Shown here one piece after another: positions 1-64,000 of a DNA stretch of 64,000 bases. Source of the DNA: Microvirga tunisiensis. Its GTDB lineage: Bacteria > Pseudomonadota > Alphaproteobacteria > Rhizobiales > Beijerinckiaceae. Where the stretch lies: NCBI RefSeq assembly GCF_009296175.1, contig NZ_VOSK01000003.1:1-64000 (forward strand). Direction: 5' to 3'. A program made the translations under genes and the position numbers. The number at the start of each line of letters is the position of its first letter. Position 1 is the stretch's first letter. The notes under the pieces are model-generated. The model was given only the letters and a program-made list of their open reading frames with translations. It was not told where the DNA came from and made no database searches.

Positions 1-1205
1 CCGAGGCGTTCGATTACCGGTCGCCGGCCGAGATCTTCCGCGAGCATGCCGCCTTGTCGGGCATTGCGAATGACGGAACACGCGATTTCGACATCGGCGC
101 CTGTGCCGAGTTGAGCGAGAGCGCCTACGACATGCTGGCGCCGTTCCAGTGGCCGCGCCGGCAAGGCCAGGCGCTCGATGACGCGACGACACGTTTCTTC
201 GCAGAGGGCGGCTTCTACACGCCCGACAGGCGAGGGCGGTTCGTCCCGACGCCGGTCGCGCTGCAAGCGGTTTCGCCGGAATTCCCGCTGATCCTCAACA
301 CGGGCCGCATCCGCGACCAGTGGCATACGATGACACGCACGGCGAAGACGCCGCGTCTCATGAGCCACTACGCGGAAAGTTTCTGCGAGATCCATCCGGA
401 GGATGCGGAGGAAGCCGGAATCGCTCCCGCCACCCTCGTGCGTATCGTCACGCCGCAGGGGACGGCACTTGTCCGCGCCCTCGTGACGGAGCGGCAGCAG
501 AGGGGAAGCATCTTCGTCCCCATGCACTGGACGGACCAGCAGACGGCGCAGGGGCGCATCGGGGCGGCGGTGCTGCCGGCAGTCGATCCGGTCTCGGGCC
601 AGCCCGGGCTCAAATCCTCCTTCGCGCGCATCGAGCCGTTCGATGTCGCCTGGTATGGCTTCGCAGTGCTGCGCAACAAGCCTGAGACGATCCCGGTGGA
701 TTACTGGGCGATTGCGCAGGCCGAGGGAGGGTGGCGCGTCGAGCTTGCCGGAGTTGAACCAGTTGAGGATTGGATTGCCTATGCGGCGGATCTGATCGGG
801 AGCGGCGAGGACCTGGAGACGCTGTCGTATAGCGATCAGGACCAAGCCAGCTTCCGACTCGCGACCTTTTCCGGCGATGCTTTGCTGGGCGCGCTGTTCG
901 TCGCGCCGCAGCCGGTGGCCGTGTCTCGCACATGGGCCATCGAACACCTGTCAACGAAAGAAATCCGCGGAACTGAGCGCCTGCGCCTGTTGAGCGGGCG
1001 GCCCGGTGCCGATCAGGCCGATCCCGGCCCCATCGTCTGCGCCTGCTTCTCCGTCGGCGCCAACCAGATCGCGGCTGCTGTCGAGAGCGGCGCGGCCAGT
1101 GTGGAAGCTGTCGGCGCCGCTTTGCGCGCTGGCACGAATTGCGGCTCCTGCCGCGTTGAAATCAGGAGGTTGATCGATGCTGCAGCCCTTAAGAAAACCG
1201 GCTGA
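1..1205 (+). CDS. nasA: Assimilatory nitrate reductase, catalytic subunit (3' part)
   Basis: The C-terminal part of a molybdopterin nitrate reductase that reduces nitrate to nitrite in the cytoplasm. The frame is open from base 3 and the protein plainly continues upstream of the window (the first visible residues read EAFDYRSPAEIFREHAALSG). The first ~200 visible residues are the molydopterin-dinucleotide-binding domain (ILNTGRIRDQWHTMTRT motif). The last ~50 residues are a BFD-like [2Fe-2S] domain with CAC and NCGSC cysteine pairs, an appendage known in NasA-type assimilatory enzymes. Its 3' end overlaps cysG by 29 bases, implying translational coupling. Very likely NasA; the symbol varies between organisms (nasC/narB). 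Confidence 0.93.
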   Translation, partial: EAFDYRSPAEIFREHAALSGIANDGTRDFDIGACAELSESAYDMLAPFQWPRRQGQALDDATTRFFAEGGFYTPDRRGRFVPTPVALQAVSPEFPLILNTGRIRDQWHTMTRTAKTPRLMSHYAESFCEIHPEDAEEAGIAPATLVRIVTPQGTALVRALVTERQQRGSIFVPMHWTDQQTAQGRIGAAVLPAVDPVSGQPGLKSSFARIEPFDVAWYGFAVLRNKPETIPVDYWAIAQAEGGWRVELAGVEPVEDWIAYAADLIGSGEDLETLSYSDQDQASFRLATFSGDALLGALFVAPQPVAVSRTWAIEHLSTKEIRGTERLRLLSGRPGADQADPGPIVCACFSVGANQIAAAVESGAASVEAVGAALRAGTNCGSCRVEIRRLIDAAALKKTG

Positions 1206-2655
1206 GGCCGAACCGGCACGGCTCGGCCGCCTCGCCAAGCTGCCGGTCTTCTTCGATCTGAAAGGACGCCGTGCGGTGCTCGTCGGAGGATCGGCAGGCG
1301 CGGCGTGGAAGGCGGAGCTTCTGGCCGCCGCCGGCGCCGATGTCGACATCTATGCGGCCGAACCTTCATCAGAAATGGAGAACCTGCTGGCGCGTGGCGC
1401 GGCGGACGGTTCACTCACCCTGCACCGCACGGCATGGTCGGAAGATATCCTGAACGATGCGGCTCTCGCGGTTGCCGATGTGGAGGATGAGAAGGAGGCC
1501 CAGTCGTTCGCCGCCGCCGCGCGCGATGCGGGCGTGCCTGTGAACGTGGTCGACAAACCGGCCTTCTGCGATTTCCAGTTCGGCTCCGTCGTCAACCGTT
1601 CGCCCGTCGTCATTGGCATCTCGACGGACGGCGCGGCGCCGATCCTGGGTCAGGCGATCCGGCGCAAGATCGAGACCTTGCTGCACCCCTCCGTCGCGTC
1701 CTGGGCGACCTTCGCCAAGCATGTCCGCGAGCGCGTGATGCAGCATCTGCCGCAGGGCCTGGCGCGACGCACGTTCTGGGAGCGCCTCTCCGATCTGGCA
1801 TTCCGCGGCAAGGAGCCGGAAGCCTATGGCAACACGATGGAGAATGTGCTCGAGCGCATTGCTGGGCAGGCGGGAGAGAAGGTTGGGCGCGTCACCCTCG
1901 TCGGCGCGGGACCTGGAGATGCGGAACTGCTCACGCTGAAAGCGATGCGGGCGCTTCAATCCGCGGATGTCATTCTCTTCGACGACCTCGTGTCCGAGGA
2001 CGTGCTCGAACTCGCCCGCCGCGAGGCAAAGCGCATGATGGTCGGCAAACGGGGCGGGCGCGCCTCCTGTGCTCAGGACGACATCAATGACCTGATGGTG
2101 CGCCTGGCACTGCAGGGCAAGCAGGTGGTGCGGCTCAAGTCCGGCGATCCGATGATCTTCGGACGGGCCGGAGAGGAGATCGAGCATCTGGAAAAGGCGG
2201 GCATCCCGGTCGACGTGGTGCCCGGCATCACCGCTGGCATTGCCCTCGCCTCGGTGCTCGGCACGTCGCTCACCCATCGCGATATGGCGCAATCCGTGCG
2301 GTTCGTGACGGGCTGCGCCAAAACAGGGCAGCTTCCGAGCGGTCTCGACTGGCACGGGCTTGCTGATCCGAACACGACGACGATCTTCTACATGGCCGGC
2401 GGCACGGCAGGCGCTATCGCCGAGCGCCTCATCGCTGCCGGATGCTCTTCGTCTCTTCCAGCCGTGATGGTGTCGGATGTCTCCCGCGGTGACGAGCGGT
2501 GGGCCGGTGCCATCGCCAATCTCGGCTGGGCCAGCGAACGGCGCGATCCGTCGAAGCCCGTGATTATCGGCGTGGGCCGTGTTTTTGAGCGAGCAAATCA
2601 GTCAAGCGTTCGGCACGGCGTCGATCCGCTTCTACAGAGCATGGCGCATGCGTGA
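1177..2655 (+). CDS. cysG: Siroheme synthase (precorrin-2 dehydrogenase / SUMT fusion)
   Basis: A 492-residue CysG that converts uroporphyrinogen III to siroheme, the cofactor of assimilatory nitrite and sulfite reductases. Residues ~20-220 form the N-terminal NAD-binding dehydrogenase/chelatase part (VFFDLKGRRAVLVGGSAGA, then FCDFQFGSVVNRSPVVIGIS). Residues ~235-480 are the SAM-dependent uroporphyrinogen-III methyltransferase, with VTLVGAGPGDAELLTLKA, KSGDPMIFGRAGEE and VVPGITAGIALA. The start follows an AGGAGG at 1165-1170 and lies inside the end of nasA. Length is close to the ~460 residues of enterobacterial CysG. Its place between nitrate reductase and the nitrate transporter fits a nitrite-reductase supply role. 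Confidence 0.95.
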   Translation: MLQPLRKPAEAEPARLGRLAKLPVFFDLKGRRAVLVGGSAGAAWKAELLAAAGADVDIYAAEPSSEMENLLARGAADGSLTLHRTAWSEDILNDAALAVADVEDEKEAQSFAAAARDAGVPVNVVDKPAFCDFQFGSVVNRSPVVIGISTDGAAPILGQAIRRKIETLLHPSVASWATFAKHVRERVMQHLPQGLARRTFWERLSDLAFRGKEPEAYGNTMENVLERIAGQAGEKVGRVTLVGAGPGDAELLTLKAMRALQSADVILFDDLVSEDVLELARREAKRMMVGKRGGRASCAQDDINDLMVRLALQGKQVVRLKSGDPMIFGRAGEEIEHLEKAGIPVDVVPGITAGIALASVLGTSLTHRDMAQSVRFVTGCAKTGQLPSGLDWHGLADPNTTTIFYMAGGTAGAIAERLIAAGCSSSLPAVMVSDVSRGDERWAGAIANLGWASERRDPSKPVIIGVGRVFERANQSSVRHGVDPLLQSMAHA

Positions 2656-2668
2656 GGAGACAGGGACG

Positions 2669-3880
2669 ATGATCAACAAAGAGTTTCTGAAGGCGGGCCA
2701 CACGCCGACGCTGTTTGCTGCTTTCTTCTATTTCGATATGGCCTTCATGGTCTGGGTCGTTCTTGGCCCCTTGGGAGTTCAGGCGGCCGCGGAACTTCAG
2801 CTCGACGCCGCCCAGAAAGGCCTCATGGTCGCCGTTCCGCTTCTCGCCGGAGCCGTTCTGCGCGTCGTCAACGGCGTTCTTGTGGATCGCATCGGTCCTA
2901 AGACAACCGGTCTGATCGGTCAGGTCATAGTGATTGCCGGTCTCCTGACGGCTTGGTTCGTCGGGATCCACTCGTTCACGCAGGTGGTGCTGCTTGGCAT
3001 TATCCTCGGGGTGGCTGGCGCATCTTTCGCCGTTGCCCTCCCCCTCGCGTCGCGGTGGTACCCACCGCAATATCAGGGGATTGCCCTCGGGATTGCTGGC
3101 GCCGGTAATTCCGGGACTGTCTTTGCTGCTCTCTTTGCCCCAGGACTAGCCGCGATCTTCGGCTGGACGAATGTTCTGGGATTGGCCGCCATCCCGCTTG
3201 GTGTTGCCCTAGTGGTTTACATCCTCGCCGCGAAGGATAGCCCAAATCAGCCCCCGCCGAAAACGTTCCTGGAGTATCTGGCCGTCCTGCGTGAGGGCGA
3301 CGCATGGTGGTTCATGTTCTTCTACGCCGTCTCGTTCGGCGGCTTCAGCGGGCTCGCGTCCTCACTGACCATTTATTTCAACTCGGAGTACGGGTTGAGC
3401 CCGGTCACCGCAGGCTACTTCACAGCGGCTGCGGTGTTTGCGGGCTCCCTCGTGCGCCCGGTCGGTGGAGCCTTGGCCGATCGTATCGGTGGCATCCGTG
3501 CCCTTTCGATCATGTACGTCGTCGCGGCCGTCGCCCTCGCCGTCGTCAGTCTTCGCCTGCCGCAGGCGTGGATGGCGCTCGTCGTCTTCATCATCGGCAT
3601 GCTGGCACTGGGCATGGGCAACGGATCGGTGTTCCAGCTTGTGCCCCAGCGCTTCCGTCGCGAGATCGGCGTGATGACGGGCCTCGTGGGCATGACAGGT
3701 GGTATCGGAGGATTTTATCTCGCTTCCAGTCTCGGTTACTCGAAGCAGTTGACCGGAAGCTATCAGATCGGGTTCCTGGTCTTCGCGAGCCTCGCCGCGC
3801 TGGCGCTCCTGGGCCTGACGGGAATCAAATCGCGGTGGCGCACGACATGGGGGGCAAGCCTTGGTCTGGCCCGGATTTAA
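2669..3880 (+). CDS. narK: NNP-family nitrate/nitrite transporter (MFS)
   Basis: A 403-residue major-facilitator protein of the nitrate/nitrite porter family with about 12 hydrophobic segments. Both family signatures are visible: GIAGAGNSGTVFAALFAPG in the fifth-helix region, and the later glycine-rich GLVGMTGGIGGFYLASSLG. The ATG at 2669 is chosen because GGAGACAGGG precedes it and translation from there begins directly before the first hydrophobic helix; an upstream ATG at 2579 would overlap cysG. It lies 13 bases after cysG and probably shares its transcript. It imports nitrate or exports nitrite for the reductase encoded just upstream. The symbol is by family; orthologues are also called nasA or nrtP. 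Confidence 0.92.
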   Translation: MINKEFLKAGHTPTLFAAFFYFDMAFMVWVVLGPLGVQAAAELQLDAAQKGLMVAVPLLAGAVLRVVNGVLVDRIGPKTTGLIGQVIVIAGLLTAWFVGIHSFTQVVLLGIILGVAGASFAVALPLASRWYPPQYQGIALGIAGAGNSGTVFAALFAPGLAAIFGWTNVLGLAAIPLGVALVVYILAAKDSPNQPPPKTFLEYLAVLREGDAWWFMFFYAVSFGGFSGLASSLTIYFNSEYGLSPVTAGYFTAAAVFAGSLVRPVGGALADRIGGIRALSIMYVVAAVALAVVSLRLPQAWMALVVFIIGMLALGMGNGSVFQLVPQRFRREIGVMTGLVGMTGGIGGFYLASSLGYSKQLTGSYQIGFLVFASLAALALLGLTGIKSRWRTTWGASLGLARI

Positions 3881-3993
3881 CTGCTAGGTCATCCCCGTTG
3901 ATCGGGAGCGGCCGGTCGCGCAGCGCTGCCGGACCCGCTCTGTAGATCCGCAGGAGCGGGCGCTGGCGCTGGAACAGCTGTGAAAGGACGACG

Positions 3994-4821
3994 ATGCTGC
4001 AGGGTCGCAGGATTGCAGTGCCCGAGAGCCGGGAGCTGGATTTGTTCGCCGGCATGCTGGAGCGGCAGGGTGCGGTCACCGTTCGCTGTCCGCTGGTGTC
4101 AATCCATGATGTGGAGGATGCCGCGCCGGTCCAGGCCTGGCTCGAGCGGCTTGCTGGAGGCCAGCACGACAGCCTCATCCTGTACACGGGGGAAGGACTG
4201 GCCCGACTCCTGGGATTCGCTCGCCGCGGCGGCATTGAGGCTGAAGTGATCGCCGGCCTGCGACAGACGCGCAAGATCGTTCGTGGGCCTAAGCCGGCCA
4301 AGGTCCTGCGCAGCATTGGGCTCAGCCCGGACATGACGGCAGAGGAGCCCACCACGGCCGGATTGATTGCGACCCTGTCGGCTCTCGACCTGAGAGGCCG
4401 CCGCGTTGGCGTGCAGCTCTATCCGGGGGGTGAGGATTTGTTGACGGGGTTCTTAAAAGGAGCTGGCGCTGAGGCCGATCCGATCTTGTGCTACCGCTAT
4501 GCTTCGGATGAGGAGGACGAGCAGGTCGTTCATCTGATTGATGAACTTGTGGCGGGAGCCATCGATCTGATCGCGTTCACCAGCACGGCGCAGGTGCGTC
4601 GGCTTCAGGACGTCGCGCGGAAATTCAACAGGGCGTCGGCGCTTGATGCGGCGATGCACCGGATCGCCATTGCCGCGATCGGTCCCGTCACCGCACAAGC
4701 CGTCGAGGACGCGGGCTGGCCTGTAGGGGCGATGCCAAAGGACAGCTTTCACCTGAAACCGATGATTGTCGCGCTCGGCAAGAGGCTGGCCGGAGACAGC
4801 AGTCGTCCTCCTCTCGCCTAA
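3994..4821 (+). CDS. hemD: Uroporphyrinogen-III synthase
   Basis: A 275-residue HemD-family enzyme that closes and inverts ring D of hydroxymethylbilane to give uroporphyrinogen III, the substrate of CysG. Seen in the sequence: the IAVPESRELDLFAGMLERQG start, RGPKPAKVLRSIGLSPD in the centre, RRVGVQLYPG after it, and IDLIAFTSTAQVRRL then IAAIGPVTAQAVEDAG towards the end, all usual for the two-lobed family. Its length (275) is a little above the common 240-260. It follows the transporter by 113 bases in the same direction, so it is probably a dedicated second copy for siroheme demand. Whether it is the only hemD in the genome cannot be seen here. Confidence 0.88.
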   Translation: MLQGRRIAVPESRELDLFAGMLERQGAVTVRCPLVSIHDVEDAAPVQAWLERLAGGQHDSLILYTGEGLARLLGFARRGGIEAEVIAGLRQTRKIVRGPKPAKVLRSIGLSPDMTAEEPTTAGLIATLSALDLRGRRVGVQLYPGGEDLLTGFLKGAGAEADPILCYRYASDEEDEQVVHLIDELVAGAIDLIAFTSTAQVRRLQDVARKFNRASALDAAMHRIAIAAIGPVTAQAVEDAGWPVGAMPKDSFHLKPMIVALGKRLAGDSSRPPLA

Positions 4822-5072
4822 CGTTCTCATGCAGGGCTTGAACACTGCATCCCTTCGTTGCGTCTCGATGCGCCCCACGCCGTCGCCCTGGCTTTAGACG
4901 ATTATGAGTCAGCTTGATCTCAAGTGCACGTTCGGGCTGATCGGCGCGCCAGGTCACAATGCGGCACAGGCACTCCTTGCAGACAGCGGACGACGTCGCT
5001 TCAAAAAGGCCAAATGCGGGACACCCGGTTCGGTCTGCCGCCCGCTCCAGGCGACCTGCACCACTTGGGTGA

Positions 5073-5345
5073 TTACTCCTGCGTGTCGAAGAACTCGGCC
5101 ACCGTAAGTTCCTCTGAATTGTCGCCCAGGCCGATGAAGTCCAGGTAATCCTCCGGCACATCCTCCAGGCTTCTGACCACCCGCGGCTTCTTCTCCCCGT
5201 CGAAATAAGGAAGCAGGCTCTCCTCGTCCGCTTCGCCATGGTCCTCGTACTCGAGGGCGTGGAGCAGGCTGTCCACATCCTCGGCAAGAGCAAAGATGGC
5301 GGAGGGCTCCCCGTCCGCAGTGACATTGAGGCGATACAGCTTCAT
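5073..5345 (-). CDS. Small acidic hypothetical protein
   Basis: A 90-residue acidic protein starting MKLYRLNVTADGEPSAIFAL. I do not recognise a family. The ATG at 5345 is preferred over one 39 bases upstream because it carries GAGAGGTTGCGAG immediately before it. The second half is rich in Asp/Glu (EDHGEADEESLLPYFDGEKK, then SLEDVPEDYLDFIGLGDNSE). There are no membrane segments or cysteines. It stands alone, convergent with hemD, with ~250 bases of featureless sequence between them. Coding status rests on the good start signal and the biased composition. Confidence 0.6.
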   Translation of the reverse strand: MKLYRLNVTADGEPSAIFALAEDVDSLLHALEYEDHGEADEESLLPYFDGEKKPRVVRSLEDVPEDYLDFIGLGDNSEELTVAEFFDTQE

Positions 5346-5502
5346 GTCTCGCAACCTCTCGGCAGCCGTTAAGCGCGCACGCATGCTCTCCAGAGAAGCC
5401 GATGGAAGTTAGATCTGGGTTAAAGATGCTGAGCTCAAGCCAAGTGTCCGACCTGAGGATCCAGCAAGGATCGGCAGCACTGGAGGATATGAACTTGCCA
5501 CG

Positions 5503-5811
5503 TCAGTTGGTCACAGATGTCGCAACCTGGTCCGTGGCCTCACGTGAAAACATCCACGCACGGCCTGCCCCGGTTTGTTCTTCGGTCTCATGCCGCTCGA
5601 TCCAGACCCAGACCGCCAGATCAGCCTCACAGGACCGGCGGGCCAGCCAGTAGTTTTCTGTCGAGCAGTGGCTCACCTCCGGGTAGAGCCGCAGGAACTC
5701 GACTACTGCCACCACTGCGTCACGGTACCCGCCAATGCCATCGCCGAGGTAACCGCTGTCGAGCGGCTGCCCGGATCGGCCAACGAGTTGCCACCGGACC
5801 TGGTAGGCCAT
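5503..5811 (-). CDS. Hypothetical protein, 102 aa
   Basis: An unrecognised soluble protein beginning MAYQVRWQLVGRSGQPLDSG, with an aromatic-rich middle (NYWLARRSCEADLAVWVWIE) of β-strand character. No known motif or membrane segment. It lies in a run of short minus-strand genes between hemD and an XRE-type regulator. A weak GGAA element lies about 13 bases upstream of the ATG. Confidence 0.5.
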   Translation of the reverse strand: MAYQVRWQLVGRSGQPLDSGYLGDGIGGYRDAVVAVVEFLRLYPEVSHCSTENYWLARRSCEADLAVWVWIERHETEEQTGAGRAWMFSREATDQVATSVTN

Positions 5812-5893
5812 GGGAGGGTTCCAGCATCACGAGACCTACCATGGCATACCTCCCTATTCTCTAACAGAGCGGACGCAGTTGGTAGTCACTGGG

Positions 5894-6199
5894 TCAGAGA
5901 TCATTGTCGCTCGTCAACTGGTTGGGCCTCAGGCCCTCGTCGGGTGGCCCAAAGCTGCGCAGGCGAACGCCGGGCCCTTCACCTCCTGCAGCCTCGAGAA
6001 AGATCACACCCTGTTCCTCAAGCGCAACCCGGATGGCCGCCACAGCGGCTGCCGAGGCGCCAAGTTTACCATCTGTCTCCGCTCGCTTGATGGTTGGCAG
6101 GGGCAGACACGCACGTCCGGCGAGCTCAGTCTGGGATAATCCGAGGAGCGCTCGTCCGGCACGTAGCTGTGCCGGGATGATGGGTCTCTCGTACATCAC
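5894..6199 (-). CDS. XRE-family helix-turn-helix regulator
   Basis: A 101-residue DNA-binding protein that is almost entirely one Cro/C1-type helix-turn-helix. Residues ~10-65 read PAQLRAGRALLGLSQTELAG followed by RACLPLPTIKRAE, the usual two-helix arrangement, and then a helix with a VALEEQGVIFLEAAGGEGPG tail. The tail resembles the short XRE proteins common in Hyphomicrobiales, in which the HTH is followed by a 'gv.fi' strand. Its target is unknown; no strong operator is visible next to it. It probably acts as a stand-alone repressor. Confidence 0.82.
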   Translation of the reverse strand: MMYERPIIPAQLRAGRALLGLSQTELAGRACLPLPTIKRAETDGKLGASAAAVAAIRVALEEQGVIFLEAAGGEGPGVRLRSFGPPDEGLRPNQLTSDNDL

Positions 6200-6427
6200 G
6201 ATGATCCCTGTGCGAGTCCGACGGCATGACCCGGGCGTAACGGTGCCAAGGCGTCGTGAAAGGCTTTCTGGGCAAGAACAGAAGTAGGACGAAGGTGTCC
6301 AAAGAGCATGTTGAGGTGTTCAGATGAAGCTATCCGCGCTGCAATCTTGCACTGAACACAGGCCAAGCTCCGCTTTGCCGTCGATGCCGCGGATCGCTCG
6401 CATGGCGAGAAAGGTCAGGGGTTCTGA

Positions 6428-6622
6428 TCAGAGCCCAAACGCCGCTGGAGCCGCCCCCGAAAGCCACAGGGGCTTTCCACGCGGCCGTGGCGTTTGCTCG
6501 CTTGAGCCAATCGGTACGATGATGGAGGTCATTCCACCATAGATGACAACGTAGCCTTGACGCCTGAGATCGCGCTCGGCCTGGTTCAGGGTTTCGAGCA
6601 ATGAGAGGAGATAGTTCAGCAT
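6428..6622 (-). CDS. Small hypothetical protein, 64 aa
   Basis: A short ORF starting MLNYLLSLLETLNQAERDLR. An amphipathic helical N-terminal half is followed by a β-like YVVIYGGMTSIIVPIGSSE and a Pro/Ala-rich tail. I recognise no family. The start is preceded by GAGGCTAGG. Its coding status is uncertain. Confidence 0.35.
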   Translation of the reverse strand: MLNYLLSLLETLNQAERDLRRQGYVVIYGGMTSIIVPIGSSEQTPRPRGKPLWLSGAAPAAFGL

Positions 6623-6953
6623 CCTAGCCTCAGAACAGGAGGGTTCGCTCCGCTAAGCAAGAACTATGCCTAAACATCCTTAAAGTACTGCCGCTAGCAC
6701 GAGAGGAGCGAAGGTTGTTCCTCGGAGATCTTGTCGGCATGGGTGGCAAGCTGCGCTCTGCCAAGCCGGTCGGATCGTTGATGCTGAACGGGATGCCTTG
6801 CTCACGTGGCGGACACATGAGGCCGCCATCGCCTTCTTCAGCAACCTCGCCGGCTACGACTTAGCAGGCTGTCAGAGCCCTAATTGATATTCCGCTTGGT
6901 TCCACGGGCACGGCTCAGCCGAGTGGCGAAGCCGTGCTTTGAACGGCCAGCAA
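6623..6953. other. Gene-less stretch
   Basis: No convincing gene in either strand. The only open frames are short and unbiased. It separates a small minus-strand ORF from the 3' end of the Q/N-rich gene. Confidence 0.5.
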
Positions 6954-7175
6954 TCACCGTTGCTTTTCATCCCGATTCTGATCTGAACCCTGCGGATTCC
7001 GGCCTTGGTTCTGTTGATCCTGTTGCTTCCGAGCCTGGCCACTCTGGTTCTGCTGATCCCGGGATTGGCCTTGGTTCTTCTGGTCCGAACCCTGTGGGTT
7101 CCGGCCTTGGTTGTTCTGGCTTTGCTGGTTTCGATCCTGGCCCTGATTGCCTTGGTCTTGCTGACGGTTCGTCAT
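6954..7175 (-). CDS. Q/N-rich low-complexity protein, 73 aa
   Basis: A 73-residue protein of which about half is Gln plus Asn (roughly 25 Q and 11 N), with most of the rest Gly, Asp, Arg and Ser. The block NQGRNPQGSDQ occurs twice and shorter NQG/DQQNQ units fill the rest. The protein should be intrinsically disordered, with prion-like composition. The ATG at 7175 follows GGAGAAGCGCC and is better supported than an upstream start at 7247. No signal peptide or membrane segment. It is comparable in style to small general-stress or hydrophilin-like proteins, but I cannot assign a family. The repeat units could expand or contract by recombination. Confidence 0.6.
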   Translation of the reverse strand: MTNRQQDQGNQGQDRNQQSQNNQGRNPQGSDQKNQGQSRDQQNQSGQARKQQDQQNQGRNPQGSDQNRDEKQR

Positions 7176-7492
7176 GGCGCTTCTCCTATCGGCGACGCCT
7201 CTGCAACGCAGCAGACGCGTCGCCCCCGGACCTTCGCGCCGAAGCAACCGGCAAGCAAGCCTAAATTTTCATCTGGAACTTGTGGCTTACATCAGCGTTG
7301 TTCGCCCCTTTTCCGCAGCACGAATGCTTTAGCTTGCATCGAGAGCACAGTGATTTCTTAGAGTTAAGCTTGCTGCTCTTCTGGCTCTCGATCAGCCCGG
7401 GGAGGGTTCAATCCCGCGCGGCAGACGTTTGTTGCAAGACGCGATCGGGCTCGGCATTCTCTGAGCACTGGTGGTACAGGTGAGGGCCGTCG

Positions 7493-8251
7493 ATGACGTA
7501 TTGCGTCGGTGTTCTGGTGGAGCAGGGCCTGGTGCTGATCGCCGATACCCGCACCAATGCGGGGCTTGACGACATCTCTACCTATCGCAAGCTCATAACG
7601 ATCTCAGTCCCGGGTGAGCGTGTTCTGGTCCTCGCCAGTGCCGGCAATCTGTCCCTGTCACAGTCTGTGCTGGGTCTGCTGACAGAGGGGCTGCGCCATG
7701 AGGAGACCGGCGAGGCCGAGACGCTGCAGACGGTCCCAACACTGTTTCAGGCCGCCCTGCTGATTGGCCGAGCCATTCGGCAAGTACGGACAATGGAGCA
7801 GACAGCCCTGGAGCAGGCGAACCTGAGGTTCGACGTGACCTTCCTGTTCGGAGGGCAGATCGCGGACGGCCCGATGGAACTCTACCTCGTCTACTCAGCC
7901 GGTAACTTCATTCGCTGCGGGCCCGATGCCCCCTATCTCCAGATCGGCGAGCACAAGTACGGCAAGCCGATTCTGGATCGGGCCGTTCGCTACAACACGG
8001 ATCTCTATGAGGCCCTGAAGATCAGCTTGATCTCAATGGACTCGACCATGCGCTCGAACATCGGGGTTGGGCTTCCCATTGATCTGGCGATTTCCCGGCG
8101 CGATGCGTTCGCCTTCGAAGTGCTCCACCGCATTGAGCCGGGTGAGCCTTACTTCCATGACTTGAGCGAGCGCTGGTCGGCCGCCCTGCGGGCCGCCCAC
8201 AAGAGTATCCCCCGTCCACCTTATGGAGGGGAACCGCAATCGGGTCATTGA
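7493..8251 (+). CDS. Anbu-type proteasome-related peptidase (Ntn hydrolase)
   Basis: A 252-residue member of the Anbu family, the self-assembling bacterial relative of HslV and the 20S proteasome β-subunit. The second residue is the expected catalytic threonine (MTYCVGVLVEQGLVLIADTR), exposed if Met1 is removed. An ADTRTNAG segment and a lysine in STYRKLITISVPGERVLVLA occupy the positions of the conserved Asp and Lys of N-terminal-nucleophile peptidases. Length matches the family (~240-250). Anbu genes often sit with a transglutaminase-like protein, an alpha-E protein and an ATP-grasp protein; none is present here, so this copy is an orphan. Substrate unknown. Confidence 0.88.
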   Translation: MTYCVGVLVEQGLVLIADTRTNAGLDDISTYRKLITISVPGERVLVLASAGNLSLSQSVLGLLTEGLRHEETGEAETLQTVPTLFQAALLIGRAIRQVRTMEQTALEQANLRFDVTFLFGGQIADGPMELYLVYSAGNFIRCGPDAPYLQIGEHKYGKPILDRAVRYNTDLYEALKISLISMDSTMRSNIGVGLPIDLAISRRDAFAFEVLHRIEPGEPYFHDLSERWSAALRAAHKSIPRPPYGGEPQSGH

Positions 8252-8419
8252 AAGTCGACTTGGCTCATGTCGGCCATCGATGCTGCACCGTTCTCCAGAT
8301 TACATGCCAGAGGCCGCGTGGCACTACGGCACTAGCGACTAGCGGCCAAGCCTGCGACAATTGTGCATCGCACAAAAAGTCTTCTCCATCGTTTGCTGTT
8401 AAGAGGCTGGAGACCGGCA

Positions 8420-8704
8420 ATGGATCACAAGAAGACTCTCCCTGCTGAGTGGTGCCGGCGACGGACGCGCCACGATCCTCCAGCCCTTGAAGAAGCGATT
8501 GCAGCGGCCCAGGGTCTGACGGATCAGATTGAAAGCCAAATCGAAATCGCCGCTCAGCTGATCGGCCTGTCGGAGGATGAGGTGAGGCCCCGGGTGCTGC
8601 TGGCGCGGGCTCACACCCGAAACAGCCGCGTCGTGCCCGCTCGCAATCGACAGACAGAGATCACGGTGATCAGGCGCAGAGGCTCTCGCGTTCAACGAAG
8701 CTGA
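8420..8704 (+). CDS. Small hypothetical protein, paralogue of the 15575-15868 product
   Basis: A 94-residue protein whose residues ~22-62 (PALEEAIAAAQGLTDQIESQ, continuing IEIAAQLIGLSEDEVRPRVL) align with PTLDEAIYAAQGLATDVDGQ and its continuation in the minus-strand product at 15575-15868. Both end with a basic strand-like tail carrying an I-V-I/V-V-x-R-R pattern. The ATG at 8420 follows AGGCTGGAGACC. The helical core is amphipathic; there are no membrane segments. Function unknown, but two divergent copies in one window argue that both are real genes of an undefined family. Confidence 0.65.
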   Translation: MDHKKTLPAEWCRRRTRHDPPALEEAIAAAQGLTDQIESQIEIAAQLIGLSEDEVRPRVLLARAHTRNSRVVPARNRQTEITVIRRRGSRVQRS

Positions 8705-9156
8705 GGTCCGCATAACGGATCCTTCATCTCGGCCCGCTACCTCTAGGGCAGCTGACAAGTGCTGCCCTCAAGGGTCTGAATGCCGCGACAATAAATTGAC
8801 ATAGGAAACACCAGGAAGGCTCCATCTTCATCTGAGGAGCCATGACATGGTTTTGTTCTCGCTTTGCAAACTCGCTGCGGGCAATCTGCCGCCGCTGTCC
8901 ATACACCTGGGGCGCCATCTGAGCTGGATCAGACACGAGCTCCTGCCGAGTGATGAGGAATGTGATGCGGAGCATCTCGCGTCAGCCTCAGATCGCTACG
9001 ACCTTGAGTTCCGCATACGCGCGTTTGATAAGAACCGCCGGCAGAGACGCGGACCGTTTCGCCACTTCTGATCAGACCATCAAGCCCTGCGATGTCAGCT
9101 GAGGCCCACCGTGATCGCACATGTGGCGGTGCGGCCCGTCGTGAGCGGAGGAGTCG
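8705..9156. other. Stretch with no certain gene
   Basis: A plus-strand frame at 8847-9071 (74 codons, GAGGAG before its ATG) and a minus-strand frame at 8724-8975 overlap here. Neither has a recognisable family or clear coding bias. The N-terminus of the minus-strand frame vaguely recalls DUF6894 proteins, but its second half does not. Confidence 0.4.
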
Positions 9157-9330
9157 ATGCGATCCTTCTTCTCGCCTGGTGAGCTCGTACGCGTCCGAAG
9201 GTCGACCAGCAGTATCTACGAGGTGGTGCGCATTCTCCCCATCGTGGATCATGGGGACGCGCTGTACGTCATCAGCAATAAACAAGGTGCCGAGATGATT
9301 TTAAAACAACATCAGCTGATGAGAGCATAG
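9157..9330 (+). CDS. Small conserved protein, 57 aa (IYEVVR type)
   Basis: A 57-codon gene beginning MRSFFSPGELVRVRRSTSSI and continuing YEVVRILPIV, with a GGAGGAG ribosome site 4 bases before the ATG. From memory, the GELVRVRR...IYEVVRILP arrangement is typical of a family of very short Methylobacteriaceae/Hyphomicrobiales proteins that fold as a small β-barrel-like module. It ends QHQLMRA, like the 'RESQL' ends of relatives. Function is not known. No partner genes are obvious. Confidence 0.62.
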   Translation: MRSFFSPGELVRVRRSTSSIYEVVRILPIVDHGDALYVISNKQGAEMILKQHQLMRA

Positions 9331-9577
9331 GTTTGTCTGACGAGAGTGACGACGCAAGGATGCACATGATGCAGCAGCGATCCGTGTCCCAGATCGTCCT
9401 TAGGCAAACAACACAACGACAGCAAGGCTACTCCCTTTGCACAATGCTCAAAATTGAGGCGCAACTTGCCGATATTGAAAGCCATCGAGTGCAATCCTTT
9501 TTCGCTGGGAGGTCGTTACTATCGCATAAGTTTCAGCTTAGGGGGCGGGCACAAGCCGTTATCATTGCGAGGACGTC

Positions 9578-9664
9578 ATGGCGTCGGTGTTCAGTGAACT
9601 CATCCCTTTGCTTGGGGTCATCTCCATCTTCATCGCGATCTGCTCCCTGGAAGGAGCCTCTTAG
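9578..9664 (+). CDS. Possible 28-aa single-pass membrane peptide
   Basis: Twenty-eight codons with GAGGACGTC before the ATG, encoding MASVFSELIPLLGVISIFIA and a short ICSLEGAS end. It is nearly all hydrophobic and would span the membrane once. It sits alone in an otherwise empty 9331-9739 gap. Only the start signal and composition support it. Confidence 0.3.
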   Translation: MASVFSELIPLLGVISIFIAICSLEGAS

Positions 9665-9739
9665 ACCGAGCAGAGCGCGAGGCTATCCAGCCGCTGATTG
9701 TGACCTGTTGTGGAAACTGGCAACCGGGAGGAGCAAGGT

Positions 9740-10081
9740 ATGGTTGCGGGAGAATTGTACAACGTCGGCTTAAGCGACGAAGCACCATCGTCCTGCACGG
9801 ATGGGTCCAAGGATAAGCCCTCGCGGCAAGGGCTGATCGACACATTGGTCGACCTCGACCTGGAATTCGAACGGGAGCAGCAGGCCCTCCGTAGAAGCTC
9901 GCTCGGCGCCACGCTGAAGTCCCGGCTGCTCATAAAGCTCAAGGACCAGTACCGCATCAGGCGTCTGCCCTATATGCAACAACTCGCGGCACTTTTAGAA
10001 CCCACCGGACATCAGCTTTGCGCTCAAGCACCTCTGCACGAAGGCTCGCAGAGACAACAGCAGGCGTCATCCACGATGTAA
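9740..10081 (+). CDS. Small helical protein, paralogue of the 21654-21905 product
   Basis: A 113-residue protein with the strong start signal GGGAGGAGCAAGGT-ATG. Residues ~36-90 ([20 protein letters not shown] then [20 protein letters not shown] and [10 protein letters not shown]) align without large gaps to ELDDQYERERQSLIATLPNT and its continuation in the 21654-21905 product. The core is a predicted antiparallel coiled coil. The N-terminal 35 and C-terminal 25 residues are polar and probably disordered. Function unknown. Confidence 0.65.
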
Positions 10082-10163
10082 CACAGCCAGCAAAAGGGAT
10101 TGGAGCACTAGCAAGTGCCGTGTCAGGCTCTATCTGCTCTCCGGAAGAGCAGGGGAGTTTGTG

Positions 10164-10382
10164 ATGTCCGATCACGTCTACAAGGTCGTTGAACTGGTAG
10201 GCTCATCGACGAGCAGCATCGAGGATGCGATCCAAACCGCCATCAAGCGCGCAGACCAGACCCTGCGAAACCTGCGCTGGTTTGAGGTGGTGCAAACCCG
10301 CGGGCACGTGGAGAACGGCGAGGTTCACCACTATCAGGTCGTGCTCAAGGCTGGTTTTACGCTGGAAGGCGAACGGCCATAG
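10164..10382 (+). CDS. Dodecin-family flavin-binding protein
   Basis: A 72-residue dodecin, the small β-strand/helix protein that assembles into 12-mers and stores or buffers flavins. The diagnostic pattern is complete: [20 protein letters not shown], then [20 protein letters not shown] and [20 protein letters not shown]. The Trp in RWFEV is the flavin-stacking residue of the family. A GTG directly before the ATG makes the exact start ambiguous by one codon. It is monocistronic between a helical protein and a TetR regulator. Confidence 0.93.
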
Positions 10383-10514
10383 CGAGGTGAGACGAGCCTC
10401 CCTTTTCGCCCATGAAGGCGATGGTACTCGGCAGAGTTTTATTCCGTCTCAAGCAGCACGAAGGATGGGAGCCGCGCCTCCAAATCCAACTCGTCCGCCG
10501 TGCGTCTGGGGGCT

Positions 10515-11081
10515 CTACTCAGCGATGCCCTTGCGTAACAGGCGGTTGACCGCCTGGACGACCCGCTCGTGCTCCTTCTCCGAAAAGGGGCTGAGGTCAT
10601 GCATCTCGAGGCTGTTCAGGCCCTCAATGGCCAGCCAGCCCACCAGCGCCGCGTCCAGATCATCCGACGTCGCTTTCAGGTTCTCCAGGGTCGTCTTGAT
10701 GACCTCGCGCACGGGATCAAGCAGGTGCGGGTTCTCGGCCGAGGCTGCCAGCATGCCATTGGCGACCTCCTTTGTCCTGCCCTGGCGCAGCTTGAGCAGC
10801 GCCGCCGTGCACAGGCGTGCTTCCAGGTTGCGCCCGGGCTCGGCCTGAGCGCGGAGCGCCTCCCGCTCCGCCGCGACCTCATCGACCAGGCGCTGGATCA
10901 TGGCCTGAAGCAACGCGTCCTTGGTGGGAAAGTTGTAGAGAAGCCCACCCTTGCTGAGCCCAGCGCGCTCGGCCACCGTGTCCAGCGTCAGCCGTCCCGA
11001 ACCCATCTCGCTCACAAGCTCCGCAGCCGCATCAAGAATTCTCTCGCGCGAACTCTTCCGGCCTCGAACACGTCCCGCCAT
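10515..11081 (-). CDS. TetR/AcrR-family transcriptional regulator
   Basis: A 188-residue TetR-type repressor. The N-terminal HTH is clear: SRERILDAAAELVSEMGSGR then LTLDTVAERAGLSKGGLLYN and FPTKDALLQAMIQ, i.e. helices 1-4 of the TetR fold. The C-terminal ~120 residues are the variable ligand-binding helices, including the ALLKLRQG and DDLDAALVGWLAIEGLNSLE segments of the 'TetR_C' subgroup that often controls efflux pumps. The ATG at 11081 has AAGGATAGCG before it; the longer upstream start adds a non-homologous 15 residues. No adjacent transporter is present. Confidence 0.9.
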   Translation of the reverse strand: MAGRVRGRKSSRERILDAAAELVSEMGSGRLTLDTVAERAGLSKGGLLYNFPTKDALLQAMIQRLVDEVAAEREALRAQAEPGRNLEARLCTAALLKLRQGRTKEVANGMLAASAENPHLLDPVREVIKTTLENLKATSDDLDAALVGWLAIEGLNSLEMHDLSPFSEKEHERVVQAVNRLLRKGIAE

Positions 11082-11653
11082 CGCTATCCTTGCGCTAAAC
11101 CGTCCGGCCGAAAGTCCATCCGCCATATCAGCGCCCAGCCTGTCAGCGTCAAGGCGAGAGCACGACCATGCCGCTAAGAGGCTCGGCGTGGTTCTGTCAT
11201 GATGTCGATGTCAGGCTTCAGAGGAAGTGGTCGGAATGTATTCTCGTTCATACGTAGGTCTGCTCGGCAAAGTGAGACTTTCGGCTGCTGCCAAAATGGG
11301 ATCCGCCGTGGGAACCGGATCGATCCACCGGGGTTTACGGCTGGGCATTGTGCCTTCCCAGCCATCCATTGCTCCTCACCTGATCCTTTGAATCGTGCCC
11401 TGATGAAGCGACTTGTCTCTCACCGGCCGCAGGCCATTGATCTTTGGCTGACGGCCACCGCGGCATCCGCTGCGCTTGCCGTCATCAGCCTGTGCGCTCA
11501 GTTGCTGTAGGAACGCTCCTCGACCGACTTGCGATGCGGTGACCTCGGCAATCTGACGTGTCATCGATCAAGCTGTTGATAGCTCACGCAGGCGTGGAAC
11601 TCTTCCGAGCCCTCATCGTGTTGCTCTCTGGTCCTGTACCGGATGTCGGAGCC
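11082..11653. other. Mostly gene-less stretch
   Basis: The only candidate is a 35-codon plus-strand frame at 11403-11510 (MKRLVSHRPQAIDLWLTATA, then a hydrophobic SAALAVISLCAQLL), which could be a tiny membrane protein but lacks a convincing ribosome site. Otherwise nothing is seen besides the promoter side of the TetR gene. Confidence 0.4.
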
Positions 11654-11869
11654 ATGCCTGAGATCAGCGAGCCATCCCCGCAGACCCGAACCAGCCTGTT
11701 CAAGCTCCAGGCGCGGCAATGCCGCTTCATTGTCTCAGAGGATCAGTCCCAAGCAATCTTTTGCGGAGGAGAGACGCAGGAGGGCTCGAGCTGGTGCCCA
11801 TGGCACCGGCGCTTGGTCTACGCGAAGCCCCTCATGGCCGGATCCGGTGCCGGGAAACGCTCTGCATGA
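11654..11869 (+). CDS. Small protein with a GcrA-like Cys/His motif
   Basis: A 71-residue protein whose residues ~22-58 carry a CRF(I)...FCGGETQEGSSWCPWHRRLVY pattern. The Cys-x(n)-FCG-x(6)-WC-x2-H spacing matches the zinc-finger-like C-terminus of the cell-cycle regulator GcrA (there C-x-W...FCG...YC..H..AY). The N-terminal HTH of GcrA is absent, so this is a free-standing module rather than GcrA. The ATG at 11654 follows CGGAGCC; a longer frame from 11558 is possible. Role unknown. Confidence 0.6.
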   Translation: MPEISEPSPQTRTSLFKLQARQCRFIVSEDQSQAIFCGGETQEGSSWCPWHRRLVYAKPLMAGSGAGKRSA

Positions 11870-12210
11870 CAATCCGGGATTGTCATTCTGTGAGCAGATC
11901 AGTGCTTCAGCGATCGTCCCTGTTAGGTGAACGGCCCCAACCTGCAGAATTCGCCACAGAAAGATGCATTGCCAGATTATGCCTGCTGGCTCTGCATCAA
12001 CCTGGCTTGCATATTGATCATGCGTTGCGCGCATGGGCCCGTTGAGGAAATTTCATTTCAATGCGCAGCCAATTTCGATAATGAGCTTGCGGAGCGTCGC
12101 CTCTCTACCCTGCGGCGCCGTTCCTTTCAGAGGGATAGGTCCTCTGCACCTCAGGTCGCTGGCAACAGCGGCCTTTTTCTTGAATGCAGGATCAGCACCA
12201 GGGAACCACA
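11870..12210. other. Gene-less stretch upstream of ihfA
   Basis: No gene recognised over 341 bases. It must contain the ihfA promoter, but I see no clear -35/-10 pair. The short inverted repeat ATGCG-TTGCG-CGCAT lies near 12022-12036. Confidence 0.4.
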
Positions 12211-12567
12211 ATGACGGGCAAGACCATCACCCGGGCCAATCTGACCGAGGCTGTCGCTGATAAAATCGGACTCTCGCGGGCAGGATCGGCGAACTTGGTC
12301 GAGCAGGTTCTTGGGGAAATGAGTGCAGCTCTCGCATCGGGCGAGAGCGTGAAGCTGTCAGGCTTTGGTGTTTTCACTGTCCGCCACAAGAACGAGCGCG
12401 TCGGCCGTAATCCCAGGACCGGCGTGACGGTGCCGATCGAGCCCCGCCAATCGCTAACCTTCAGCGCGTCGCCTCTACTGATCACCCGCATGAACGGCGG
12501 TACACCCGAGCCCCGTTCACGGCGGATCCGCAAGGAGCCTCTGCTGGCTCGATCGGCAACGGAATGA
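12211..12567 (+). CDS. ihfA: Integration host factor alpha subunit-like DNA-bending protein
   Basis: A 118-residue HU/IHF protein. KTITRANLTEAVADKIGLSR covers the N-terminal helices, SGESVKLSGFGVFTVRHKNE the β-saddle, and GRNPRTGVTVPIEPRQSLTF the DNA-inserting arm with its conserved Asn-Pro. The spacing and the KLSGFG...KNER..GRNP pattern are closer to IHF-alpha than to HU. An extra ~20 basic residues extend past the usual end. The ATG at 12211 is favoured over one 27 bases upstream by alignment. It overlaps, or is within 6 bases of, the aminotransferase gene, so the two are probably cotranscribed. It may not be the only IHF/HU gene in the genome. Confidence 0.85.
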   Translation: MTGKTITRANLTEAVADKIGLSRAGSANLVEQVLGEMSAALASGESVKLSGFGVFTVRHKNERVGRNPRTGVTVPIEPRQSLTFSASPLLITRMNGGTPEPRSRRIRKEPLLARSATE

Positions 12568-12572
12568 GACCC

Positions 12573-13796
12573 ATGCCTGACTTTTACCGGATTAAGCGCC
12601 TCCCGCCTTACGTCTTCGAGCAGGTCAACCGCATCAAGGCCGCTGCGCGCGCCAATGGAGCGGACATCATCGACCTCGGGATGGGCAATCCGGACCTCCA
12701 GGCCCCCCAGCACGTCATCGACAAGCTGGTGGAGACCGTCGGCAAGCCACGCACCGACCGCTATTCGGCCTCGAAGGGCATCGGTGGCCTGCGCCGTGCC
12801 CAGGCCGGCTATTACGAGCGCCGCTTCGGCGTGAAGCTCAATCCCGATACGCAGGTGGTGGCGACGCTCGGCTCCAAGGAGGGGTTCGCCAACATGGCCC
12901 AGGCCATCACCGAGCCGGGCGACGTGATTCTGGTGCCGAACCCGAGCTACCCGATCCATGCCTTCGGCTTCCTGATGGCGGGCGGTGTCATCCGCTCGGT
13001 TCCGGCCGAGCCGACGCCGGAGTTCTTCGTCGCGGCCGAGCGTGCCGTCGCGCACTCGATCCCCAAGCCCGTGGCGCTCGTCGTCTGCTATCCGTCGAAC
13101 CCGACGGCCTATGTGGCTTCTCTCGACTTCTACCGGGATCTCGTGGCCTTCGCGAAGAAGCATGAGCTGATCCTGTTGTCGGATCTGGCCTATTCGGAGG
13201 TCTATTTCGACGAATCGAACCCGCCGCCCTCCATCCTGCAGGTGCCGGGCGCCATCGACGTGGCGGTGGAATTCACCTCCATGTCCAAGACCTTTTCCAT
13301 GGCCGGCTGGCGTATCGGCTTCGCGGTCGGCAACGAGCGTCTGCTGGCGGCCTTGGCGCGCGTGAAGTCCTATCTCGACTACGGGGCCTTCACGCCGGTT
13401 CAGGTGGCGGCCACCGCCGCCCTCAACGGCCCGGACGAGTGCATCCGCGAGATGCGCGCCACCTATAAGCGCCGCCGCGACGTGATGGTCTATTCCTTCG
13501 CCAAGGCCGGCTGGACCGTGCCGGTGCCCACCGCCTCCATGTTCGCCTGGGTCCAGATCCCGGAAAAATTCCGGTCACTGGGCAGCCTCGAATTCTCGAA
13601 GCTCCTGGTGGAGAAGGCCGACGTGGCGGTCGCTCCCGGCATCGGCTTCGGCGAGCACGGCGACGATTATGTCCGCATCGCGCTTGTGGAAAACGAGCAG
13701 CGCATCCGCCAGGCCGCGCGGAACATCCGCAAGTTCTTCGACAATGCGGACCAGACGCTCCATAACGTCGTGCCACGATCCGCACGGACAAAGTAG
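12573..13796 (+). CDS. PLP-dependent class I/II aminotransferase (AlaC/DapL-like)
   Basis: A 407-residue fold-type I aminotransferase. DLGMGNPDLQAPQHVIDKL is the N-terminal substrate segment, YPSNPTAYVA carries the Asn that contacts PLP, LLSDLAYSEVYFDE the Asp/Tyr pair, and EFTSMSKTFSMAGWRIGF the Schiff-base lysine. Sequence style matches the alanine/glutamate-pyruvate aminotransferases annotated AlaC or 'LL-diaminopimelate aminotransferase-like' in alphaproteobacteria. An ATG at 12564 overlaps the ihfA stop; the one at 12573 starts at MPDFYRIKRLPPYVFEQVNR, the family's usual N-terminus. The following gene is ilvA, so a role in alanine/branched-chain precursor balance is a reasonable inference. 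Confidence 0.87.
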   Translation: MPDFYRIKRLPPYVFEQVNRIKAAARANGADIIDLGMGNPDLQAPQHVIDKLVETVGKPRTDRYSASKGIGGLRRAQAGYYERRFGVKLNPDTQVVATLGSKEGFANMAQAITEPGDVILVPNPSYPIHAFGFLMAGGVIRSVPAEPTPEFFVAAERAVAHSIPKPVALVVCYPSNPTAYVASLDFYRDLVAFAKKHELILLSDLAYSEVYFDESNPPPSILQVPGAIDVAVEFTSMSKTFSMAGWRIGFAVGNERLLAALARVKSYLDYGAFTPVQVAATAALNGPDECIREMRATYKRRRDVMVYSFAKAGWTVPVPTASMFAWVQIPEKFRSLGSLEFSKLLVEKADVAVAPGIGFGEHGDDYVRIALVENEQRIRQAARNIRKFFDNADQTLHNVVPRSARTK

Positions 13797-13855
13797 GTTT
13801 TTTCGAACCCGATGCCGTGCTTGGTTTAGGGAGTACAAGAAGCACAGGAGAGCGC

Positions 13856-15433
13856 GTGCGCTTCCTTGCTGAACGAGAAGGCATCTCTGACGTGCAGGAC
13901 TATATCCGCAAGATCTTGACCGCTCGGGTTTATGACGTGGCCATCGAGAGCCCGCTCGATCCCATGCCGCGCCTGTCTCAGCGCCTGGGAAGTCCTGTTC
14001 GGCTCAAGCGCGAAGATCTCCAGCCGGTGTTCTCGTTCAAGCTGCGTGGCGCCTACGCCAAGATGGTGAGCCTGCCACGCGAGGCCCTCGAGCGAGGCGT
14101 GATCTGCGCCTCGGCCGGCAATCACGCTCAGGGCGTGGCAGTGGCGGCTCAGAAGCTGGGCGCCAAGGCCACCATCGTGATGCCGCGCACCACACCGGCC
14201 ATCAAGGTTCAAGCGGTGAAAGGGCAGGGTGGCCGCGTCGTGCTCCACGGCGAGAGCTTCGATGAGGCCTATACCCACGCCCGCCAGCTTGAGACCGAGA
14301 AGGGCTTGACCTTCATTCATCCCTATGACGATCCCGACGTCATCGCCGGGCAGGGCACCGTCGGCATGGAGATCCTGCGTCAGCACCCCGATCTGCTCGA
14401 GGCGGTGTTCGTGCCGATTGGAGGAGGCGGGCTGGCTGCGGGCGTTGCTGTCTATACCAAGTTCCTGAGGCCTGAGGTGAAGGTCATCGGGGTTGAGCCG
14501 GAGGACGCCGCCAGCATGGCCGGTGCGCTTGCGGCCGGCGAGCGCATCATTCTGAACCAGGTCGGGCTGTTTGCCGATGGGGTCGCGGTGCGGCAGGCGG
14601 GCGAGGAGACCTTCCGCCTCTGCCGTGAGCTGCTCGACGAGGTGATCACGGTCAGTACGGACGAGATCTGCGCGGCCGTGAAGGACATCTTCGAGGACAC
14701 CCGTGCGATTGCCGAACCCTCCGGGGCCGTCAGCCTCGCCGGCTTGAAGCGGTATGTGGAACGGTTAGGGGCCCGACAGCAAGGATTGGTTGCGATCAAC
14801 AGCGGTGCCAACATGAACTTCGACCGGCTCCGCCACATCGCCGAGCGGGCTGAGCTCGGCGAACATCGCGAGGCCCTGCTGGCGGTGACCATTCCCGAGC
14901 AGCCGGGCAGCTACCGCCGCTTTATCCAGTTGCTCGGCAAGCGCTCGATCACCGAGTTCAACTACCGCTATTCCGATCCTCGGGCGGCGCAGATCTTTGT
15001 GGGTGTGCAACTCTCGGAAGGAGACCTCGAGAAGCGGCAGATCATCACGATGCTGCAGGAGCAGGGCTATCCGGTGCTCGACATGAGTGACAACGAGATG
15101 GCCAAACTCCACGTGCGCTACATGGTCGGCGGTCATACTCCTGGCCTAGAGGATGAGCTGATCTTCCGCTTCCAGTTCCCGGAGCGGCCCGGCGCCCTGT
15201 TGAAGTTCCTCAACGGGCTGTCCGGCAGCTGGAACATCTCGCTGTTTCACTACCGCAACCATGGCGCTGATTACGGGCGGGTTCTGGCCGGGATCCAGGT
15301 GCCCGCTGCAGAGCGGGCGCAACTCAAGCGCAGTTTGGATGAGCTGGGATACCCGTACTGGGACGAGAGTGACAATCCGGCATACCGCTCGTTCCTGAAC
15401 CGTGACGCGATGAGTGTGTCCACTATCCTCTGA
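13856..15433 (+). CDS. ilvA: Threonine ammonia-lyase, biosynthetic (long form)
   Basis: A 525-residue threonine deaminase that makes 2-oxobutyrate, the first step of isoleucine synthesis. The PLP-binding catalytic domain (~1-330) shows VRLKREDLQPVFSFKLRGAY with the Schiff-base Lys, SAGNHAQGVA and the phosphate-binding GGGGLAAGVA. Residues ~345-520 contain two ACT-like regulatory repeats (LLAVTIPEQPGSYRRFIQLL and FRFQFPERPGALLKFLNGLS), the isoleucine-sensing part of the long, feedback-inhibited type. The GTG at 13856 is preferred because AGGAGA stands 5 bases before it; the frame is open to a GTG at 13817. E. coli IlvA has 514 residues. Confidence 0.92.
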   Translation: MRFLAEREGISDVQDYIRKILTARVYDVAIESPLDPMPRLSQRLGSPVRLKREDLQPVFSFKLRGAYAKMVSLPREALERGVICASAGNHAQGVAVAAQKLGAKATIVMPRTTPAIKVQAVKGQGGRVVLHGESFDEAYTHARQLETEKGLTFIHPYDDPDVIAGQGTVGMEILRQHPDLLEAVFVPIGGGGLAAGVAVYTKFLRPEVKVIGVEPEDAASMAGALAAGERIILNQVGLFADGVAVRQAGEETFRLCRELLDEVITVSTDEICAAVKDIFEDTRAIAEPSGAVSLAGLKRYVERLGARQQGLVAINSGANMNFDRLRHIAERAELGEHREALLAVTIPEQPGSYRRFIQLLGKRSITEFNYRYSDPRAAQIFVGVQLSEGDLEKRQIITMLQEQGYPVLDMSDNEMAKLHVRYMVGGHTPGLEDELIFRFQFPERPGALLKFLNGLSGSWNISLFHYRNHGADYGRVLAGIQVPAAERAQLKRSLDELGYPYWDESDNPAYRSFLNRDAMSVSTIL

Positions 15434-15574
15434 GAATGTGTTCTTCGCAGGCTTCCTGTCTCACGCTCTGCTAATTGGCACAGGGGCGGCAGCCCTGTTC
15501 AACTGTAGGGCGCTCGTAATTGGGCGCTGGTTCTGCCGTCTCGCCAAAGGCCAGGTCTAATCAGGCCCTACGTC

Positions 15575-15868
15575 TTACCGCATCACAAAACGGGGGTTCC
15601 GCCGTTCAACTACGACGATCGATCGATTGGAGCCGGATCGGAACGGTACCGCTGACTGCGTGGCACTCCGGGCTGCTGGCGCAGCAGCTTTCAGAATGGC
15701 CGATTTCACCTCGGCCTCCGGCAAACCCATCAGCATGGCGGCGATTTCCGTTTGCCCGTCCACGTCGGTTGCCAAGCCCTGCGCGGCATAGATGGCCTCG
15801 TCCAATGTGGGCGACTCAAAGCGAAGGCTGGAGCGAGTCCCCTGCAGCTTCTTCTTGGTCGTCGGCAT
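15575..15868 (-). CDS. Small hypothetical protein, paralogue of the 8420-8704 product
   Basis: A 97-residue protein starting MPTTKKKLQGTRSSLRFESP. Its central helices (PTLDEAIYAAQGLATDVDGQ, TEIAAMLMGLPEAEVKSAIL) match the plus-strand product at 8420-8704, and both finish in a short basic strand (SIVVVERRNPRFVMR here). No membrane segment, signal peptide or metal motif. Function unknown. It is convergent with ilvA. Confidence 0.62.
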   Translation of the reverse strand: MPTTKKKLQGTRSSLRFESPTLDEAIYAAQGLATDVDGQTEIAAMLMGLPEAEVKSAILKAAAPAARSATQSAVPFRSGSNRSIVVVERRNPRFVMR

Positions 15869-15984
15869 GATGCTGTTTCTGTACGGACTGTGAAGATGGT
15901 TCGATCCGGGAAATGCAAGCCCTTCACAAGCGAACGCCCGCCATCGGGCGGGCGCGAACCTGGATCAGGCGCCGTGGGTGCGAC

Positions 15985-16140
15985 TTACGCGAACGACGCC
16001 TTGCGGGCGACCCGGGTGATGTCGAACCGGGCGATGCCGAGATCGGCCAGCTCACGGTCGGAAAGCTGGGCCAGCTCCTGGACGGTTTCACGGTAGACCT
16101 TATAGGCGCGGATCTTGGACAGAATGTAGGTGACGAACAT
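15985..16140 (-). CDS. DUF1127 (YjiS-like) small protein, 51 aa
   Basis: A 51-residue protein, MFVTYILSKIRAYKVYRETV continuing QELAQLSDRELADLGIARFD. This is the hallmark 'YRxT..EL..LSDRELxDIGI.R.DI' pattern of DUF1127, a family of small alphaproteobacterial proteins implicated in stress, phosphate and sRNA-linked responses. A GGGGGGA ribosome site precedes the ATG. The 5' leader contains the hairpin listed at 16161-16179. Confidence 0.88.
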   Translation of the reverse strand: MFVTYILSKIRAYKVYRETVQELAQLSDRELADLGIARFDITRVARKASFA

Positions 16141-16160
16141 GAAAATCCCCCCAGCAGGTG

Positions 16161-16179
16161 ACCGGCCCCAGCGGCCGGT
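16161..16179 (-). promoter_or_regulatory. Hairpin in the leader of the DUF1127 gene
   Basis: ACCGGCC and GGCCGGT form a perfect 7-bp stem with a 5-base loop, about 20 bases upstream of the DUF1127 start and just outside its ribosome site. It may modulate translation or RNA stability; no function is shown. Confidence 0.4.
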
Positions 16180-16372
16180 GATCAATGCTCTTGCTTCAGG
16201 CCGCATATAAGGATGCGCCGGAGTCCTGAGGAGCGGCGATCCGGAAGCCCTGTTATGCTTTAGTGGCATAAGGGCATCCTGCCCGTGTTCATTCACGGGC
16301 GCACCCTCATCGTGGCCGTCGTGAATTGTCCAATGGCTGTCCTGACAAAGACCCAGTCGCCCTGAGAAGTTA

Positions 16373-16723
16373 ATGAGCCGTACGCCCTTGCCTAACCATT
16401 ACCCGCACACGCCCGATGGTCGCTACTTCCTGGTCGGAGGTCGGCTTTGGCGGCTGAGTAATCCTGGGCTCGCCCCCGAGGTGCGGGAGGTCCTTGTCCG
16501 CGAGCTGATGGCAGCACGCCGGGCCGTCCGGAGGGCCAGGAACGATGCCGAGGCTCTTGCCAAAGCGCGTGCTCAGGTCGACGCGGCGAAACATGCCCTT
16601 GGTGAACGCGGCCCGGTTTGGTGGACCGATGGCGCCCCTGACTATAACCGGCGGCTCGCAAGAAATACGCCTTACTCTGAATGGTTTGACGCACCCAGTA
16701 CGGGTGTAGATCCTGATCCATAG
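16373..16723 (+). CDS. Conserved hypothetical protein, 116 aa
   Basis: A basic, helix-rich protein that starts SRTPLPNHYPHTPDGRYFLV and ends with GPVWWTDGAPDYNRRLARNT before an acidic tail. The central segment REVLVRELMAARRAVRRARN followed by DAEALAKARAQVDAAKHALG is one long charged helix. From memory, closely similar proteins of the same length occur widely in Hyphomicrobiales with no assigned function. The start has GAGAAG a few bases upstream. Confidence 0.75.
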   Translation: MSRTPLPNHYPHTPDGRYFLVGGRLWRLSNPGLAPEVREVLVRELMAARRAVRRARNDAEALAKARAQVDAAKHALGERGPVWWTDGAPDYNRRLARNTPYSEWFDAPSTGVDPDP

Positions 16724-16791
16724 ACGGGGCGCTGTGGAGCACGTAGTGGGCCGTCAATAGCCATCTGCCAGTCCACTGCAGGCGTGCCGGC

Positions 16792-17568
16792 CTACCAGCC
16801 GGCAATAACGGCACCCTTGAAGCGCTTGTCGATGAACTCTTTCACGTTGGGGGAATGGAATGCAGCCACCAGCTGCTTGACCCAAGGTTTGTCGACATCC
16901 TGACGACGAACCACCACCTCACAGATATAGCGGGATTGCGGCCCCTCCCGGACAAGCGACTCCAGAGGGTTGAGCCCTGCCTGAAGGGCATAATTCGTGT
17001 TCACGGCCGCAGCATGAACATCATCGAGCACGCGCGCGAGTTGCGCGGCTTCGAGCTCGATGAACTTGATGTTCTTGGGATTCTCGACAATGTCGACCGG
17101 AGTGGCTTTGAAGCCGGCATTGGGGCGCAGCTTGATCAACCCTGTCGTCTCCAGAAGCAGAAGCGTGCGCGCCTCGTTGCTGGGATCATTCGGGATCGCG
17201 ATGGTTGCGCCCGCCGGGATCTCATCCACGCTCTTGTAGCGCTTGGAGTAGAAGGCAATCGGAACCAGAATTGTCTTGCCGACTGGGACAAGATCATAGC
17301 CGCGGGCATCGATCTGAGCCTGCAGGAAGGGCCGGTGCTGATAGGAGTTTGCGTGCAGATCTCCGGCCGCAAGGGCGGCATTCGGCCCGACAAAGTCGCT
17401 GAACTCCACTGACTCAATGATAAGTCCATCGCGAGCCGCATTTGCCTTGGCAACGTCGAGGACCTCTGCAAAGGGGCCCGCCGTGACCCCGACCTTGATT
17501 GTCTCGGCCTGAGCACCTGTGAGTGTAAACAGCGCCAAGCAGGAGACAGCAAGCAAGCGTCGCAGCAT
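16792..17568 (-). CDS. MetQ/NlpA-family ABC transporter substrate-binding protein
   Basis: A 258-residue periplasmic binding protein. The first ~21 residues (MLRRLLAVSCLALFTLTGAQ) are a Sec signal peptide, and cleavage after AQA leaves ETIKVGVTAGPFAEVLDVAK, the usual NlpA start. DLHANSYQHRPFLQAQ, PNDPSNEARTLLLLE and AAAVNTNYALQAGL are conserved in the D-methionine-binding group. There is no lipobox, so it is probably soluble. The permease and ATPase (MetI, MetN) are not adjacent. It is divergent from the monooxygenase gene at 17846, with which it shares a 277-base promoter region; a role in sulfur-compound uptake is inferred from that pairing. Confidence 0.88.
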   Translation of the reverse strand: MLRRLLAVSCLALFTLTGAQAETIKVGVTAGPFAEVLDVAKANAARDGLIIESVEFSDFVGPNAALAAGDLHANSYQHRPFLQAQIDARGYDLVPVGKTILVPIAFYSKRYKSVDEIPAGATIAIPNDPSNEARTLLLLETTGLIKLRPNAGFKATPVDIVENPKNIKFIELEAAQLARVLDDVHAAAVNTNYALQAGLNPLESLVREGPQSRYICEVVVRRQDVDKPWVKQLVAAFHSPNVKEFIDKRFKGAVIAGW

Positions 17569-17845
17569 GTGGGTTCCCTTTGGGTTTGGGTGCTTCCGTA
17601 TCGAACGGCAGGAATGTTGAGCAGTGTGATCAGGCGCCCGTTTTCTGTCAAGGAATCGTTCGTCATAAAGAACATGATAGGGCTACCTAGGGTAAAATTG
17701 TTCCGTTCCCGGTCAAGCTTGACGGCTAAAACTCTGAAAAGCGAGGCCCTACCGCGCTGAAAGGGGTTGGCAGATCCCGGATACGTTCTATACAAAGTAC
17801 GCTCGGTAAGAGCGACAACCCGATGCCAGCCCAACAGAGATCGAG

Positions 17846-19231
17846 ATGAAGAAGCAGATCCGCCTCAACGCCTTCGACATGAACTGTGTGGGCCATATCC
17901 AGCATGGCCTGTGGACCCACCCGCGTGACCGCTCCACGGCCTACAACACCATCGAATACTGGCAGAACCTCGCCAAGACAGCAGAGCGCGGCAAGTTCGA
18001 TGGCATCTTCCTGGCCGACATCGTCGGTGTCTACGACGTCTATAAGGGCAGTCCGGCCCCTTCGCTGGAAAATGCCGTGCAGGTGCCCGTCAACGATCCG
18101 CTGCTCGTCGTTCCCGTCATGGCCGCCGCCACCAAGCACATCGGGTTCGGGGTCACGGCCAATCTTACCTACGAGACGCCCTATCTCTTTGCCCGCCGCA
18201 TGTCGACGCTGGATCACCTTACCGGCGGTCGCGTCGGGTGGAACATTGTCACCGGCTATCTCGACAGCGCTGCCCGTGCCATGGGCTTCACGGCGCAGCG
18301 GGAGCATGACGACCGCTATGATGTGGCCGATGAGTTCATGGAAGTGATGTACAAGCTGTGGGAGGGCAGTTGGGAGAGCGACGCAGTCGTGCGCGACCGG
18401 GAGCGGCGCCTCTATGCCCGTCCCGACAAAGTGCATCGCATCCAGCATGCCGGCCGGCACTACAACGTCGATGCGATCCATTTGTCAGAGCCGTCGCCGC
18501 AGCGGACACCCGTGCTCTATCAGGCCGGCGCCTCGGCGCGCGGCAAGGACTTTGCCGCCAGTCACGCGGAATGCGTCTTCCTGTATGGCCCTAATAAGGA
18601 ACACACGCGCAAAGCGGTTGAGGATGTGCGGCAGCGTGCGGCCAAACTGGGACGTAATCCGAATGGCGTGCAGTTCTTTCTTGGGCGAGCCATCGTGGTT
18701 GGTCGCACGAGGAAAGAGGCGGAGGAGAAGTACGAGGAGTATTACCGCTATGCGAGCGCCGAAGGCGCACTGGCGCATTTCTCGAGCACGGTCGGCATCG
18801 ACTTTTCCCAGTATGATCTGGATGAGCCGCTCCAGTACCAGAAGACAGACGCGATGGCGTCCATGCTTGAGGCGTTCACCCGCGACAGCTCTCAGGTTTG
18901 GACTTTGCGCAAGATCTTCGACAAGGGCCTCGGGGCCCGCAATCCGCCCCTGGTCGGCTCCGCCGAAGAGGTGGCGGACGAGCTCCAGTCCTGGGTTGAG
19001 GAGACCGGCGTCGACGGGTTCAACATCAGCCGCGTCGTGACGCCGGAGACGCTCGAGGATTTCGTCGAACTCGTCGTGCCGATCCTGCAGGAGCGCGGAA
19101 TTTACAAGCGGGATTATGCCGAGGGCACTCTGCGTGAGAAGCTGTTTGGCCAGGGGCAGGCGCTCCTGCCTGCCACGCATCCCGGCGCTTCTTATCGCAG
19201 GCTCGGACAGGGCCTTGATGCGGCTGAGTAG
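17846..19231 (+). CDS. FMN-dependent monooxygenase, NtaA/SnaA/DszA/SoxA family
   Basis: A 461-residue luciferase-fold monooxygenase of the NtaA/SnaA/DszA group, which needs FMNH2 from a separate reductase. Family marks are KQIRLNAFDMNCVGHIQHGL at the start, WQNLAKTAERGKFDGIFLAD, YETPYLFARRMSTLDHLTGG then RVGWNIVTGYLDSAARAMGF, and LYQAGASARGKDFAASHAEC. Members open sulfonates, thiophenes, nitrilotriacetate and similar compounds; the actual substrate is unknown. It is divergent from a MetQ-type binding protein and is followed by a decayed flavin-reductase-like remnant, so it must now rely on a reductase encoded elsewhere if it is active. Confidence 0.9.
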   Translation: MKKQIRLNAFDMNCVGHIQHGLWTHPRDRSTAYNTIEYWQNLAKTAERGKFDGIFLADIVGVYDVYKGSPAPSLENAVQVPVNDPLLVVPVMAAATKHIGFGVTANLTYETPYLFARRMSTLDHLTGGRVGWNIVTGYLDSAARAMGFTAQREHDDRYDVADEFMEVMYKLWEGSWESDAVVRDRERRLYARPDKVHRIQHAGRHYNVDAIHLSEPSPQRTPVLYQAGASARGKDFAASHAECVFLYGPNKEHTRKAVEDVRQRAAKLGRNPNGVQFFLGRAIVVGRTRKEAEEKYEEYYRYASAEGALAHFSSTVGIDFSQYDLDEPLQYQKTDAMASMLEAFTRDSSQVWTLRKIFDKGLGARNPPLVGSAEEVADELQSWVEETGVDGFNISRVVTPETLEDFVELVVPILQERGIYKRDYAEGTLREKLFGQGQALLPATHPGASYRRLGQGLDAAE

Positions 19232-19242
19232 ACGCTGCCGCG

Positions 19243-19382
19243 ATGCAAGGGCAACGCGAGAGTTCGATAATCCCCTCGGATGACCTCAAGCAGGCCATGC
19301 GCCACTTGGTCGGGGCGTCACCATCATTCCGACGGAGCACGAGGGGCGACGGACCGGCCTAGCCGCTCCCTCAGTGATCTGA
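19243..19382 (+). pseudogene. Flavin reductase N-terminal remnant (frameshifted)
   Basis: Starts 11 bases after the monooxygenase stop. The first frame encodes SDDLKQAMRHLVG and then derails. After a -1 shift near 19302 the same homology continues as GVTIIPTEHEGRRTGLAAPS and stops at 19380-19382. Joined, this reads like the N-terminus of HpaC-type flavin reductases (D..AMR.L.GGVT.I.T...G.RTGLTA.SV). Downstream to ~19500 the similarity is lost. This is the expected partner of the preceding FMN-dependent enzyme, now broken. The identification is from pattern memory over ~35 residues. Confidence 0.55.
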
Positions 19383-19549
19383 TCTGAAGCCCGACAAGCG
19401 CTCGCCGTTGGCAACATAGTCTTAACCACATCAACGAAAATCCTGCCATTGCGCGGACAGAAGCATTGCCCGCCTCTTTGTGCCCACACTGCTCGACATG
19501 AATGAGTCGCACCGGAGATCGGCTGTGTTGCGTATGAGAGGAGGGCCCA

Positions 19550-20152
19550 ATGTTCCGAGACCTTTCAACCCGCATCCTAAATGTCCACTGTGTTCTTGTT
19601 TTGTCGCTCAGCCTGTCGGCCGCTGCAGGATGGGCCTCGTTTGCCGTCTCAAGCCAGTCCGCGACCAAGCTGGAGGGTCAACTTCGGCGTGAGGTGGCAA
19701 GCCTGCAGGATACCCAAGCAAAGCTCCTCTCGGAGCGGGCGAAAACGCGAGCGTCGCTGTCCGAAATGGGGCAGTTGCGTGCAGATCTTGCAGCTGCACG
19801 CACAGGGCTCGCCCGACTGTCTCAGCCGATGGATCAAACCAAGCCGGCGTTGCCTCCCGTGAGACCTGATGCCAAGGAAAGTCTCCGCACCAGCGAGATC
19901 AGTGACACAGGATCCCAGACGGGATCAATCGCGGCAAAGACAGGCAAATCACCGCCCGTAAAAGCAGCCTCAGGAGACAAGCCGCAGCCACAGGACCGCA
20001 ATGGTCAGGTAGCGGCCGTCAAAACCCCAACGCCGGGCGGACACGGAGCAATCGAGAGGTCTCAACGAGATACGGCACCGGCCATCACACCTGAGCTGGA
20101 TGCCGCAAGCCTGCGCCGGCTGACAAGGTCAGCAGAAGCGCAAGCACAGTGA
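19550..20152 (+). CDS. Membrane-anchored coiled-coil hypothetical protein
   Basis: A 200-residue protein with one N-terminal membrane segment (residues ~9-32, LNVHCVLVLSLSLSAAAGWA), then a ~60-residue coiled coil (ATKLEGQLRREVASLQDTQA and on), then a long Pro/Lys/Ser-rich disordered tail. GAGGAGGGCCCA precedes the ATG. Topology resembles the 403-residue coiled-coil protein at 30597-31808, but the sequences are not obviously related. Function unknown; probably periplasmic or cytoplasmic-membrane bound. Confidence 0.65.
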   Translation: MFRDLSTRILNVHCVLVLSLSLSAAAGWASFAVSSQSATKLEGQLRREVASLQDTQAKLLSERAKTRASLSEMGQLRADLAAARTGLARLSQPMDQTKPALPPVRPDAKESLRTSEISDTGSQTGSIAAKTGKSPPVKAASGDKPQPQDRNGQVAAVKTPTPGGHGAIERSQRDTAPAITPELDAASLRRLTRSAEAQAQ

Positions 20153-20631
20153 TGATCGTGGCGTTGAAGATGTGATCAGCTGCAGACGCAAGTTCCATAA
20201 CGTCAGCGTGCTGGGTGGCTTGTGGGCACAGGGTTAAATGTCCGCCCCAAGCAACGTTCAAAGGCTGTGCGTCCTTAGAAACCGATCGCCCATCGTATGC
20301 TTTGATTGCACCATGCTGATTGCTCTCGAACCCGGTCACAGAGGCATCATTGTTTCGAAGGAGCGAACTTGCTCCTGGGACGCCATTGCCAGATGTGGTT
20401 TGCTTCTGGCTCGCGCCTTACAGAGCTGCTGGAGACGGTTGAGCGCACCGTGAAGGCAACCTCGATACACTGACAGAAGCTTATACGAGATCGTCTTCTT
20501 CGGCGATCCCGGTCGGATTCGCGACAAGGCAAGGCGGTCTTCCACCAGCCAGCCGCTCGCGTCCGCATCGTCAACAACGGTTGAAGCCGTCTTCAGCCGT
20601 CGGGTTTCTCATTGGTGATCACCCCAAACCC
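20153..20631. other. Gene-less stretch
   Basis: Several overlapping short frames in both strands, none with a ribosome site, family resemblance or convincing bias. I see no gene here. Confidence 0.4.
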
Positions 20632-20769
20632 TTAACGTTGGGCAATGGTCAACTGAGGGGACCACAAGGGCCGGAGCAGCGGCTCGGCCACGATTCCGCT
20701 TATCAAGGCAAGAGACAGCATGACAAGTCCAACGCGTCCCCACAGCGCAACACGATCCTTCCGGGTCAT
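20632..20769 (-). CDS. Possible 45-aa single-pass membrane protein
   Basis: Forty-five codons starting MTRKDRVALWGRVGLVMLSL and continuing ALISGIVAEPLLRPLW, with GGAGGGTTCCCTG before the ATG. A positively charged N-terminus followed by one hydrophobic helix predicts a single-pass protein with its N-terminus inside. No known family. The good start signal makes it more likely real than most tiny frames here. Confidence 0.45.
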   Translation of the reverse strand: MTRKDRVALWGRVGLVMLSLALISGIVAEPLLRPLWSPQLTIAQR

Positions 20770-20900
20770 CAGGGAACCCTCCGTGCGTCACACATCGAAG
20801 ACAACTTAGCTGGCCGACAGTTGGTTGCCGATGGCCAAGCTACCCACAGATCCCCGAACCCTTACTCGGTCCTCGGATTCGAGAGAGTCATTGCTCGGGC

Positions 20901-21170
20901 TCACGCGCTCCAGGAATGCGGCCCCTGATGAGATGGGCCGTGTCGCTCGATCCGCATCGACGCGGTTACCGTGCAGACCCGCTGGTTCTGCTCGTCCCGC
21001 ACCTCGATGACAACATCGCTGGTATTGCCCTTCGCCAGCTGGCTCGTGCCAATCTCAGCCGCCGAGCGGGCCGCCGCATGCACGGCAGCGTCCAGGCTGT
21101 CGAAGTCGGGGCCCTCGTCATCGCGCACGAGCGGCTTCCCGTTCTGGACATCGAAATAGTAGCGGGCCAC
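20901..21170 (-). CDS. DUF6894-family small protein
   Basis: An 89-residue protein beginning MARYYFDVQNGKPLVRDDEG and continuing PDFDSLDAAVHAAARSAAEI, then VVIEVRDEQNQRVCTVTASM. This is the compact β-α-β pattern of the DUF6894 proteins that are abundant in Methylobacteriaceae and Bradyrhizobiaceae. No catalytic or metal residues are evident. GAGAGTGCC precedes the start. Function unknown. Confidence 0.82.
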   Translation of the reverse strand: MARYYFDVQNGKPLVRDDEGPDFDSLDAAVHAAARSAAEIGTSQLAKGNTSDVVIEVRDEQNQRVCTVTASMRIERHGPSHQGPHSWSA

Positions 21171-21653
21171 GGCACTCTCCTCTGGGCCGGCCCCTGTTCT
21201 GTCTGAGATTGCGATCGACGGGCATTCGGCACGTCAAAGCGCCCTGGCTGAGAGTGCTGCCTCAAAATCCTCACAGCCAGGGCGTCAGCGGAGAGGAAGC
21301 CCTCCACCCACCTCAATGCCATTACGAATGGCACCGGAGTGTCTGTTCGGGCTGATACGCCACGCGCCCGGCGCAAGCATCCTGTCGCGGCCGTGGTAAA
21401 CAATCCGTATCTGTCTAATGGACAATGCTACAAGAACATCCGTGAGGTATGGGCCGATACCCGCCGCAGACCAACACGTCTTCGTGACGATTGAAATGGC
21501 CATTGTTTCGGCAAAGCTTGGTCATCATTGGAGCTCTTTGCGGAAATAGATGCCAAACCCCGTTGAATTCATCGGATCTGTCGTTTTCCCGACAGACACC
21601 GCACTTATTTTCCCAGACTGTTGAAGGGTAGTGGTCAAGAGGAGCGGGGAGTG
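21171..21653. other. Gene-less stretch
   Basis: No supported gene over 483 bases. A block at 21339-21370 resembles one at 37787-37819 (see findings). The last ~30 bases carry the ribosome site of the next gene. Confidence 0.4.
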
Positions 21654-21905
21654 ATGGATCAGAACGTAGGCCGTCCAGCTGTCGAGGATCATCCTCTCGT
21701 GAAATCCCTTCGAGCCATTTTGAAGGAGCTGGATGACCAATACGAGCGGGAGCGACAGAGCCTCATCGCGACATTGCCCAACACGGGCGTGAAGGATCGC
21801 GCGCTCGCGATGCTTGAATCTCGGCACCACCAACGGCGGGAAAACTATCTCCGCGAATTGACAGCCCTCCTTGAGCAAAGATCAGTCGGCTCCCTTCCCG
21901 TCTGA
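21654..21905 (+). CDS. Small helical protein, paralogue of the 9740-10081 product
   Basis: An 83-residue coiled-coil protein (MDQNVGRPAVEDHPLVKSLR, then AILKELDDQYERERQSLIAT and RENYLRELTALLEQRSVGSL). It aligns over ~50 residues with the product at 9740-10081, sharing the (F/Y)ERE(Q/R)Q.L and LxxLxALLE ends of the helical hairpin. A GGGGAGTG element precedes the ATG at 21654. No recognised family; a dimeric helical hairpin is the likely structure. Confidence 0.65.
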   Translation: MDQNVGRPAVEDHPLVKSLRAILKELDDQYERERQSLIATLPNTGVKDRALAMLESRHHQRRENYLRELTALLEQRSVGSLPV

Positions 21906-22004
21906 CAGAGACAGTGCCGAACTCCCTTCCCTGACCCGTTATGACACCCTAGCTTGAGAAGAGCTGGCTTAGTCAGCATCACCTGTTGCGGAAGGCAGCC
22001 CCCG

Positions 22005-22682
22005 ATGAGTACCACCCGTGTCTTTCTGCTCGCCTCTGCCCTGGCTCGCCTGATCGAGAGGGAAAGGGGAGGCCACCTCGTCCGGCAGGGCTTCTTCCCG
22101 GATCGACCAGGCCGGAGTGCCCATGTGCAGCTGGCAGGCGATACTGGGCACCTCATCCTGGTCTCCCATCATGCTGCCGGCCCACTCGAGGAGCCTGCTG
22201 AAATCTCTCGTGCTCAGGCTGAGGCGCTGCTCGATCTGACCGCCGGACGGACCGAGTATCTGAGCATCCCGATCGACACCGGCTCGCACAGTGCCACCAT
22301 CCAGCGCTTCGTCGCTCCAGCGTCGCTCGATCTGATCAGCGTCGCGTTCAAGCACGAAAAGGCAGCGCGAAAGTTCCAGCCGCCGGTCTGGTTTGGTCCC
22401 GAGGTCACCAGCGATCTCGGCTATGGAACCCGCGCTATCGCACTCGCCGGCCCGCCCTCTACCCCGGAGGTGGAAGTCACGGATGCGGCCCTTAACAGCC
22501 TCCTCGATGCCTTGGGGAACCGGGCTGGGGAGCCGCAGCCGCAGCCGACCTGGGTGGCTCCTGAACCTGAGACATCCGAGACCGTCTTGGACCCAGACGC
22601 CGAACGCGAACTCGATGGGCTCAAGATTGAGGACAGCGTGATCCGGGAACTCGCCCGTTCGTTGCAGCCGCAGGGGCGCTGA
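22005..22682 (+). CDS. CYTH-like (triphosphate tunnel) domain protein, divergent
   Basis: A 225-residue protein whose residues ~10-150 follow the CYTH pattern in a degenerate form: IERERGGHLVRQGFFPDRPG for the first strand, EISRAQAEALLDLTAGRTEY for the central helix, ATIQRFVAPASLDLISVAFK for the paired strands, and FQPPVWFGPEVTSDLGYGTR for the C-terminal 'P.w.G.EvT.d..Y....L' signature. The classic ExExK start is not clean, so triphosphatase activity is doubtful. The last ~70 residues are acidic and proline-rich. It is followed after 41 bases by a lipoprotein gene in the same direction. Confidence 0.55.
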   Translation: MSTTRVFLLASALARLIERERGGHLVRQGFFPDRPGRSAHVQLAGDTGHLILVSHHAAGPLEEPAEISRAQAEALLDLTAGRTEYLSIPIDTGSHSATIQRFVAPASLDLISVAFKHEKAARKFQPPVWFGPEVTSDLGYGTRAIALAGPPSTPEVEVTDAALNSLLDALGNRAGEPQPQPTWVAPEPETSETVLDPDAERELDGLKIEDSVIRELARSLQPQGR

Positions 22683-22723
22683 ACCTCTCCTCCGATTCAT
22701 GGAGTTAACGGAGTGGCGGTCGT

Positions 22724-23167
22724 ATGAACCACACCAATCCCATGCACCGGCACGCAGTTCTGGCTCTGCTCCTGCTGGGGTTGGCAGGCTGCGCTTCGTC
22801 CTCTTCGCCCATTCATCCAAGCGGATGGGCGTGCGAGGCGGGCGATCAGTCGATGGTTCGCGACACGCTCTACTTTGGCCATAACCGCCCCAACGGGGGA
22901 AGAGTCCGCGAGGCCGAGTGGCGGCAGTTCCTGAATGAAGTCATCACGCCACGCTTTCCAGATGGGTTAACGGTGATGAAGGCGACCGGGCAATGGCGTA
23001 ATGCCAACGGCCACATCGAGCAAGAAGTCTCCCAAGTCGTGACCGTACTCCATGCCGGTGACCCCACGACACGCGGGAAGATCTCAGAGGTCATGGCCGC
23101 CTACCGACAGCGCTTTGACCAGGAGGCCGTCCTGCGCGAGCGTACCGCGACCTGCGCACGCTTCTGA
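22724..23167 (+). CDS. DUF3574 lipoprotein
   Basis: A 147-residue secreted protein with a lipoprotein signal: the hydrophobic stretch HAVLALLLLGLAGCASSSSP ends in the lipobox LAGC, so the mature protein starts at Cys. The mature part carries the DUF3574 signature (DTLYFGHNRPNGGRVREAEW, then FLNEVITPRFPDGLTVMKAT, GQWRNANGHIEQEVSQVV). Family function is unknown. It would be anchored to a membrane facing the periplasm. It probably shares a transcript with the CYTH-like gene upstream. Confidence 0.85.
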   Translation: MNHTNPMHRHAVLALLLLGLAGCASSSSPIHPSGWACEAGDQSMVRDTLYFGHNRPNGGRVREAEWRQFLNEVITPRFPDGLTVMKATGQWRNANGHIEQEVSQVVTVLHAGDPTTRGKISEVMAAYRQRFDQEAVLRERTATCARF

Positions 23168-23320
23168 TCCGGCAAAGCGGCTGAGGGTATCAGATCCGCC
23201 TTGGTCCAAGTGGCCTGGAATGGATGACTTTGGGGCGATAACCAAACAGCGCCCGACCCTCACCATGGCTTCGAATCTATGCGTGGCTTGATGAGAGCTG
23301 GCCCCTGATATGAACTCGGT

Positions 23321-23584
23321 ATGAGCTACAGCCTGATCCAACTCGCGCCCGGGGCCTATGATCTCCTCCTGCATGGAGAGGTTGTGGGCAGTGTGGTGCG
23401 TACCACCTCATTCCAGCCTTACACCTGGACAGCGGAACTGCTCGAGGATGTCCCTCCATCTCGGAGGCCAGCGCCCTTCACGGAGCTCGAACATGTCTTC
23501 GCCTCGTTGGAGGATCTCTGTGAGTGGCTCGGCCAGCCACAGATGAAAACCAACAATCGCCATGGCGATGCCTGGGAGGGCTGA
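23321..23584 (+). CDS. Conserved hypothetical protein, 87 aa
   Basis: A small β-rich protein, MSYSLIQLAPGAYDLLLHGE followed by VVGSVVRTTSFQPYTWTAEL, then a helix ending FASLEDLCEWLGQPQ. The 'YDVxLxGxxVGSVxR....WTAEL' style is common among short uncharacterised Hyphomicrobiales proteins. No partner is evident. Confidence 0.6.
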   Translation: MSYSLIQLAPGAYDLLLHGEVVGSVVRTTSFQPYTWTAELLEDVPPSRRPAPFTELEHVFASLEDLCEWLGQPQMKTNNRHGDAWEG

Positions 23585-24138
23585 GCCATCCCATTCAGTG
23601 AAATTCAGCCAGAACGCTGATCTGCGTTCACCGATAGTTCAGGGGTCGACGCGCATCTTGGGACACCGGTTGCCCGACCGTACTCCCGGCCAAGCCCAGG
23701 ACCTCGATCTCTCTCATCGTTGGACTTGGTCGGGTTCTCTTTCTGTGCAGACCGAACGTACTTCCATCTGAAGATGCATGGTCGGACAGCCGGCATGGGT
23801 TGCTTGGAACCTAGCGCGATGCCAGCCCCAGAGTGTCGATGATGCGCGGGGCAAGAGCGATCGCGACGATGCACAGCGCTTGCAGGATGAAGATCATCAG
23901 GCCCGGGACTTTACCCATCATTGGGACCGCGCCTCCTGAAGCCGCGTCAGGTACGGCGGCAGATCCTCGTCTGCCTGTATACCCCGGCTGCCGATCTCTC
24001 CGCCGCCAGCCGTCCGGAACCTCGAAGCCGTCTTTCCGTGATGCTCGAGAGACGAACCTGGAATATCGGCTGTGCGGATGTCGCTTGCTCCGGGTGTCGA
24101 GGAGGGCGTACTCGACGCCTCAGCCGGTCGCTGAGCCT
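23585..24138. other. Stretch with little coding content
   Basis: Apart from the tiny membrane ORF at 23811-23921, I see only an unconvincing Ser/Gly/Thr-rich minus-strand frame (23918-24181) with no family resemblance. Confidence 0.35.
23811..23921 (-). CDS. Possible 36-aa membrane peptide
   Basis: Thirty-six codons, MMGKVPGLMIFILQALCIVA continuing IALAPRIIDTLGLASR, with GGAGGCGCGG before a double ATG. It would cross the membrane once. It overlaps the end of a low-quality frame (23918-24181). Supported only by the ribosome site and hydrophobic profile. Confidence 0.4.
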   Translation of the reverse strand: MMGKVPGLMIFILQALCIVAIALAPRIIDTLGLASR

Positions 24139-24441
24139 TTATTGTTCCACCACAGGACGAGATGCATCCGGGACGAGGCATACAGGTCTTTTCGGACTAA
24201 GCCTCTGGCTGGATGACCCAACAGCCTTTCGCAAGATGGCCTTGATGTGCTCTTTCACGGCGGCCTCGTCCGCGCCAACTTCAGCAGCAATCTCGGCCTT
24301 CGCCCTACCGGCTTTCAAGAGAAGAAGAATCTGAGCTTCTGGATCTGTCAGGGACCGGTTCCGGGAGTGGTTGAGATTGGCCGCGAGTGGCGGCCCAACT
24401 GCGCCGGGGTACTGAATTGTTGAAATGAACCTGGCCACCAT
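24139..24441 (-). pseudogene. LuxR-type HTH protein fragment
   Basis: Residues ~30-72 (LTDPEAQILLLLKAGRAKAE, then IAAEVGADEAAVKEHIKAIL) match the C-terminal LuxR/FixJ helix-turn-helix of response regulators (LT.RE..IL.LL..G..NKEIA..L...E.TVK.HVK.IL.K). The receiver domain is missing and the sequence after ILRKA no longer follows the family (…NR..A). It is either a degraded response-regulator end or a stand-alone HTH protein; decay seems more likely. It lies upstream of a gene-less region. Confidence 0.5.
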
Positions 24442-25001
24442 CGCCCCTACGGATCAACCCTTTGGTAAAACTTTGCCCTTGATGCGAGAGGAGTTGCCAC
24501 AGCGCTTCGGAGGTAGAGCAGCCGCCCGTCCCACTCTTCGGAGAACGTGTAGGTCCTGCTGAAGGAATGACATGAAGGAGTGAAGTGACAGTGGTCTAAC
24601 TCTCCCGTGTGGATCGTACAACGGGCGCTGACCTCCGACGAGGAGCCCGGGAGGGCAGTCCATCCGTGCCAACTCCCGGGGCTCGTCAACAGCTGTCGTT
24701 GAGAGGCAGCTGGAGTCAGAGTGAGCTGATTTGCCGGAGGTGACAAGCGCTTCGAGCAAGGCGCGGCAGCGTGGCACACTGCTGAAGCTGGGAACCTGAC
24801 CTCACGTGCGCTTTGCGTACGCTCCCGCGTGTAGCTCTGAGGCAAAGAAGCCGATGGCGGTGTCCTCTTGATCCATACTCTGTTGGCTTAGGGAGCCTGC
24901 TCTGGCGGATGCCCTCCCTTGCCCCTGGGGAACTTCCCCTCATCTCAGAGCATAGAAGCTTAGCGGACCAGAAGAGCCCCGCTTGAATGGGAGGAAAGCT
25001 G
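24442..25001. other. Gene-less stretch upstream of glgC
   Basis: Only unbiased minus-strand frames; nothing recognisable in 560 bases. The glgC promoter and the ribosome site GGGAGGAAAG at its end are expected here. Confidence 0.4.
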
Positions 25002-26261
25002 ATGCCGACGAGCCCTGCCTCTGCCCCGCTCTCTCGCCGCACCATGGCCTATGTTCTGGCCGGAGGCCGCGGCAGTCGCCTGCTGGAGCTGACTGATAAG
25101 CGGGTCAAGCCGGCGGTTTACTTCGGGGCAAAGTCGCGCATCATCGACTTTGCCCTCTCGAACGCCCTCAACTCCGGCATCCGTCACATCGCAGTTGCCA
25201 CCCAGTACAAAGCTCACAGCCTGATCCGCCACCTCCAGCGCGGCTGGAACTTCTTTCGGTCTGAGCGCAATGAGAGCTTTGACATCCTGCCGGCGAGCCA
25301 GCGGGTGTCCGAAACGATGTGGTACGAGGGCACGGCCGATGCGGTCTACCAGAACATCGACATCATCGAGAGCTATGCCCCTGAGTTCATCGTGATCCTG
25401 GCCGGCGACCACATCTACAAGATGGACTATGAGGTCATGCTCCAGCAGCATGTCAACCAAGGGGCTGACGTGACGGTCGGCTGTCTCGAGGTGCCGCGCC
25501 TGGAGGCGACCGGCTTCGGCGTCATGGCCATTGACGAGACCGACCGCATCGTCTCGTTCCTGGAGAAGCCTAAGAACCCGCCCGGCATGCCCGACAACCC
25601 GGACATGGCGCTGGCCAGCATGGGCATCTATGTCTTCACGACCCGGTTTCTGCTGGATGAACTCAGGCGGGACGCGGCCGAGCCAGGCTCCAGCCGGGAT
25701 TTCGGCAAAGACATCATCCCGTACCTCGTGGAGCACGGCAAAGCCGTCGCCCATCGCTTCACACACTCGTGCGTGCGGTCGTCAGCGGAGACGGAGGCCT
25801 ACTGGCGCGATGTCGGCACGCTCGATGCCTACTGGGCAGCCAACATTGACCTGACCCAAGCAACACCAGGCCTGGATCTCTACGACACGGCCTGGCCGAT
25901 CTGGACTTATGCCGAGATCACGCCACCGGCAAAGCTGACGCGGGATGGATCCGGGCGAGGGGAGGCGATCGACTGCGTTCTCTCCGGCGGCTGCATCGTA
26001 TCGGGAGCCGTCTTGCGGCGCTCGATTTTGTTTACCGGAACTCGTGTCCACTCAGATGCCCATCTGGAGGACGCTGTGGTGCTGCCCGGAGTTGAGATCG
26101 CCCCTTCTGCCCGACTATCCAAGGTCATTGTTGACCGTGGCGTGCACATCCCGGAGGGACTTGTGGTGGGAGAGGATCCGGATCTTGATGCGCGACGCTT
26201 CCGGCGCACGGACAGTGGCATCTGCCTGATTACCCAGCCCATGCTCGATCGGCTCGAGTAA
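25002..26261 (+). CDS. glgC: Glucose-1-phosphate adenylyltransferase
   Basis: A 419-residue ADP-glucose pyrophosphorylase that commits glucose-1-phosphate to glycogen. The nucleotide-binding [20 protein letters not shown], the allosteric/FBP segment [32 protein letters not shown] and [17 protein letters not shown] are all intact. The C-terminal left-handed β-helix region ([18 protein letters not shown] and on) is complete. The ATG at 25002 follows GGGAGGAAAGCTG, so the ATG at 24987 is not used. The gene stands alone; the usual glgB, glgA and glgP neighbours are absent. Confidence 0.95.
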
Positions 26262-26648
26262 CATTCCTGGTGCGGATTGTTTCTGCTCACGCTGTTACGC
26301 CCGACCAAAGATCAGCCACCGCCGCGTCATGAGGCTGTCATCGAGTCACTTTAGGTGAGCCCTGTGGCCGTTTGGCCTGAGGGACAAGGACAGGCACGGA
26401 GGCACTGCCTTCCTTGTCGCCTCACCCAGCCTGCTCAGTCGCGAGCCTATGGCCGGATGTGTCTCCATGATCAGCGTGAGACGGATCGTTCCCTAACCAC
26501 AGCCGCCACACGGACGCCGATCGTTCAAGATGTCCGGAACGGCTTCAAAGACTCGCACCGTTCGAAGGATGCTGGAGCCTCGATTCTGTGAGGAGCCAGG
26601 ATATGGAAGAGGTATATGAGCCAGGAGCACTCAACGTCTGCGGCCGTG
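26262..26648. other. Gene-less stretch
   Basis: Convergent intergenic region between glgC and the ivy-like gene; no gene or clear terminator recognised. Confidence 0.4.
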
Positions 26649-27089
26649 TCAGTCTTCAAACTCTTTCTCCATAAATTTTCTTTCTGCCGCCGTTGGACGT
26701 CCAAGCTCCACAACCCGACTGCCTATCTCCGGCGCCTTCACCATCGCGACGGCTCGCGATCCGTCCACCTCCACCAGGAAGGTCAGAAAATTGTCAGCGC
26801 AATCGTGCGGCTTGCAGATCGAGCTGGCATAATAGGTATTCCCATTGACCATCACCCGTTCAAGTGGCATTCCCGTACCATCGAGACGCCCGAACCAGGA
26901 TAGGTGCTTCAGCTTCGCAGGGAGTATCTTCAAATACGCCCGATAATGGGATGGCTTTTTCTTGCGCAGATCCCATACGTAATCCGGCATACCAGGCGAT
27001 GCAGCCTCAGCGGGCAATCCCAAACAAAGAACTGCACCGGAGAGGATAATCCCGACGACCCATCCGGACCTGAAGTTCAAAAATGCCAT
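26649..27089 (-). CDS. Ivy-family (inhibitor of vertebrate lysozyme) periplasmic protein
   Basis: A 146-residue exported protein. Residues 1-29 form a Sec signal peptide (VVGIILSGAVLCLGLPAEAA), then a mature domain with the Ivy hallmark loop ICKPHDCADN, in which the CKPHDC ring inserts into the lysozyme active site and is closed by a disulfide. NTYYASSICKPHDC and FLTFLVEVDGSRAVAMVK fit the family. It protects peptidoglycan from C-type lysozymes or autolytic transglycosylases in the periplasm. Length is close to E. coli Ivy (157 with signal). Confidence 0.88.
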   Translation of the reverse strand: MAFLNFRSGWVVGIILSGAVLCLGLPAEAASPGMPDYVWDLRKKKPSHYRAYLKILPAKLKHLSWFGRLDGTGMPLERVMVNGNTYYASSICKPHDCADNFLTFLVEVDGSRAVAMVKAPEIGSRVVELGRPTAAERKFMEKEFED

Positions 27090-27382
27090 CGCCGAGCCTT
27101 CCGAGTTCGCTCCGGCATGTCGACCGTCTCACGAACCCGGCAGGACGTTAGCCCCGCAACGGAGGCAGTCTAGACCGCATGTTAGGTCTCCAGAGAGAAT
27201 TCACGAGAGGGTAAATGCCGGTGTGGGGTTCAGAGCCACTCTGCTCTGATGCTAGTGCCCGGAAGAGGCCGCCGAAAGGAGGCTGATGTGCGCACCTGCG
27301 TCCGGCAGACGCTTGACCTCTTGACTAGACGCGGCAGGATGCTCTTGCGGAAGCGCATCTGACGTGACTGAAGGAACATTCA

Positions 27383-27592
27383 ATGGCGACCGGTACTGTG
27401 AAGTGGTATAACGACACCAAAGGTTATGGGTTCATTCAACCAGACAATGGCGGCAAGGATGTTTTCGTCCATGCGACAGCGCTTGAGCGGGCCGGCATGC
27501 GCGGCCTCGCTGAAGGCCAGAAGATCTCCTATGAGGTGGAATCCGACCGGCGTACCGGCAAGGAGTCTGCAACCAACCTGCAAAAGGCTTGA
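27383..27592 (+). CDS. Cold-shock protein (CspA family)
   Basis: A 69-residue cold-shock domain protein with both RNA-binding motifs, KGYGFIQ (RNP1, normally KGFGFI) and VFVHATAL (RNP2), in [20 protein letters not shown] and [20 protein letters not shown]. It acts as an RNA chaperone. The start has GAAGGAAC upstream. A long, probably structured leader (27090-27382, no gene) precedes it, as is usual for csp mRNAs. An intrinsic terminator follows at 27631. Confidence 0.95.
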
Positions 27593-27630
27593 TGAGCAGA
27601 TAGCTTGGCGGACTTAGGACGAACTATTCA

Positions 27631-27658
27631 AGCCGCTCCTGACTGAGCGGGCTTTTTT
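27631..27658 (+). terminator. Intrinsic terminator after the csp gene
   Basis: AGCCGCTC and GAGCGGGCT pair (one bulged G) around a 6-base loop, followed by six T's. It lies 38 bases after the csp stop. Confidence 0.8.
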
Positions 27659-28122
27659 GATCGTCGTCTCCCCTTCAAGCGCTGAGAAAGGCAGGGGCAC
27701 GGCTCCAGCTTAAGGCGGGGCTCGCCCATTGCTCTTGCCCTTCTCGTCGATCACGCTCACAAAAAAGCCGCCGATATCCTGAATGGCCTGCGCTCCGCTT
27801 CGACCCTTACGAGGTTACAAGCACCTTGAGCACCGGCATCATCGCAACCGCAATTGTCCTCATCATCGGCTACGTCATCGTGTCCAGGATCGTCGGATTG
27901 GCACTCCGACTTGTGATTCCACTGGTTCTGCTCGCCATCTTGGGCGGGGCCGGTGTGTTCTCGGGCCTGATGCCGGAGCGCTCTCCTGCAGACCCGTACA
28001 CCTCATACGGCCAAACTCAGCATCGCTCCGATGCCGACATCGGCGATCTCCGCCTGCGCGACATCGCCGACATCGCTGTCGATACAGTTCGTTCTGTGCT
28101 GCAGGGCAGCCTTGCCCTCTTA

Positions 28123-29224
28123 TTGATCTTCACGGAAATCCTGCAACCGAGAGACCTGCGTGCCCAAAGAAGCGGACGATGATCTCGGGTCGGCGCTGCA
28201 GGCGACAGAACTCGCGGCGCACCAGACGGTGGAGATCGGCGACTGATCCGGGCAGTGCATTCTCCATGGCTCGCTTGACGAGGGCATTGCACTGCTCTTC
28301 CGGATTCAGCTCGGGGGCATAGGCCGGCAGATAGGCGACCGCATAGTCCTGCGCGTGCGCTGCGATGAAGTCGGTGGTGGCTCGTGAGCGATGGGCGTTG
28401 AGCCGATCCCACACCACCAGCAGCGGCGTGCCGATCTTGCGACGGAAATACCGCAGGGCCGAGATCACGGTGTTGCTCGACACGCTGGTGCGAAAGTGAC
28501 GGGCATACAGCCGCCCGTCGGGCGTGATCGCCACAATGCTCGACACCTCGCGCCGCTTGCTCAGCCGCTGGAGGACCGGGGTGATCCCGCGCCGCGCCCC
28601 AGGTCGTGCCTGGCCGCGCCCGGAAGCTGTGGCCGGTCTCGTCCCAGAGGAGGAGCGTGCGCTTCTCCCGCTGCGACTTTTTTTGAGCGCTATCCAGTCC
28701 CGCTTGGGCCAGACGGCGATGACAAGCTCATTGCGCTCTCGTGCTCGGGTGGCGGGGCGCTGCACGCTGAAGCCATGCGCCCTGAGGGGTCGCTCCAGAT
28801 AACGCGGATGGTAGCGCACTCCGAACGCGCACTCGATCAGGGCCGCGATACGCTTGAGGGTCCAGCGCTCGGTGGCAAAGCCCGCCGCCATGGCGCCCCG
28901 GTCCAGCAGCCGACCCAGACGGGCCCAGGCCTTCTCATCGAGCCGAGGGTCCCGACCCGGAATGGGGCGAGCCTCCAGGCCATGCACGCCCTCCTGGGCG
29001 AGGGTTGCGGCCCAGCGGCAGACACTGGCGCGGCTGACCCCAAGTTTGCGGGCGATCTGGGCCTGGGAGAGCCGCCCTTGGCGCAACAGCCTCGCGCCTG
29101 CCAGACGCCGCTCCTCCATCTGCTCGGATGTCAAATGCGTCGGCCGCCACACGTCGTCATCCATCGCGCACCTCCTCACGAGGATCGACACCGCCCTATG
29201 TTACACCACCTTCGTGAAGATCAT
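28123..29224 (-). mobile_element. IS630-family insertion sequence
   Basis: A 1102-bp element. The left end TTGATCTTCACGGAA and the right end (reverse complement ATGATCTTCACGAAG) are imperfect terminal inverted repeats sharing TGATCTTCACG. TA dinucleotides flank it at 28121-28122 and 29225-29226, the target duplication expected for IS630. It encodes one transposase on the minus strand and sits inside a small membrane-protein gene, whose frame continues on both sides. Confidence 0.9.
28130..29164 (-). CDS. IS630 transposase, internally frameshifted
   Basis: A 344-residue DDE transposase. The N-terminal HTH (RLSQAQIARKLGVSRASVCR) and the second and third catalytic motifs (LLVVWDRLNAHRS; LPAYAPELNPEEQ) are intact. 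Between ~28590 and 28690 the reading frame is shifted. After an A7 run the +1-corrected frame would give KKSQREKRTLLLWDETGHSF, containing the first catalytic Asp (WDETG), but the actual frame reads KSRSGRSARSSSG. A second indel near TWG restores the frame. The encoded protein therefore lacks the first DDE residue and is probably inactive. The start at 29164 has GAGGAGG upstream. Confidence 0.82.
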   Translation of the reverse strand: MDDDVWRPTHLTSEQMEERRLAGARLLRQGRLSQAQIARKLGVSRASVCRWAATLAQEGVHGLEARPIPGRDPRLDEKAWARLGRLLDRGAMAAGFATERWTLKRIAALIECAFGVRYHPRYLERPLRAHGFSVQRPATRARERNELVIAVWPKRDWIALKKSRSGRSARSSSGTRPATASGRGQARPGARRGITPVLQRLSKRREVSSIVAITPDGRLYARHFRTSVSSNTVISALRYFRRKIGTPLLVVWDRLNAHRSRATTDFIAAHAQDYAVAYLPAYAPELNPEEQCNALVKRAMENALPGSVADLHRLVRREFCRLQRRPEIIVRFFGHAGLSVAGFP

Positions 29225-29392
29225 TAAATGGCGTGTCCGAACCGGGACCAGGGCGCGAGCCGGGCTTGCCTGATGAGCCCCAGCGCACCCGTCGCGGCGA
29301 GCCCTATGAGCGGCCGCCCGGCGTTGCCGATGACCCGCGGCATAGTGAACCGCGGCACGGATGGTGAGCATCGGATGGCCCTCAGAATGTAA

Positions 29393-29947
29393 TCAGATTT
29401 TCCGGCTGACGAAGCGTGATCCCGCGAGAGTAAAGCGCCAGGGCATGTCAGTGGCGCGGGTGATCCCGATTCGCATTCCTGTGGTGATCTCAACCGGGCT
29501 CTTTCGGCGGAAGAGCTGAAAGGGTACTTGGTCCAGCGGCAGCTCATTGTGCGTGATGGTCACGCCAAGAGCTTGGCACACGCGACCGGGACCTGAGCAG
29601 AGAAGGCGAAGATCGTCGACGTGACGTCGCACCTTCATGATCTCGATGCCGGTGGTTGGCTCAAGAGCTCTGACCAGCACCGCGCTGCCCGGCAGACAGA
29701 CGAAGTTCAGGCACCAGTGCATGCCGTACGACCGGTACACGTAAGCGTTGCCCGCAGGACCGAACATGGCTGCGTTCCTCGGCGTCGGGCCACGAAAGCT
29801 GTGGGAGGCCGGATCGTCGCTGGTGTAGGCCTCAGTCTCGACGACCCGTCCTCCGATCCCATCGACAAGCAGGATGGCTCCGATGAGCTCGCGGGCGACC
29901 GCTACCGCATCGCGCGCGAAGTACGACTGAGGCAACGTTGTTGCCAT
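29393..29947 (-). CDS. 3-methyladenine DNA glycosylase (AAG/MPG family)
   Basis: A 184-residue alkyladenine glycosylase that removes alkylated purines in base-excision repair. Family marks are [20 protein letters not shown], the catalytic [20 protein letters not shown] (Glu of VETEAY), [20 protein letters not shown] with the intercalating-loop Tyr, and [20 protein letters not shown]. Length is typical for bacterial members. It lies just outside the IS630 element and 20 bases from a DUF892 gene in the same direction. Confidence 0.92.
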
Positions 29948-29967
29948 GCGCCCGTCAGCGTCACCTC

Positions 29968-30456
29968 CTAAGCGGCGGCAGGATTGATGGCATCCTCGGC
30001 CAACTCAGAAAGGATCTGGTCCGTGTTTTCTTCCTCGATCAAAGTCTCCTGGATGAGCCCCTCGGCCTCTGTGAGGCCAAGCTGCTTGGCCCATGCCAGC
30101 AGGGTGCCATAGCGGGTAATTTCGTAATGCTCCACCGCTTGGGCGGCAGCAATCAGGCCGGCGTCGAGAGCCTCGCCGCCGCTGAACTCCTGCAGGACTT
30201 CTTGTCCTTCCTCGATGATGCCCTGAATGGCCTTGCATTCAACACCCGCAGGCTTTTCCCCGAGCAGTTGAAATACCTGCTCCAGGCGCTTCACCTGCCC
30301 CTCGGTTTCTTTCAGGTGGACGGCAAAAGCGCCCTTGAGCTCCTCAGCCTGCGCGGCGTCTGCCATTTGCGGCAGGGCTTTGAGAATGGCAGTCTCGGCG
30401 AAGTAGGTATCTTTGAGCTGGTGCAAGAAGAGCGCTTTCAGATCCTTGTCGGCCAT
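29968..30456 (-). CDS. DUF892 / YciF-like ferritin-fold stress protein
   Basis: A 162-residue four-helix protein of the YciF type: [40 protein letters not shown] then [20 protein letters not shown], and [20 protein letters not shown] followed by [14 protein letters not shown]. His/Glu positions in helices 1-4 match the di-iron-like site. The ATG at 30456 follows AGGAGACCGACC. Such proteins are induced by stress in enterobacteria; the actual role is unknown. Probably cotranscribed with the glycosylase. Confidence 0.88.
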
Positions 30457-30596
30457 GGTCGGTCTCCTGGTCAGATGGTGCAGCGATACGGACAATCCGT
30501 CAGGCACCTCGGTGTTCCGCGCAGCTCGCCAGCCTTGGGCGGGCAACGCTCATGAGGCTCCTGCGTTAGATCGAGCAGCCAACACGCAGGAGAACC

Positions 30597-31808
30597 ATGA
30601 TGGCATTTGATTACCGCTCCGAGCTGAAGCGGCCTTTGTCTCTGGCGTTGGCTGGAGTTGCCATCCTGGGATGGCTTCTGGCACTCAGCCTTGGGCTCTC
30701 CTCCTCCGACCAACTGCAGCAAGCCCAAGCGGAAACAACGCGGCTGCAGCAGGCTGAAGCCACCCTGCGCCGCCAGGTTGATGAGCAGCAGCGCACCGGA
30801 GGAACCCTCGCGGACTTGCAGGCCAGGGTAGCTGGTGCGGAGCAGCAGTTAGCCCAGGTCACACAGGTGCATGAGCAGGCGCGGACCCAGCTTGCTACCC
30901 TGCAACAAACAACCCAGGCGTCTCAGCAGCAGCTCACGCAGACAGCTCAGTCGCGCGATCAGCTTCAGGCGCAGCTTGGTACTCTGCAGCAGTCGCTCCA
31001 GGCAACCCAACAGCAGCTGGCCCAGGTCATACAAGCGCGTGAGCAGGCCCAATCGCAGCTTACCGCCACTCTGCAGGACCTGCAGGCGCAACAGCTGCAA
31101 CTGACGCAGCTCACCCAGACGCGCACCGAGGTTCAGTCTCAGACCTCCGCAGCGCAGCAGGCCCTGCAGGCTAATGAGCAACGGGCCGCCGAGCTGAACC
31201 GCAACGTCACGGCCCTATCGCAACGTTTGTCGGAACTCCAGGACCAACTGCCGCAGGCGGAGCAACGGCTGGCCACGGTGAAGGAGGAGCTTGTGACAAG
31301 CGAACAAACCGGCATGGCACGCAAACAGGAGTTAAGTGATCTAAGCCGTCAGATGGAGGAGGCTCGTCGTGAGGCGGCAGCAGCCCGCGAGACGGTGGGT
31401 CGAGCCACCGAGGAACTGTCATCTCGGCGAGCCGAGCTCAGCGAGACTGAGCAACGCCTCCAGCAGGCACGTGAGGCGCAAGCATCCACGCAGACGGATC
31501 TTGCCAACCTTCGCTCGGAGCGGGAGCGCCTGACGAGGGAGCAGGCTGAAGCCCAGAACCAAGCGGCCCAGCAACGGACCGATCTTCAGGCTCAGCTGGC
31601 GAGGGCAACCGATGACCTGGCCGCCCGCAACCGAGAGATCGCAGAGCTGGAGGGGCGGCTTCAGGCCACCCGTCAGGAGCTTGCTGATGCTCAGGGCCAA
31701 TTGGCTGGAGCAAGGCAGCAGCTTGCAGCGCCACCCCCTGCTCAGGGTACATCTGGAACTGGTGCTCCAACCGATGCAGCTCCCATGTCACCCGAAACAC
31801 CCCAGTGA
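30597..31808 (+). CDS. Membrane-anchored long coiled-coil protein
   Basis: A 403-residue protein with one N-terminal membrane helix (residues ~14-34, LSLALAGVAILGWLLALSLG) and then ~330 residues of nearly uninterrupted heptads, very rich in Gln and Ala (QQLAQVTQVHEQARTQLATL and relatives recur every ~28-35 residues). The end is Pro/Ala/Thr-rich and disordered. It is probably a rod projecting from the membrane; a structural or envelope-spacing role is inference. The DNA is internally repetitive, so the repeat number may vary between strains. Confidence 0.75.
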   Translation: MMAFDYRSELKRPLSLALAGVAILGWLLALSLGLSSSDQLQQAQAETTRLQQAEATLRRQVDEQQRTGGTLADLQARVAGAEQQLAQVTQVHEQARTQLATLQQTTQASQQQLTQTAQSRDQLQAQLGTLQQSLQATQQQLAQVIQAREQAQSQLTATLQDLQAQQLQLTQLTQTRTEVQSQTSAAQQALQANEQRAAELNRNVTALSQRLSELQDQLPQAEQRLATVKEELVTSEQTGMARKQELSDLSRQMEEARREAAAARETVGRATEELSSRRAELSETEQRLQQAREAQASTQTDLANLRSERERLTREQAEAQNQAAQQRTDLQAQLARATDDLAARNREIAELEGRLQATRQELADAQGQLAGARQQLAAPPPAQGTSGTGAPTDAAPMSPETPQ

Positions 31809-31950
31809 CAAGCCCGCTCGTTCCGGCTGCTGGTGCTTCAGTGCCCGACATAAAGCCTGTCGTGAACAAACTCGACGCAAAAGGGCAGTGCTTGACGCAG
31901 GAACGTAGCTTTGCTCAAGGTCTTCACCGAAGCTCACGAGAAGAATAGCC

Positions 31951-32391
31951 ATGGTCCCATCCTCACAATGGACGCTGTTCATCGCCCGCCCCGGAAGAGA
32001 TCGGCAGCACGTCATTCGCGATCCCCAAGGCGAGCCTCGGCTCATCTTTGGTGAAGACGATGGCACGAAGATCAACGATCGTCTGGCGAGGTTTCTTGTC
32101 GAGAGCCTGAATGCGGGTGTGAATGTCGAAGATCCGAATCCTGATGAAGGCTGGTTCCTGGACAGCCTGGAAGAAGGTAACGAGCAGGATCCGGGCATTC
32201 TCATTTGTGACCCTGATTTCGAGATCCGGCTCGAGATACTCGATACGGGCAGCCGTGAAGAGGACCAGGCGCTGGGCCGAAAGGTTGTGGCTCTGATCAA
32301 TACCTACTTCAACCAGAACGCGGCTTCACATCCAAGCACTTCCTCCGTCGGCTCTCCAATGGGAAAACAGCAAACCGGCTCGAAACGTTGA
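31951..32391 (+). CDS. Hypothetical protein, 146 aa
   Basis: An acidic soluble protein (MVPSSQWTLFIARPGRDRQH, then NDRLARFLVESLNAGVNVED and DPGILICDPDFEIRLEILDT) with a Ser/Gln tail. GAGAAG precedes the start. No recognised family. It follows the coiled-coil gene by 142 bases in the same direction. Confidence 0.55.
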   Translation: MVPSSQWTLFIARPGRDRQHVIRDPQGEPRLIFGEDDGTKINDRLARFLVESLNAGVNVEDPNPDEGWFLDSLEEGNEQDPGILICDPDFEIRLEILDTGSREEDQALGRKVVALINTYFNQNAASHPSTSSVGSPMGKQQTGSKR

Positions 32392-32673
32392 ACGATGGAG
32401 CAGATGGAAGCCCCTTGGCCATGCAATCTTACCTTGGCATCGACCGCAGACTTCTTGTCAAAATGTTTGTTCAGCGCGATTTCGATGTAGCCCCAAAGTT
32501 AAAATGTCACAATGGTTCCGACCGTTTGGCGATAGGATAGCGCTGATCGTCTGTAATGTTTGATCAGTGTCACTGGACATTTCGGGGTGAGACAGGAAAT
32601 CTAATGATTTCCGTAACTTAGCTTGGGCCCTGAGACGACAGTTTGGCACATACCCTGAGATTCGCATTGGCTT

Positions 32674-32940
32674 TGGGCAGTTAACGTGAGATTCCGGCTC
32701 ACAAACGTCGCCTGGATTTGGAATGGGTTGAGACCATCCGACCAACAAACGATCTGTGTGTTTAGTCGCGCATCAAAGCCAAGAAGATCATTGCGTTATC
32801 TGGAGTGGAGGAGAGCAGAGGGCTTCCCGAAGCTGTCTTTCACTGGCAGTTAACGTGAGATTCCAACGCCTCCGAGTCTCACGCCAAGATGCCCATGACT
32901 GTTCGAAAATCAGTGATCTCACGCCAACGTGCCCATTGAC
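32674..32940. repeat. Remnant bounded by inverted TGGGCA..CGTGAGA repeats
   Basis: GGCAGTTAACGTGAGATTCC occurs exactly at 32676-32695 and 32845-32864. Related inverted copies, TCTCACGCCAAGATGCCCAT (32877-32896) and TCTCACGCCAACGTGCCCAT (32917-32936), point the other way. Reverse-complemented they share TGGGCA-nn-TTGGCGTGAGA with the direct copies. Multiple terminal repeats in opposite orientation are a feature of IS21-type elements, so this is probably the collapsed shell of one. No transposase remains. The surrounding 32392-33044 region has no gene. Confidence 0.5.
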
Positions 32941-33044
32941 AAGCTCAGATCACAACTCTGTACCCAATTTTCCTTCGTTAAAAGTGACGAGGGCGGCGAT
33001 TGCTCGCCGCCCTCTTCTTGTTGCTGTTGCTGATGATCCCTCGT

Positions 33045-34454
33045 CTAGGCAGCTCCAGTGCCTGTATAGTCGGCCACGATGTGGAGCATGGCCCGAAGGC
33101 CGGTGATCAGGCCAGCTTCGTCGACCTTAAACCTAGGAGAATGGTTTGGAGCGGCGTTCTCCACTCCTTCGGGGGTGATGCCGACGAAGAAGAACATCCC
33201 CGGGGCCTTTTGCGCGAAGTAGGAAAAGTCTTCGCCTGCGGAGCTGCGTTCTGCTTCGTTAGCTTTGTCTCCGGCAACCCGCACCAGGCTTGGCGCCATC
33301 TTCGCGACCAGATCAGGATCTGCCATGATGGGCGGGTATCCGTTGGCTTCCCAGATCACCTCCGCGGACGCGTTCATGCTGGATGCCACGCCTTCTGCGA
33401 CCTCCTTCACTCGCCGCTGGATTCTTTGGCGGGTGTTCTCATCATAGGTTCTGAGGGTACCGGACATTTCTGCCTTGTCCGGGATGATGTTGTACCGGAC
33501 GCCAGCATGGAAGGTACTGACGCTGAGGACCACAGCCTGTTTCGTAAGGTCGGTTTCGCGACTTACGAGCGTCTGGAGGGCAGAGACGATTTGCGATCCG
33601 ACAACGACCGGGTCAACGCCGTTCCAGGGCATGGCTCCATGGGTCTGCTTGCCATTTACGATCAGCCGGAAGCCATCCGAGCTCGCATTCACGGCACCAG
33701 CACGATATCCGATCGATCCGATGCTCACCGCACTGGTCACGTGGAGGCCAAAGACGGCATCCGGCTTTGGGTTCTCCATAGCGCCTTCATCGACCATCAG
33801 TCTTGCGCCGCCGATTTCGCCGTTGGGCAGTTTCTCCTCTGCCGGCTGGAACAGCAGTTTGACCGTCCCTTTAAGCTCCGCTTTATGCTGCGCAAGGACC
33901 TCGGCAGCCGCCATCAGAATGGCCACATGGCAATCATGACCACAGGCATGCATCACGCCCACATCCTGCCCCTCCCACTTCGTGCGGGCTTTCGAAGCAA
34001 ATGGCAGGTCAACCTCTTCACTGACTGGTAGAGCGTCCATATCGGCTCTTAGGGCTACGACCGGGCCGGGTCCGCCCTCGCCTTTCAGGACCGCGACAAC
34101 GCCGGTTTTGGCCACACCTTCCTTAACCTCGTATCCGAGATCCTTGAGGTGTTTTGCGACCAAAGCGGCCGTCCGGGTTTCCTGGTTGCCGAGTTCCGGG
34201 TTCTCGTGGATGTCGCGACGCCAAGCGATCATTTTGGCTTCGACAGCCTTCGCGGCCTCATCCAGTTTCGCGTGGATCGGCCGAGCCGCGGCGGCCTGTA
34301 CATTTGCAGCAGCTCCGGCTGGGAGTGTTTTGAAGACTGGAATAACGCAGCAAGCGCAGGCCAGCCCTTTCAGGAAGCCTCGGCGCGACGTCTCCGGGAA
34401 GACCTCGTCAGCCCGGAACTGCCGGACCATTCTGTTGTCACCGATATGAAGCAT
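33045..34454 (-). CDS. M20-family amidohydrolase (hippurate hydrolase-like), Tat-exported
   Basis: A 469-residue metallo-amidohydrolase/carboxypeptidase. The N-terminus carries a twin-arginine signal, SRRGFLKGLACACCVIPVF, so the enzyme should act in the periplasm. Metal ligands and catalytic residues are in place: VALRADMDALPVSEE, MHACGHDCHVAILMAAAEVL, LFQPAEEKLPNGEIGGARLM and the C-terminal SSAGEDFSYFAQKAPGMFFF. The TLVSRETDLTKQAVVLSVST segment is in the dimerisation domain. Members cleave N-acyl amino acids such as hippurate; substrate unknown. GGGGAGGAACG precedes the ATG. Confidence 0.92.
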   Translation of the reverse strand: MLHIGDNRMVRQFRADEVFPETSRRGFLKGLACACCVIPVFKTLPAGAAANVQAAAARPIHAKLDEAAKAVEAKMIAWRRDIHENPELGNQETRTAALVAKHLKDLGYEVKEGVAKTGVVAVLKGEGGPGPVVALRADMDALPVSEEVDLPFASKARTKWEGQDVGVMHACGHDCHVAILMAAAEVLAQHKAELKGTVKLLFQPAEEKLPNGEIGGARLMVDEGAMENPKPDAVFGLHVTSAVSIGSIGYRAGAVNASSDGFRLIVNGKQTHGAMPWNGVDPVVVGSQIVSALQTLVSRETDLTKQAVVLSVSTFHAGVRYNIIPDKAEMSGTLRTYDENTRQRIQRRVKEVAEGVASSMNASAEVIWEANGYPPIMADPDLVAKMAPSLVRVAGDKANEAERSSAGEDFSYFAQKAPGMFFFVGITPEGVENAAPNHSPRFKVDEAGLITGLRAMLHIVADYTGTGAA

Positions 34455-34657
34455 CGTTCCTCCCCGGGTTGGTTACACCTTTTGACACTAGGTTCCCTGA
34501 GCGGCTTGGCAAGATGGGAACTCGCACGGGTGCGATGCGGTTATGGGCGTTCTCGTGAGCCTGCTGTTCCGATAAAAAGGCAACTCCGAACTCTGACGAG
34601 CCACCTCGTTCTCCTACAATCCATCCGGATCATCACGGTCGTCTTTCTGCTGCCGGA

Positions 34658-34885
34658 GATCCCTACGTCACGATCGCTCAGGAAGGCGTGGGCGAACTGG
34701 TGAAGCTCGCGGCCGAACGCGGCAGGACCGCCCGCAATAGCATCAAGCTCGGAATCTGCGGCGGGCACGGGGGCGATCCGGGGTCGATCCACTTCTGCCA
34801 GTCGGTCGGGCTCGACTACATCTCCTGCTCGCCGTACCGCTAGTCTATCGCACGGCTTGCGGCCGCGCTCGAGGATCTAAGTTAA
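34658..34885 (+). pseudogene. ppdK: 3' remnant of pyruvate phosphate dikinase
   Basis: An open stretch reading DPYVTIAQEGVGELVKLAAE, RGRTARNSIKLGICGGHGGD and SIHFCQSVGLDYISCSPYR matches the C-terminus of PpdK/PEP synthase, including the catalytic-Cys segment CGxHGGD (normally CGEHGGD). A TAG at 34841-34843 interrupts the conserved SPYRVPIARLAAA, after which SIARLAAALEDL continues in frame to a TAA at 34883. No upstream part of the ~880-residue enzyme is present. A dead fragment, probably left by recombination with the functional copy elsewhere. Confidence 0.8.
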
Positions 34886-34994
34886 AGCCTTTTGCAGAAA
34901 CCCATAATATAGGCCACTCGGCTCGCCCCTTGTTGAGGGTTTGTGGACCAACTCGGAGCGTCGCAGCGTTCCACCAGCGACGCTCCGGACTGTC

Positions 34995-35327
34995 TCACCA
35001 ATCCAGACCGTCACCGTGGCCGGGAGAGGCTTCGCCATAACCAGGGATGATGTAGGGTCCATCTCCCGAAGCGGGAGGCGCTGCATAAAAGGGAGGATAG
35101 CCGCCGCCATGGTCATCGCCGTGAGGGAACCAGGACGAGAGATCCTCCAACAGGTGTGACAACGGATTTCCGCCGTACAACGGACCCACGTCACCGCCAG
35201 GGCCGCCGTTCGGTTCCACCGGTATGGGTGCTCCCGGATTGGGTTCTCCCACAGCGATTGCAGGCGCTCCGCCGCCGGACGGCATTTCGTTGGTGCTCGA
35301 TTCGTAGAGTAGATTGTAGCCACTCAT
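34995..35327 (-). CDS. Gly/Pro-rich hypothetical protein, 110 aa
   Basis: A low-complexity protein (MSGYNLLYESSTNEMPSGGG, then AVGEPNPGAPIPVEPNGGPG, YGGNPLSHLLEDLSSWFPHG) rich in Gly, Pro, Asp and Tyr, with no signal peptide or membrane helix. It is probably disordered. GGAAAGGACATCTC precedes the ATG. The MSGYN start and Gly/Pro-rich body resemble small secreted or RiPP-precursor-like proteins only superficially; no processing genes are near. Confidence 0.5.
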   Translation of the reverse strand: MSGYNLLYESSTNEMPSGGGAPAIAVGEPNPGAPIPVEPNGGPGGDVGPLYGGNPLSHLLEDLSSWFPHGDDHGGGYPPFYAAPPASGDGPYIIPGYGEASPGHGDGLDW

Positions 35328-35572
35328 GAGATGTCCTTTCCAGAAGGTCTGCTCGCTTCCGCCGAGGAGTTCTCCGACGGCGAACGGTCACTTTGGCAGA
35401 CGTCGCAAGGACTATTCTGTGAGATGTTTCACAAAGGGTCGATCATCACCGTCAGGAATGCGAACGAACCCCTAGATTAGCTGTCGCTGTAATGACGTCA
35501 GAACATCGCTCGCTTCCCGGCGTAGCGCCGAACAAGGGTAGTGCCTCACACTTTGGCTGTGACGGTGAGCGT

Positions 35573-36226
35573 TCACGCTGACACCTTGGTTTGGTCTGAT
35601 CTTTCCCCTTCTGCAACAATTTGCAGCATTTCATCGGGTAGGGGTCTCTGAAGTTTCAGGGCCTCTTCCGGCGGCGCGTTGAGCCAAACGTCATATTCTT
35701 CGGGCGTGGTCAGGATGACCGGCATCGCTTTCGGATGGATCGGCCCCACCACGCCATTCGGTTCCGATGTCAGAAATGAATAGAGCAGGTGTTCACCTTC
35801 GACAGGATCGGCCTTCGTTCCACGTACGCCGGTCCATGGCCGCCAAATGCCAGCAAACGCAGCAAGGGGGCGCTCTTCATTGAGGGCAAACCAAACGGGT
35901 GTCTTGCGTGGACGAGTATCCTTGTACTCACTGAAACTAGTCAACGGAATAAGCGCTCGATACTGCGGCTTGAGCCACGCACGCCAGAACGGCGATCCAA
36001 CATTCCGCACATTCGTCACTGGATGGTTCCCGACCTTCGGGGGAGGGGGGAAGCCCCAGCGCATTTGGATCAGCTCGCGCTCACCCTCATGAGTTCTGAT
36101 GACCGGCGCCATCTGGTCCGGAAAGATCGCCGGCAGGGGAGGGAGGTTGCCTGCACTGTCGCGGGTGACATTGAAGGCCTGCCGCATCGTCGCCTGGGTC
36201 GCGTAGGAGCTATAAAGATTGCACAC
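35573..36226 (-). CDS. yedK: SOS-response-associated (SRAP/YedK) abasic-site protease-like protein
   Basis: A 217-residue SRAP-domain protein that covalently caps abasic sites in single-stranded DNA through Cys2. The start is set by this residue: a GTG at 36226 directly followed by TGC gives MCNLYSSYATQATMRQAFNV, with GGAAGG upstream. The earlier frame would bury the Cys. Also present are the active-site Asn-Arg region NHPVTNVRNVGSPFWR, YRALIPLTSFSEYKD and the HPKAMPVILTTPEEYDVWL end with its conserved His. No LexA box was seen upstream. Confidence 0.9.
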   Translation of the reverse strand: MCNLYSSYATQATMRQAFNVTRDSAGNLPPLPAIFPDQMAPVIRTHEGERELIQMRWGFPPPPKVGNHPVTNVRNVGSPFWRAWLKPQYRALIPLTSFSEYKDTRPRKTPVWFALNEERPLAAFAGIWRPWTGVRGTKADPVEGEHLLYSFLTSEPNGVVGPIHPKAMPVILTTPEEYDVWLNAPPEEALKLQRPLPDEMLQIVAEGERSDQTKVSA

Positions 36227-36678
36227 CGGCGGCACCTTCCGTCTCGGCATTCCGAGTTTTGTCTCACAACTGCGATTATCTCGTTGCCCAAAGTTACAAG
36301 AAGTCCTGCCATGCGCAACCCTTGCAGCTATAGACTTCAATCGACTGGAGTCCGCGCGACTGCGGATTTACACCGTCACGCGTGCAAACAGCGCTTCGCA
36401 ATTTTCAGATAAGACCGTGAACCGAAACCAAGGAATTGCGGGTCCTCCTAGTCTACCGTTCTGGTCCAGTCAGGGTTGCCCCACAGTCCGTGGGATCCGG
36501 TTCAGGAGCGGCAAAATAACCCTTCTAGGTCCGTTCAGAAACCAGATCCGGCAAGGAAGGACGAAGGCAAACGGGGTCTGAAAAGGGTCATTGCCAGGGC
36601 GGAAGATCTGGCAAGATGCCGTGAGACAGGGCAATATGACGAGAATACGGATAATGACTAGCAGTGTGGGCGCAGAAC
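36227..36678. other. Stretch without a certain gene
   Basis: A plus-strand frame at 36476-36661 (61 codons, basic) ends just before the next gene but has no recognised family or good start. Base composition becomes visibly AT-richer from about 36.3 kb, marking the start of the accessory segment. Confidence 0.4.
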
Positions 36679-37587
36679 ATGGGCGACTTTGAGAGAACAT
36701 TCGGCGCAGGCGCAGATGCTGCATCAATAATAGATGCTTACTCCGACCAGGAAGAAGATATCGACTCAGCCCAGGAGAAAGACAGCACAACTTCGGAAGA
36801 GAGGCTCGCAAAAGCGAAACAACGGGGCGTCAATATCTCTTGGCGATCTCGTATCGACGTTTATCCTGATGCAGTTGATCCTAGCGTTTTGACCCAACCT
36901 GACTTCCTCGCCTTCGATAAATTTAGCGATAAGAACGTCGGGAGAGTCTTCCGGATACATAGGAACGATGACTCGCCTTTTTTCAACGAGTTGATGGGCC
37001 GCTGGATTTATCCCGAGAAATGGGAGGTCTGGGGATGGTCCATGTACGCCCACAGCACCACTAAGAGAGTGCCATTTAGAACTTATGGCGCTACCAGCAG
37101 CCTTGCAGAGGCAGAAAGTTTCATGGCTGAAGCGTATGGGCTGCTGCTAGAGCACAACAGACCGCCGCCTAGGTTCTCCTTCTTTGTGAATCTGAGCAAC
37201 TTGGGGTCAGACCATCTGAGCATCTGGACCCAAGATGGTGGCTGCGACTTGGAAATCGAAACCGATTCCGAGAGCGATGCGGTCATAGGGGCCCACACAT
37301 GGGGTCACACCCTCTACGTGGTCATCAATTGCGGTCCTAGTGGCAACTTCGGCTCTGTTCACCCAGATATTGGGAACGCGATTGCTGCGTTCAGCGCCCA
37401 ATTCGACGGTTGGCACGACAACGATGTGCCGATACGTTCGAGTTGCGAGCCGAAGATTTCGCGTGCCGTCGCTGAGATCCTCGCCGCTCATGACTCAGGT
37501 CAATTCACTTCCGGGTGCTTCAGGACTATTTCTTGTGCGGATACCGAGATTACCATCGCTGCAGTCCTGATGTACGGATATGCATAG
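36679..37587 (+). CDS. Hypothetical protein, ~302 aa
   Basis: An acidic soluble protein of unknown family. The first ~50 residues are highly charged and probably disordered (EEDIDSAQEKDSTTSEERLA). The rest is Trp/Tyr-rich and appears globular (WIYPEKWEVWGWSMYAHSTT, then RFSFFVNLSNLGSDHLSIWT, AHTWGHTLYVVINCGPSGNF). The start could also be a GTG at 36664. Codon use is AT-richer than that of the flanking housekeeping genes, suggesting acquisition. No neighbour suggests a role. Confidence 0.6.
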   Translation: MGDFERTFGAGADAASIIDAYSDQEEDIDSAQEKDSTTSEERLAKAKQRGVNISWRSRIDVYPDAVDPSVLTQPDFLAFDKFSDKNVGRVFRIHRNDDSPFFNELMGRWIYPEKWEVWGWSMYAHSTTKRVPFRTYGATSSLAEAESFMAEAYGLLLEHNRPPPRFSFFVNLSNLGSDHLSIWTQDGGCDLEIETDSESDAVIGAHTWGHTLYVVINCGPSGNFGSVHPDIGNAIAAFSAQFDGWHDNDVPIRSSCEPKISRAVAEILAAHDSGQFTSGCFRTISCADTEITIAAVLMYGYA

Positions 37588-37898
37588 CAGGTTCACGCTG
37601 GCTGAACCAAGTCGCAGGCTGTGGTCCTCTTAAGATCCTGAGGTTCTCCTTCGGCAGAAGTCGAGTCCTCCCAGCCACCCGTAAGCAGCAGCTCCAGCTT
37701 TGAACTAAAATCGGTTCAGCGCAAAATGCCCCGGCTGAGAGGGTAGGGGCTCTCGGCCAGGGCTAGCTCCACGCGTTGGGGGCAATGGAGTATGTGCGGG
37801 CTAATACGCTACACGCCCGATGGGGGCATCTTCATATGGCCACGCTTAAAAAATCGTGCACACCGCCCACGAAGTATCCTCGGCCACCGCAGGAAGGT
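37588..37898. other. Gene-less stretch
   Basis: No supported gene. A stem GGC(T)GAGAG / CTCTCGGCC lies near 37732-37760 and could be a weak terminator for the preceding gene. The block at 37787-37819 resembles 21339-21370. Confidence 0.35.
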
Positions 37899-38171
37899 TC
37901 AGGAGAGATGCTGAGCGAAGTGCTTGTTCATTTCGAACATGCTGACCTTGTCCTTGCCGCCGAATACCGCCTGAAGCTTCGCGTCTGCCAGGATCTCCCG
38001 CTTGTTTGCGGGGTTCTGCAGGTTGTTGGCCTTGATGTATTCCCAGACCTTGCTCACGACCTCAGTCCGCGGGAGCGGCGCCGATCCGACAACGGCCGCA
38101 AGTTCGTTCGACGGCTGCAGCGGCTTGGCCAGGGCGGGGTTCGGTTTCTTGGTTGCTTTGGTTTCGGTCAT
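37899..38171 (-). CDS. SWIB/MDM2-domain protein
   Basis: A 90-residue protein consisting of a Lys/Pro-rich N-terminus and a SWIB domain: PSNELAAVVGSAPLPRTEVV, then SKVWEYIKANNLQNPANKRE and ILADAKLQAVFGGKDKVSMF ending EMNKHFAQHL. Bacterial SWIB proteins of this kind are short, DNA- or chromatin-like-associated and of unclear function, found in chlamydiae and many alphaproteobacteria. AGGAGTTGTGA precedes the ATG. Confidence 0.92.
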   Translation of the reverse strand: MTETKATKKPNPALAKPLQPSNELAAVVGSAPLPRTEVVSKVWEYIKANNLQNPANKREILADAKLQAVFGGKDKVSMFEMNKHFAQHLS

Positions 38172-38500
38172 TCACAACTCCTCTACTTGTCCAATTCGCC
38201 CTGTTTAGGCGTAAAAGGGGCGGGACGATGACGAACCAGCACCTAATAGCTTCCTAACCTCGCTTTAGTACTCCCAATCTAGATGTGTGACTTGTTGATC
38301 AGCCAGAGGTCCTCATTCACCCCCTTGACCAACGCCTTGGTGATGCAGGCCTAATGGCGGCTTCGAACTACGCCCCGTCCTGAGTCGATTCCGTCGTCCA
38401 ACAAAGTTTCCGGCTAAAAGTCTGAATTGGAACTCCCAAAACGGCTCATGTATGCATCCGCTAAATACGGGAGCGAAATCCAACTTCGTCTGAGGGGCAA
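38172..38500. other. Divergent intergenic stretch
   Basis: Promoter region between the SWIB gene and the UDG-like gene; no small gene or strong structure recognised. Confidence 0.4.
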
Positions 38501-39190
38501 ATGAATAAGAAATTATCTGAGATCGAGAATGAATGGATCGCCCTACATGGACGGTCCTGTGCCGAGCTTGGATCGAATAATTTGGTTTCTCCTTTTCTTT
38601 CTGCGCCCATGGATGGCTATACCCCGGGGGCACCAGGAACCATTTTATACGTTGGCAAAGCGACAGCGGGCTCATGGTATGACCGGGAGTACGCTGAGGA
38701 TAATTCTCCGGAAGGTCGGAAGGCTTGTACGCGGAGCTTCGTTGAATGGGTCAGAAACGGGGGCTACAGCTCAGCGTTTTGGCACCACGCAAAGTGCCTG
38801 TCTCAAGCGTTCACGCAGCATGGAGCGCCACCTCTCAGTAATCTTATTTGGTCAAACTTGTGCAAGATTGGTGTCCGGACAGGCAACCCTGAGGGGCGTT
38901 TTCTGGCGATCCAGCGCGACTTGGCTGTCGAAAGCTTACGAGCAGAGATCGAGGCCTACCAGCCTTCGCTCGTTGTCTTTGTCACTGGCACTTATGCTCC
39001 AGACATTATCGCCAAGGCCACACAGAGCAATTCATTGCGGAGTTGGGAACTAAGCCCAAGTGGTGCCCAGACCCGCCCACCTTACCAGGGTTCGCCTGGC
39101 ATGCTCTGGACAGCTCACCCACAAGGAAAAAGGAAAAGCTCACTATCAGCGTGGGTGGATCAAGCACAATCTTTAATGGTCGCAATTTGA
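38501..39190 (+). CDS. Uracil-DNA-glycosylase-fold-like hypothetical protein
   Basis: A 229-residue protein with an order of elements like the UDG superfamily. GTILYVGKATAGSWYDREYA occupies the place of the 'I..vG..PG' active-site strand, NLIWSNLCKIGVRTGNPEGR the catalytic helix entry, YQPSLVVFVTGTYAPDIIAK the 'P..Iv.lG..a' strand, and GMLWTAHPQGKRK the final 'HPS' loop. The classical GxDPY motif is absent, so glycosylase activity is not assured. It is AT-rich, and 15 bases separate it from the next gene, suggesting a two-gene unit. Confidence 0.5.
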   Translation: MNKKLSEIENEWIALHGRSCAELGSNNLVSPFLSAPMDGYTPGAPGTILYVGKATAGSWYDREYAEDNSPEGRKACTRSFVEWVRNGGYSSAFWHHAKCLSQAFTQHGAPPLSNLIWSNLCKIGVRTGNPEGRFLAIQRDLAVESLRAEIEAYQPSLVVFVTGTYAPDIIAKATQSNSLRSWELSPSGAQTRPPYQGSPGMLWTAHPQGKRKSSLSAWVDQAQSLMVAI

Positions 39191-39205
39191 ACCGGAGTAA
39201 AACCC

Positions 39206-39604
39206 ATGATCTGCGACCCCTGCGTCGGTATCTTTTGGGGAATCAGAGGGTTCACGGACACTTGTCTCGTCACAGACAAGTCGACTTTAAGTGAGGCTGA
39301 GATCTATGGAGAATTTCTCACCCATCCAAGAGGTCACTACGAGTTCTGGGAAAAATTGCGAAGGAAAGGCGCAGCTTTCCTCAAGAAACAAGGATGGCCG
39401 TTACAGATCTTATCATATGAATATGAAGAGTGGCCCCGCGGTCGAATTGTCTTCAATACGACAAGTCAATACTTCACTCTCTATGCTGACAGAAAGTTGC
39501 AACATCCTCATAGCTTGACTCGGATAATCAACGAATTCGGCTTGGATGCGCATACTTATGAGGTGAAGTCAGATCCGCACTACCGCAGTAGCCAATCTCT
39601 CTGA
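39206..39604 (+). CDS. Conserved hypothetical protein, 132 aa
   Basis: A soluble protein: MICDPCVGIFWGIRGFTDTC, then STLSEAEIYGEFLTHPRGHY, EFWEKLRRKGAAFLKKQGWP, and YEYEEWPRGRIVFNTTSQYF. From memory, the opening and the 'GEFLTHPRGHYEFWE' segment recur in uncharacterised proteins of rhizobia and other proteobacteria. It follows the UDG-like gene closely, and the pair may act together. Function unknown. Confidence 0.6.
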   Translation: MICDPCVGIFWGIRGFTDTCLVTDKSTLSEAEIYGEFLTHPRGHYEFWEKLRRKGAAFLKKQGWPLQILSYEYEEWPRGRIVFNTTSQYFTLYADRKLQHPHSLTRIINEFGLDAHTYEVKSDPHYRSSQSL

Positions 39605-39847
39605 GGTTTGGCGACGTCGACTGGCAGAGAAGGCGATATTCAGTAGGCTCCAGGCTAACGGCGCTGGAGACAGGAAGCATTGAAGCCACGCGGCACGGTG
39701 TCGGCGAGAGGGGTTGCTGCAAATCGAGAGCTTGGAGAGCCGATGGACACACGAGAACGTCGCCCCCGGCGACCTCCGACCTAGTTCACAAACCATTTGA
39801 CCTCGGCAATAATCCGGCCGCCGAACCTATCGGCGGACGAGGTCAGG

Positions 39848-40303
39848 ATGTCGAACCGCATTTCACATACGAGCGGCTCTCATGAGGGCAGGGGGGATGA
39901 TCAAACCTCGTCACAACAGTCTATATGGGGCAGGATCAGATCTGCCTATGAGCATGAAATGACGACTGTCGATCCGCAATCCCAGTTAACGCGCTCTGGC
40001 AGGGGAGACGGACCACTAGAACAACCTGCGAGACCGAGAACCTATCCTGCCCTAGCTGTCGGTCTCATCGCCGGCAGCCTTATTGTTTACCTCCTGGCCG
40101 GACCCAGCTCAGGATCAGGAATCTCGTCCACAATCAGCTCTCTATGGGATTCACTCATCGCAGTCGTAATTGGGCTGTGCATCCTCTACGGCGCTTGGTG
40201 CCTGTTCTGGCCGATTGTCAGAAACGCGATCCTCATGGTCATAGGCTGGATCATCATTCTCGCGATCGGCGTCTACACGTTCCTCAAGTACGTCGGCTAC
40301 TGA
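39848..40303 (+). CDS. Hypothetical membrane protein, 151 aa
   Basis: A polar N-terminal ~75 residues, then three hydrophobic segments (YPALAVGLIAGSLIVYLLAG; LWDSLIAVVIGLCILYGAWC; ILMVIGWIIILAIGVYTFLK). The ATG at 39848 with GAGGTCAGG upstream is preferred over 39797. No family recognised. It probably sits in the inner membrane with its N-terminus inside. Confidence 0.6.
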   Translation: MSNRISHTSGSHEGRGDDQTSSQQSIWGRIRSAYEHEMTTVDPQSQLTRSGRGDGPLEQPARPRTYPALAVGLIAGSLIVYLLAGPSSGSGISSTISSLWDSLIAVVIGLCILYGAWCLFWPIVRNAILMVIGWIIILAIGVYTFLKYVGY

Positions 40304-40326
40304 GCCCTACCGGCGGAAAGTCTTTC

Positions 40327-40881
40327 TCACTCGTCACGTTTGTACCGGAACGACCCTGGCGCCACGCGTCGCGCTGCAATCCGCGTCGATCCACGATCGG
40401 CGACTGTCTGCGTCTGCTTCGCTCCAAGCCGTGGGAGCGTCCCGACCAGAAGAACGAGGTTCTGAGCAACCTCCTCGCACGCAGGTCGCAGCTTGGGATC
40501 CGCCATCATCGAGTGGAACCGCATCCTATAAATGTGCTCTAGAAGAGAACAGGCATTCACCAGGTCGTCCGCTACCTCAAAGCAGGGCGACGTCTCGACC
40601 ATGAATGTCCGGCAGCGATGCACGCTCCGCTCTAGATCGCGATAGGCGGCATCCAGGTCCTTGGCGCGCAACCCACGCCCGGCCAGCGCCTCAGACACAC
40701 CGATGCTGAATCCGTCCGACAACATTCGGGCCACATGAATGAGAGCGTCGCCACAGGCGCGAGCCTTCTCTATGCCGTGCTTGTCGAGCCGAACTCGAAT
40801 AGCGATCAACGCAGACTTGGCACGAGCCAAATCATCCTCGACAACGTCACATTCGCGACGATCCGCCCACCAATTGCACAT
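40327..40881 (-). CDS. Hypothetical protein, 184 aa
   Basis: A mainly helical soluble protein (ADRRECDVVEDDLARAKSAL, then HVARMLSDGFSIGVSEALAG, VETSPCFEVADDLVNACSLL) of unknown family, ending in a basic tail. It lies downstream of the two RepC-like genes on the same strand, separated from them by 147 bases that contain a perfect 12-bp palindrome. Whether it belongs to the replication module is unknown. Confidence 0.5.
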   Translation of the reverse strand: MCNWWADRRECDVVEDDLARAKSALIAIRVRLDKHGIEKARACGDALIHVARMLSDGFSIGVSEALAGRGLRAKDLDAAYRDLERSVHRCRTFMVETSPCFEVADDLVNACSLLEHIYRMRFHSMMADPKLRPACEEVAQNLVLLVGTLPRLGAKQTQTVADRGSTRIAARRVAPGSFRYKRDE

Positions 40882-40921
40882 GCGATTTTCCGGGAATCAA
40901 TCTGGAGACTGATGAACCAGG

Positions 40922-40933
40922 AATCGTACGATT
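40922..40933. promoter_or_regulatory. 12-bp palindrome downstream of the repC-like pair
   Basis: AATCGTACGATT is a perfect palindrome in the gap between the 184-residue protein gene and the second RepC-like gene. Its TCGTACGA core also occurs upstream of the first RepC-like gene (44232-44239). Confidence 0.4.
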
Positions 40934-41028
40934 TGCGGCGAGTGACAAGCGGGAACGAGTGTGAAAGCGATCTCTGCGACATCATGGGCTAGCTTGCATC
41001 AATGGTGCCTGGGCAATCGGGTTCTGTC

Positions 41029-42240
41029 CTAATGCCTCGGACGTCGATGTAATCCTTCAATCCAGCTGATGATGTCATCGCTCTGGCGCACGCGTTCAGA
41101 TAACGAGAGTAGGTAGGCCTTAGGACTTTTGATCTTCCACCGACCGGACGTGGCATCTTCTCCCTGGATCTGAGCAAAATAACTCAGCACCAGAGCTCCT
41201 ATAACCGGGCCGTGTTCTCGCTGAACCTTCACCCATGTCTCCAATCCGATCCCTGTCATGAGAGCCAGAACCGGAGCGCTTTCTGTCAGGTCCTTCAGCT
41301 CGGCGACCGGTTGGCCTATCGTTTCTGCGACAACAGGAAGGTTCCCATTCACCAGAGCAAGGATGCTAACCTCGTCGACCGACTTGTTCTCACACCGTCC
41401 GTCCATCAACACGGATTCTGCAGCCTCGGCAGCAGAGGAGGGGAGAGGCTCCCCCGTCATACCCTCCGCACGCTCGGCCGCCGTGGACCGATGTCCGTTC
41501 ATCCGGGCAGCAAAGTCCGACCAAGCGTCAACGAGCGTTTGTGCCTGATCGAGCGGCAATGAACGGGAGGCCCCCTTCTTGAGTAAGGCCTCATATTCAT
41601 CGACCCATGGCGTGACAGCACCGGCCTTTTCAGGCCCAGCCTGGCCCAGCAGGATATCAAGACCCTTCCTCACTTCCGCCGAAAGGCAAAGGATCTGATG
41701 CCGCAACTCGCGGAGCCATCGACGCTCAGAGTCAATGCGTCTGGCGCCGGCGCGGAGTTGATCGGCCTGAGCCTGCAGCGGCGCCAAATCAAAGCCGTAG
41801 AAAGCCCGCTGCCCGATCTCGGAGCATTCTACCTCAAAGCGGCGGTTTGCGCGGCTCGCTACTCTCCTGATCAGATGGTGCTCCGAAAGGGACTTCAACG
41901 CGGCACTAAGTGAGGAGGCTGAGAAACCGGTCAGGTCCTCGAGTTGCTGAGCCGAGGGGGAAACCCCGATGGTCTGGTCCCGAATGGAGCTGACATTGAT
42001 GCAAACGATGAGAGCGGAAAGAGCGGCCTGCTCCACCGGCGAAAGCCGGAGAGCCTTTCCGGCGTCAGCAGCAGCCTTGAAAAGGATGCCACGAAGGGCC
42101 TTTACGTCGATCTTCTGGGGAGCCGAGCACGTATCAGCCACAGTTTCGTCCGCGAGATCCAGGCTGATCGACGAAACAACGGCGGGAAACGAAGGGCTTA
42201 CTGGGCTGAATGCCGGTCTGAACTGTACTGTTTCTAACAT
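41029..42240 (-). CDS. RepC-family plasmid replication initiator-like protein (second of pair)
   Basis: A 403-residue RepC-like protein. The N-terminal domain has LRLSPVEQAALSALIVCINV, a winged-helix block SAQQLEDLTGFSASSLSAAL then KSLSEHHLIRRVASRANRRF, and the hallmark GFDLAPLQAQADQL. The C-terminal part (AELKDLTESAPVLALMTGIG and on, KSPKAYLLSLSERVRQ) follows the RepC C-terminal fold. Its length matches plasmid RepC (~400-440). In repABC plasmids RepC binds the origin located in its own gene. Here repA and repB are absent and a second RepC-like gene lies directly upstream on the same strand. GTTCTGGAGAACG precedes the start, as in the other copy. Confidence 0.78.
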   Translation of the reverse strand: MLETVQFRPAFSPVSPSFPAVVSSISLDLADETVADTCSAPQKIDVKALRGILFKAAADAGKALRLSPVEQAALSALIVCINVSSIRDQTIGVSPSAQQLEDLTGFSASSLSAALKSLSEHHLIRRVASRANRRFEVECSEIGQRAFYGFDLAPLQAQADQLRAGARRIDSERRWLRELRHQILCLSAEVRKGLDILLGQAGPEKAGAVTPWVDEYEALLKKGASRSLPLDQAQTLVDAWSDFAARMNGHRSTAAERAEGMTGEPLPSSAAEAAESVLMDGRCENKSVDEVSILALVNGNLPVVAETIGQPVAELKDLTESAPVLALMTGIGLETWVKVQREHGPVIGALVLSYFAQIQGEDATSGRWKIKSPKAYLLSLSERVRQSDDIISWIEGLHRRPRH

Positions 42241-42373
42241 CTACGTTCTCCAGAACGCAGATCGAAAAAAGGAAGCAGAAACCTCATTAAAAGGCGCAAA
42301 AATTCCTTGCAGCCAATTCAGCCGAGAGGTACAAAACGGGTGTTCAGCGCCGGGTTGCCCCACTCGGTGAAAA

Positions 42374-42405
42374 GGCCGGATCCTCTTACGGGGGTTCGGC
42401 TTTTT
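42374..42405. terminator. Hairpin between the two repC-like genes
   Basis: GGCCG and CGGC pair around a loop, with A's on one side (42370-42373) and a T run from 42401, so it could terminate in either direction. It lies just after the 532-residue RepC-like gene as transcribed. The stem is short, hence moderate confidence. Confidence 0.4.
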
Positions 42406-42419
42406 CTTTTTATCGATCC

Positions 42420-44018
42420 TTAGTGCGTCATCTTAGATTCCAAGGTTTGTTCCAGGATCTCAGGCAGGTGCAATCTTCCTGAAAACCGATCTTTCTTGTT
42501 GACCCGGTAACACGCGCTCCCGCGGGAGTCTCGAAGAAATGGATTAGATTCCGAATCTTCTCGTCTGTTAGGGTTTCCAAGCGGCAGATTCGCAACATCT
42601 GACGGTATTTCAGCCCCGGCCTTATGTGCGACCGACGCCAAGGCTTTCCGCAGATCAAACGCTCCGGAAGCCATCTTCTGGGCGCTGGAGCGGAATAGCC
42701 CTGCAGCATTCGCTACGCTCGGGACCAACCCCTTTTCTGCCAGCCAGGTTCGCTGCACCGTCCAGTAGGCCAGCATGTAGGTATCGAGTTCGCCGATCAT
42801 GGCGAGTGCCTCGACCCACGCTGATTGATGCAGCCCGATCACCCGCCGCAAGCGATGGCCGCCGCGGACCAGGTCTGAGGCACTCTCCAGTGGGCGACCG
42901 GATTTGTCGATCGCCGCCCGTAGAGGGGCAATTAGACCAAGAACCGCTTGAACCTCATGCGGCTGATAGCCGAGATCATAGATGTCAGCTTCGCTGGTAG
43001 CTTCATACGCCGGCCCTACCAAGGGAACGAGCATGTCGATCGGATCCAAAGGAGCCGATTTCGCGTCTGGGAGAGGAGAGGGGAGATCAGCTCCCACTAC
43101 CGCAACTCCGATCCTGGCCTCGCCAAGCCCTTTGGGCGCTACAGAAGCCGTATCGAGGCGTCTGGTTGAGTGGGTGCCGTCCTGGTCCGCTGCTGTCACG
43201 CAATCGCCCGCGGCGTTGTTACAAACTTCGTTTAGAATCTTGGGGAGAGTCTCAACCGGTGCGCAACCGATGGTGCCTTGGTGCGCAATTTGGCCTGAAA
43301 AAAAGAGAAAATTCATGGGCTTAGGCAGCTCAGCCTCGATGGCGCTACGCTCCGCCGACCAGCGGGCAAGCAGAACATCGCTCGGACGATTGCACTTCGA
43401 CCAGCGCGGCGTCTCGGCATCGAGGAGTGCGAACCGGCCCTGCCAGTCTCGAGCGCTTTCGGACTTGGTCTTCTCCAAGATGGCTAATGCGCGCTTCACC
43501 CCAGCCCGCTCTGCAGCGATCATTGTGCCGAGGTCGGTCTCCCTCTGCCGCTGCTGTCGTACACCTGCCGCTGCCGCAGAGAGGTCATGGGCGCGCGTCA
43601 GAAGGGGCTCAAGATCGATCCCGAACGCCTTTACGACGGTCCTATCACGCCTAGTGATCGCAAACCGTCGCCGAGTGGCGCTGGACTCCCGGGCAATCAG
43701 CCCGAGGTCGATGAGGCGGTTAAGCGAGTAATGGATCGTCCGGCGCGACCGTCGGGTGCGGTCCACCAAGGTCTGGTCCGATGGCCACACGACATAAGGG
43801 CTACCGTTGAGCGGCCGGCTATGGAAGCAGGCGACCAGGGCAGTAAGAACGGCGCGATCGGTGCCGAGAAGCTTCAGGCCAATACCAGCATGCTGGGCGG
43901 CTTTGAACAACTCGGCCTTTAGTGCCTGAACCTCGTCGCCGTCTGGATGAGCTGCCGGGGCGGCAGCGACGATGCGCTCCGCTCGGGCAGTCTCAGACAT
44001 AGCGACAGTAGCCTTCAT
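42420..44018 (-). CDS. RepC-family replication initiator-like protein, long form (first of pair)
   Basis: A 532-residue RepC relative. The N-terminal ~250 residues follow RepC closely: LGTDRAVLTALVACFHSRPL, VVWPSDQTLVDRTRRSRRTI then HYSLNRLIDLGLIARESSAT, and the FGIDLEPLLTRAHDL hallmark. After an unrelated ~90-residue linker, the C-terminal domain resumes (LGYQPHEVQAVLGLIAPLRA, HRLRRVIGLHQSAWVEALAM). It is ~100 residues longer than plasmid RepC, with a Lys/Arg-rich tail. The ATG at 44018 has GGAACGAG before it; the longer frame to 44108 looks like leader sequence. Palindromes lie upstream. Codon use suggests horizontal origin. Confidence 0.72.
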   Translation of the reverse strand: MKATVAMSETARAERIVAAAPAAHPDGDEVQALKAELFKAAQHAGIGLKLLGTDRAVLTALVACFHSRPLNGSPYVVWPSDQTLVDRTRRSRRTIHYSLNRLIDLGLIARESSATRRRFAITRRDRTVVKAFGIDLEPLLTRAHDLSAAAAGVRQQRQRETDLGTMIAAERAGVKRALAILEKTKSESARDWQGRFALLDAETPRWSKCNRPSDVLLARWSAERSAIEAELPKPMNFLFFSGQIAHQGTIGCAPVETLPKILNEVCNNAAGDCVTAADQDGTHSTRRLDTASVAPKGLGEARIGVAVVGADLPSPLPDAKSAPLDPIDMLVPLVGPAYEATSEADIYDLGYQPHEVQAVLGLIAPLRAAIDKSGRPLESASDLVRGGHRLRRVIGLHQSAWVEALAMIGELDTYMLAYWTVQRTWLAEKGLVPSVANAAGLFRSSAQKMASGAFDLRKALASVAHKAGAEIPSDVANLPLGNPNRREDSESNPFLRDSRGSACYRVNKKDRFSGRLHLPEILEQTLESKMTH

Positions 44019-44155
44019 CAACTCGTTCCGGTTACTCCAGAACGGAAGCTCGCATGCAGTGAGGCTCAGAGGCTCAAAAAGCCATCTGCAAGCCTCAACA
44101 CCCAGCATCGATCCAAAGCCTCACGGCTTTGCCCCCATTCCGCAGTGTGCGTGGT

Positions 44156-44239
44156 GATTCCACAGTTCATCCGGTGGAATCTTTGTTGCAATTACAATGA
44201 CCACAAAACGGGGTCAGACGCGAATCTAGATTCGTACGA
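44156..44239. promoter_or_regulatory. Cluster of inverted repeats upstream of the repC-like genes
   Basis: GATTCCAC (44156-44163) and GTGGAATC (44174-44181) are a perfect 8-bp inverted repeat with a 10-base spacer. CGAATCTAGATTCG (44221-44234) is a perfect 14-bp palindrome, overlapped by TCGTACGA (44232-44239). The region is AT-rich and lies between divergent genes. It could hold operators for the repC-like promoter or an origin/partition site. The rest of the 44019-44485 gap shows no gene. Confidence 0.45.
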
Positions 44240-44485
44240 TTCAATTTGATGGGTTTTCGAGCCGCCGGACAGCGTTTCCAAAAACCCAATAAAGCAAGGC
44301 CTTAACGGCGATTAACCCTTTTTGCAGTCTCTGTCCCGCAGCAGCTCGGATTCCGCCAATTCACGGCCGGTCGGCCATTGCAATTCAAATGGGTGCTCTA
44401 CCCCTTCTAAAGAGCAAGCTCATCAAAGTTGCGGCACCCAAGCTTCGCTATAGGATATAAGAAGGCGGCTGAATGGTGGGGCAAC

Positions 44486-45400
44486 ATGACAAGACCGCAG
44501 CGGTGGTGGCTTTTTGGCGTTCTTCTGGCGATTGCGGCATGCCTTGTCGTCTATCACCTAGAATGGACATTCTACGATCAGAACGACAACACCGAGGAGC
44601 GGCTGGCCCTTCCGGTCTATATGACAACCCGACCGCATGTCCTCGCCGTTGATGAGCCAACACTTGGCCTGAAGGCTGGCGAACAGATCCGGATATTTGT
44701 TCAGCACGGCCTCTACGTCAGACGCACCCGCTCGATAACTCAGGGTTTGCTTCTAGGAGGTCTTACACCCCTGATCCTGGTTGGCTTAGCGGGCTTTCTG
44801 GTCATTTCTGGATCTGGAAGCGGGACACGGGAGCCGAGAAAAGGCCTCTCCTTCTGGCAGAGCTATAGGGTCAAGCGATCCCTCGCCAAAGCCCTGAACG
44901 TAAGCCACGGACCCAGCCAAGCTAGCAAGCCTGCCCCGGTGTCTTCTGCTCGGCCGCCCGCATTCAAGTCGAAATGGGGAACCCGAACCATCCCGGTGAT
45001 AGGGTTTCTGGCGATTGTCCTCATTGGCGGAGGGCTTGGCAAAGTGATCGGCCGCGAGACCATGAGCAAAATTATGTCGCCTTCGCGTGCCGAGAAGGAA
45101 ACTCTCTTGGCTCAATCCGCCACATCCCTACGCCAGTCGCTTCCCAGGAAGGTCGGCCAAGGAGTCACCCTCGTCGATGTACGCGTCGAAGGGTTAACGA
45201 TGAAATACATCCATGAAATCGTCGATTCCTACGGAGCGGATGAAATTCACGGCTTCGAACTGTATGCCCGGCAAACGCTCTGCGAGAAGTCAGAGCCTGT
45301 CAAAGCGATGAAGCAGGGCGCGTCCTTCGCATATGAGTACTGGACCCCAACCCCTTCCAAGTCTCTTAAGGGCCAATTCCTAATCCGATCATGTTCATAA
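44486..45400 (+). CDS. Hypothetical membrane protein, ~304 aa
   Basis: Three hydrophobic segments: WWLFGVLLAIAACLVVYHLE near the N-terminus, GLLLGGLTPLILVGLAGFLV in the middle, and IPVIGFLAIVLIGGGLGKVI before a soluble C-terminal domain of ~110 residues (VTLVDVRVEGLTMKYIHEIV and on, with one Cys pair region LCEKSEP and RSCS). A ~95-residue extracytoplasmic segment lies between helices 1 and 2. An upstream TTG start at 44429 is possible. No family recognised. It is divergent from the repC-like genes. Confidence 0.6.
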   Translation: MTRPQRWWLFGVLLAIAACLVVYHLEWTFYDQNDNTEERLALPVYMTTRPHVLAVDEPTLGLKAGEQIRIFVQHGLYVRRTRSITQGLLLGGLTPLILVGLAGFLVISGSGSGTREPRKGLSFWQSYRVKRSLAKALNVSHGPSQASKPAPVSSARPPAFKSKWGTRTIPVIGFLAIVLIGGGLGKVIGRETMSKIMSPSRAEKETLLAQSATSLRQSLPRKVGQGVTLVDVRVEGLTMKYIHEIVDSYGADEIHGFELYARQTLCEKSEPVKAMKQGASFAYEYWTPTPSKSLKGQFLIRSCS

Positions 45401-45525
45401 GAGTTCACACGACCGGCACGTCAGCCCGACCGACCGATCCTGCATGTCTCCTGTAGCGTAGGACTCGTCCTCTTGGGGATTCGCTTTATTCGATCACCTA
45501 GGATCCCGACGGCCCTGCAGACGCT

Positions 45526-45801
45526 TCACTTGGACCTTCTGGCAAAAAGGCAGCTGATCCAGGAGCACATGCCAAAGAGCAGCGCTGCAATCAGGAGCGC
45601 AGCCGGCCAAAAGTAGACCGCATGGGCAGTGTAGTAGCCCATTCCGCTGGGAATAAGCACAAAGCCGGTCTGGCCCAGAGCCCAAGTGAGGGCTACCCCC
45701 ACCGCGGCCACGGGATAGGTCGCCAGAAACAAACCAAGATTAGCGAAACCATCGCGCGCCGTGTCGGTGAAGTCGATCCAAGCATACACGGCAAAGGCCA
45801 A
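45526..45801 (-). CDS. Hypothetical membrane protein, 91 aa
   Basis: A very hydrophobic protein with three predicted helices (FANLGLFLATYPVAAVGVAL; LGQTGFVLIPSGMGYYTAHA region; FWPAALLIAALLFGMCSWIS) and a basic end. Unknown family; convergent with the preceding gene. Confidence 0.5.
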   Translation of the reverse strand: MAFAVYAWIDFTDTARDGFANLGLFLATYPVAAVGVALTWALGQTGFVLIPSGMGYYTAHAVYFWPAALLIAALLFGMCSWISCLFARRSK

Positions 45802-46106
45802 GTACAGACGATGAGGAGGAGGATCTGATCAAGGGCACGATCATGGGGACGGCAGGGTTAAGAGCAGCCGCAGACGCACACTCAAATTGAGCCCTAGCCT
45901 CAGCTACTTTAAGGCATTCCAAATGGTTGCGGCAATCGGTTTGGCGCACTCGCTCCTGAGTTGCCACGAGCCGCGGCATCGGCACTCGGCCGTGCCCTAC
46001 CTACTACCCGGGGCACCCCTCCGGTACGGTCAGAATGCCAAGTCGAAAGCCCGCGCCCTCGCGCTAGAAATTTCCATCCACGCCAAACTTTTTTGGCTGT
46101 AACCCA
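45802..46106. other. Gene-less stretch
   Basis: No convincing gene in either strand. It lies between the 91-residue membrane protein gene and a C-terminal gene fragment. Confidence 0.35.
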
Positions 46107-46256
46107 TCACAATTCATTCGCTGCCTGAAAGACTCGATACGCCGCAACATCCGGATCCGGCAGCCTGTCGAGTTCCACCACGAAGGCCTGATCGGCCTTT
46201 TTGGGATAGATTCCATTTTTGAGCAGGGATGTCAGAGCAACCTCATTGGGGCACCC
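46107..46256 (-). pseudogene. C-terminal fragment of an unidentified gene
   Basis: An open run of ~49 codons without a start, closed upstream by TAA at 46257-46259, reads NEVALTSLLKNGIYPKKADQ then AFVVELDRLPDPDVAAYRVF and QAANEL*. It has protein-like composition but no start codon, suggesting a truncated gene next to the CRISPR remnant. I do not recognise it. Confidence 0.3.
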
Positions 46257-46365
46257 TTACCGTCGCGAGAATTCTCGAACGGGAGAAATCATTTGTTCGA
46301 CGAAACTCTGGTAGGTCTCGATCATCGCCTGGATTCTTCATGACGCTCGTGGGAGCATAATGCGA

Positions 46366-46575
46366 GGTCAATCCCCGCGTATGCGGGGGAGACGGAATGC
46401 CAGCAATGACGCCCAGGTCCTTCATGGGGTAATCCCCGAGTAGGCAGGGGAGACGTACGGTTCTTACTTGCAGTCATGATCTGCAAGGGTTGATCCCGCG
46501 TATGCGGCGGATACTGCGAGGCGGCTTGGTACTTGTGATGATGCCCTGGCTGATCCCCGCGTGTGCGGGGGAGAC
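46366..46575 (-). CRISPR. Degenerate type I-E-like CRISPR array, 4 repeats / 3 spacers
   Basis: Four ~28-bp repeats at 46366-46393, 46427-46454, 46487-46514 and 46548-46575, with 32-33-bp unique spacers between them (periods 61, 60 and 61). The first and last repeats keep the palindromic core CCCCGC-GTATG-CGGGG (GTGTG in the last); the middle two are mutated (CCGAGTAGGCAGGGG; a lost C and CGGCGG). Read on the minus strand the repeat is GTCTCCCCCGCATACGCGGG and on, the usual type I-E orientation. The leader would then lie at ~46576-46640, which is AT-rich. No cas gene is present, so the array is an inactive orphan. Confidence 0.85.
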
Positions 46576-46904
46576 ACCGCAAAAAATTTCGCGAACCTAT
46601 GAAATATCAATGACTTAGAGACGCCTATAGGCATCTTGTGTAGCACCCCGCGTGGAGCATGCGGCAACGACGATCAGGTATCAGAACCTTGCCCCAGTCG
46701 CGGTAGCCCGCAAGGCTTTCATGCCCCTGTCACCCAGCGTGGGACGACCTTGTTTCGCCCTACAGATGAGGCTCAAGGACGCTTGGAGATGCAGCTCCTA
46801 AGCCCACAAGCGGCGAGATCGGGTAGAGAAGATCAGGCCAAGTTCACGGGCTAAAAAGAATCGCTACAATATAAATTTCCTTCGATCCACGAGAGCAAAT
46901 AAGC
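46576..46904. other. CRISPR leader side and gene-less sequence
   Basis: The first ~60 bases are AT-rich (CGCAAAAAATTTCGCG, a near-palindrome) and may be the old leader. The remainder up to the ankyrin gene holds no supported gene. Confidence 0.4.
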
Positions 46905-47447
46905 ATGTCGGTTTTACAAAAAGCAGTGGAGTCTGGCTGCATCTCGGAAGTCGAGAGAATCCTCGTCAATGGCGACCCTGAAGAACTCCGTCACGAGCTA
47001 CCGGGTGCCCTGACGTTCGCACTCGACGCCGGCTTTTCCACGATCTCGCGCCGACTGGCGAATGATCCAATCTTCGATCCGGGAGAGCAGGCCTGCCCCA
47101 ACTTGAGCAAGGCCGTGAGCCTCGGATACGTGGATGTCGCTCAATTTCTCATAGCTAAGGGCTCAAAGCTGAACCTGATCGTGGGCGGTTCGCGCAGCCC
47201 GCTCAGAATTGCACTGGAGAACGAGTATTTCGATCTAGCACGCTTCATGGTCGCCCATGGTGCAGAGATCTCCGTGCGTGACAGCAATGGGTGGACTGCT
47301 CTGATATGGGCCTCGATCACCGGTAATCGCGCCACTTACGACTTCCTGATCGAGCACGGTGCAGACATCCATATCTGCACCAACGACGGCTGGAACGCTC
47401 TCGCTGGCGCGTTCTTCAAGCGGTGGTGCACCTACCTGTATCCCTGA
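46905..47447 (+). CDS. Ankyrin-repeat protein, probably 3'-truncated
   Basis: A 180-residue protein of four to five ankyrin units. The clear ones are KAVSLGYVDVAQFLIAKGSK, SPLRIALENEYFDLARFMVA, NGWTALIWASITGNRATYDF then LIEHGADIHICTNDGWNALA. The last unit breaks off after GAFF with an unrelated KRWCTYLYP encoded by the overlap with the opposite gene's 3' end. Ankyrin proteins normally finish such a unit, so the gene was probably cut where the minus-strand block joins. Protein-protein interaction module; partner unknown. Confidence 0.75.
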   Translation: MSVLQKAVESGCISEVERILVNGDPEELRHELPGALTFALDAGFSTISRRLANDPIFDPGEQACPNLSKAVSLGYVDVAQFLIAKGSKLNLIVGGSRSPLRIALENEYFDLARFMVAHGAEISVRDSNGWTALIWASITGNRATYDFLIEHGADIHICTNDGWNALAGAFFKRWCTYLYP

Positions 47448-47916
47448 ACCCAAGGGCCATCACACGCTCCGTCGTTCCATCAGGCATCCTGAAAGAGAGC
47501 CACCAGCCATCATGCTCGACCACTATCGCGGAGACGGCGTCCTCTAGCCGGCACGGGATGAACTCGGACAGGCTGTCGGGACCTTCATGGGGAAGCTCGC
47601 GATCCTTGGCGACCATGACGGTGTCGCCCGGTTGGACGGTGTAGGTGCGGCGGTTCTTTTCGAACTCCCGCACGTTCAGGATCATCCTGCGGACGGCATC
47701 GCGGTCCTTGGTCGGGTACAGAGCCAGGTACGTCTCCAGATTCTCGAACGGCCGCTTACCGGCGACGGCCATGTCGTACATGCAGTTGTTGGTTTCATGA
47801 TCGAACTCTGCTCCAGGGCCCTCAGCGAGGAACTTGGTGTATCCGGCCATCGCCATTGCCTGGACCGAATCGTCGGCGTCCTCATCGTCGTGATGGCTGG
47901 CGTCGCCCTGCGTCAT
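47416..47916 (-). CDS. Unknown protein downstream of the Sel1-exonuclease gene
   Basis: A 166-residue protein. The N-terminus is very acidic (GDASHHDDEDADDSVQAMAM). The remainder has AEFDHETNNCMYDMAVAGKR, then KDRDAVRRMILNVREFEKNR, and a β-rich C-terminal part (TYTVQPGDTVMVAKDRELPH; AIVVEHDGWWLSFRMPDGTT). No family recognised. It starts 19 bases after the Sel1-exonuclease gene in the same direction, so it is probably the last gene of the BREX transcript. The frame extends to 48021 without a better start. Confidence 0.55.
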   Translation of the reverse strand: MTQGDASHHDDEDADDSVQAMAMAGYTKFLAEGPGAEFDHETNNCMYDMAVAGKRPFENLETYLALYPTKDRDAVRRMILNVREFEKNRRTYTVQPGDTVMVAKDRELPHEGPDSLSEFIPCRLEDAVSAIVVEHDGWWLSFRMPDGTTERVMALGFRDTGRCTTA

Positions 47917-47935
47917 GATGGCCCTCCTGACCGCA

Positions 47936-50293
47936 TCAACGAAAGACCCGAACAATCCGGTTCCACATCGACGGCGGCTCATCGCGGACCTGAGGCGCCG
48001 TGGGTGGCGGGACGGGATCACGGGGAGGCGGCGGCGTAGCCGGGGGCGCGGGAGTCTGCACAGGCGGTGGCATCGGCGCTGGCTGTACTGCCGGTATCCG
48101 GGGCGGCTCGGGTTGCCGAGGAGGATCGCGGAAGAGATCGATGGTGGCCGAACCTGTGGGTGTCTGGATACGGACGAAGATGTGCGCGGCGGTCATGGCA
48201 TCGGCCATGGCCCGGTGGAACGTGTCCGGCAGCTCCACGCCGAGGTGGATCGCCAGTTCACGCAGTTTGTAGCTTGGAAGGCCAGGGCAGGTACGACGTC
48301 CAAGCTGCAGCGTACAGAGGATGTCGCATTCGTCCCAGAGATCGAGGCGCTCCAGTTCGGCCTGGAGGAATTTCAGGTCGAAAGGTGCGTTATGGGCCAC
48401 GAGGGTCGCCCCTTCGATAAATGCGGCCAGCTCGCGCATGACCTGCTCCACCGGCGGCGCGGTACGCAGCATGGCATTCGTGATTGTTGTGATCTCGGTG
48501 ATCCTGGCGGAGATCGGAAAGCCTGGATTGGCCAGGCTCTGGTACTGGCGCCCAATGCGTCCGTCGATGACCTCGACAGCCCCGACCTCAATCACCCGGT
48601 CACCCCTTGCCGGCGACAGGCCCGAGGTTTCGAAGTCGAGCACCACGTAGCGCTTCCCTGTCACGCCGCCCTGGGTGTCAGCCGGAACGTGAACGGCAAC
48701 GGGCGGCGGAGGAGCCGGTGCAACGTTCGGCTCAGGGGGCGGGCGGGTAAGCTCATCAATCTTGCGGAGGGCATCCTCGTCTCCTGTCTCCGCCGCCTTG
48801 CGGAAGAACAGGAGCGCCTGATCTAAATCCGTAAGGGTGCCCCACCCGTTGAGGTGCATTGAACCCAGGTTGTATGCGGCAATGTCTGATCCATTGGCCA
48901 TAGCTCTGTTGAACCAATCCAGGGCTTCGGAATAATCCTGAGGCACGCCGTCTCCGTCCAGGTAGCAGCAGCCGATCATGTTCTGTGCGTCTGCATGGTC
49001 CTGTTCCGCCGCCGCCCGGAACCAACGGGCGGCCTCTCCCAAGTCTCGGGTCACGCCGTTCCCGTCCGCGTACATTGTGGCCACATGCCACTGCGCCTCG
49101 GCGTGGCCTTGGGTTGCGGCCTTGAGAAACCACGAGAAGGCGATGACGGAATTCGTGTCCGGGCTTTCCTCAGCGAGAATTTGGGCCAAGCGAAACTGCG
49201 CGTCCACGTGACCGGAAGCTGCCGCCAGGTTGTACCAGCGCAAGGCCTCGGCCGGATTGGGCTCCTCACCGTCCGCAGGGTCATAGTGCTCTGCAAGCCA
49301 CATGTGCAGCTTAGCCTGAGCCGCCTGGGCTGGGGCGTGTCCCCTGTCGACGGCGACCTGATACCACTTCGCCGCTTCTAACCCAGCCTCAAGGTCACCG
49401 TTCCAAATCCAGCAGCTCTCCAGGAAGTCGCCGAGAAGGTGAGCGGCTTCCGCGTGTCCGAGTTCGGCGGCAACCCTGAACCACCGCGCCGCTTCGTATC
49501 GATCCTCATCAACAATGTCGCCAGCATGGTACTGCATGCCTACGCGGTAGGCGGCATCGGCGCCCCCCAAGTGGAGCGCAGTCACGGTCCAGTCGATGAC
49601 CCGTGATGGGTAGTCGGTGTCATTGTCTTCAAACGCATCAATGGTCGCTTGCCCAAGGAGCATGCGGGCCTGTCGGTGTGCATGCCACCACTCAGCCCCG
49701 TCGGCGGTGCGGTTCTCCTCATCATAGATGTCGGAGATGGTCCACATAGCATCCAAATGTCCCTGGGCAGCTGCTGCGGTGAGCCAACAAATGCCTTTGT
49801 CGATCAGCTCCGATCCACGGCGGCCATCGCGCTTTTCGAATTTTATCTGGCGAAGCCCAAGCTGAAATTGGGCTTCAACATGCCCTCCCTTAGCGGCCAC
49901 CCTGAGCAAATGCGTGACCTCTTCCTTGGTCAGAACTCCCTCGTCGTCCGAGTCGAGGTGAAGGTACTGCACGACCTGAAAGGCCGCCTCAGGGTGCCCC
50001 TTTTGAGCCGCTTTGCGGTACCACCGCAACGCTTCTTCACCGTTTCTCTCAACGAACAGGCCGCTAGCCCACAAGGCACCGAAGCAGAATTGGGCCTCCT
50101 TGTGACCGAGTTCTGCCGCCTGGCGGAGAAGTGGCTCGATCACCATGAGCCTGTCTTCGACCTTGCCGATCTGCGGCGGCATTTCCTCATCGTCATCACC
50201 AGACCGAATCGGCGCCAAGGCAACGAAATTGAGGTCGCCGCAGACCTGCATCGCGTGCTCGTAGAAAATTGCCCCAGGCGCCCCACTCACCAT
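47936..50293 (-). CDS. Sel1-like repeat / DEDDh 3'-5' exonuclease fusion
   Basis: A 785-residue two-part protein. Residues ~50-515 are about 12 Sel1-like (TPR-related) repeats of ~36 residues, e.g. EALRWYRKAAQKGHPEAAFQ and EAARWFRAAAEQDHADAQNM. After a proline-rich linker, residues ~548-710 form a DnaQ/Pol III-epsilon-type exonuclease with all catalytic residues: D553 and E555 in VVLDFETSGL, D639 in AHNAPFD, and H693/D698 in HRAMAD. A ~45-residue Pro-rich tail follows. Nuclease activity on DNA or RNA 3' ends is expected; the repeats should bind a protein. It begins 101 bases after brxL on the same strand. Confidence 0.85.
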   Translation of the reverse strand: MVSGAPGAIFYEHAMQVCGDLNFVALAPIRSGDDDEEMPPQIGKVEDRLMVIEPLLRQAAELGHKEAQFCFGALWASGLFVERNGEEALRWYRKAAQKGHPEAAFQVVQYLHLDSDDEGVLTKEEVTHLLRVAAKGGHVEAQFQLGLRQIKFEKRDGRRGSELIDKGICWLTAAAAQGHLDAMWTISDIYDEENRTADGAEWWHAHRQARMLLGQATIDAFEDNDTDYPSRVIDWTVTALHLGGADAAYRVGMQYHAGDIVDEDRYEAARWFRVAAELGHAEAAHLLGDFLESCWIWNGDLEAGLEAAKWYQVAVDRGHAPAQAAQAKLHMWLAEHYDPADGEEPNPAEALRWYNLAAASGHVDAQFRLAQILAEESPDTNSVIAFSWFLKAATQGHAEAQWHVATMYADGNGVTRDLGEAARWFRAAAEQDHADAQNMIGCCYLDGDGVPQDYSEALDWFNRAMANGSDIAAYNLGSMHLNGWGTLTDLDQALLFFRKAAETGDEDALRKIDELTRPPPEPNVAPAPPPPVAVHVPADTQGGVTGKRYVVLDFETSGLSPARGDRVIEVGAVEVIDGRIGRQYQSLANPGFPISARITEITTITNAMLRTAPPVEQVMRELAAFIEGATLVAHNAPFDLKFLQAELERLDLWDECDILCTLQLGRRTCPGLPSYKLRELAIHLGVELPDTFHRAMADAMTAAHIFVRIQTPTGSATIDLFRDPPRQPEPPRIPAVQPAPMPPPVQTPAPPATPPPPRDPVPPPTAPQVRDEPPSMWNRIVRVFR

Positions 50294-50394
50294 TATGCGT
50301 GTGTCCTACTACCGCGTACCAGCACGTTCCGTCCGAAGTGCTGGCAGTGAGCCAGCATCATCGTCCTTTGAGCCTTCTGGGGCATTCCTGGCAT

Positions 50395-52437
50395 TCAGTT
50401 CAGGCCGAGGGCTTTGAACGCCGCCGTCTTGGGATCGCCGTAGAACACAGGATCTACGTGTTCGGCCACGTCCCCGGTGACCTCAAGGAAGCTCCGCTTG
50501 TTCTCAATCGGGATGAGGGCCCGCTTGCCGCCGTTATCCATCGCGACCTGGAGCGGCTCGACCAGAGAGCGCACGCCCTTGATGTTGCCCTGGAGGCTGA
50601 GGTCACCGAGCACCAGTGTCGCCGCAGCGACTGGAGCTTTTTTCAAGGCGGAAATGCAGGCGACGAAGAAGGCTACGCCGAGATCGGCATCGACCCGGTT
50701 TCCAATAAGGTCAATCACCTCAACGTGGAAGTCGGCCGTATCGACCTCACGTGCGATCCCCAGCTCCCCCTTCTTGGTCATGAGATAGCTGAAGGCACGA
50801 TTGATGGATTCCTTCATGGCCCCGGACACGCCACCTGCCAGCCGCAGCTTGGCGCCGCCCACGGAGGTTGAAACCTCGATGCGATACAGCCCGACGGTGC
50901 CATCCGACGCGACGCCCGCGCTGTAGACGCTCCCAGGGGAGAGCGGATCCGAGGAGATCATGTCGCGACCCCCTTGTTCCGGGACGCCGACAAATCGCTC
51001 CTCGCCGCTTTCCCGGTCCGTGTAGCTGAAGGACACCTGATAATATTCGAAGGAGCCCATCTTCTTGAGCTGCTCCTTGACACGCCTGCGGCCCTCCATC
51101 GCGAGCTCAAGGAGTTCAGCAACCTCCTCGCGGCTCGCATCGCCGTGTGGGTGGATGATCTTCATGAGACCGGAGACGGTTTTGTTCACCGCCTTGCGGT
51201 CGCGCGCGTTCAGGTGGGAGCCGAACGAGAAATGGCGCTCAGCCACTTCGGTGAAATTGTGCTTCCGCAGCTCCCTGAGGGCCTCGGCCAGATAGTCCAC
51301 GACAAAGCCGTAGTGGTTCGTGAACAGGTCCGCACGCATCTTCGGGATTTCCCAGCCAGGCAGGTAGAAGTGAAGTCGGTCAATGAACGCCATGTCGTCG
51401 CGGATGACACCCGGCATCGGCTCAAACAGGTGTCCGGTCTGGACCATCACCTCGACAGGCTGGTTGGTGTTGCCGAACATCGCGATGCTGGCGTCACCCG
51501 TGGCGGCCTCCTGGCCGCGCTGGAAGGTGCCGGATTCGCAGAAGGTCTTCATCGTGGTGACGACCTCCTTCGGCATCTTCTCAAGATCGGCCACTTCGTC
51601 GAAGCCAACAACATCCCAGATCTGCACCATGCCCTTCTGCCGTCCGCCCATGTGTCCAAACAGGTTGGCAACCGTGGTTGGGCCTGTAAGGAGCGAGGCG
51701 TAGGGAGAAACCTCCTGAATGACGTAGCTCTTGCCCGTGCCCCTGGGCCCGAGCTCCACCAGATTGTAGTTGCGCTCGACAAGCGGGATGAGCCTCATCA
51801 GGAACAGCAGCTTGAGGCGCCGGTCCATCGTCGCGGGCTCGTAGCCCATGCTGCGCAGAAGCAGGTCGATCCACTCCTCGGTGGTGAACTCGCGCCGAAC
51901 GGAGCGGTATTCCTCCAGATCAAATGCGGCGATCTGGATGGGTGTCAGCTTCTCGATCCAGAACGGATTCTTCCCACGGCTTTCCTCGTCGTAGGCGTAT
52001 TTGAGGTCGAGCTGCGCCCATACCCCGCCGGTGAGGAGACGCTCGTAGTTGCGGACGTACTCACTCGGGATGTGAAGGAACTTGTGTCCGAATTTGGAGG
52101 CCTCCGCCCAGTAGTCGGAATCGACCAGGCGAACTTTGACCTTGTCGATGAAGGTGTGCCTCCCATGCTCCTTGACCCGGCTCTGCGCCTTCTGGGACTC
52201 GTCATCCCGAATGTAGTTGTTGGCCAACGTGTCGTTGACGACTTGCAGACCCATCTGGATCGCCATCTCGTCCGAGGACGCGCAGTACTTGCCGAGGAGG
52301 AACTCCAGGACGAAGACCGGCACGTTCGCGCCGACCTTGACCTTCCTCACCAAATCCTTGCGGACGACCTTGCCGGCGAACAGCCGGTTGGCCTTGTTAT
52401 CGAGATCGTCGCGAACCGGTCCATCAAACGCATTCAT
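50395..52437 (-). CDS. brxL: BREX protein BrxL (AAA+ ATPase with Lon-like C-terminus)
   Basis: A 680-residue BrxL. The Walker A motif GPRGTGKS lies near residue 231, Walker B-like VVGFDEVADLEKMPKE near 276, and the C-terminal third resembles Lon protease (SINRAFSYLMTKKGELGIAR, LGVAFFVACISALKKAPVAA, GNIKGVRSLVEPLQVAMDNG). BrxL forms DNA-binding rings and is required for phage restriction in type 1 BREX. AGGAG precedes the ATG at 52437; a TTG 6 bases upstream overlaps the pglZ stop. Length equals that of characterised BrxL (~680). Confidence 0.95.
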   Translation of the reverse strand: MNAFDGPVRDDLDNKANRLFAGKVVRKDLVRKVKVGANVPVFVLEFLLGKYCASSDEMAIQMGLQVVNDTLANNYIRDDESQKAQSRVKEHGRHTFIDKVKVRLVDSDYWAEASKFGHKFLHIPSEYVRNYERLLTGGVWAQLDLKYAYDEESRGKNPFWIEKLTPIQIAAFDLEEYRSVRREFTTEEWIDLLLRSMGYEPATMDRRLKLLFLMRLIPLVERNYNLVELGPRGTGKSYVIQEVSPYASLLTGPTTVANLFGHMGGRQKGMVQIWDVVGFDEVADLEKMPKEVVTTMKTFCESGTFQRGQEAATGDASIAMFGNTNQPVEVMVQTGHLFEPMPGVIRDDMAFIDRLHFYLPGWEIPKMRADLFTNHYGFVVDYLAEALRELRKHNFTEVAERHFSFGSHLNARDRKAVNKTVSGLMKIIHPHGDASREEVAELLELAMEGRRRVKEQLKKMGSFEYYQVSFSYTDRESGEERFVGVPEQGGRDMISSDPLSPGSVYSAGVASDGTVGLYRIEVSTSVGGAKLRLAGGVSGAMKESINRAFSYLMTKKGELGIAREVDTADFHVEVIDLIGNRVDADLGVAFFVACISALKKAPVAAATLVLGDLSLQGNIKGVRSLVEPLQVAMDNGGKRALIPIENKRSFLEVTGDVAEHVDPVFYGDPKTAAFKALGLN

Positions 52438-52439
52438 AT

Positions 52440-54971
52440 TCAAACTCCTAAACGAACCGGGATTTCCTTCGACGAGTACAGGACCGCGTCGGTATCCCCG
52501 TCGAGGATCTGGATCCGGACCGACTTGGCGTCGTCATCCCGTAGCAGGAATCCGACCATGGCCGTCTTGCGGGGTTCCAGCCTGAGGGATCCGTCCGGCT
52601 CCTTTGGCGGGTCGCTCATGCCCATCAGGGCGACTTGGCGGTCACCGCTGACGACAGTGGGCCTGATGCTGCGGGCCGCGCTGAAGAGCGAGTTTCCGAG
52701 CTCGATCCGCACCGTGAACACCCGGTTCGTGATCACATCGTCATGGGCGACCTGCAGCGCGTTCTTCTCGTTGACCGCCGCGGCCTCCACCTGAAGCCGG
52801 ACGCCCAGCACGGGAACGATCATTTCCTGCAGGGACGGCCCGCCATGGTGGTAGGCGAGGTCGCCACCAGCCTTGAAGACCTTGGCCCCGAGAGGGAACA
52901 CGAAGTCGAGGTCGGAGGCGTAGCCCAGCCGTGCGGCGGAGACGCGAACGGTCCCGGGCGGCGTGGCCCCGCCGCGTCCCACCCAGCACCTTCGATGCAG
53001 ATCAACTGTCGCCCCGCCGGGGGCGTCGATGCGCATTGCCTCTGCCCGGTCCTGGCCGAAGAAGAGGTGGCCGTGGTCTGCGGTGATCACGGCATGCTCG
53101 ACACCCGCCGAGGCGAGGCGGCTCAGGCACCGTGCCAGGTCTTCAATGACCCCTCCCATAACCCGGCGGGCGAACGAGGATGCCCCTTCGCCGGCTTCGT
53201 CGATCTCCTGTGACCGGACGAAGATCACTTGGGCGTCACCGATCTTGGTCTTCAATGATTTGATGTTGCCTTGGAACACAGTGTCCAAGGTCAGGTCCAC
53301 TGAGGAGGGGAGCATCCCCTTGGCAAAGTTTTGCCTGGCCTTCAGGTCAGCCAAGAAGGTGCCATCGATCTCTGCGCCGAGTTTGCCGTTGCGCTCACCG
53401 ACCGAGAATGTCGACGACGCACCTGGTTGCAGAGCGGCCATCCCGATGGGCGTGATGCTCGGCAGGGCCCCGATAGCGGGGGTGACGGTCATCTCGGTGA
53501 CAAGTTTGGCGATCCGCTCGGACAGCTCCACGCCCATCTCGTACCGCAGGGCATCGACAAGGATGTAGGCGACGGGCTTTGGGCGCGGTGCGACAAGGTC
53601 AGCGAAGATACGAATTTGGGTCTGGCCGCCAGCGACCGACCACTCGTTCTTGTCGAGGGCCTTCACAAAACCCGAGGCCATGCGGTCGCACACGTCCTCG
53701 TAGGTTTGCCGTACGGTGACAAGCGCACGCTCATCAACGTGCTCTTCGCACGCTGCGATGATCGCCTCCAACTCGCGCTGGGCGCGGTCGAGGCGATGCC
53801 ATCCCTTCGGTTCAGTGTAGCGGCTGAACCAGATGGAAGGCGTCCCGTTTGCCTTGGCAAGGGTCGCCTCGACCTCCCCGGCGATGATCCCGAGGTCGAT
53901 CATGAACCGGCAAGCGCTCCAGACCAGGGTCCTGTCCTTGTCGCGATTGACCCAGTAGCTTGCCTGGCGCGCATCCAGGATGGCTCCAGCCTCGGAAAAG
54001 CGCCTGTCCGCTATCAGTTCGAAGCAACGCGCGATCACCAAGCGCTCCTCTGACCTGAACGTGTCGATGGAGCCCAAGGCATCGCCGGAGATTGGGAGCT
54101 TTTCGATGCCAAGTTCCGAGGCAGCCTGATCAGCCAAGGCTTCATAGGCATCTGGGGCTTCGACACGGAGGCGCCGTGCCACCTCTCGGATTGCATGCTC
54201 CTGGTCCCGGGTTGTCGGGGGCGTCAGGCCTGGCAGGCTGACGGATACCTCCTCGGTGTTGAGGTCGAGCATGAACTCGTTGCCGAGGACATGGCGGAGA
54301 GCGATGGAGCGCGCCTTGGGCAACGCCGTGTCTTCAGTGAACGAAAGTCCCAGGCGCACCTCGGCGAGTTTGCGCAACTCGGCTACGGCACCCTTCTCTT
54401 GGATGGCGACGTCAGTGGCGGAGTTGAGGATCCACCGGACCAGGATAGTGAGCGTGTCGGAGGTGTTGTCGAAGAGGCTGCGCAGGATTGAGGCATTCTC
54501 CCCGTTAGCACTCGCTTGAGCGATCTTTGCGAGATCGGCATAGGTGAGATTCTCCGACCTGAGGATCTCGTCGATCTCGACATCAGTGAAACGACGCTTC
54601 AGGACTGGCCGGGCCATGTGCTTGAGAGGGCGCTCGTAGACCAAGCCAGCTTTCTCAACCTCCATTAGAAGGGAGCCATGCTCATCCCGGGTGACACCTG
54701 GAAGATAAACGAGAACCTCATCGGGATCGTCGTTGCCGGCCGCCCGCTCTGCTGCCCATCGCACCTCTAGGTACGATCCCACATACTGCACGAGCTTCAC
54801 CAGGCGGCCGCCGATCCGCACACTTGAAAGACCGTAGTCCCGCGTCTCTCCAGCTCTTAGCTCATCGAAGAACCCCTCCATCTCGGAGCGGGGATCGTAA
54901 AAAATGATAACACTCCGCTCCTTGAGGCGGTCGGTGAGCTGGCCAGCAATATAGTCGTGAAGAGGATGCAT
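52440..54971 (-). CDS. pglZ: BREX phosphatase-like protein PglZ
   Basis: An 843-residue PglZ of the alkaline-phosphatase superfamily. The metal-site strands are visible at residues 471-479 (LVDALRYEM) and 630-637 (TADHGHLF), with SITPIGMAALQPGASSTFSV and a C-terminal HHGGPSLQEMIVPVL between and after them. The N-terminal ~450 residues are the BREX-specific helical part, starting LHDYIAGQLTDRLKERSVII. It is a core BREX component of unknown substrate. It sits 12 bases after the second pglX ORF and directly abuts brxL. Confidence 0.95.
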   Translation of the reverse strand: MHPLHDYIAGQLTDRLKERSVIIFYDPRSEMEGFFDELRAGETRDYGLSSVRIGGRLVKLVQYVGSYLEVRWAAERAAGNDDPDEVLVYLPGVTRDEHGSLLMEVEKAGLVYERPLKHMARPVLKRRFTDVEIDEILRSENLTYADLAKIAQASANGENASILRSLFDNTSDTLTILVRWILNSATDVAIQEKGAVAELRKLAEVRLGLSFTEDTALPKARSIALRHVLGNEFMLDLNTEEVSVSLPGLTPPTTRDQEHAIREVARRLRVEAPDAYEALADQAASELGIEKLPISGDALGSIDTFRSEERLVIARCFELIADRRFSEAGAILDARQASYWVNRDKDRTLVWSACRFMIDLGIIAGEVEATLAKANGTPSIWFSRYTEPKGWHRLDRAQRELEAIIAACEEHVDERALVTVRQTYEDVCDRMASGFVKALDKNEWSVAGGQTQIRIFADLVAPRPKPVAYILVDALRYEMGVELSERIAKLVTEMTVTPAIGALPSITPIGMAALQPGASSTFSVGERNGKLGAEIDGTFLADLKARQNFAKGMLPSSVDLTLDTVFQGNIKSLKTKIGDAQVIFVRSQEIDEAGEGASSFARRVMGGVIEDLARCLSRLASAGVEHAVITADHGHLFFGQDRAEAMRIDAPGGATVDLHRRCWVGRGGATPPGTVRVSAARLGYASDLDFVFPLGAKVFKAGGDLAYHHGGPSLQEMIVPVLGVRLQVEAAAVNEKNALQVAHDDVITNRVFTVRIELGNSLFSAARSIRPTVVSGDRQVALMGMSDPPKEPDGSLRLEPRKTAMVGFLLRDDDAKSVRIQILDGDTDAVLYSSKEIPVRLGV

Positions 54972-54983
54972 GACGTTATCCGG

Positions 54984-57119
54984 TTATACCTTCCGACGGC
55001 CGCGCCGCGTGCCACCCGCTGGTTCTGACGCGCTGAGGAGATCCTTTAGCGCAGCCTTGACTGCGTCTGACGTGCGCTCGCCGACGAGTTCGCTGACTGG
55101 GTGGGTAGGAGTTTTACGAGGCTTCCATTTACCGGATTCGTCTTCAAACCAGAAGACATCCTCTAGCTCATGAGCAATGGCCAAGCTTCGGTCAGTGACG
55201 CACTTCGGCACAACCCGTTCGGGCCAAAGATGCATCGCCAAGTGCGACCAATCGAAATCACCGCGCTGAAGTGCCTCCCATGCAGTCCTAAGCTCCTTCT
55301 GCCAGGGCTTGTTATGAGCAACCAAGCGCCAGAGAGGCGCGGAGTTAATGATAACCCCGTCGTCAAGGTCAGGATTCCAGAGTGGAGCAACTCGCTTCAG
55401 TTCATTGAAGAAGATTTGGATTTCCTCGACGAAAGCGACTTGCGCGTCGATGGCCTTACGTTGAGTCGCTGACGGGCTACTTCCTGCATCTGACTTCAGC
55501 GCATCAAGTTGCCTTTGCTCGTGCGCAAGCTTAGGCGCAACATAGTCATTTTGTACTCGGAACAGCGTATCTTTAGTGAACTTGTGGATGTAAAGCCATA
55601 CGGCATAGCTTCCCGAAGCTGTCCCGAGACGCCAGTAGATTGGCGCTTTGCGACGACTCTTAGAATACATTTTGATATGAGCAGGGAAGGCCTGCCGGCG
55701 CAGCCAAGCGCGATAGACTTCGGGCATGAACAAGCCCGACGATGTTTCCCCAAACCGCAAGGTCCAGGTATCTGCGCCACCCACATATGAAATCTTTGTT
55801 GTTTCAAAGATGGATGCGACGATAGAAGTTACATCATCTGGATGGCCAGGGTCTTCAACGAGGATGCCGTTGTTGACATGAAACATCGGGTCGCCCTTAG
55901 GCAACATTCCAGGACTCACTACTGGCAAAGGGGAAAACGGTCCCGGCTCGGATGGAAGTTCGCGATCTCCAGTAGCGAGACGGAGATCAAACCGACCGAA
56001 GGCGACACCGAGCGCCCAAGAATGCACCGAGCCAACAGCGTCAGTGTTCGTCTCTTCATCATCGTCCTCAGCGTCCGAATCCGGCTCCGAAGAGCCATCT
56101 TCTTCAGAGGTTTCGGCAATCTCATCCTTGCCTTTACTTGCCCATATCTCGATCTCAGCGCGATCTTGACCCTCAAGACCATAGAGCCTGAAGGCGAGGT
56201 CATCTATTTCTGTCTGAATAGAACCGATTTCGGCCTCGATCTGAACCGCGTCAACTCCTGTGCGCAGTGTTAACAACGGACCTGGCAAGACAAATGCGCT
56301 TGATGCCTCATTCGCGGTATCAAGGTTCCGCTTTAGCGACCAGGCGCGACGAGCCAGCGTAGCAAGTGCAGTTCGATCATTCGGCGATAGCTCGGGAACC
56401 GGGGTTCGTTGAATAACACCAACTTCATAGGCGCCAAACGCCATCTGCAAGGAGATGAAGTATTTAAATGGCGCGGAGTTCATGATCGCCAACATTGCCT
56501 CAAGCGCGACATCAGAGTCGTCATCTAGAAACAATGTTGGTCCTTTATGCCCGAATATCCCGCCTTGTCCGAACGCGCGAGCGCTGAAGCCAGTTTGAGA
56601 GCGTACTGGCCAAGATATTCCAGGGCGGCCATAATAGTCATAGCCATTGAGTACAGCCGTCCACTGCTCCCCCCAGCCCTTTGACGCGCGCCACGCACTT
56701 GCCGCCGCCTTTAGCTCGCGACCTTCGCCTGGCCACCGCACCACCAAATGTACGTTGGCATAGAAAGGATTGTGCTTTCCGCCCTTCGTCAAAAGAACCC
56801 ATGCAGATGCACGATCCTTTGACGCACCGAACTGGACAATATTGTCGGGGTTGATTTCCCATGCCAGTCTTAGGAAACGTGGATTATCTCTTGTGTTTGC
56901 CCCTGCAGCGGCATGCCTCTCCTCCGACTCCAACGACGGATAGCTAGAGGTGCATCTCATGACCGCGGCACTTGCCCAATATGCGAAAGGGCTTCCAGAA
57001 ATCTGGCTGAATTTCGAGGCGTCCACGATGTGAACCCCTCTTCGACCGGAGCACGATTCGGACAGGCTGATAGCCTTCTGATCGGTCGGTTCATCAAGTA
57101 AGCGGATAAATATCGTCAT
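54984..57119 (-). CDS. pglX: PglX C-terminal half (target-recognition part), separate ORF
   Basis: A 711-residue continuation of PglX without methyltransferase motifs. It begins TIFIRLLDEPTDQKAISLSE and carries GSPFAYWASAAV, RPGISWPVRSQTGFSARAFG then GGIFGHKGPTLF, and AFGAYEVGVIQRTPVPELSP, the usual C-terminal specificity region of PglX. Residues ~332-360 are an acidic linker (EEDGSSEPDSDAEDDDEETN). Its ATG overlaps the stop of the upstream half by one base (TGATG, 57121-57117), allowing termination-reinitiation; a GTG at 57122 is also possible. Either a natural split into two subunits or a single-base frameshift. Confidence 0.85.
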   Translation of the reverse strand: MTIFIRLLDEPTDQKAISLSESCSGRRGVHIVDASKFSQISGSPFAYWASAAVMRCTSSYPSLESEERHAAAGANTRDNPRFLRLAWEINPDNIVQFGASKDRASAWVLLTKGGKHNPFYANVHLVVRWPGEGRELKAAASAWRASKGWGEQWTAVLNGYDYYGRPGISWPVRSQTGFSARAFGQGGIFGHKGPTLFLDDDSDVALEAMLAIMNSAPFKYFISLQMAFGAYEVGVIQRTPVPELSPNDRTALATLARRAWSLKRNLDTANEASSAFVLPGPLLTLRTGVDAVQIEAEIGSIQTEIDDLAFRLYGLEGQDRAEIEIWASKGKDEIAETSEEDGSSEPDSDAEDDDEETNTDAVGSVHSWALGVAFGRFDLRLATGDRELPSEPGPFSPLPVVSPGMLPKGDPMFHVNNGILVEDPGHPDDVTSIVASIFETTKISYVGGADTWTLRFGETSSGLFMPEVYRAWLRRQAFPAHIKMYSKSRRKAPIYWRLGTASGSYAVWLYIHKFTKDTLFRVQNDYVAPKLAHEQRQLDALKSDAGSSPSATQRKAIDAQVAFVEEIQIFFNELKRVAPLWNPDLDDGVIINSAPLWRLVAHNKPWQKELRTAWEALQRGDFDWSHLAMHLWPERVVPKCVTDRSLAIAHELEDVFWFEDESGKWKPRKTPTHPVSELVGERTSDAVKAALKDLLSASEPAGGTRRGRRKV

Positions 57120-59215
57120 CACACCACCTCAAGGCAGTAGGCGGCAGTCTCAACCATCGCCCCGTCGAGAACTCCCATACCCAAGTCGGCAACTACGACA
57201 GGACGGGCCTCTTTGAGTAAGATTTCCTCTCGCCACTTCTTGAAGGTTGAGAGAAATAGGCCTGTCCGTGATGTGATGGCGCCAAGGCGAGCGCGGCTGT
57301 TTAGTAGGCTAACGCCACGTTCAATGAACGCGGCATAAACATCGTTCTTAGTGCGAGGGTACTGCCTCTCGAAGACTGGCTTCGCTACAGATGATCCTGC
57401 TCCGAAGGGGGGATTCATAAGAATCACTTCAAAGCGCTTATTAACAAGATCTACTAGCGCAAACCCCTGGGCTGCATCCTCCACGAAGAGACGTCGCCGA
57501 GCCGCCCGCCCGTTTGTGGCTGAGGAGGCGTAATCTGATAAAGCACAAAAAACGAGCCTCTCCGCTTTTGTCCAAAAATCATCGCCGCCGCCAGGAAGCA
57601 CACGAGCGAGTTTCCCGAGCTTTACGTCGGAGATGCCAAATTCGGCTACTCTAAACAGAGGTAGCCGGTCATCCCATTCCGCACGCCCTTTCTCGATGGC
57701 TCGTGTCAGATCCTGCTCAATCCTCAGAAGTGTTCCCATTTCTCCAGCAAGCTTCATGCCTTCCCAGACGGTCTCGATAAGCTCAGCCAGCGTCTCGGCC
57801 ATAGCTTTGGTTGCCCTAACAGTCTGTTCAGGAGGGATCGCTAAGGCCTTGCGGAGAAGTTCTTCGAGCCGGTCTTCCTTAAGCCCCCGAACAAATTCTG
57901 CAAAAAGGTCCTTCTCACCTGGCATAGGCTCAGCAATCACGATGTTCGAGCGCCTGATCTTTGAGCGCTCCGCACGCGGGACAGAAAAGTCCTTAAAAGC
58001 GCGTTGGGCACGCATCCAGAGCGCCAATTGCGCAATCTGAGCACAGCGGGGGTCGATATCTACACCGTGTAGATTGTGTTTCAGGATCAGCCCAGGAAGC
58101 GCACGCCTGAGTTCCTCCAAGGTTGCGTATTCCTCCCGGAGCGTTTTTCCGGTCTCATCAAATGCGGGAGAATTGGCATCCTCCCAAGCCTCTTCGTAAA
58201 TGATGAGGAATAGGTCGAATAACCCAAGCAAAAAGTGCCCTGATCCGCAGGCAGGGTCGAGGCCCCGCATCGAGCGGGGGTCCTTTTTCGGGCGGAAGGG
58301 AACCCGGACGGGGCGGTGCCACGATTCCTCATACGATAGACCATCCGGTACTACATCGAATGAGACCTCCTCGTTCATCTCAGCGAAGGTCTCTCCGGGC
58401 AACCGGACCATGTACTCACATACGTCCTTTAGGCGCGTGTTGCCCTGGCGCATTTCATACCAAATGCGCCCAAGTGTGTTATCCCCGAGGAACCGTACAA
58501 CGTAGTTTGGCGTGAAAAATTGGTTGCGGACCGCAAGCTCGCGCGAATTCTGGGGCGGCTTAGGTTTGCCCTTTTCGTCATAGCGAGCGCGCCGGACATC
58601 CTCCCGGGAATTAAAGTACTGATAAATCCACCCAATGGTCTCATCTTCGCCCCACACGCCGTTGAGATCGGCAGCGTTGAGGACTTCGAGAAGCGTATCG
58701 AATGCCAGCTTCCTTGGCCAAAGAAGTGATGCTGGATCCCGTCTGTCGAAGAGCACCTTAATCTCAGTTGAGAGCTCGTCGAAGATGCATTCAAAAAATA
58801 GACGGTAGCCCTCGCTGTCGGCCAGAAGGCGTAGACTAGGGGCCGCTCCAATGAATTCGACGTACCCGTTCGACTGGTCACCCCGCGTGATACATTCACG
58901 GACGAGTTCGCGAGCCTCCAGCATCTTGAGCGCTGCAAATCGGTTAAGCGTCGTGAAAGCAGCGTCACGGATATAATCCTGGACTGCCTCGGATGGCTTC
59001 ATGCCGACAGCACGTTTGTGCTCAATGGCTGCCACTATACGGTCACGGATAGCCACTTGCGACTTGCTAAGGTGGGCTCCTCCCTTAGGTGCAATCTCAC
59101 CAGAAGCCATAATGTCGAAGGTAGCGGAAAGCTGCTCCTCAAAGTCACTCGTCAGGATAGAGCGCGCCTTTTGGGTTGCATTCTGCAGAGAGTTGCGGGT
59201 TTCCTTGTCCATCAT
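57119..59215 (-). CDS. pglX: PglX N-terminal half (N6-adenine methyltransferase)
   Basis: A 698-residue protein holding all methyltransferase motifs of BREX PglX: the SAM-binding LDPACGSGHF (319-328), LHGVDIDPRCAQIAQLAL (from 382), and the catalytic NPPF (601-604) in RFEVILMNPPFGAGS, an accepted NPP(Y/F) variant. QFFTPNYVVRFLGDNTLGRI precedes motif I as in γ-class enzymes. It ends VETAAYCLEVV exactly where intact PglX proteins continue. It modifies host DNA to mark self in BREX. The start overlaps the brxC stop (ATGA). Confidence 0.92.
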   Translation of the reverse strand: MMDKETRNSLQNATQKARSILTSDFEEQLSATFDIMASGEIAPKGGAHLSKSQVAIRDRIVAAIEHKRAVGMKPSEAVQDYIRDAAFTTLNRFAALKMLEARELVRECITRGDQSNGYVEFIGAAPSLRLLADSEGYRLFFECIFDELSTEIKVLFDRRDPASLLWPRKLAFDTLLEVLNAADLNGVWGEDETIGWIYQYFNSREDVRRARYDEKGKPKPPQNSRELAVRNQFFTPNYVVRFLGDNTLGRIWYEMRQGNTRLKDVCEYMVRLPGETFAEMNEEVSFDVVPDGLSYEESWHRPVRVPFRPKKDPRSMRGLDPACGSGHFLLGLFDLFLIIYEEAWEDANSPAFDETGKTLREEYATLEELRRALPGLILKHNLHGVDIDPRCAQIAQLALWMRAQRAFKDFSVPRAERSKIRRSNIVIAEPMPGEKDLFAEFVRGLKEDRLEELLRKALAIPPEQTVRATKAMAETLAELIETVWEGMKLAGEMGTLLRIEQDLTRAIEKGRAEWDDRLPLFRVAEFGISDVKLGKLARVLPGGGDDFWTKAERLVFCALSDYASSATNGRAARRRLFVEDAAQGFALVDLVNKRFEVILMNPPFGAGSSVAKPVFERQYPRTKNDVYAAFIERGVSLLNSRARLGAITSRTGLFLSTFKKWREEILLKEARPVVVADLGMGVLDGAMVETAAYCLEVV

Positions 59216-62200
59216 GCCCCCCAGGTCGCGAAGACCTTCTTGCCGGCCCCGATGAGGCGGGCGACCTCGTCTCGCAAGCCAGCCAGTGTCTGATCGAGTT
59301 GCTCTTCTGTTTCGATGCCACCTTGGAAGAAGTCCGCCACACGGACAGTTGCCAAGCGTTCACCTTCGAGCAGTTCGTGGATCTTGGTTACCACGGTACG
59401 CAGGCGCCCCTCGCAAGCCTCTCGCTCGGAGCGGAGATGGTGGATGGTCTGGTTGTTGTAGTTCCTATCTGCGCACCGGCGGAGAGGCTCCGCGAGCACA
59501 TCCTGTTGGGCAGGGGAGATCTTTGCCCACTCGGGCAGCTTGGACAGCCGCTCCAAGGCATCGGTATAGGCCGCCACCCGCGCATTCAATGCCTCGGCGT
59601 AGCGCCGGTCGTAGTCACCTTGGAGAGACGCGGCGGCCTCCTCAATGCGGTGGAGCTCGCGGTAGAAGGTTTCCCGCTCAAGAAAGTCGGACAGCAGATC
59701 GCCCTTGGTGCGCATCTCGTCTGAGAGGTCGGCTTCCTCTCTCAGGACCGGCCAAAGCTTTCCGCTGACCTCCCGAGCTTTCGCCAGCATCGCGAGCGTC
59801 CCAACATCCAGTGCTTTATCAAGCTCGCCGGCGCGCTGGAGGGCCTCCTTGATCGCGGTATGCGCGGCGTTGAAATCGAGAATCGCCCTCTCGTCGGATC
59901 CACGTCGCACCGCTTTCATCTGGTCCGCGGCGCGCTCGATCAAATCTCGGCCCGGCAAGCCGGCGGTGCGCATCGTGCCGAGGACACCGCTTACGTTATC
60001 CTCGCAGCGCTCAACAGCGGTCCGGATCTCTGCAGCGACTTTCGGGGCGTTGAGCTCGGGGATCTCCTGGCCAAACGTGAGCCGGTAGTTCTCGGCCGCG
60101 TTGACGATCTCCTCGAAGTCGACGCCCTTCTTGGGTCTGAACGTGGCGCCGCGGAAGAGCATGTTGTTTGAGAAGACCTCCTTGGCCTGGACGCTCGTGG
60201 CGGTCTCGATGCTTTGGCCCCGGCTCAGACCCTCGATCACGCCAGCCCGCAGGAGGCAGAGAGTGAACAGGCGTATCGCATCGAAGTCCCACCCGAACGG
60301 CGCCTGTTGGAACTTGTCCTCCAAGAACCTGCCAGGCGCGGGATCCCCGTAATTCGCACGCTGCTCGATTTGCCCCATCACCTCCGAAAGGGGGGCGACG
60401 TCGGTCTTGAAGGTGATCCTGCCGCCCTCGTCTCGGAGCAGTCCCAGAGCGGAGAAGACAGGCGGCAGCCCGTTGAGGTTCTCGGCCGTCAGAAGGGCGT
60501 CAGTTCCCTTCATGAGGTCAGTCTTCTTGGCCGCGGCTTCGTCAAACCGGGCGTATACGTCCGGCAGGATGTTCTCCATGATCTTTGAGGCGGCCTTAGC
60601 GACATCGCTGGTGCGGTCGTCGGGGCTCCGGTCGTTGCCACGGAAGAAGGCCGAACCGGCAAGAGAGGCAGCCTTGATGTAGCCTCGCAGGGTGTCTGTA
60701 TGGCGGTTGAGGCGGGCCTTCTCCTCGACAAGAAGATTGCTCTCATCGACCGTACTGGCCGTCCGGCCCCGTCGCTCGACCATTTGGGCGGAGCGGTAGG
60801 CTTCCCGGAGTTCACGCCGTATCTCTTGCGTCAGGGTAATCACCCAGAAGACGCTGGCGGTCTCTGTCTGGCTGCGGGTGCGGGCCTCCGCAATGAGCTG
60901 TGGTGACTCGGCGGCATCTCCGGCGACCTTCATATGGAAGGTCACGTCCCCCTTCATGGCCTCCTTGCCGTCCACCATCAGTCCGGCCTTAAAGGGCTTG
61001 ATGTCGCTCAGGCTGAACGTCGGTCCCGTCCCCCAGAGTTTCGTAAGAGCTTCGAGGATGAGCTTGTTCTCGGCTGCACGGTTCGGGTCGATGCCGGCGC
61101 GCATCTGCTCCCAGTCATCCTCTGCCGGAGTCGGGATCCGGTAGCCGTCATCGCCAACCCGGATCACCAGGGCCTTTTCAAGCGCCTCCAAGGCCTCCTT
61201 CACGGCGGCAAGCTGACTGTCGCCATCGACGGAAGGATGGAGGGCTGCTGCGATGTTCTCTGCGCTGCGGTGGACGCTCTTCACGAACTGCAGGAGGCAG
61301 ATGACCTTGGCGACGGATTGCGCCAGCGGCGCGTTCGGCACCCGATCTTTGACGGAGCTGATCTTCGCCCTGACCTCCGAGGCGATGTTCCCCTCAACGA
61401 GATCATAGACTTCATCAAGCGTGACCAGCGATCCAACCGGCCGCGAGGCAATCTGCGTCGCCGGATTGATGAGGAGCTGCTGCGCAAGCTTGATGATAGT
61501 CCGGTTGGCGCCGCCCACATGCTTGCTCGCACCTCCTTGGGTACGAAGACCTGATACAATCTGGATAATCAGATCAATCTGGTACGGAAGCAGCGGGTAG
61601 AGATCCACGAACCGCTGACGGGTCAATTCCGGCAGGGTGATGTCGGCGCTGAGCTTCGTGGCCTGCGCAAACCGTCCACGATGATCGTCGAACAGCTTAC
61701 CCAGCGTCGTTTCCGCCCCGGCGTTCTTCGCCAGGACGCGGCGGCTGGTCACCTCTGAGATGTCAGAAGGTTCCAGATGGACCTGCAGGTCCATCGGGAA
61801 ACGGTCCATCAGGCGGGCAAGCTCGATCCGGTTGTCGTCGAGGCCGCTGACGAGCTCGTTCAGCTTCTCCTGGGAGGTGACCGCAATCCAATGCTTTCCG
61901 CGCCCACGAACACCGAGCTGTTGGACGATGGCCTGCAGGTCGAGCATCTTCTGGATGTCGCGGGCAACGAACTGGCCGACCTCGTCCACGACGAACAGCA
62001 GAGAATGCCCGGGCTTGCGGCGTTCCATGAGTTCGACGACCCGCCTGGCGAACAGCCCAGGGGTGATGTCCGCCTTGGACCTGGTGCGGGCCCAGGTGTC
62101 CGGAGCGGGATAAGTCGTCGGCTCCATCGCGTGGAGGGCGGCGCTCGCCCTGTTGATGGCGAAGGCGAGCATGGACTTTTCAGCGTTCCAAGCCTGCCCA

Positions 62201-62763
62201 CGCGTCTTGAGGTACGTCTCCTCGAATTCCTTGAGCCGCCCCTGCGACTCCAGGTCAATCTCAAGCTCGGCCAAATCCAGGTCCCGGGCGTAGCCGAGGC
62301 TCTCCAGGAAGAGCCGGTACATGATCTCGGTGAGCATCTGGTTGCCCGACCGGATGCCACGGTCCGTGGAGACATCGAAGATGACAGCGTGGGTGGGGAT
62401 CTTCTCGTTGATGGTCTTGAGGACCACCTTGAGCCGGTTATCCCTAACGCGCTGGGCAAACCGGTCGGCCGCCTTCACGCCGACGACCTCGCGGTTCTCG
62501 ATGGCCAAGCCGAGGTTCTTGGCGAAGCTGGACTTACCCGAGCCGAAGAAGCCGGAGATCCAGATCGCCACACCCTCCGTCGGCTTGCGCGACGCCTCCT
62601 GGTAGCGCTCCAGGATATCGACATAGTGCCGCTGGATGGCGTCGGTAACGATGTATTCATCGATTTCCGAGCGCAGCACATCGCCGTCGACCTGGTCGAC
62701 CTTGATGACTTCCTCGATTTTCCGGGTGATGTCGCTCGCGAAAAGTGTGCCGATAGTGGTCAT
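59212..62763 (-). CDS. brxC: BREX ATPase BrxC
   Basis: An 1183-residue BrxC (PglY-like). Walker A GFFGSGKSS is at residues 71-79 and Walker B LLFVVDE at 255-261, within an ORC/AAA-like ATPase domain. The remaining ~850 residues are the large helical BREX-specific body. The start at 62763 (MTTIGTLFASDITRKIEEVI) matches the family N-terminus, so the additional 29 codons open upstream are not coding. It lies 16 bases after brxB and overlaps pglX by 4 bases. It is an essential core component of BREX restriction. Confidence 0.95.
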   Translation of the reverse strand: MTTIGTLFASDITRKIEEVIKVDQVDGDVLRSEIDEYIVTDAIQRHYVDILERYQEASRKPTEGVAIWISGFFGSGKSSFAKNLGLAIENREVVGVKAADRFAQRVRDNRLKVVLKTINEKIPTHAVIFDVSTDRGIRSGNQMLTEIMYRLFLESLGYARDLDLAELEIDLESQGRLKEFEETYLKTRGQAWNAEKSMLAFAINRASAALHAMEPTTYPAPDTWARTRSKADITPGLFARRVVELMERRKPGHSLLFVVDEVGQFVARDIQKMLDLQAIVQQLGVRGRGKHWIAVTSQEKLNELVSGLDDNRIELARLMDRFPMDLQVHLEPSDISEVTSRRVLAKNAGAETTLGKLFDDHRGRFAQATKLSADITLPELTRQRFVDLYPLLPYQIDLIIQIVSGLRTQGGASKHVGGANRTIIKLAQQLLINPATQIASRPVGSLVTLDEVYDLVEGNIASEVRAKISSVKDRVPNAPLAQSVAKVICLLQFVKSVHRSAENIAAALHPSVDGDSQLAAVKEALEALEKALVIRVGDDGYRIPTPAEDDWEQMRAGIDPNRAAENKLILEALTKLWGTGPTFSLSDIKPFKAGLMVDGKEAMKGDVTFHMKVAGDAAESPQLIAEARTRSQTETASVFWVITLTQEIRRELREAYRSAQMVERRGRTASTVDESNLLVEEKARLNRHTDTLRGYIKAASLAGSAFFRGNDRSPDDRTSDVAKAASKIMENILPDVYARFDEAAAKKTDLMKGTDALLTAENLNGLPPVFSALGLLRDEGGRITFKTDVAPLSEVMGQIEQRANYGDPAPGRFLEDKFQQAPFGWDFDAIRLFTLCLLRAGVIEGLSRGQSIETATSVQAKEVFSNNMLFRGATFRPKKGVDFEEIVNAAENYRLTFGQEIPELNAPKVAAEIRTAVERCEDNVSGVLGTMRTAGLPGRDLIERAADQMKAVRRGSDERAILDFNAAHTAIKEALQRAGELDKALDVGTLAMLAKAREVSGKLWPVLREEADLSDEMRTKGDLLSDFLERETFYRELHRIEEAAASLQGDYDRRYAEALNARVAAYTDALERLSKLPEWAKISPAQQDVLAEPLRRCADRNYNNQTIHHLRSEREACEGRLRTVVTKIHELLEGERLATVRVADFFQGGIETEEQLDQTLAGLRDEVARLIGAGKKVFATWGA

Positions 62764-62779
62764 GGCGTCGGTTGTCCGT

Positions 62780-63355
62780 TCAAAAGATCTTGGGGCGATA
62801 GTTGTGCTCGGGCTGCATGACCCCCATGAAGCGGAGGCCGGCGGCGCCATCGAGGTCGCCCGGATAGAAAAGCACGGTGGGGACCGTCACTCGGCCCTTG
62901 AGCTGCTCAAGGAGAGAGAAGGTCCGGTAGACGGGAAACAGGGAGCCGGTCCTCGTGATAAACACAACATCCGTGAGTGGGTCAGGATCGGCGGGCATGC
63001 GCTCCGCAACGAGATCGACGAGAGGGCGAATGTCGCTAAGCACATTCGCCATGGTCTGGACCGTCTCTTCCAGGCCAACATCCTTTTCGATCTGGAACCA
63101 CTCTTCCAGGGGGGCCTGGGACTGAAGAGCCTCCGTGAGGCATTCCGAGAGGTAGATGCGCGTCAGTCGCTTGCCTTTGTTTTGAAGACGCGTGGCAAGC
63201 AGCGACACAGCCTTGCGCAGGGCGAACTCCTCGTCGGGATCATATCTGAAGATCGCGTACGGCATGTCGTGGTAGGCGCTGAGCTGTTGCCGCGGATCTC
63301 GCGCTTCGAGGATTGGCTGGAGGGTGCGCTCCAGGCGCTCGGTGAACTTGCTCAT
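62780..63355 (-). CDS. brxB: BREX protein BrxB (DUF1788)
   Basis: A 191-residue BrxB: SKFTERLERTLQPILEARDP, then MPYAIFRYDPDEEFALRKAV, LTRIYLSECLTEAL, and the conserved end VVFITRTGSLFPVYRTFSLL with VPTVLFYPGDLDGAAGLRFM. This is the DUF1788 pattern, including the PG..dg..L.f......YR tail. Its start overlaps the brxA stop (ATGA), indicating coupling. Biochemical role unknown; required for defence in several BREX-1 systems. Confidence 0.95.
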   Translation of the reverse strand: MSKFTERLERTLQPILEARDPRQQLSAYHDMPYAIFRYDPDEEFALRKAVSLLATRLQNKGKRLTRIYLSECLTEALQSQAPLEEWFQIEKDVGLEETVQTMANVLSDIRPLVDLVAERMPADPDPLTDVVFITRTGSLFPVYRTFSLLEQLKGRVTVPTVLFYPGDLDGAAGLRFMGVMQPEHNYRPKIF

Positions 63356-64000
63356 GCTGCCATCGCCTTTGCGTATTCGGAGGCGCTGCCATAGGGCAGC
63401 GTGAGTTGCACCAAGCTGCCCGCCACTTGGTAGTCGAGGCGCCGGTACTGATGCAGGCGCAGGAGTGTCGCGTGCACGTCACTTGGCGACATGAAGGCCG
63501 AGCGCCAGTACACGCTGTCGACCACCCGCGAAGGCGTTCCTTCCAAGTCGGCGATCATATGGACGTGAAAGATCATCGCGTCGTCGCTCATGACGGGTGT
63601 GCGATATGCCTTCACGGCTGAGGAGCCGGTAAGGAGGCCGAGGTCGCCAGCGGTCTTGAGTAGATCACGCGCGGTTCTCATCACTCCATATTCGCTCAAG
63701 GCGGGCTTGCCTGCCTCGGTCCAGGCCGCCGTAACGAATGGACGGACATCCTCCGACCGAACGTGCTGACGTCCCTTTTCCCTCTCAGGATCGAGCCAGT
63801 CGAAGACGAAGGACCGGAACGGATCCTCGGTTGCAGTGATCCACAAGCGGAGGCAATCCCGCCAGTCATGGAAAGGCATGCTCCCCTGGGCGAGAAAGAT
63901 AAGCGGCTTCATCCTCTCGATGTGGCGCAAGCGGGCACCAACCGTGGTCCGGACCTCCTTCTCCCATCCAACCGTGTTGAAGTTTCCGCCGAGAAGCCGA
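63352..64000 (-). CDS. brxA: BREX protein BrxA (DUF1819), 5' end outside the window
   Basis: The last 215 residues of BrxA. The frame stays open through the window edge (…GGNFNTVGWEKEVRTTVGAR), and no good start lies inside, so the gene is partial. Visible segments include DWRDCLRLWITATEDPFRSF, VRPFVTAAWTEAG, LKTAGDLGLLTGSSAVKAYR and a winged-helix-like end. BrxA is a small DNA-binding-type protein and the usual first gene of type 1 BREX. The operon promoter is therefore not in this window. Confidence 0.88.
   Translation of the reverse strand, partial: RLLGGNFNTVGWEKEVRTTVGARLRHIERMKPLIFLAQGSMPFHDWRDCLRLWITATEDPFRSFVFDWLDPEREKGRQHVRSEDVRPFVTAAWTEAGKPALSEYGVMRTARDLLKTAGDLGLLTGSSAVKAYRTPVMSDDAMIFHVHMIADLEGTPSRVVDSVYWRSAFMSPSDVHATLLRLHQYRRLDYQVAGSLVQLTLPYGSASEYAKAMAA

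Follow-up and report, generated by a model that had tools for sequence, protein, structure and literature searches.

Nucleases of several classes have been described beside BREX systems, among them HNH/GmrSD, HKD, PD-(D/E)XK, TOPRIM/OLD, HEPN, PIN and Schlafen proteins in a 2026 survey of BREX diversity (PMC12839542). In the auxiliary cases which the survey presents, a nuclease gene adjoins the BREX core (PMC12839542). The same arrangement is found in the window, i.e., the 64,000-nt stretch of Microvirga tunisiensis DNA analysed here, where a gene that joins Sel1 repeats to a DEDDh exonuclease follows a BREX operon of the order brxA-brxB-brxC-pglX (two genes)-pglZ-brxL on the minus strand (Table 1). 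The main text of the survey contains no mention of exonuclease, DEDD or Sel1 (PMC12839542), and our literature search found no paper linking Sel1 to a DEDDh exonuclease in defence, to BREX together with an exonuclease, or to an antiphage effector nuclease.

On the side of the enzyme, the DnaQ/epsilon, PolC and DinG-exo group (RNase_T) has the whole domain and the catalytic residues in common with the window protein. However, these enzymes are replication or repair proteins or stand alone, while the window exonuclease is partnered with a Sel1 solenoid. The exonuclease domain also matches the PADLOC model PDC-S48 (138.7 bits), but membership in PDC-S48 was rejected as the match covers model positions 4-200 of 411 alone, which is the exonuclease part only.

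Table 1. Positions of the fusion gene, the parts of its protein, the surrounding BREX genes and the AM1 homologue.
Feature	Position	Strand	Remarks
Sel1-repeat/DEDDh exonuclease (predicted 3'-5') fusion gene	47936..50293	minus	785 aa; ATG start, frame open for 785 codons
Sel1-type solenoid of fusion protein	residues ~41-516		
Pro-rich linker of fusion protein	residues 517-545		
Exonuclease part of fusion protein	residues 547-712		
Tail of fusion protein			Pro-rich, low-complexity; closing amphipathic peptide at residues 775-785
ORF directly after fusion gene	47416..47916	minus	166 aa; AGGAGG ahead, a good ribosome site
Gap between brxL and fusion gene	50294..50394	minus	101 nt; GC-rich hairpin, no U-run
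brxL	50395..52443	minus	
pglZ	52440..54971	minus	
pglX, C-terminal half	54984..57122	minus	separate gene; by model position the target-recognition part
pglX, N-terminal (methyltransferase) half	57119..59215	minus	separate gene
brxC	59212..62850	minus	
brxB	62780..63355	minus	
brxA as read in the window	63352..63930	minus	full ORF 254 aa, to L055:4117 past the window end
AM1 megaplasmid fusion ORF	NC_012811.1 ~1027264-1029594	minus	without annotation in the record copy examined

The original prediction of an intact DnaQ-type exonuclease holds. RNase_T matches residues 550-706 of the fusion protein over model positions 1-164 of 164 (117 bits, E 1.5e-33; Pfam), and D553, E555, D639, H693 and D698, which we take to be the catalytic set of the DEDDh family, are present at the positions named beforehand. 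All five are identical in the homologue on the megaplasmid of Methylorubrum extorquens AM1, a laboratory strain. By its full domain and D-E-D-H-D residues the protein is a DEDDh (DnaQ-like) exonuclease with predicted 3'-5' activity. The nearest solved sequence to this part is the PolC-type 2p1j (E 1.3e-25, residues 548-709), and its general type is PolC/epsilon.

The N-terminal part is a Sel1-repeat region in which several repeats lie above the Pfam cut-off (Sel1 163.7 bits, E 4.2e-49; cut-off 30.7). About 12 Sel1-like repeats had been predicted. A single-sequence structure model places ~12 helix pairs across residues 41-516 and thereby agrees with that number at low confidence (mean pLDDT 52.9; good at residues ~380-516, unusable for the exonuclease part), while Pfam supports fewer repeats, with 6 stretches passing alone. 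The nearest solved sequences to the repeat part are the Sel1 proteins 6ok3 and 4bwr.

Among 72,556 plasmid records, the AM1 megaplasmid alone covers at least 80% of the fusion protein. The AM1 homologue has 41.7% identity to the window protein over 812 columns and the same Sel1 and DEDDh layout. As it spans nearly the whole length, the 785-aa fusion is not a chance ORF. Identity is 67.1% (112/167) in the exonuclease, 54.6% in repeats 51-190 and 38.1% in repeats 261-515; this higher similarity of the exonuclease fits a conserved enzyme combined with a changing binding surface. Both proteins have a Pro-rich tail whose final peptide is aromatic/basic, but the AM1 homologue has a shorter linker and lies directly upstream of GmrSD. 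The last 11 residues of the window protein rank 1 of 775 peptide windows by helical moment, which was noticed after the fact and serves as a lead only. The last two such windows of the AM1 protein rank 49-59 of 767 and contain proline. In the fusions, a basic amphipathic terminal peptide may be tethered by a low-complexity stretch and may serve as a docking motif.

A third fusion, of 804 aa, was found in genome G942, one of 328 genomes of the family. It is divergent: the N-terminal part differs and the repeats are weaker. The exonuclease is of the same kind as in the window, with E in place of the second catalytic D. Its amphipathic windows are N-terminal, where the first three rank 3-10 of 794 by helical moment.

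Beyond these three, the fused form was found nowhere in the samples searched. The genome sets overlap, include the centre genome and mostly had few candidates scored per genome, and distant or split fusions may have been missed. Among the matches listed for 101 genomes of relatives there was no other fusion. In the 48 genomes of the genus the fused form is present in the window's own genome alone at the thresholds used, and in the 328 genomes of the family in G942 and the window's own alone. The fused form is almost absent from the genus and family samples, and it is therefore not a conserved chromosomal gene there. The wider sets yielded no further fusion either: 397 genomes of the order (two-sequence profile, E <= 1e-50), 385 genomes of the class (six further matches, all repeat-only), 170 genomes of the phylum (exonuclease-only matches in 31 further genomes) and 165 relatives of G942 searched with the G942 protein. 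A scan of a genome contig collection gave a single relative, unfused. No phage record covers 80% of the fusion protein. A viral origin was rejected after three viral-contig scans, using few peptide patterns each, had returned no fusion; one repeat-only match is located close to the end of a 4-kb contig that has no match to the exonuclease.

A joined Sel1 part was sought at exonuclease-matched loci (26 + 32, partly shared, and 4 plasmid loci) and was found only in G942; at one further locus (L128) a Sel1 gene lies ~5 kb from the exonuclease as a separate ORF. Seven phylum exonuclease matches (frames of 207-296 aa) and, among the matches listed for the 101 relatives, those in G072, G079, G093 and G100 (frames of 457-492 aa) stood outside this check. 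At 31 loci with a Sel1-only match there was no exonuclease match.

Each of the three fusions found has different defence or mobile neighbours, BREX being that of the window. In AM1, a GmrSD restriction gene lies 35 nt downstream on the same strand, and the other neighbours are PDC-S26 at 1.0 kb, an Abi_C/AbiJ-like gene at 2.2 kb, a PD-(D/E)XK gene at 2.4 kb, a UvrD-type gene at 5.0 kb and a DndD/PbeC-like gene at 10 kb, with an IS110-type transposase on the far side of the locus. The PADLOC matches of the UvrD/PD-(D/E)XK pair are to generic helicase parts, and we assume that the pair may be AddAB-like repair genes. Three AM1 neighbour ORFs, including the nearest divergent one, have no family match. 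The G942 fusion has integrase genes on both sides, and its surroundings also include the C-terminal piece of a type I restriction protein and regulators of the AlpA-like and HTH kinds. As both other fusions lie beside defence or mobile genes, the window gene is probably a movable extra defence gene and not a fixed part of the operon. The fused form lies next to defence or mobile genes in 3/3 cases found, and with n = 3 any link between them is tentative. At a confidence just short of even, we favour the reading that its product is a rare auxiliary protein of defence islands, probably spread by horizontal transfer, and not a fixed BREX part. In the same setting, a stand-alone nuclease effector, which the original prediction had offered as one option, is plausible on these three cases.

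As an auxiliary defence protein, the fusion would use its Sel1 solenoid as the binding part, with a phage protein, a host protein or a partner nuclease as possible ligand. The bound solenoid would then direct or gate the exonuclease as effector, a division of tasks that fits the stronger conservation of the enzyme. The exonuclease would remove nucleotides from the 3' ends of invader DNA (or RNA), and possible substrates are the ends or nicks that an adjacent nuclease such as PglZ, GmrSD or HsdR produces. By its closing amphipathic peptide on a low-complexity linker, the protein might dock to the membrane or to a partner. DEDDh enzymes act on DNA or RNA. The many other tasks of Sel1 proteins and the E in place of the second catalytic D in G942 count against this reading. 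In its most specific form, this proposal would make Sel1-DEDDh an undescribed exchangeable effector that recruits an exonuclease to an adjacent DNA-cutting system (BREX with PglZ, GmrSD or type I restriction), docks by its tethered amphipathic end peptide and finishes invader DNA from the resulting ends; in full, this is speculative and we consider it unlikely. If the protein is defensive, the nucleases known as companions of BREX and type IV restriction would gain an exonuclease class, and one protein would move between unrelated defence systems.

The surroundings can also be explained without a defence function. The fusion gene could be a cargo of mobile DNA that serves the upkeep of the element (replication, repair, transfer or regulation through RNA turnover) and is found in defence islands as mobile DNA collects there. 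The three cases indeed lie on a RepC-type contig, on a megaplasmid and between integrase genes, and the general PolC/epsilon character of the exonuclease suits such a role. However, the tight pairing with GmrSD in AM1 and the placement right after brxL in the window speak against it, and we regard cargo as the less probable explanation, if the strongest rival to an auxiliary defence protein.

The position of the gene raises the question of whether it belongs to BREX itself. In 397 genomes of the order, 13 carry brxL at E <= 1e-60, the window's own included. The stretch beyond the brxL match was 6.1-8.6 kb in 11 loci (of which the brxL end takes up to ~0.7 kb) and ~16 kb in the nearest BREX relative, G278, whose brxL, brxC and brxB are 79%, 59% and 64% identical to those of the window. 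When the window fusion and its AM1 homologue were compared with these stretches at E <= 1e-4, 0/12 of the other brxL loci gave a match, not even to the exonuclease. In G278, the next large ORF past brxL has the opposite orientation and is matched by models of UvrD-type helicases. The fusion gene is therefore not a conserved BREX component in this order sample, and with no recurrence beside BREX we reject it as a component by general rule. Enrichment next to brxL, by which the proposed role as BREX accessory was to be judged, was thus not found.

The arrangement would still be compatible with a true accessory, transcribed together with brxL, whose substrate is DNA that BREX has halted or cut. 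As predicted, the gene lies on the same strand as BREX, 101 bases after brxL. A scan of the gap listed neither a terminator-like site nor a promoter site, and its hairpin does not clearly outperform shuffled sequences in folding (z -1.61 and -1.48). Co-transcription with brxL is possible, as the gap settles neither linkage nor separation of the transcripts. Auxiliary nucleases beside BREX are moreover a described theme in the survey (PMC12839542). On the other hand, the fusion gene is missing even from the stretch of the nearest relative, and a search with the window BREX proteins (E <= 1e-5) gave no match in the 42-kb AM1 locus. We consider a true BREX accessory doubtful, with a chance of roughly one in six.

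The unfused relatives offer a comparison for the defence setting. In the other 10 family genomes matched, the exonuclease frames are 204-324 aa long and no Sel1 part is joined to them. In the exonuclease tree, the window exonuclease pairs with that of AM1 (98/92), and the sister group of this pair (96/83) consists of nine unfused exonucleases from one genus of the same family. A single origin of all three fusions is neither shown nor rejected (p-AU 0.44). A recent copy of the genome's own exonucleases finds no support in the tree, where the five other own copies are represented by L001, L004 and L005. The branches of L004 and L005 are long; L003 was left out for its short length, and L006 yielded no row. 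L132, L133 and L136-L139 are not in the tree, the last four being repeats of loci already there.

The ORFs near the unfused genes encode EAL, hydrolase, dihydrodipicolinate synthase, solute-binding and HSP90 (twice) proteins, and the remaining ones MaoC/Pta, PAS/histidine-kinase, one Nmad3 and one protein without family. Most of these ten ORFs, which lie near five unfused relatives, are thus ordinary, in a thinner check than for the fusions (two ORFs each at 5/10 genes by Pfam only, compared with a wider scan by Pfam and PADLOC). Defence or mobile surroundings therefore seem to go with the fused form, although the numbers are small and the scan of the unfused ones was thinner. If the gene stood beside BREX by chance and served the host in a way unconnected with defence or mobility, e.g., in repair, this would agree with the unfused sister group and the mostly household genes sampled near it, but the near absence of the fused form from the genus and family samples makes such a role improbable.

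Directly after the fusion gene, the 166-aa ORF is a possible operon partner. It has no PADLOC match, and neither the plasmid collection nor the loci compared contained a homologue of it; a conserved operon of the two genes was rejected on this ground. An ankyrin-repeat protein of 180 aa (46905-47447, plus) converges on the 166-aa ORF. Further along, two adjacent RepC-like replication initiator genes lie at 41029-44108 on the minus strand, and the window contig is therefore probably plasmid-derived, which favours an auxiliary protein that moves horizontally. The PLSDB typing of the AM1 megaplasmid as non-mobilizable counts against it. Four degenerate CRISPR-like repeats of ~25 nt with 60-61-nt spacing (46370-46576) lie in the interval that separates the RepC-like genes from the fusion gene; Rfam at the gathering threshold matched nothing over 45000-64000, these repeats included.

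Within the BREX operon, the pglX halves (54984-59215, minus) overlap by 1-4 nt with the methyltransferase half first, the same order as in HsdM/HsdS. In G278 pglX is one gene (L069:9503-13495), and in G362 it is also split (L078:2507-6297). GC3 is 0.55-0.59 in both halves, compared with 0.76-0.81 in brxL, pglZ and brxC, which suggests a swapped module. In the region from 63352 to beyond 64000, the start of brxA is overlapped by a 186-aa ORF (L055:4114-4674) whose match to BrxE is weak (20.6 bits). PglZ scores best with a BREX type 6 NCBIfam model, below its cut-off, and brxL passes BrxL models. Judged from the BrxE-like ORF and these model scores, the operon may be an intermediate of BREX types 1 and 6. 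Finally, the same contig holds two weak matches to the uracil-DNA-glycosylase superfamily, both under the Pfam cut-off, at 38501-39190 and, outside the window, at L055:6500-7279.
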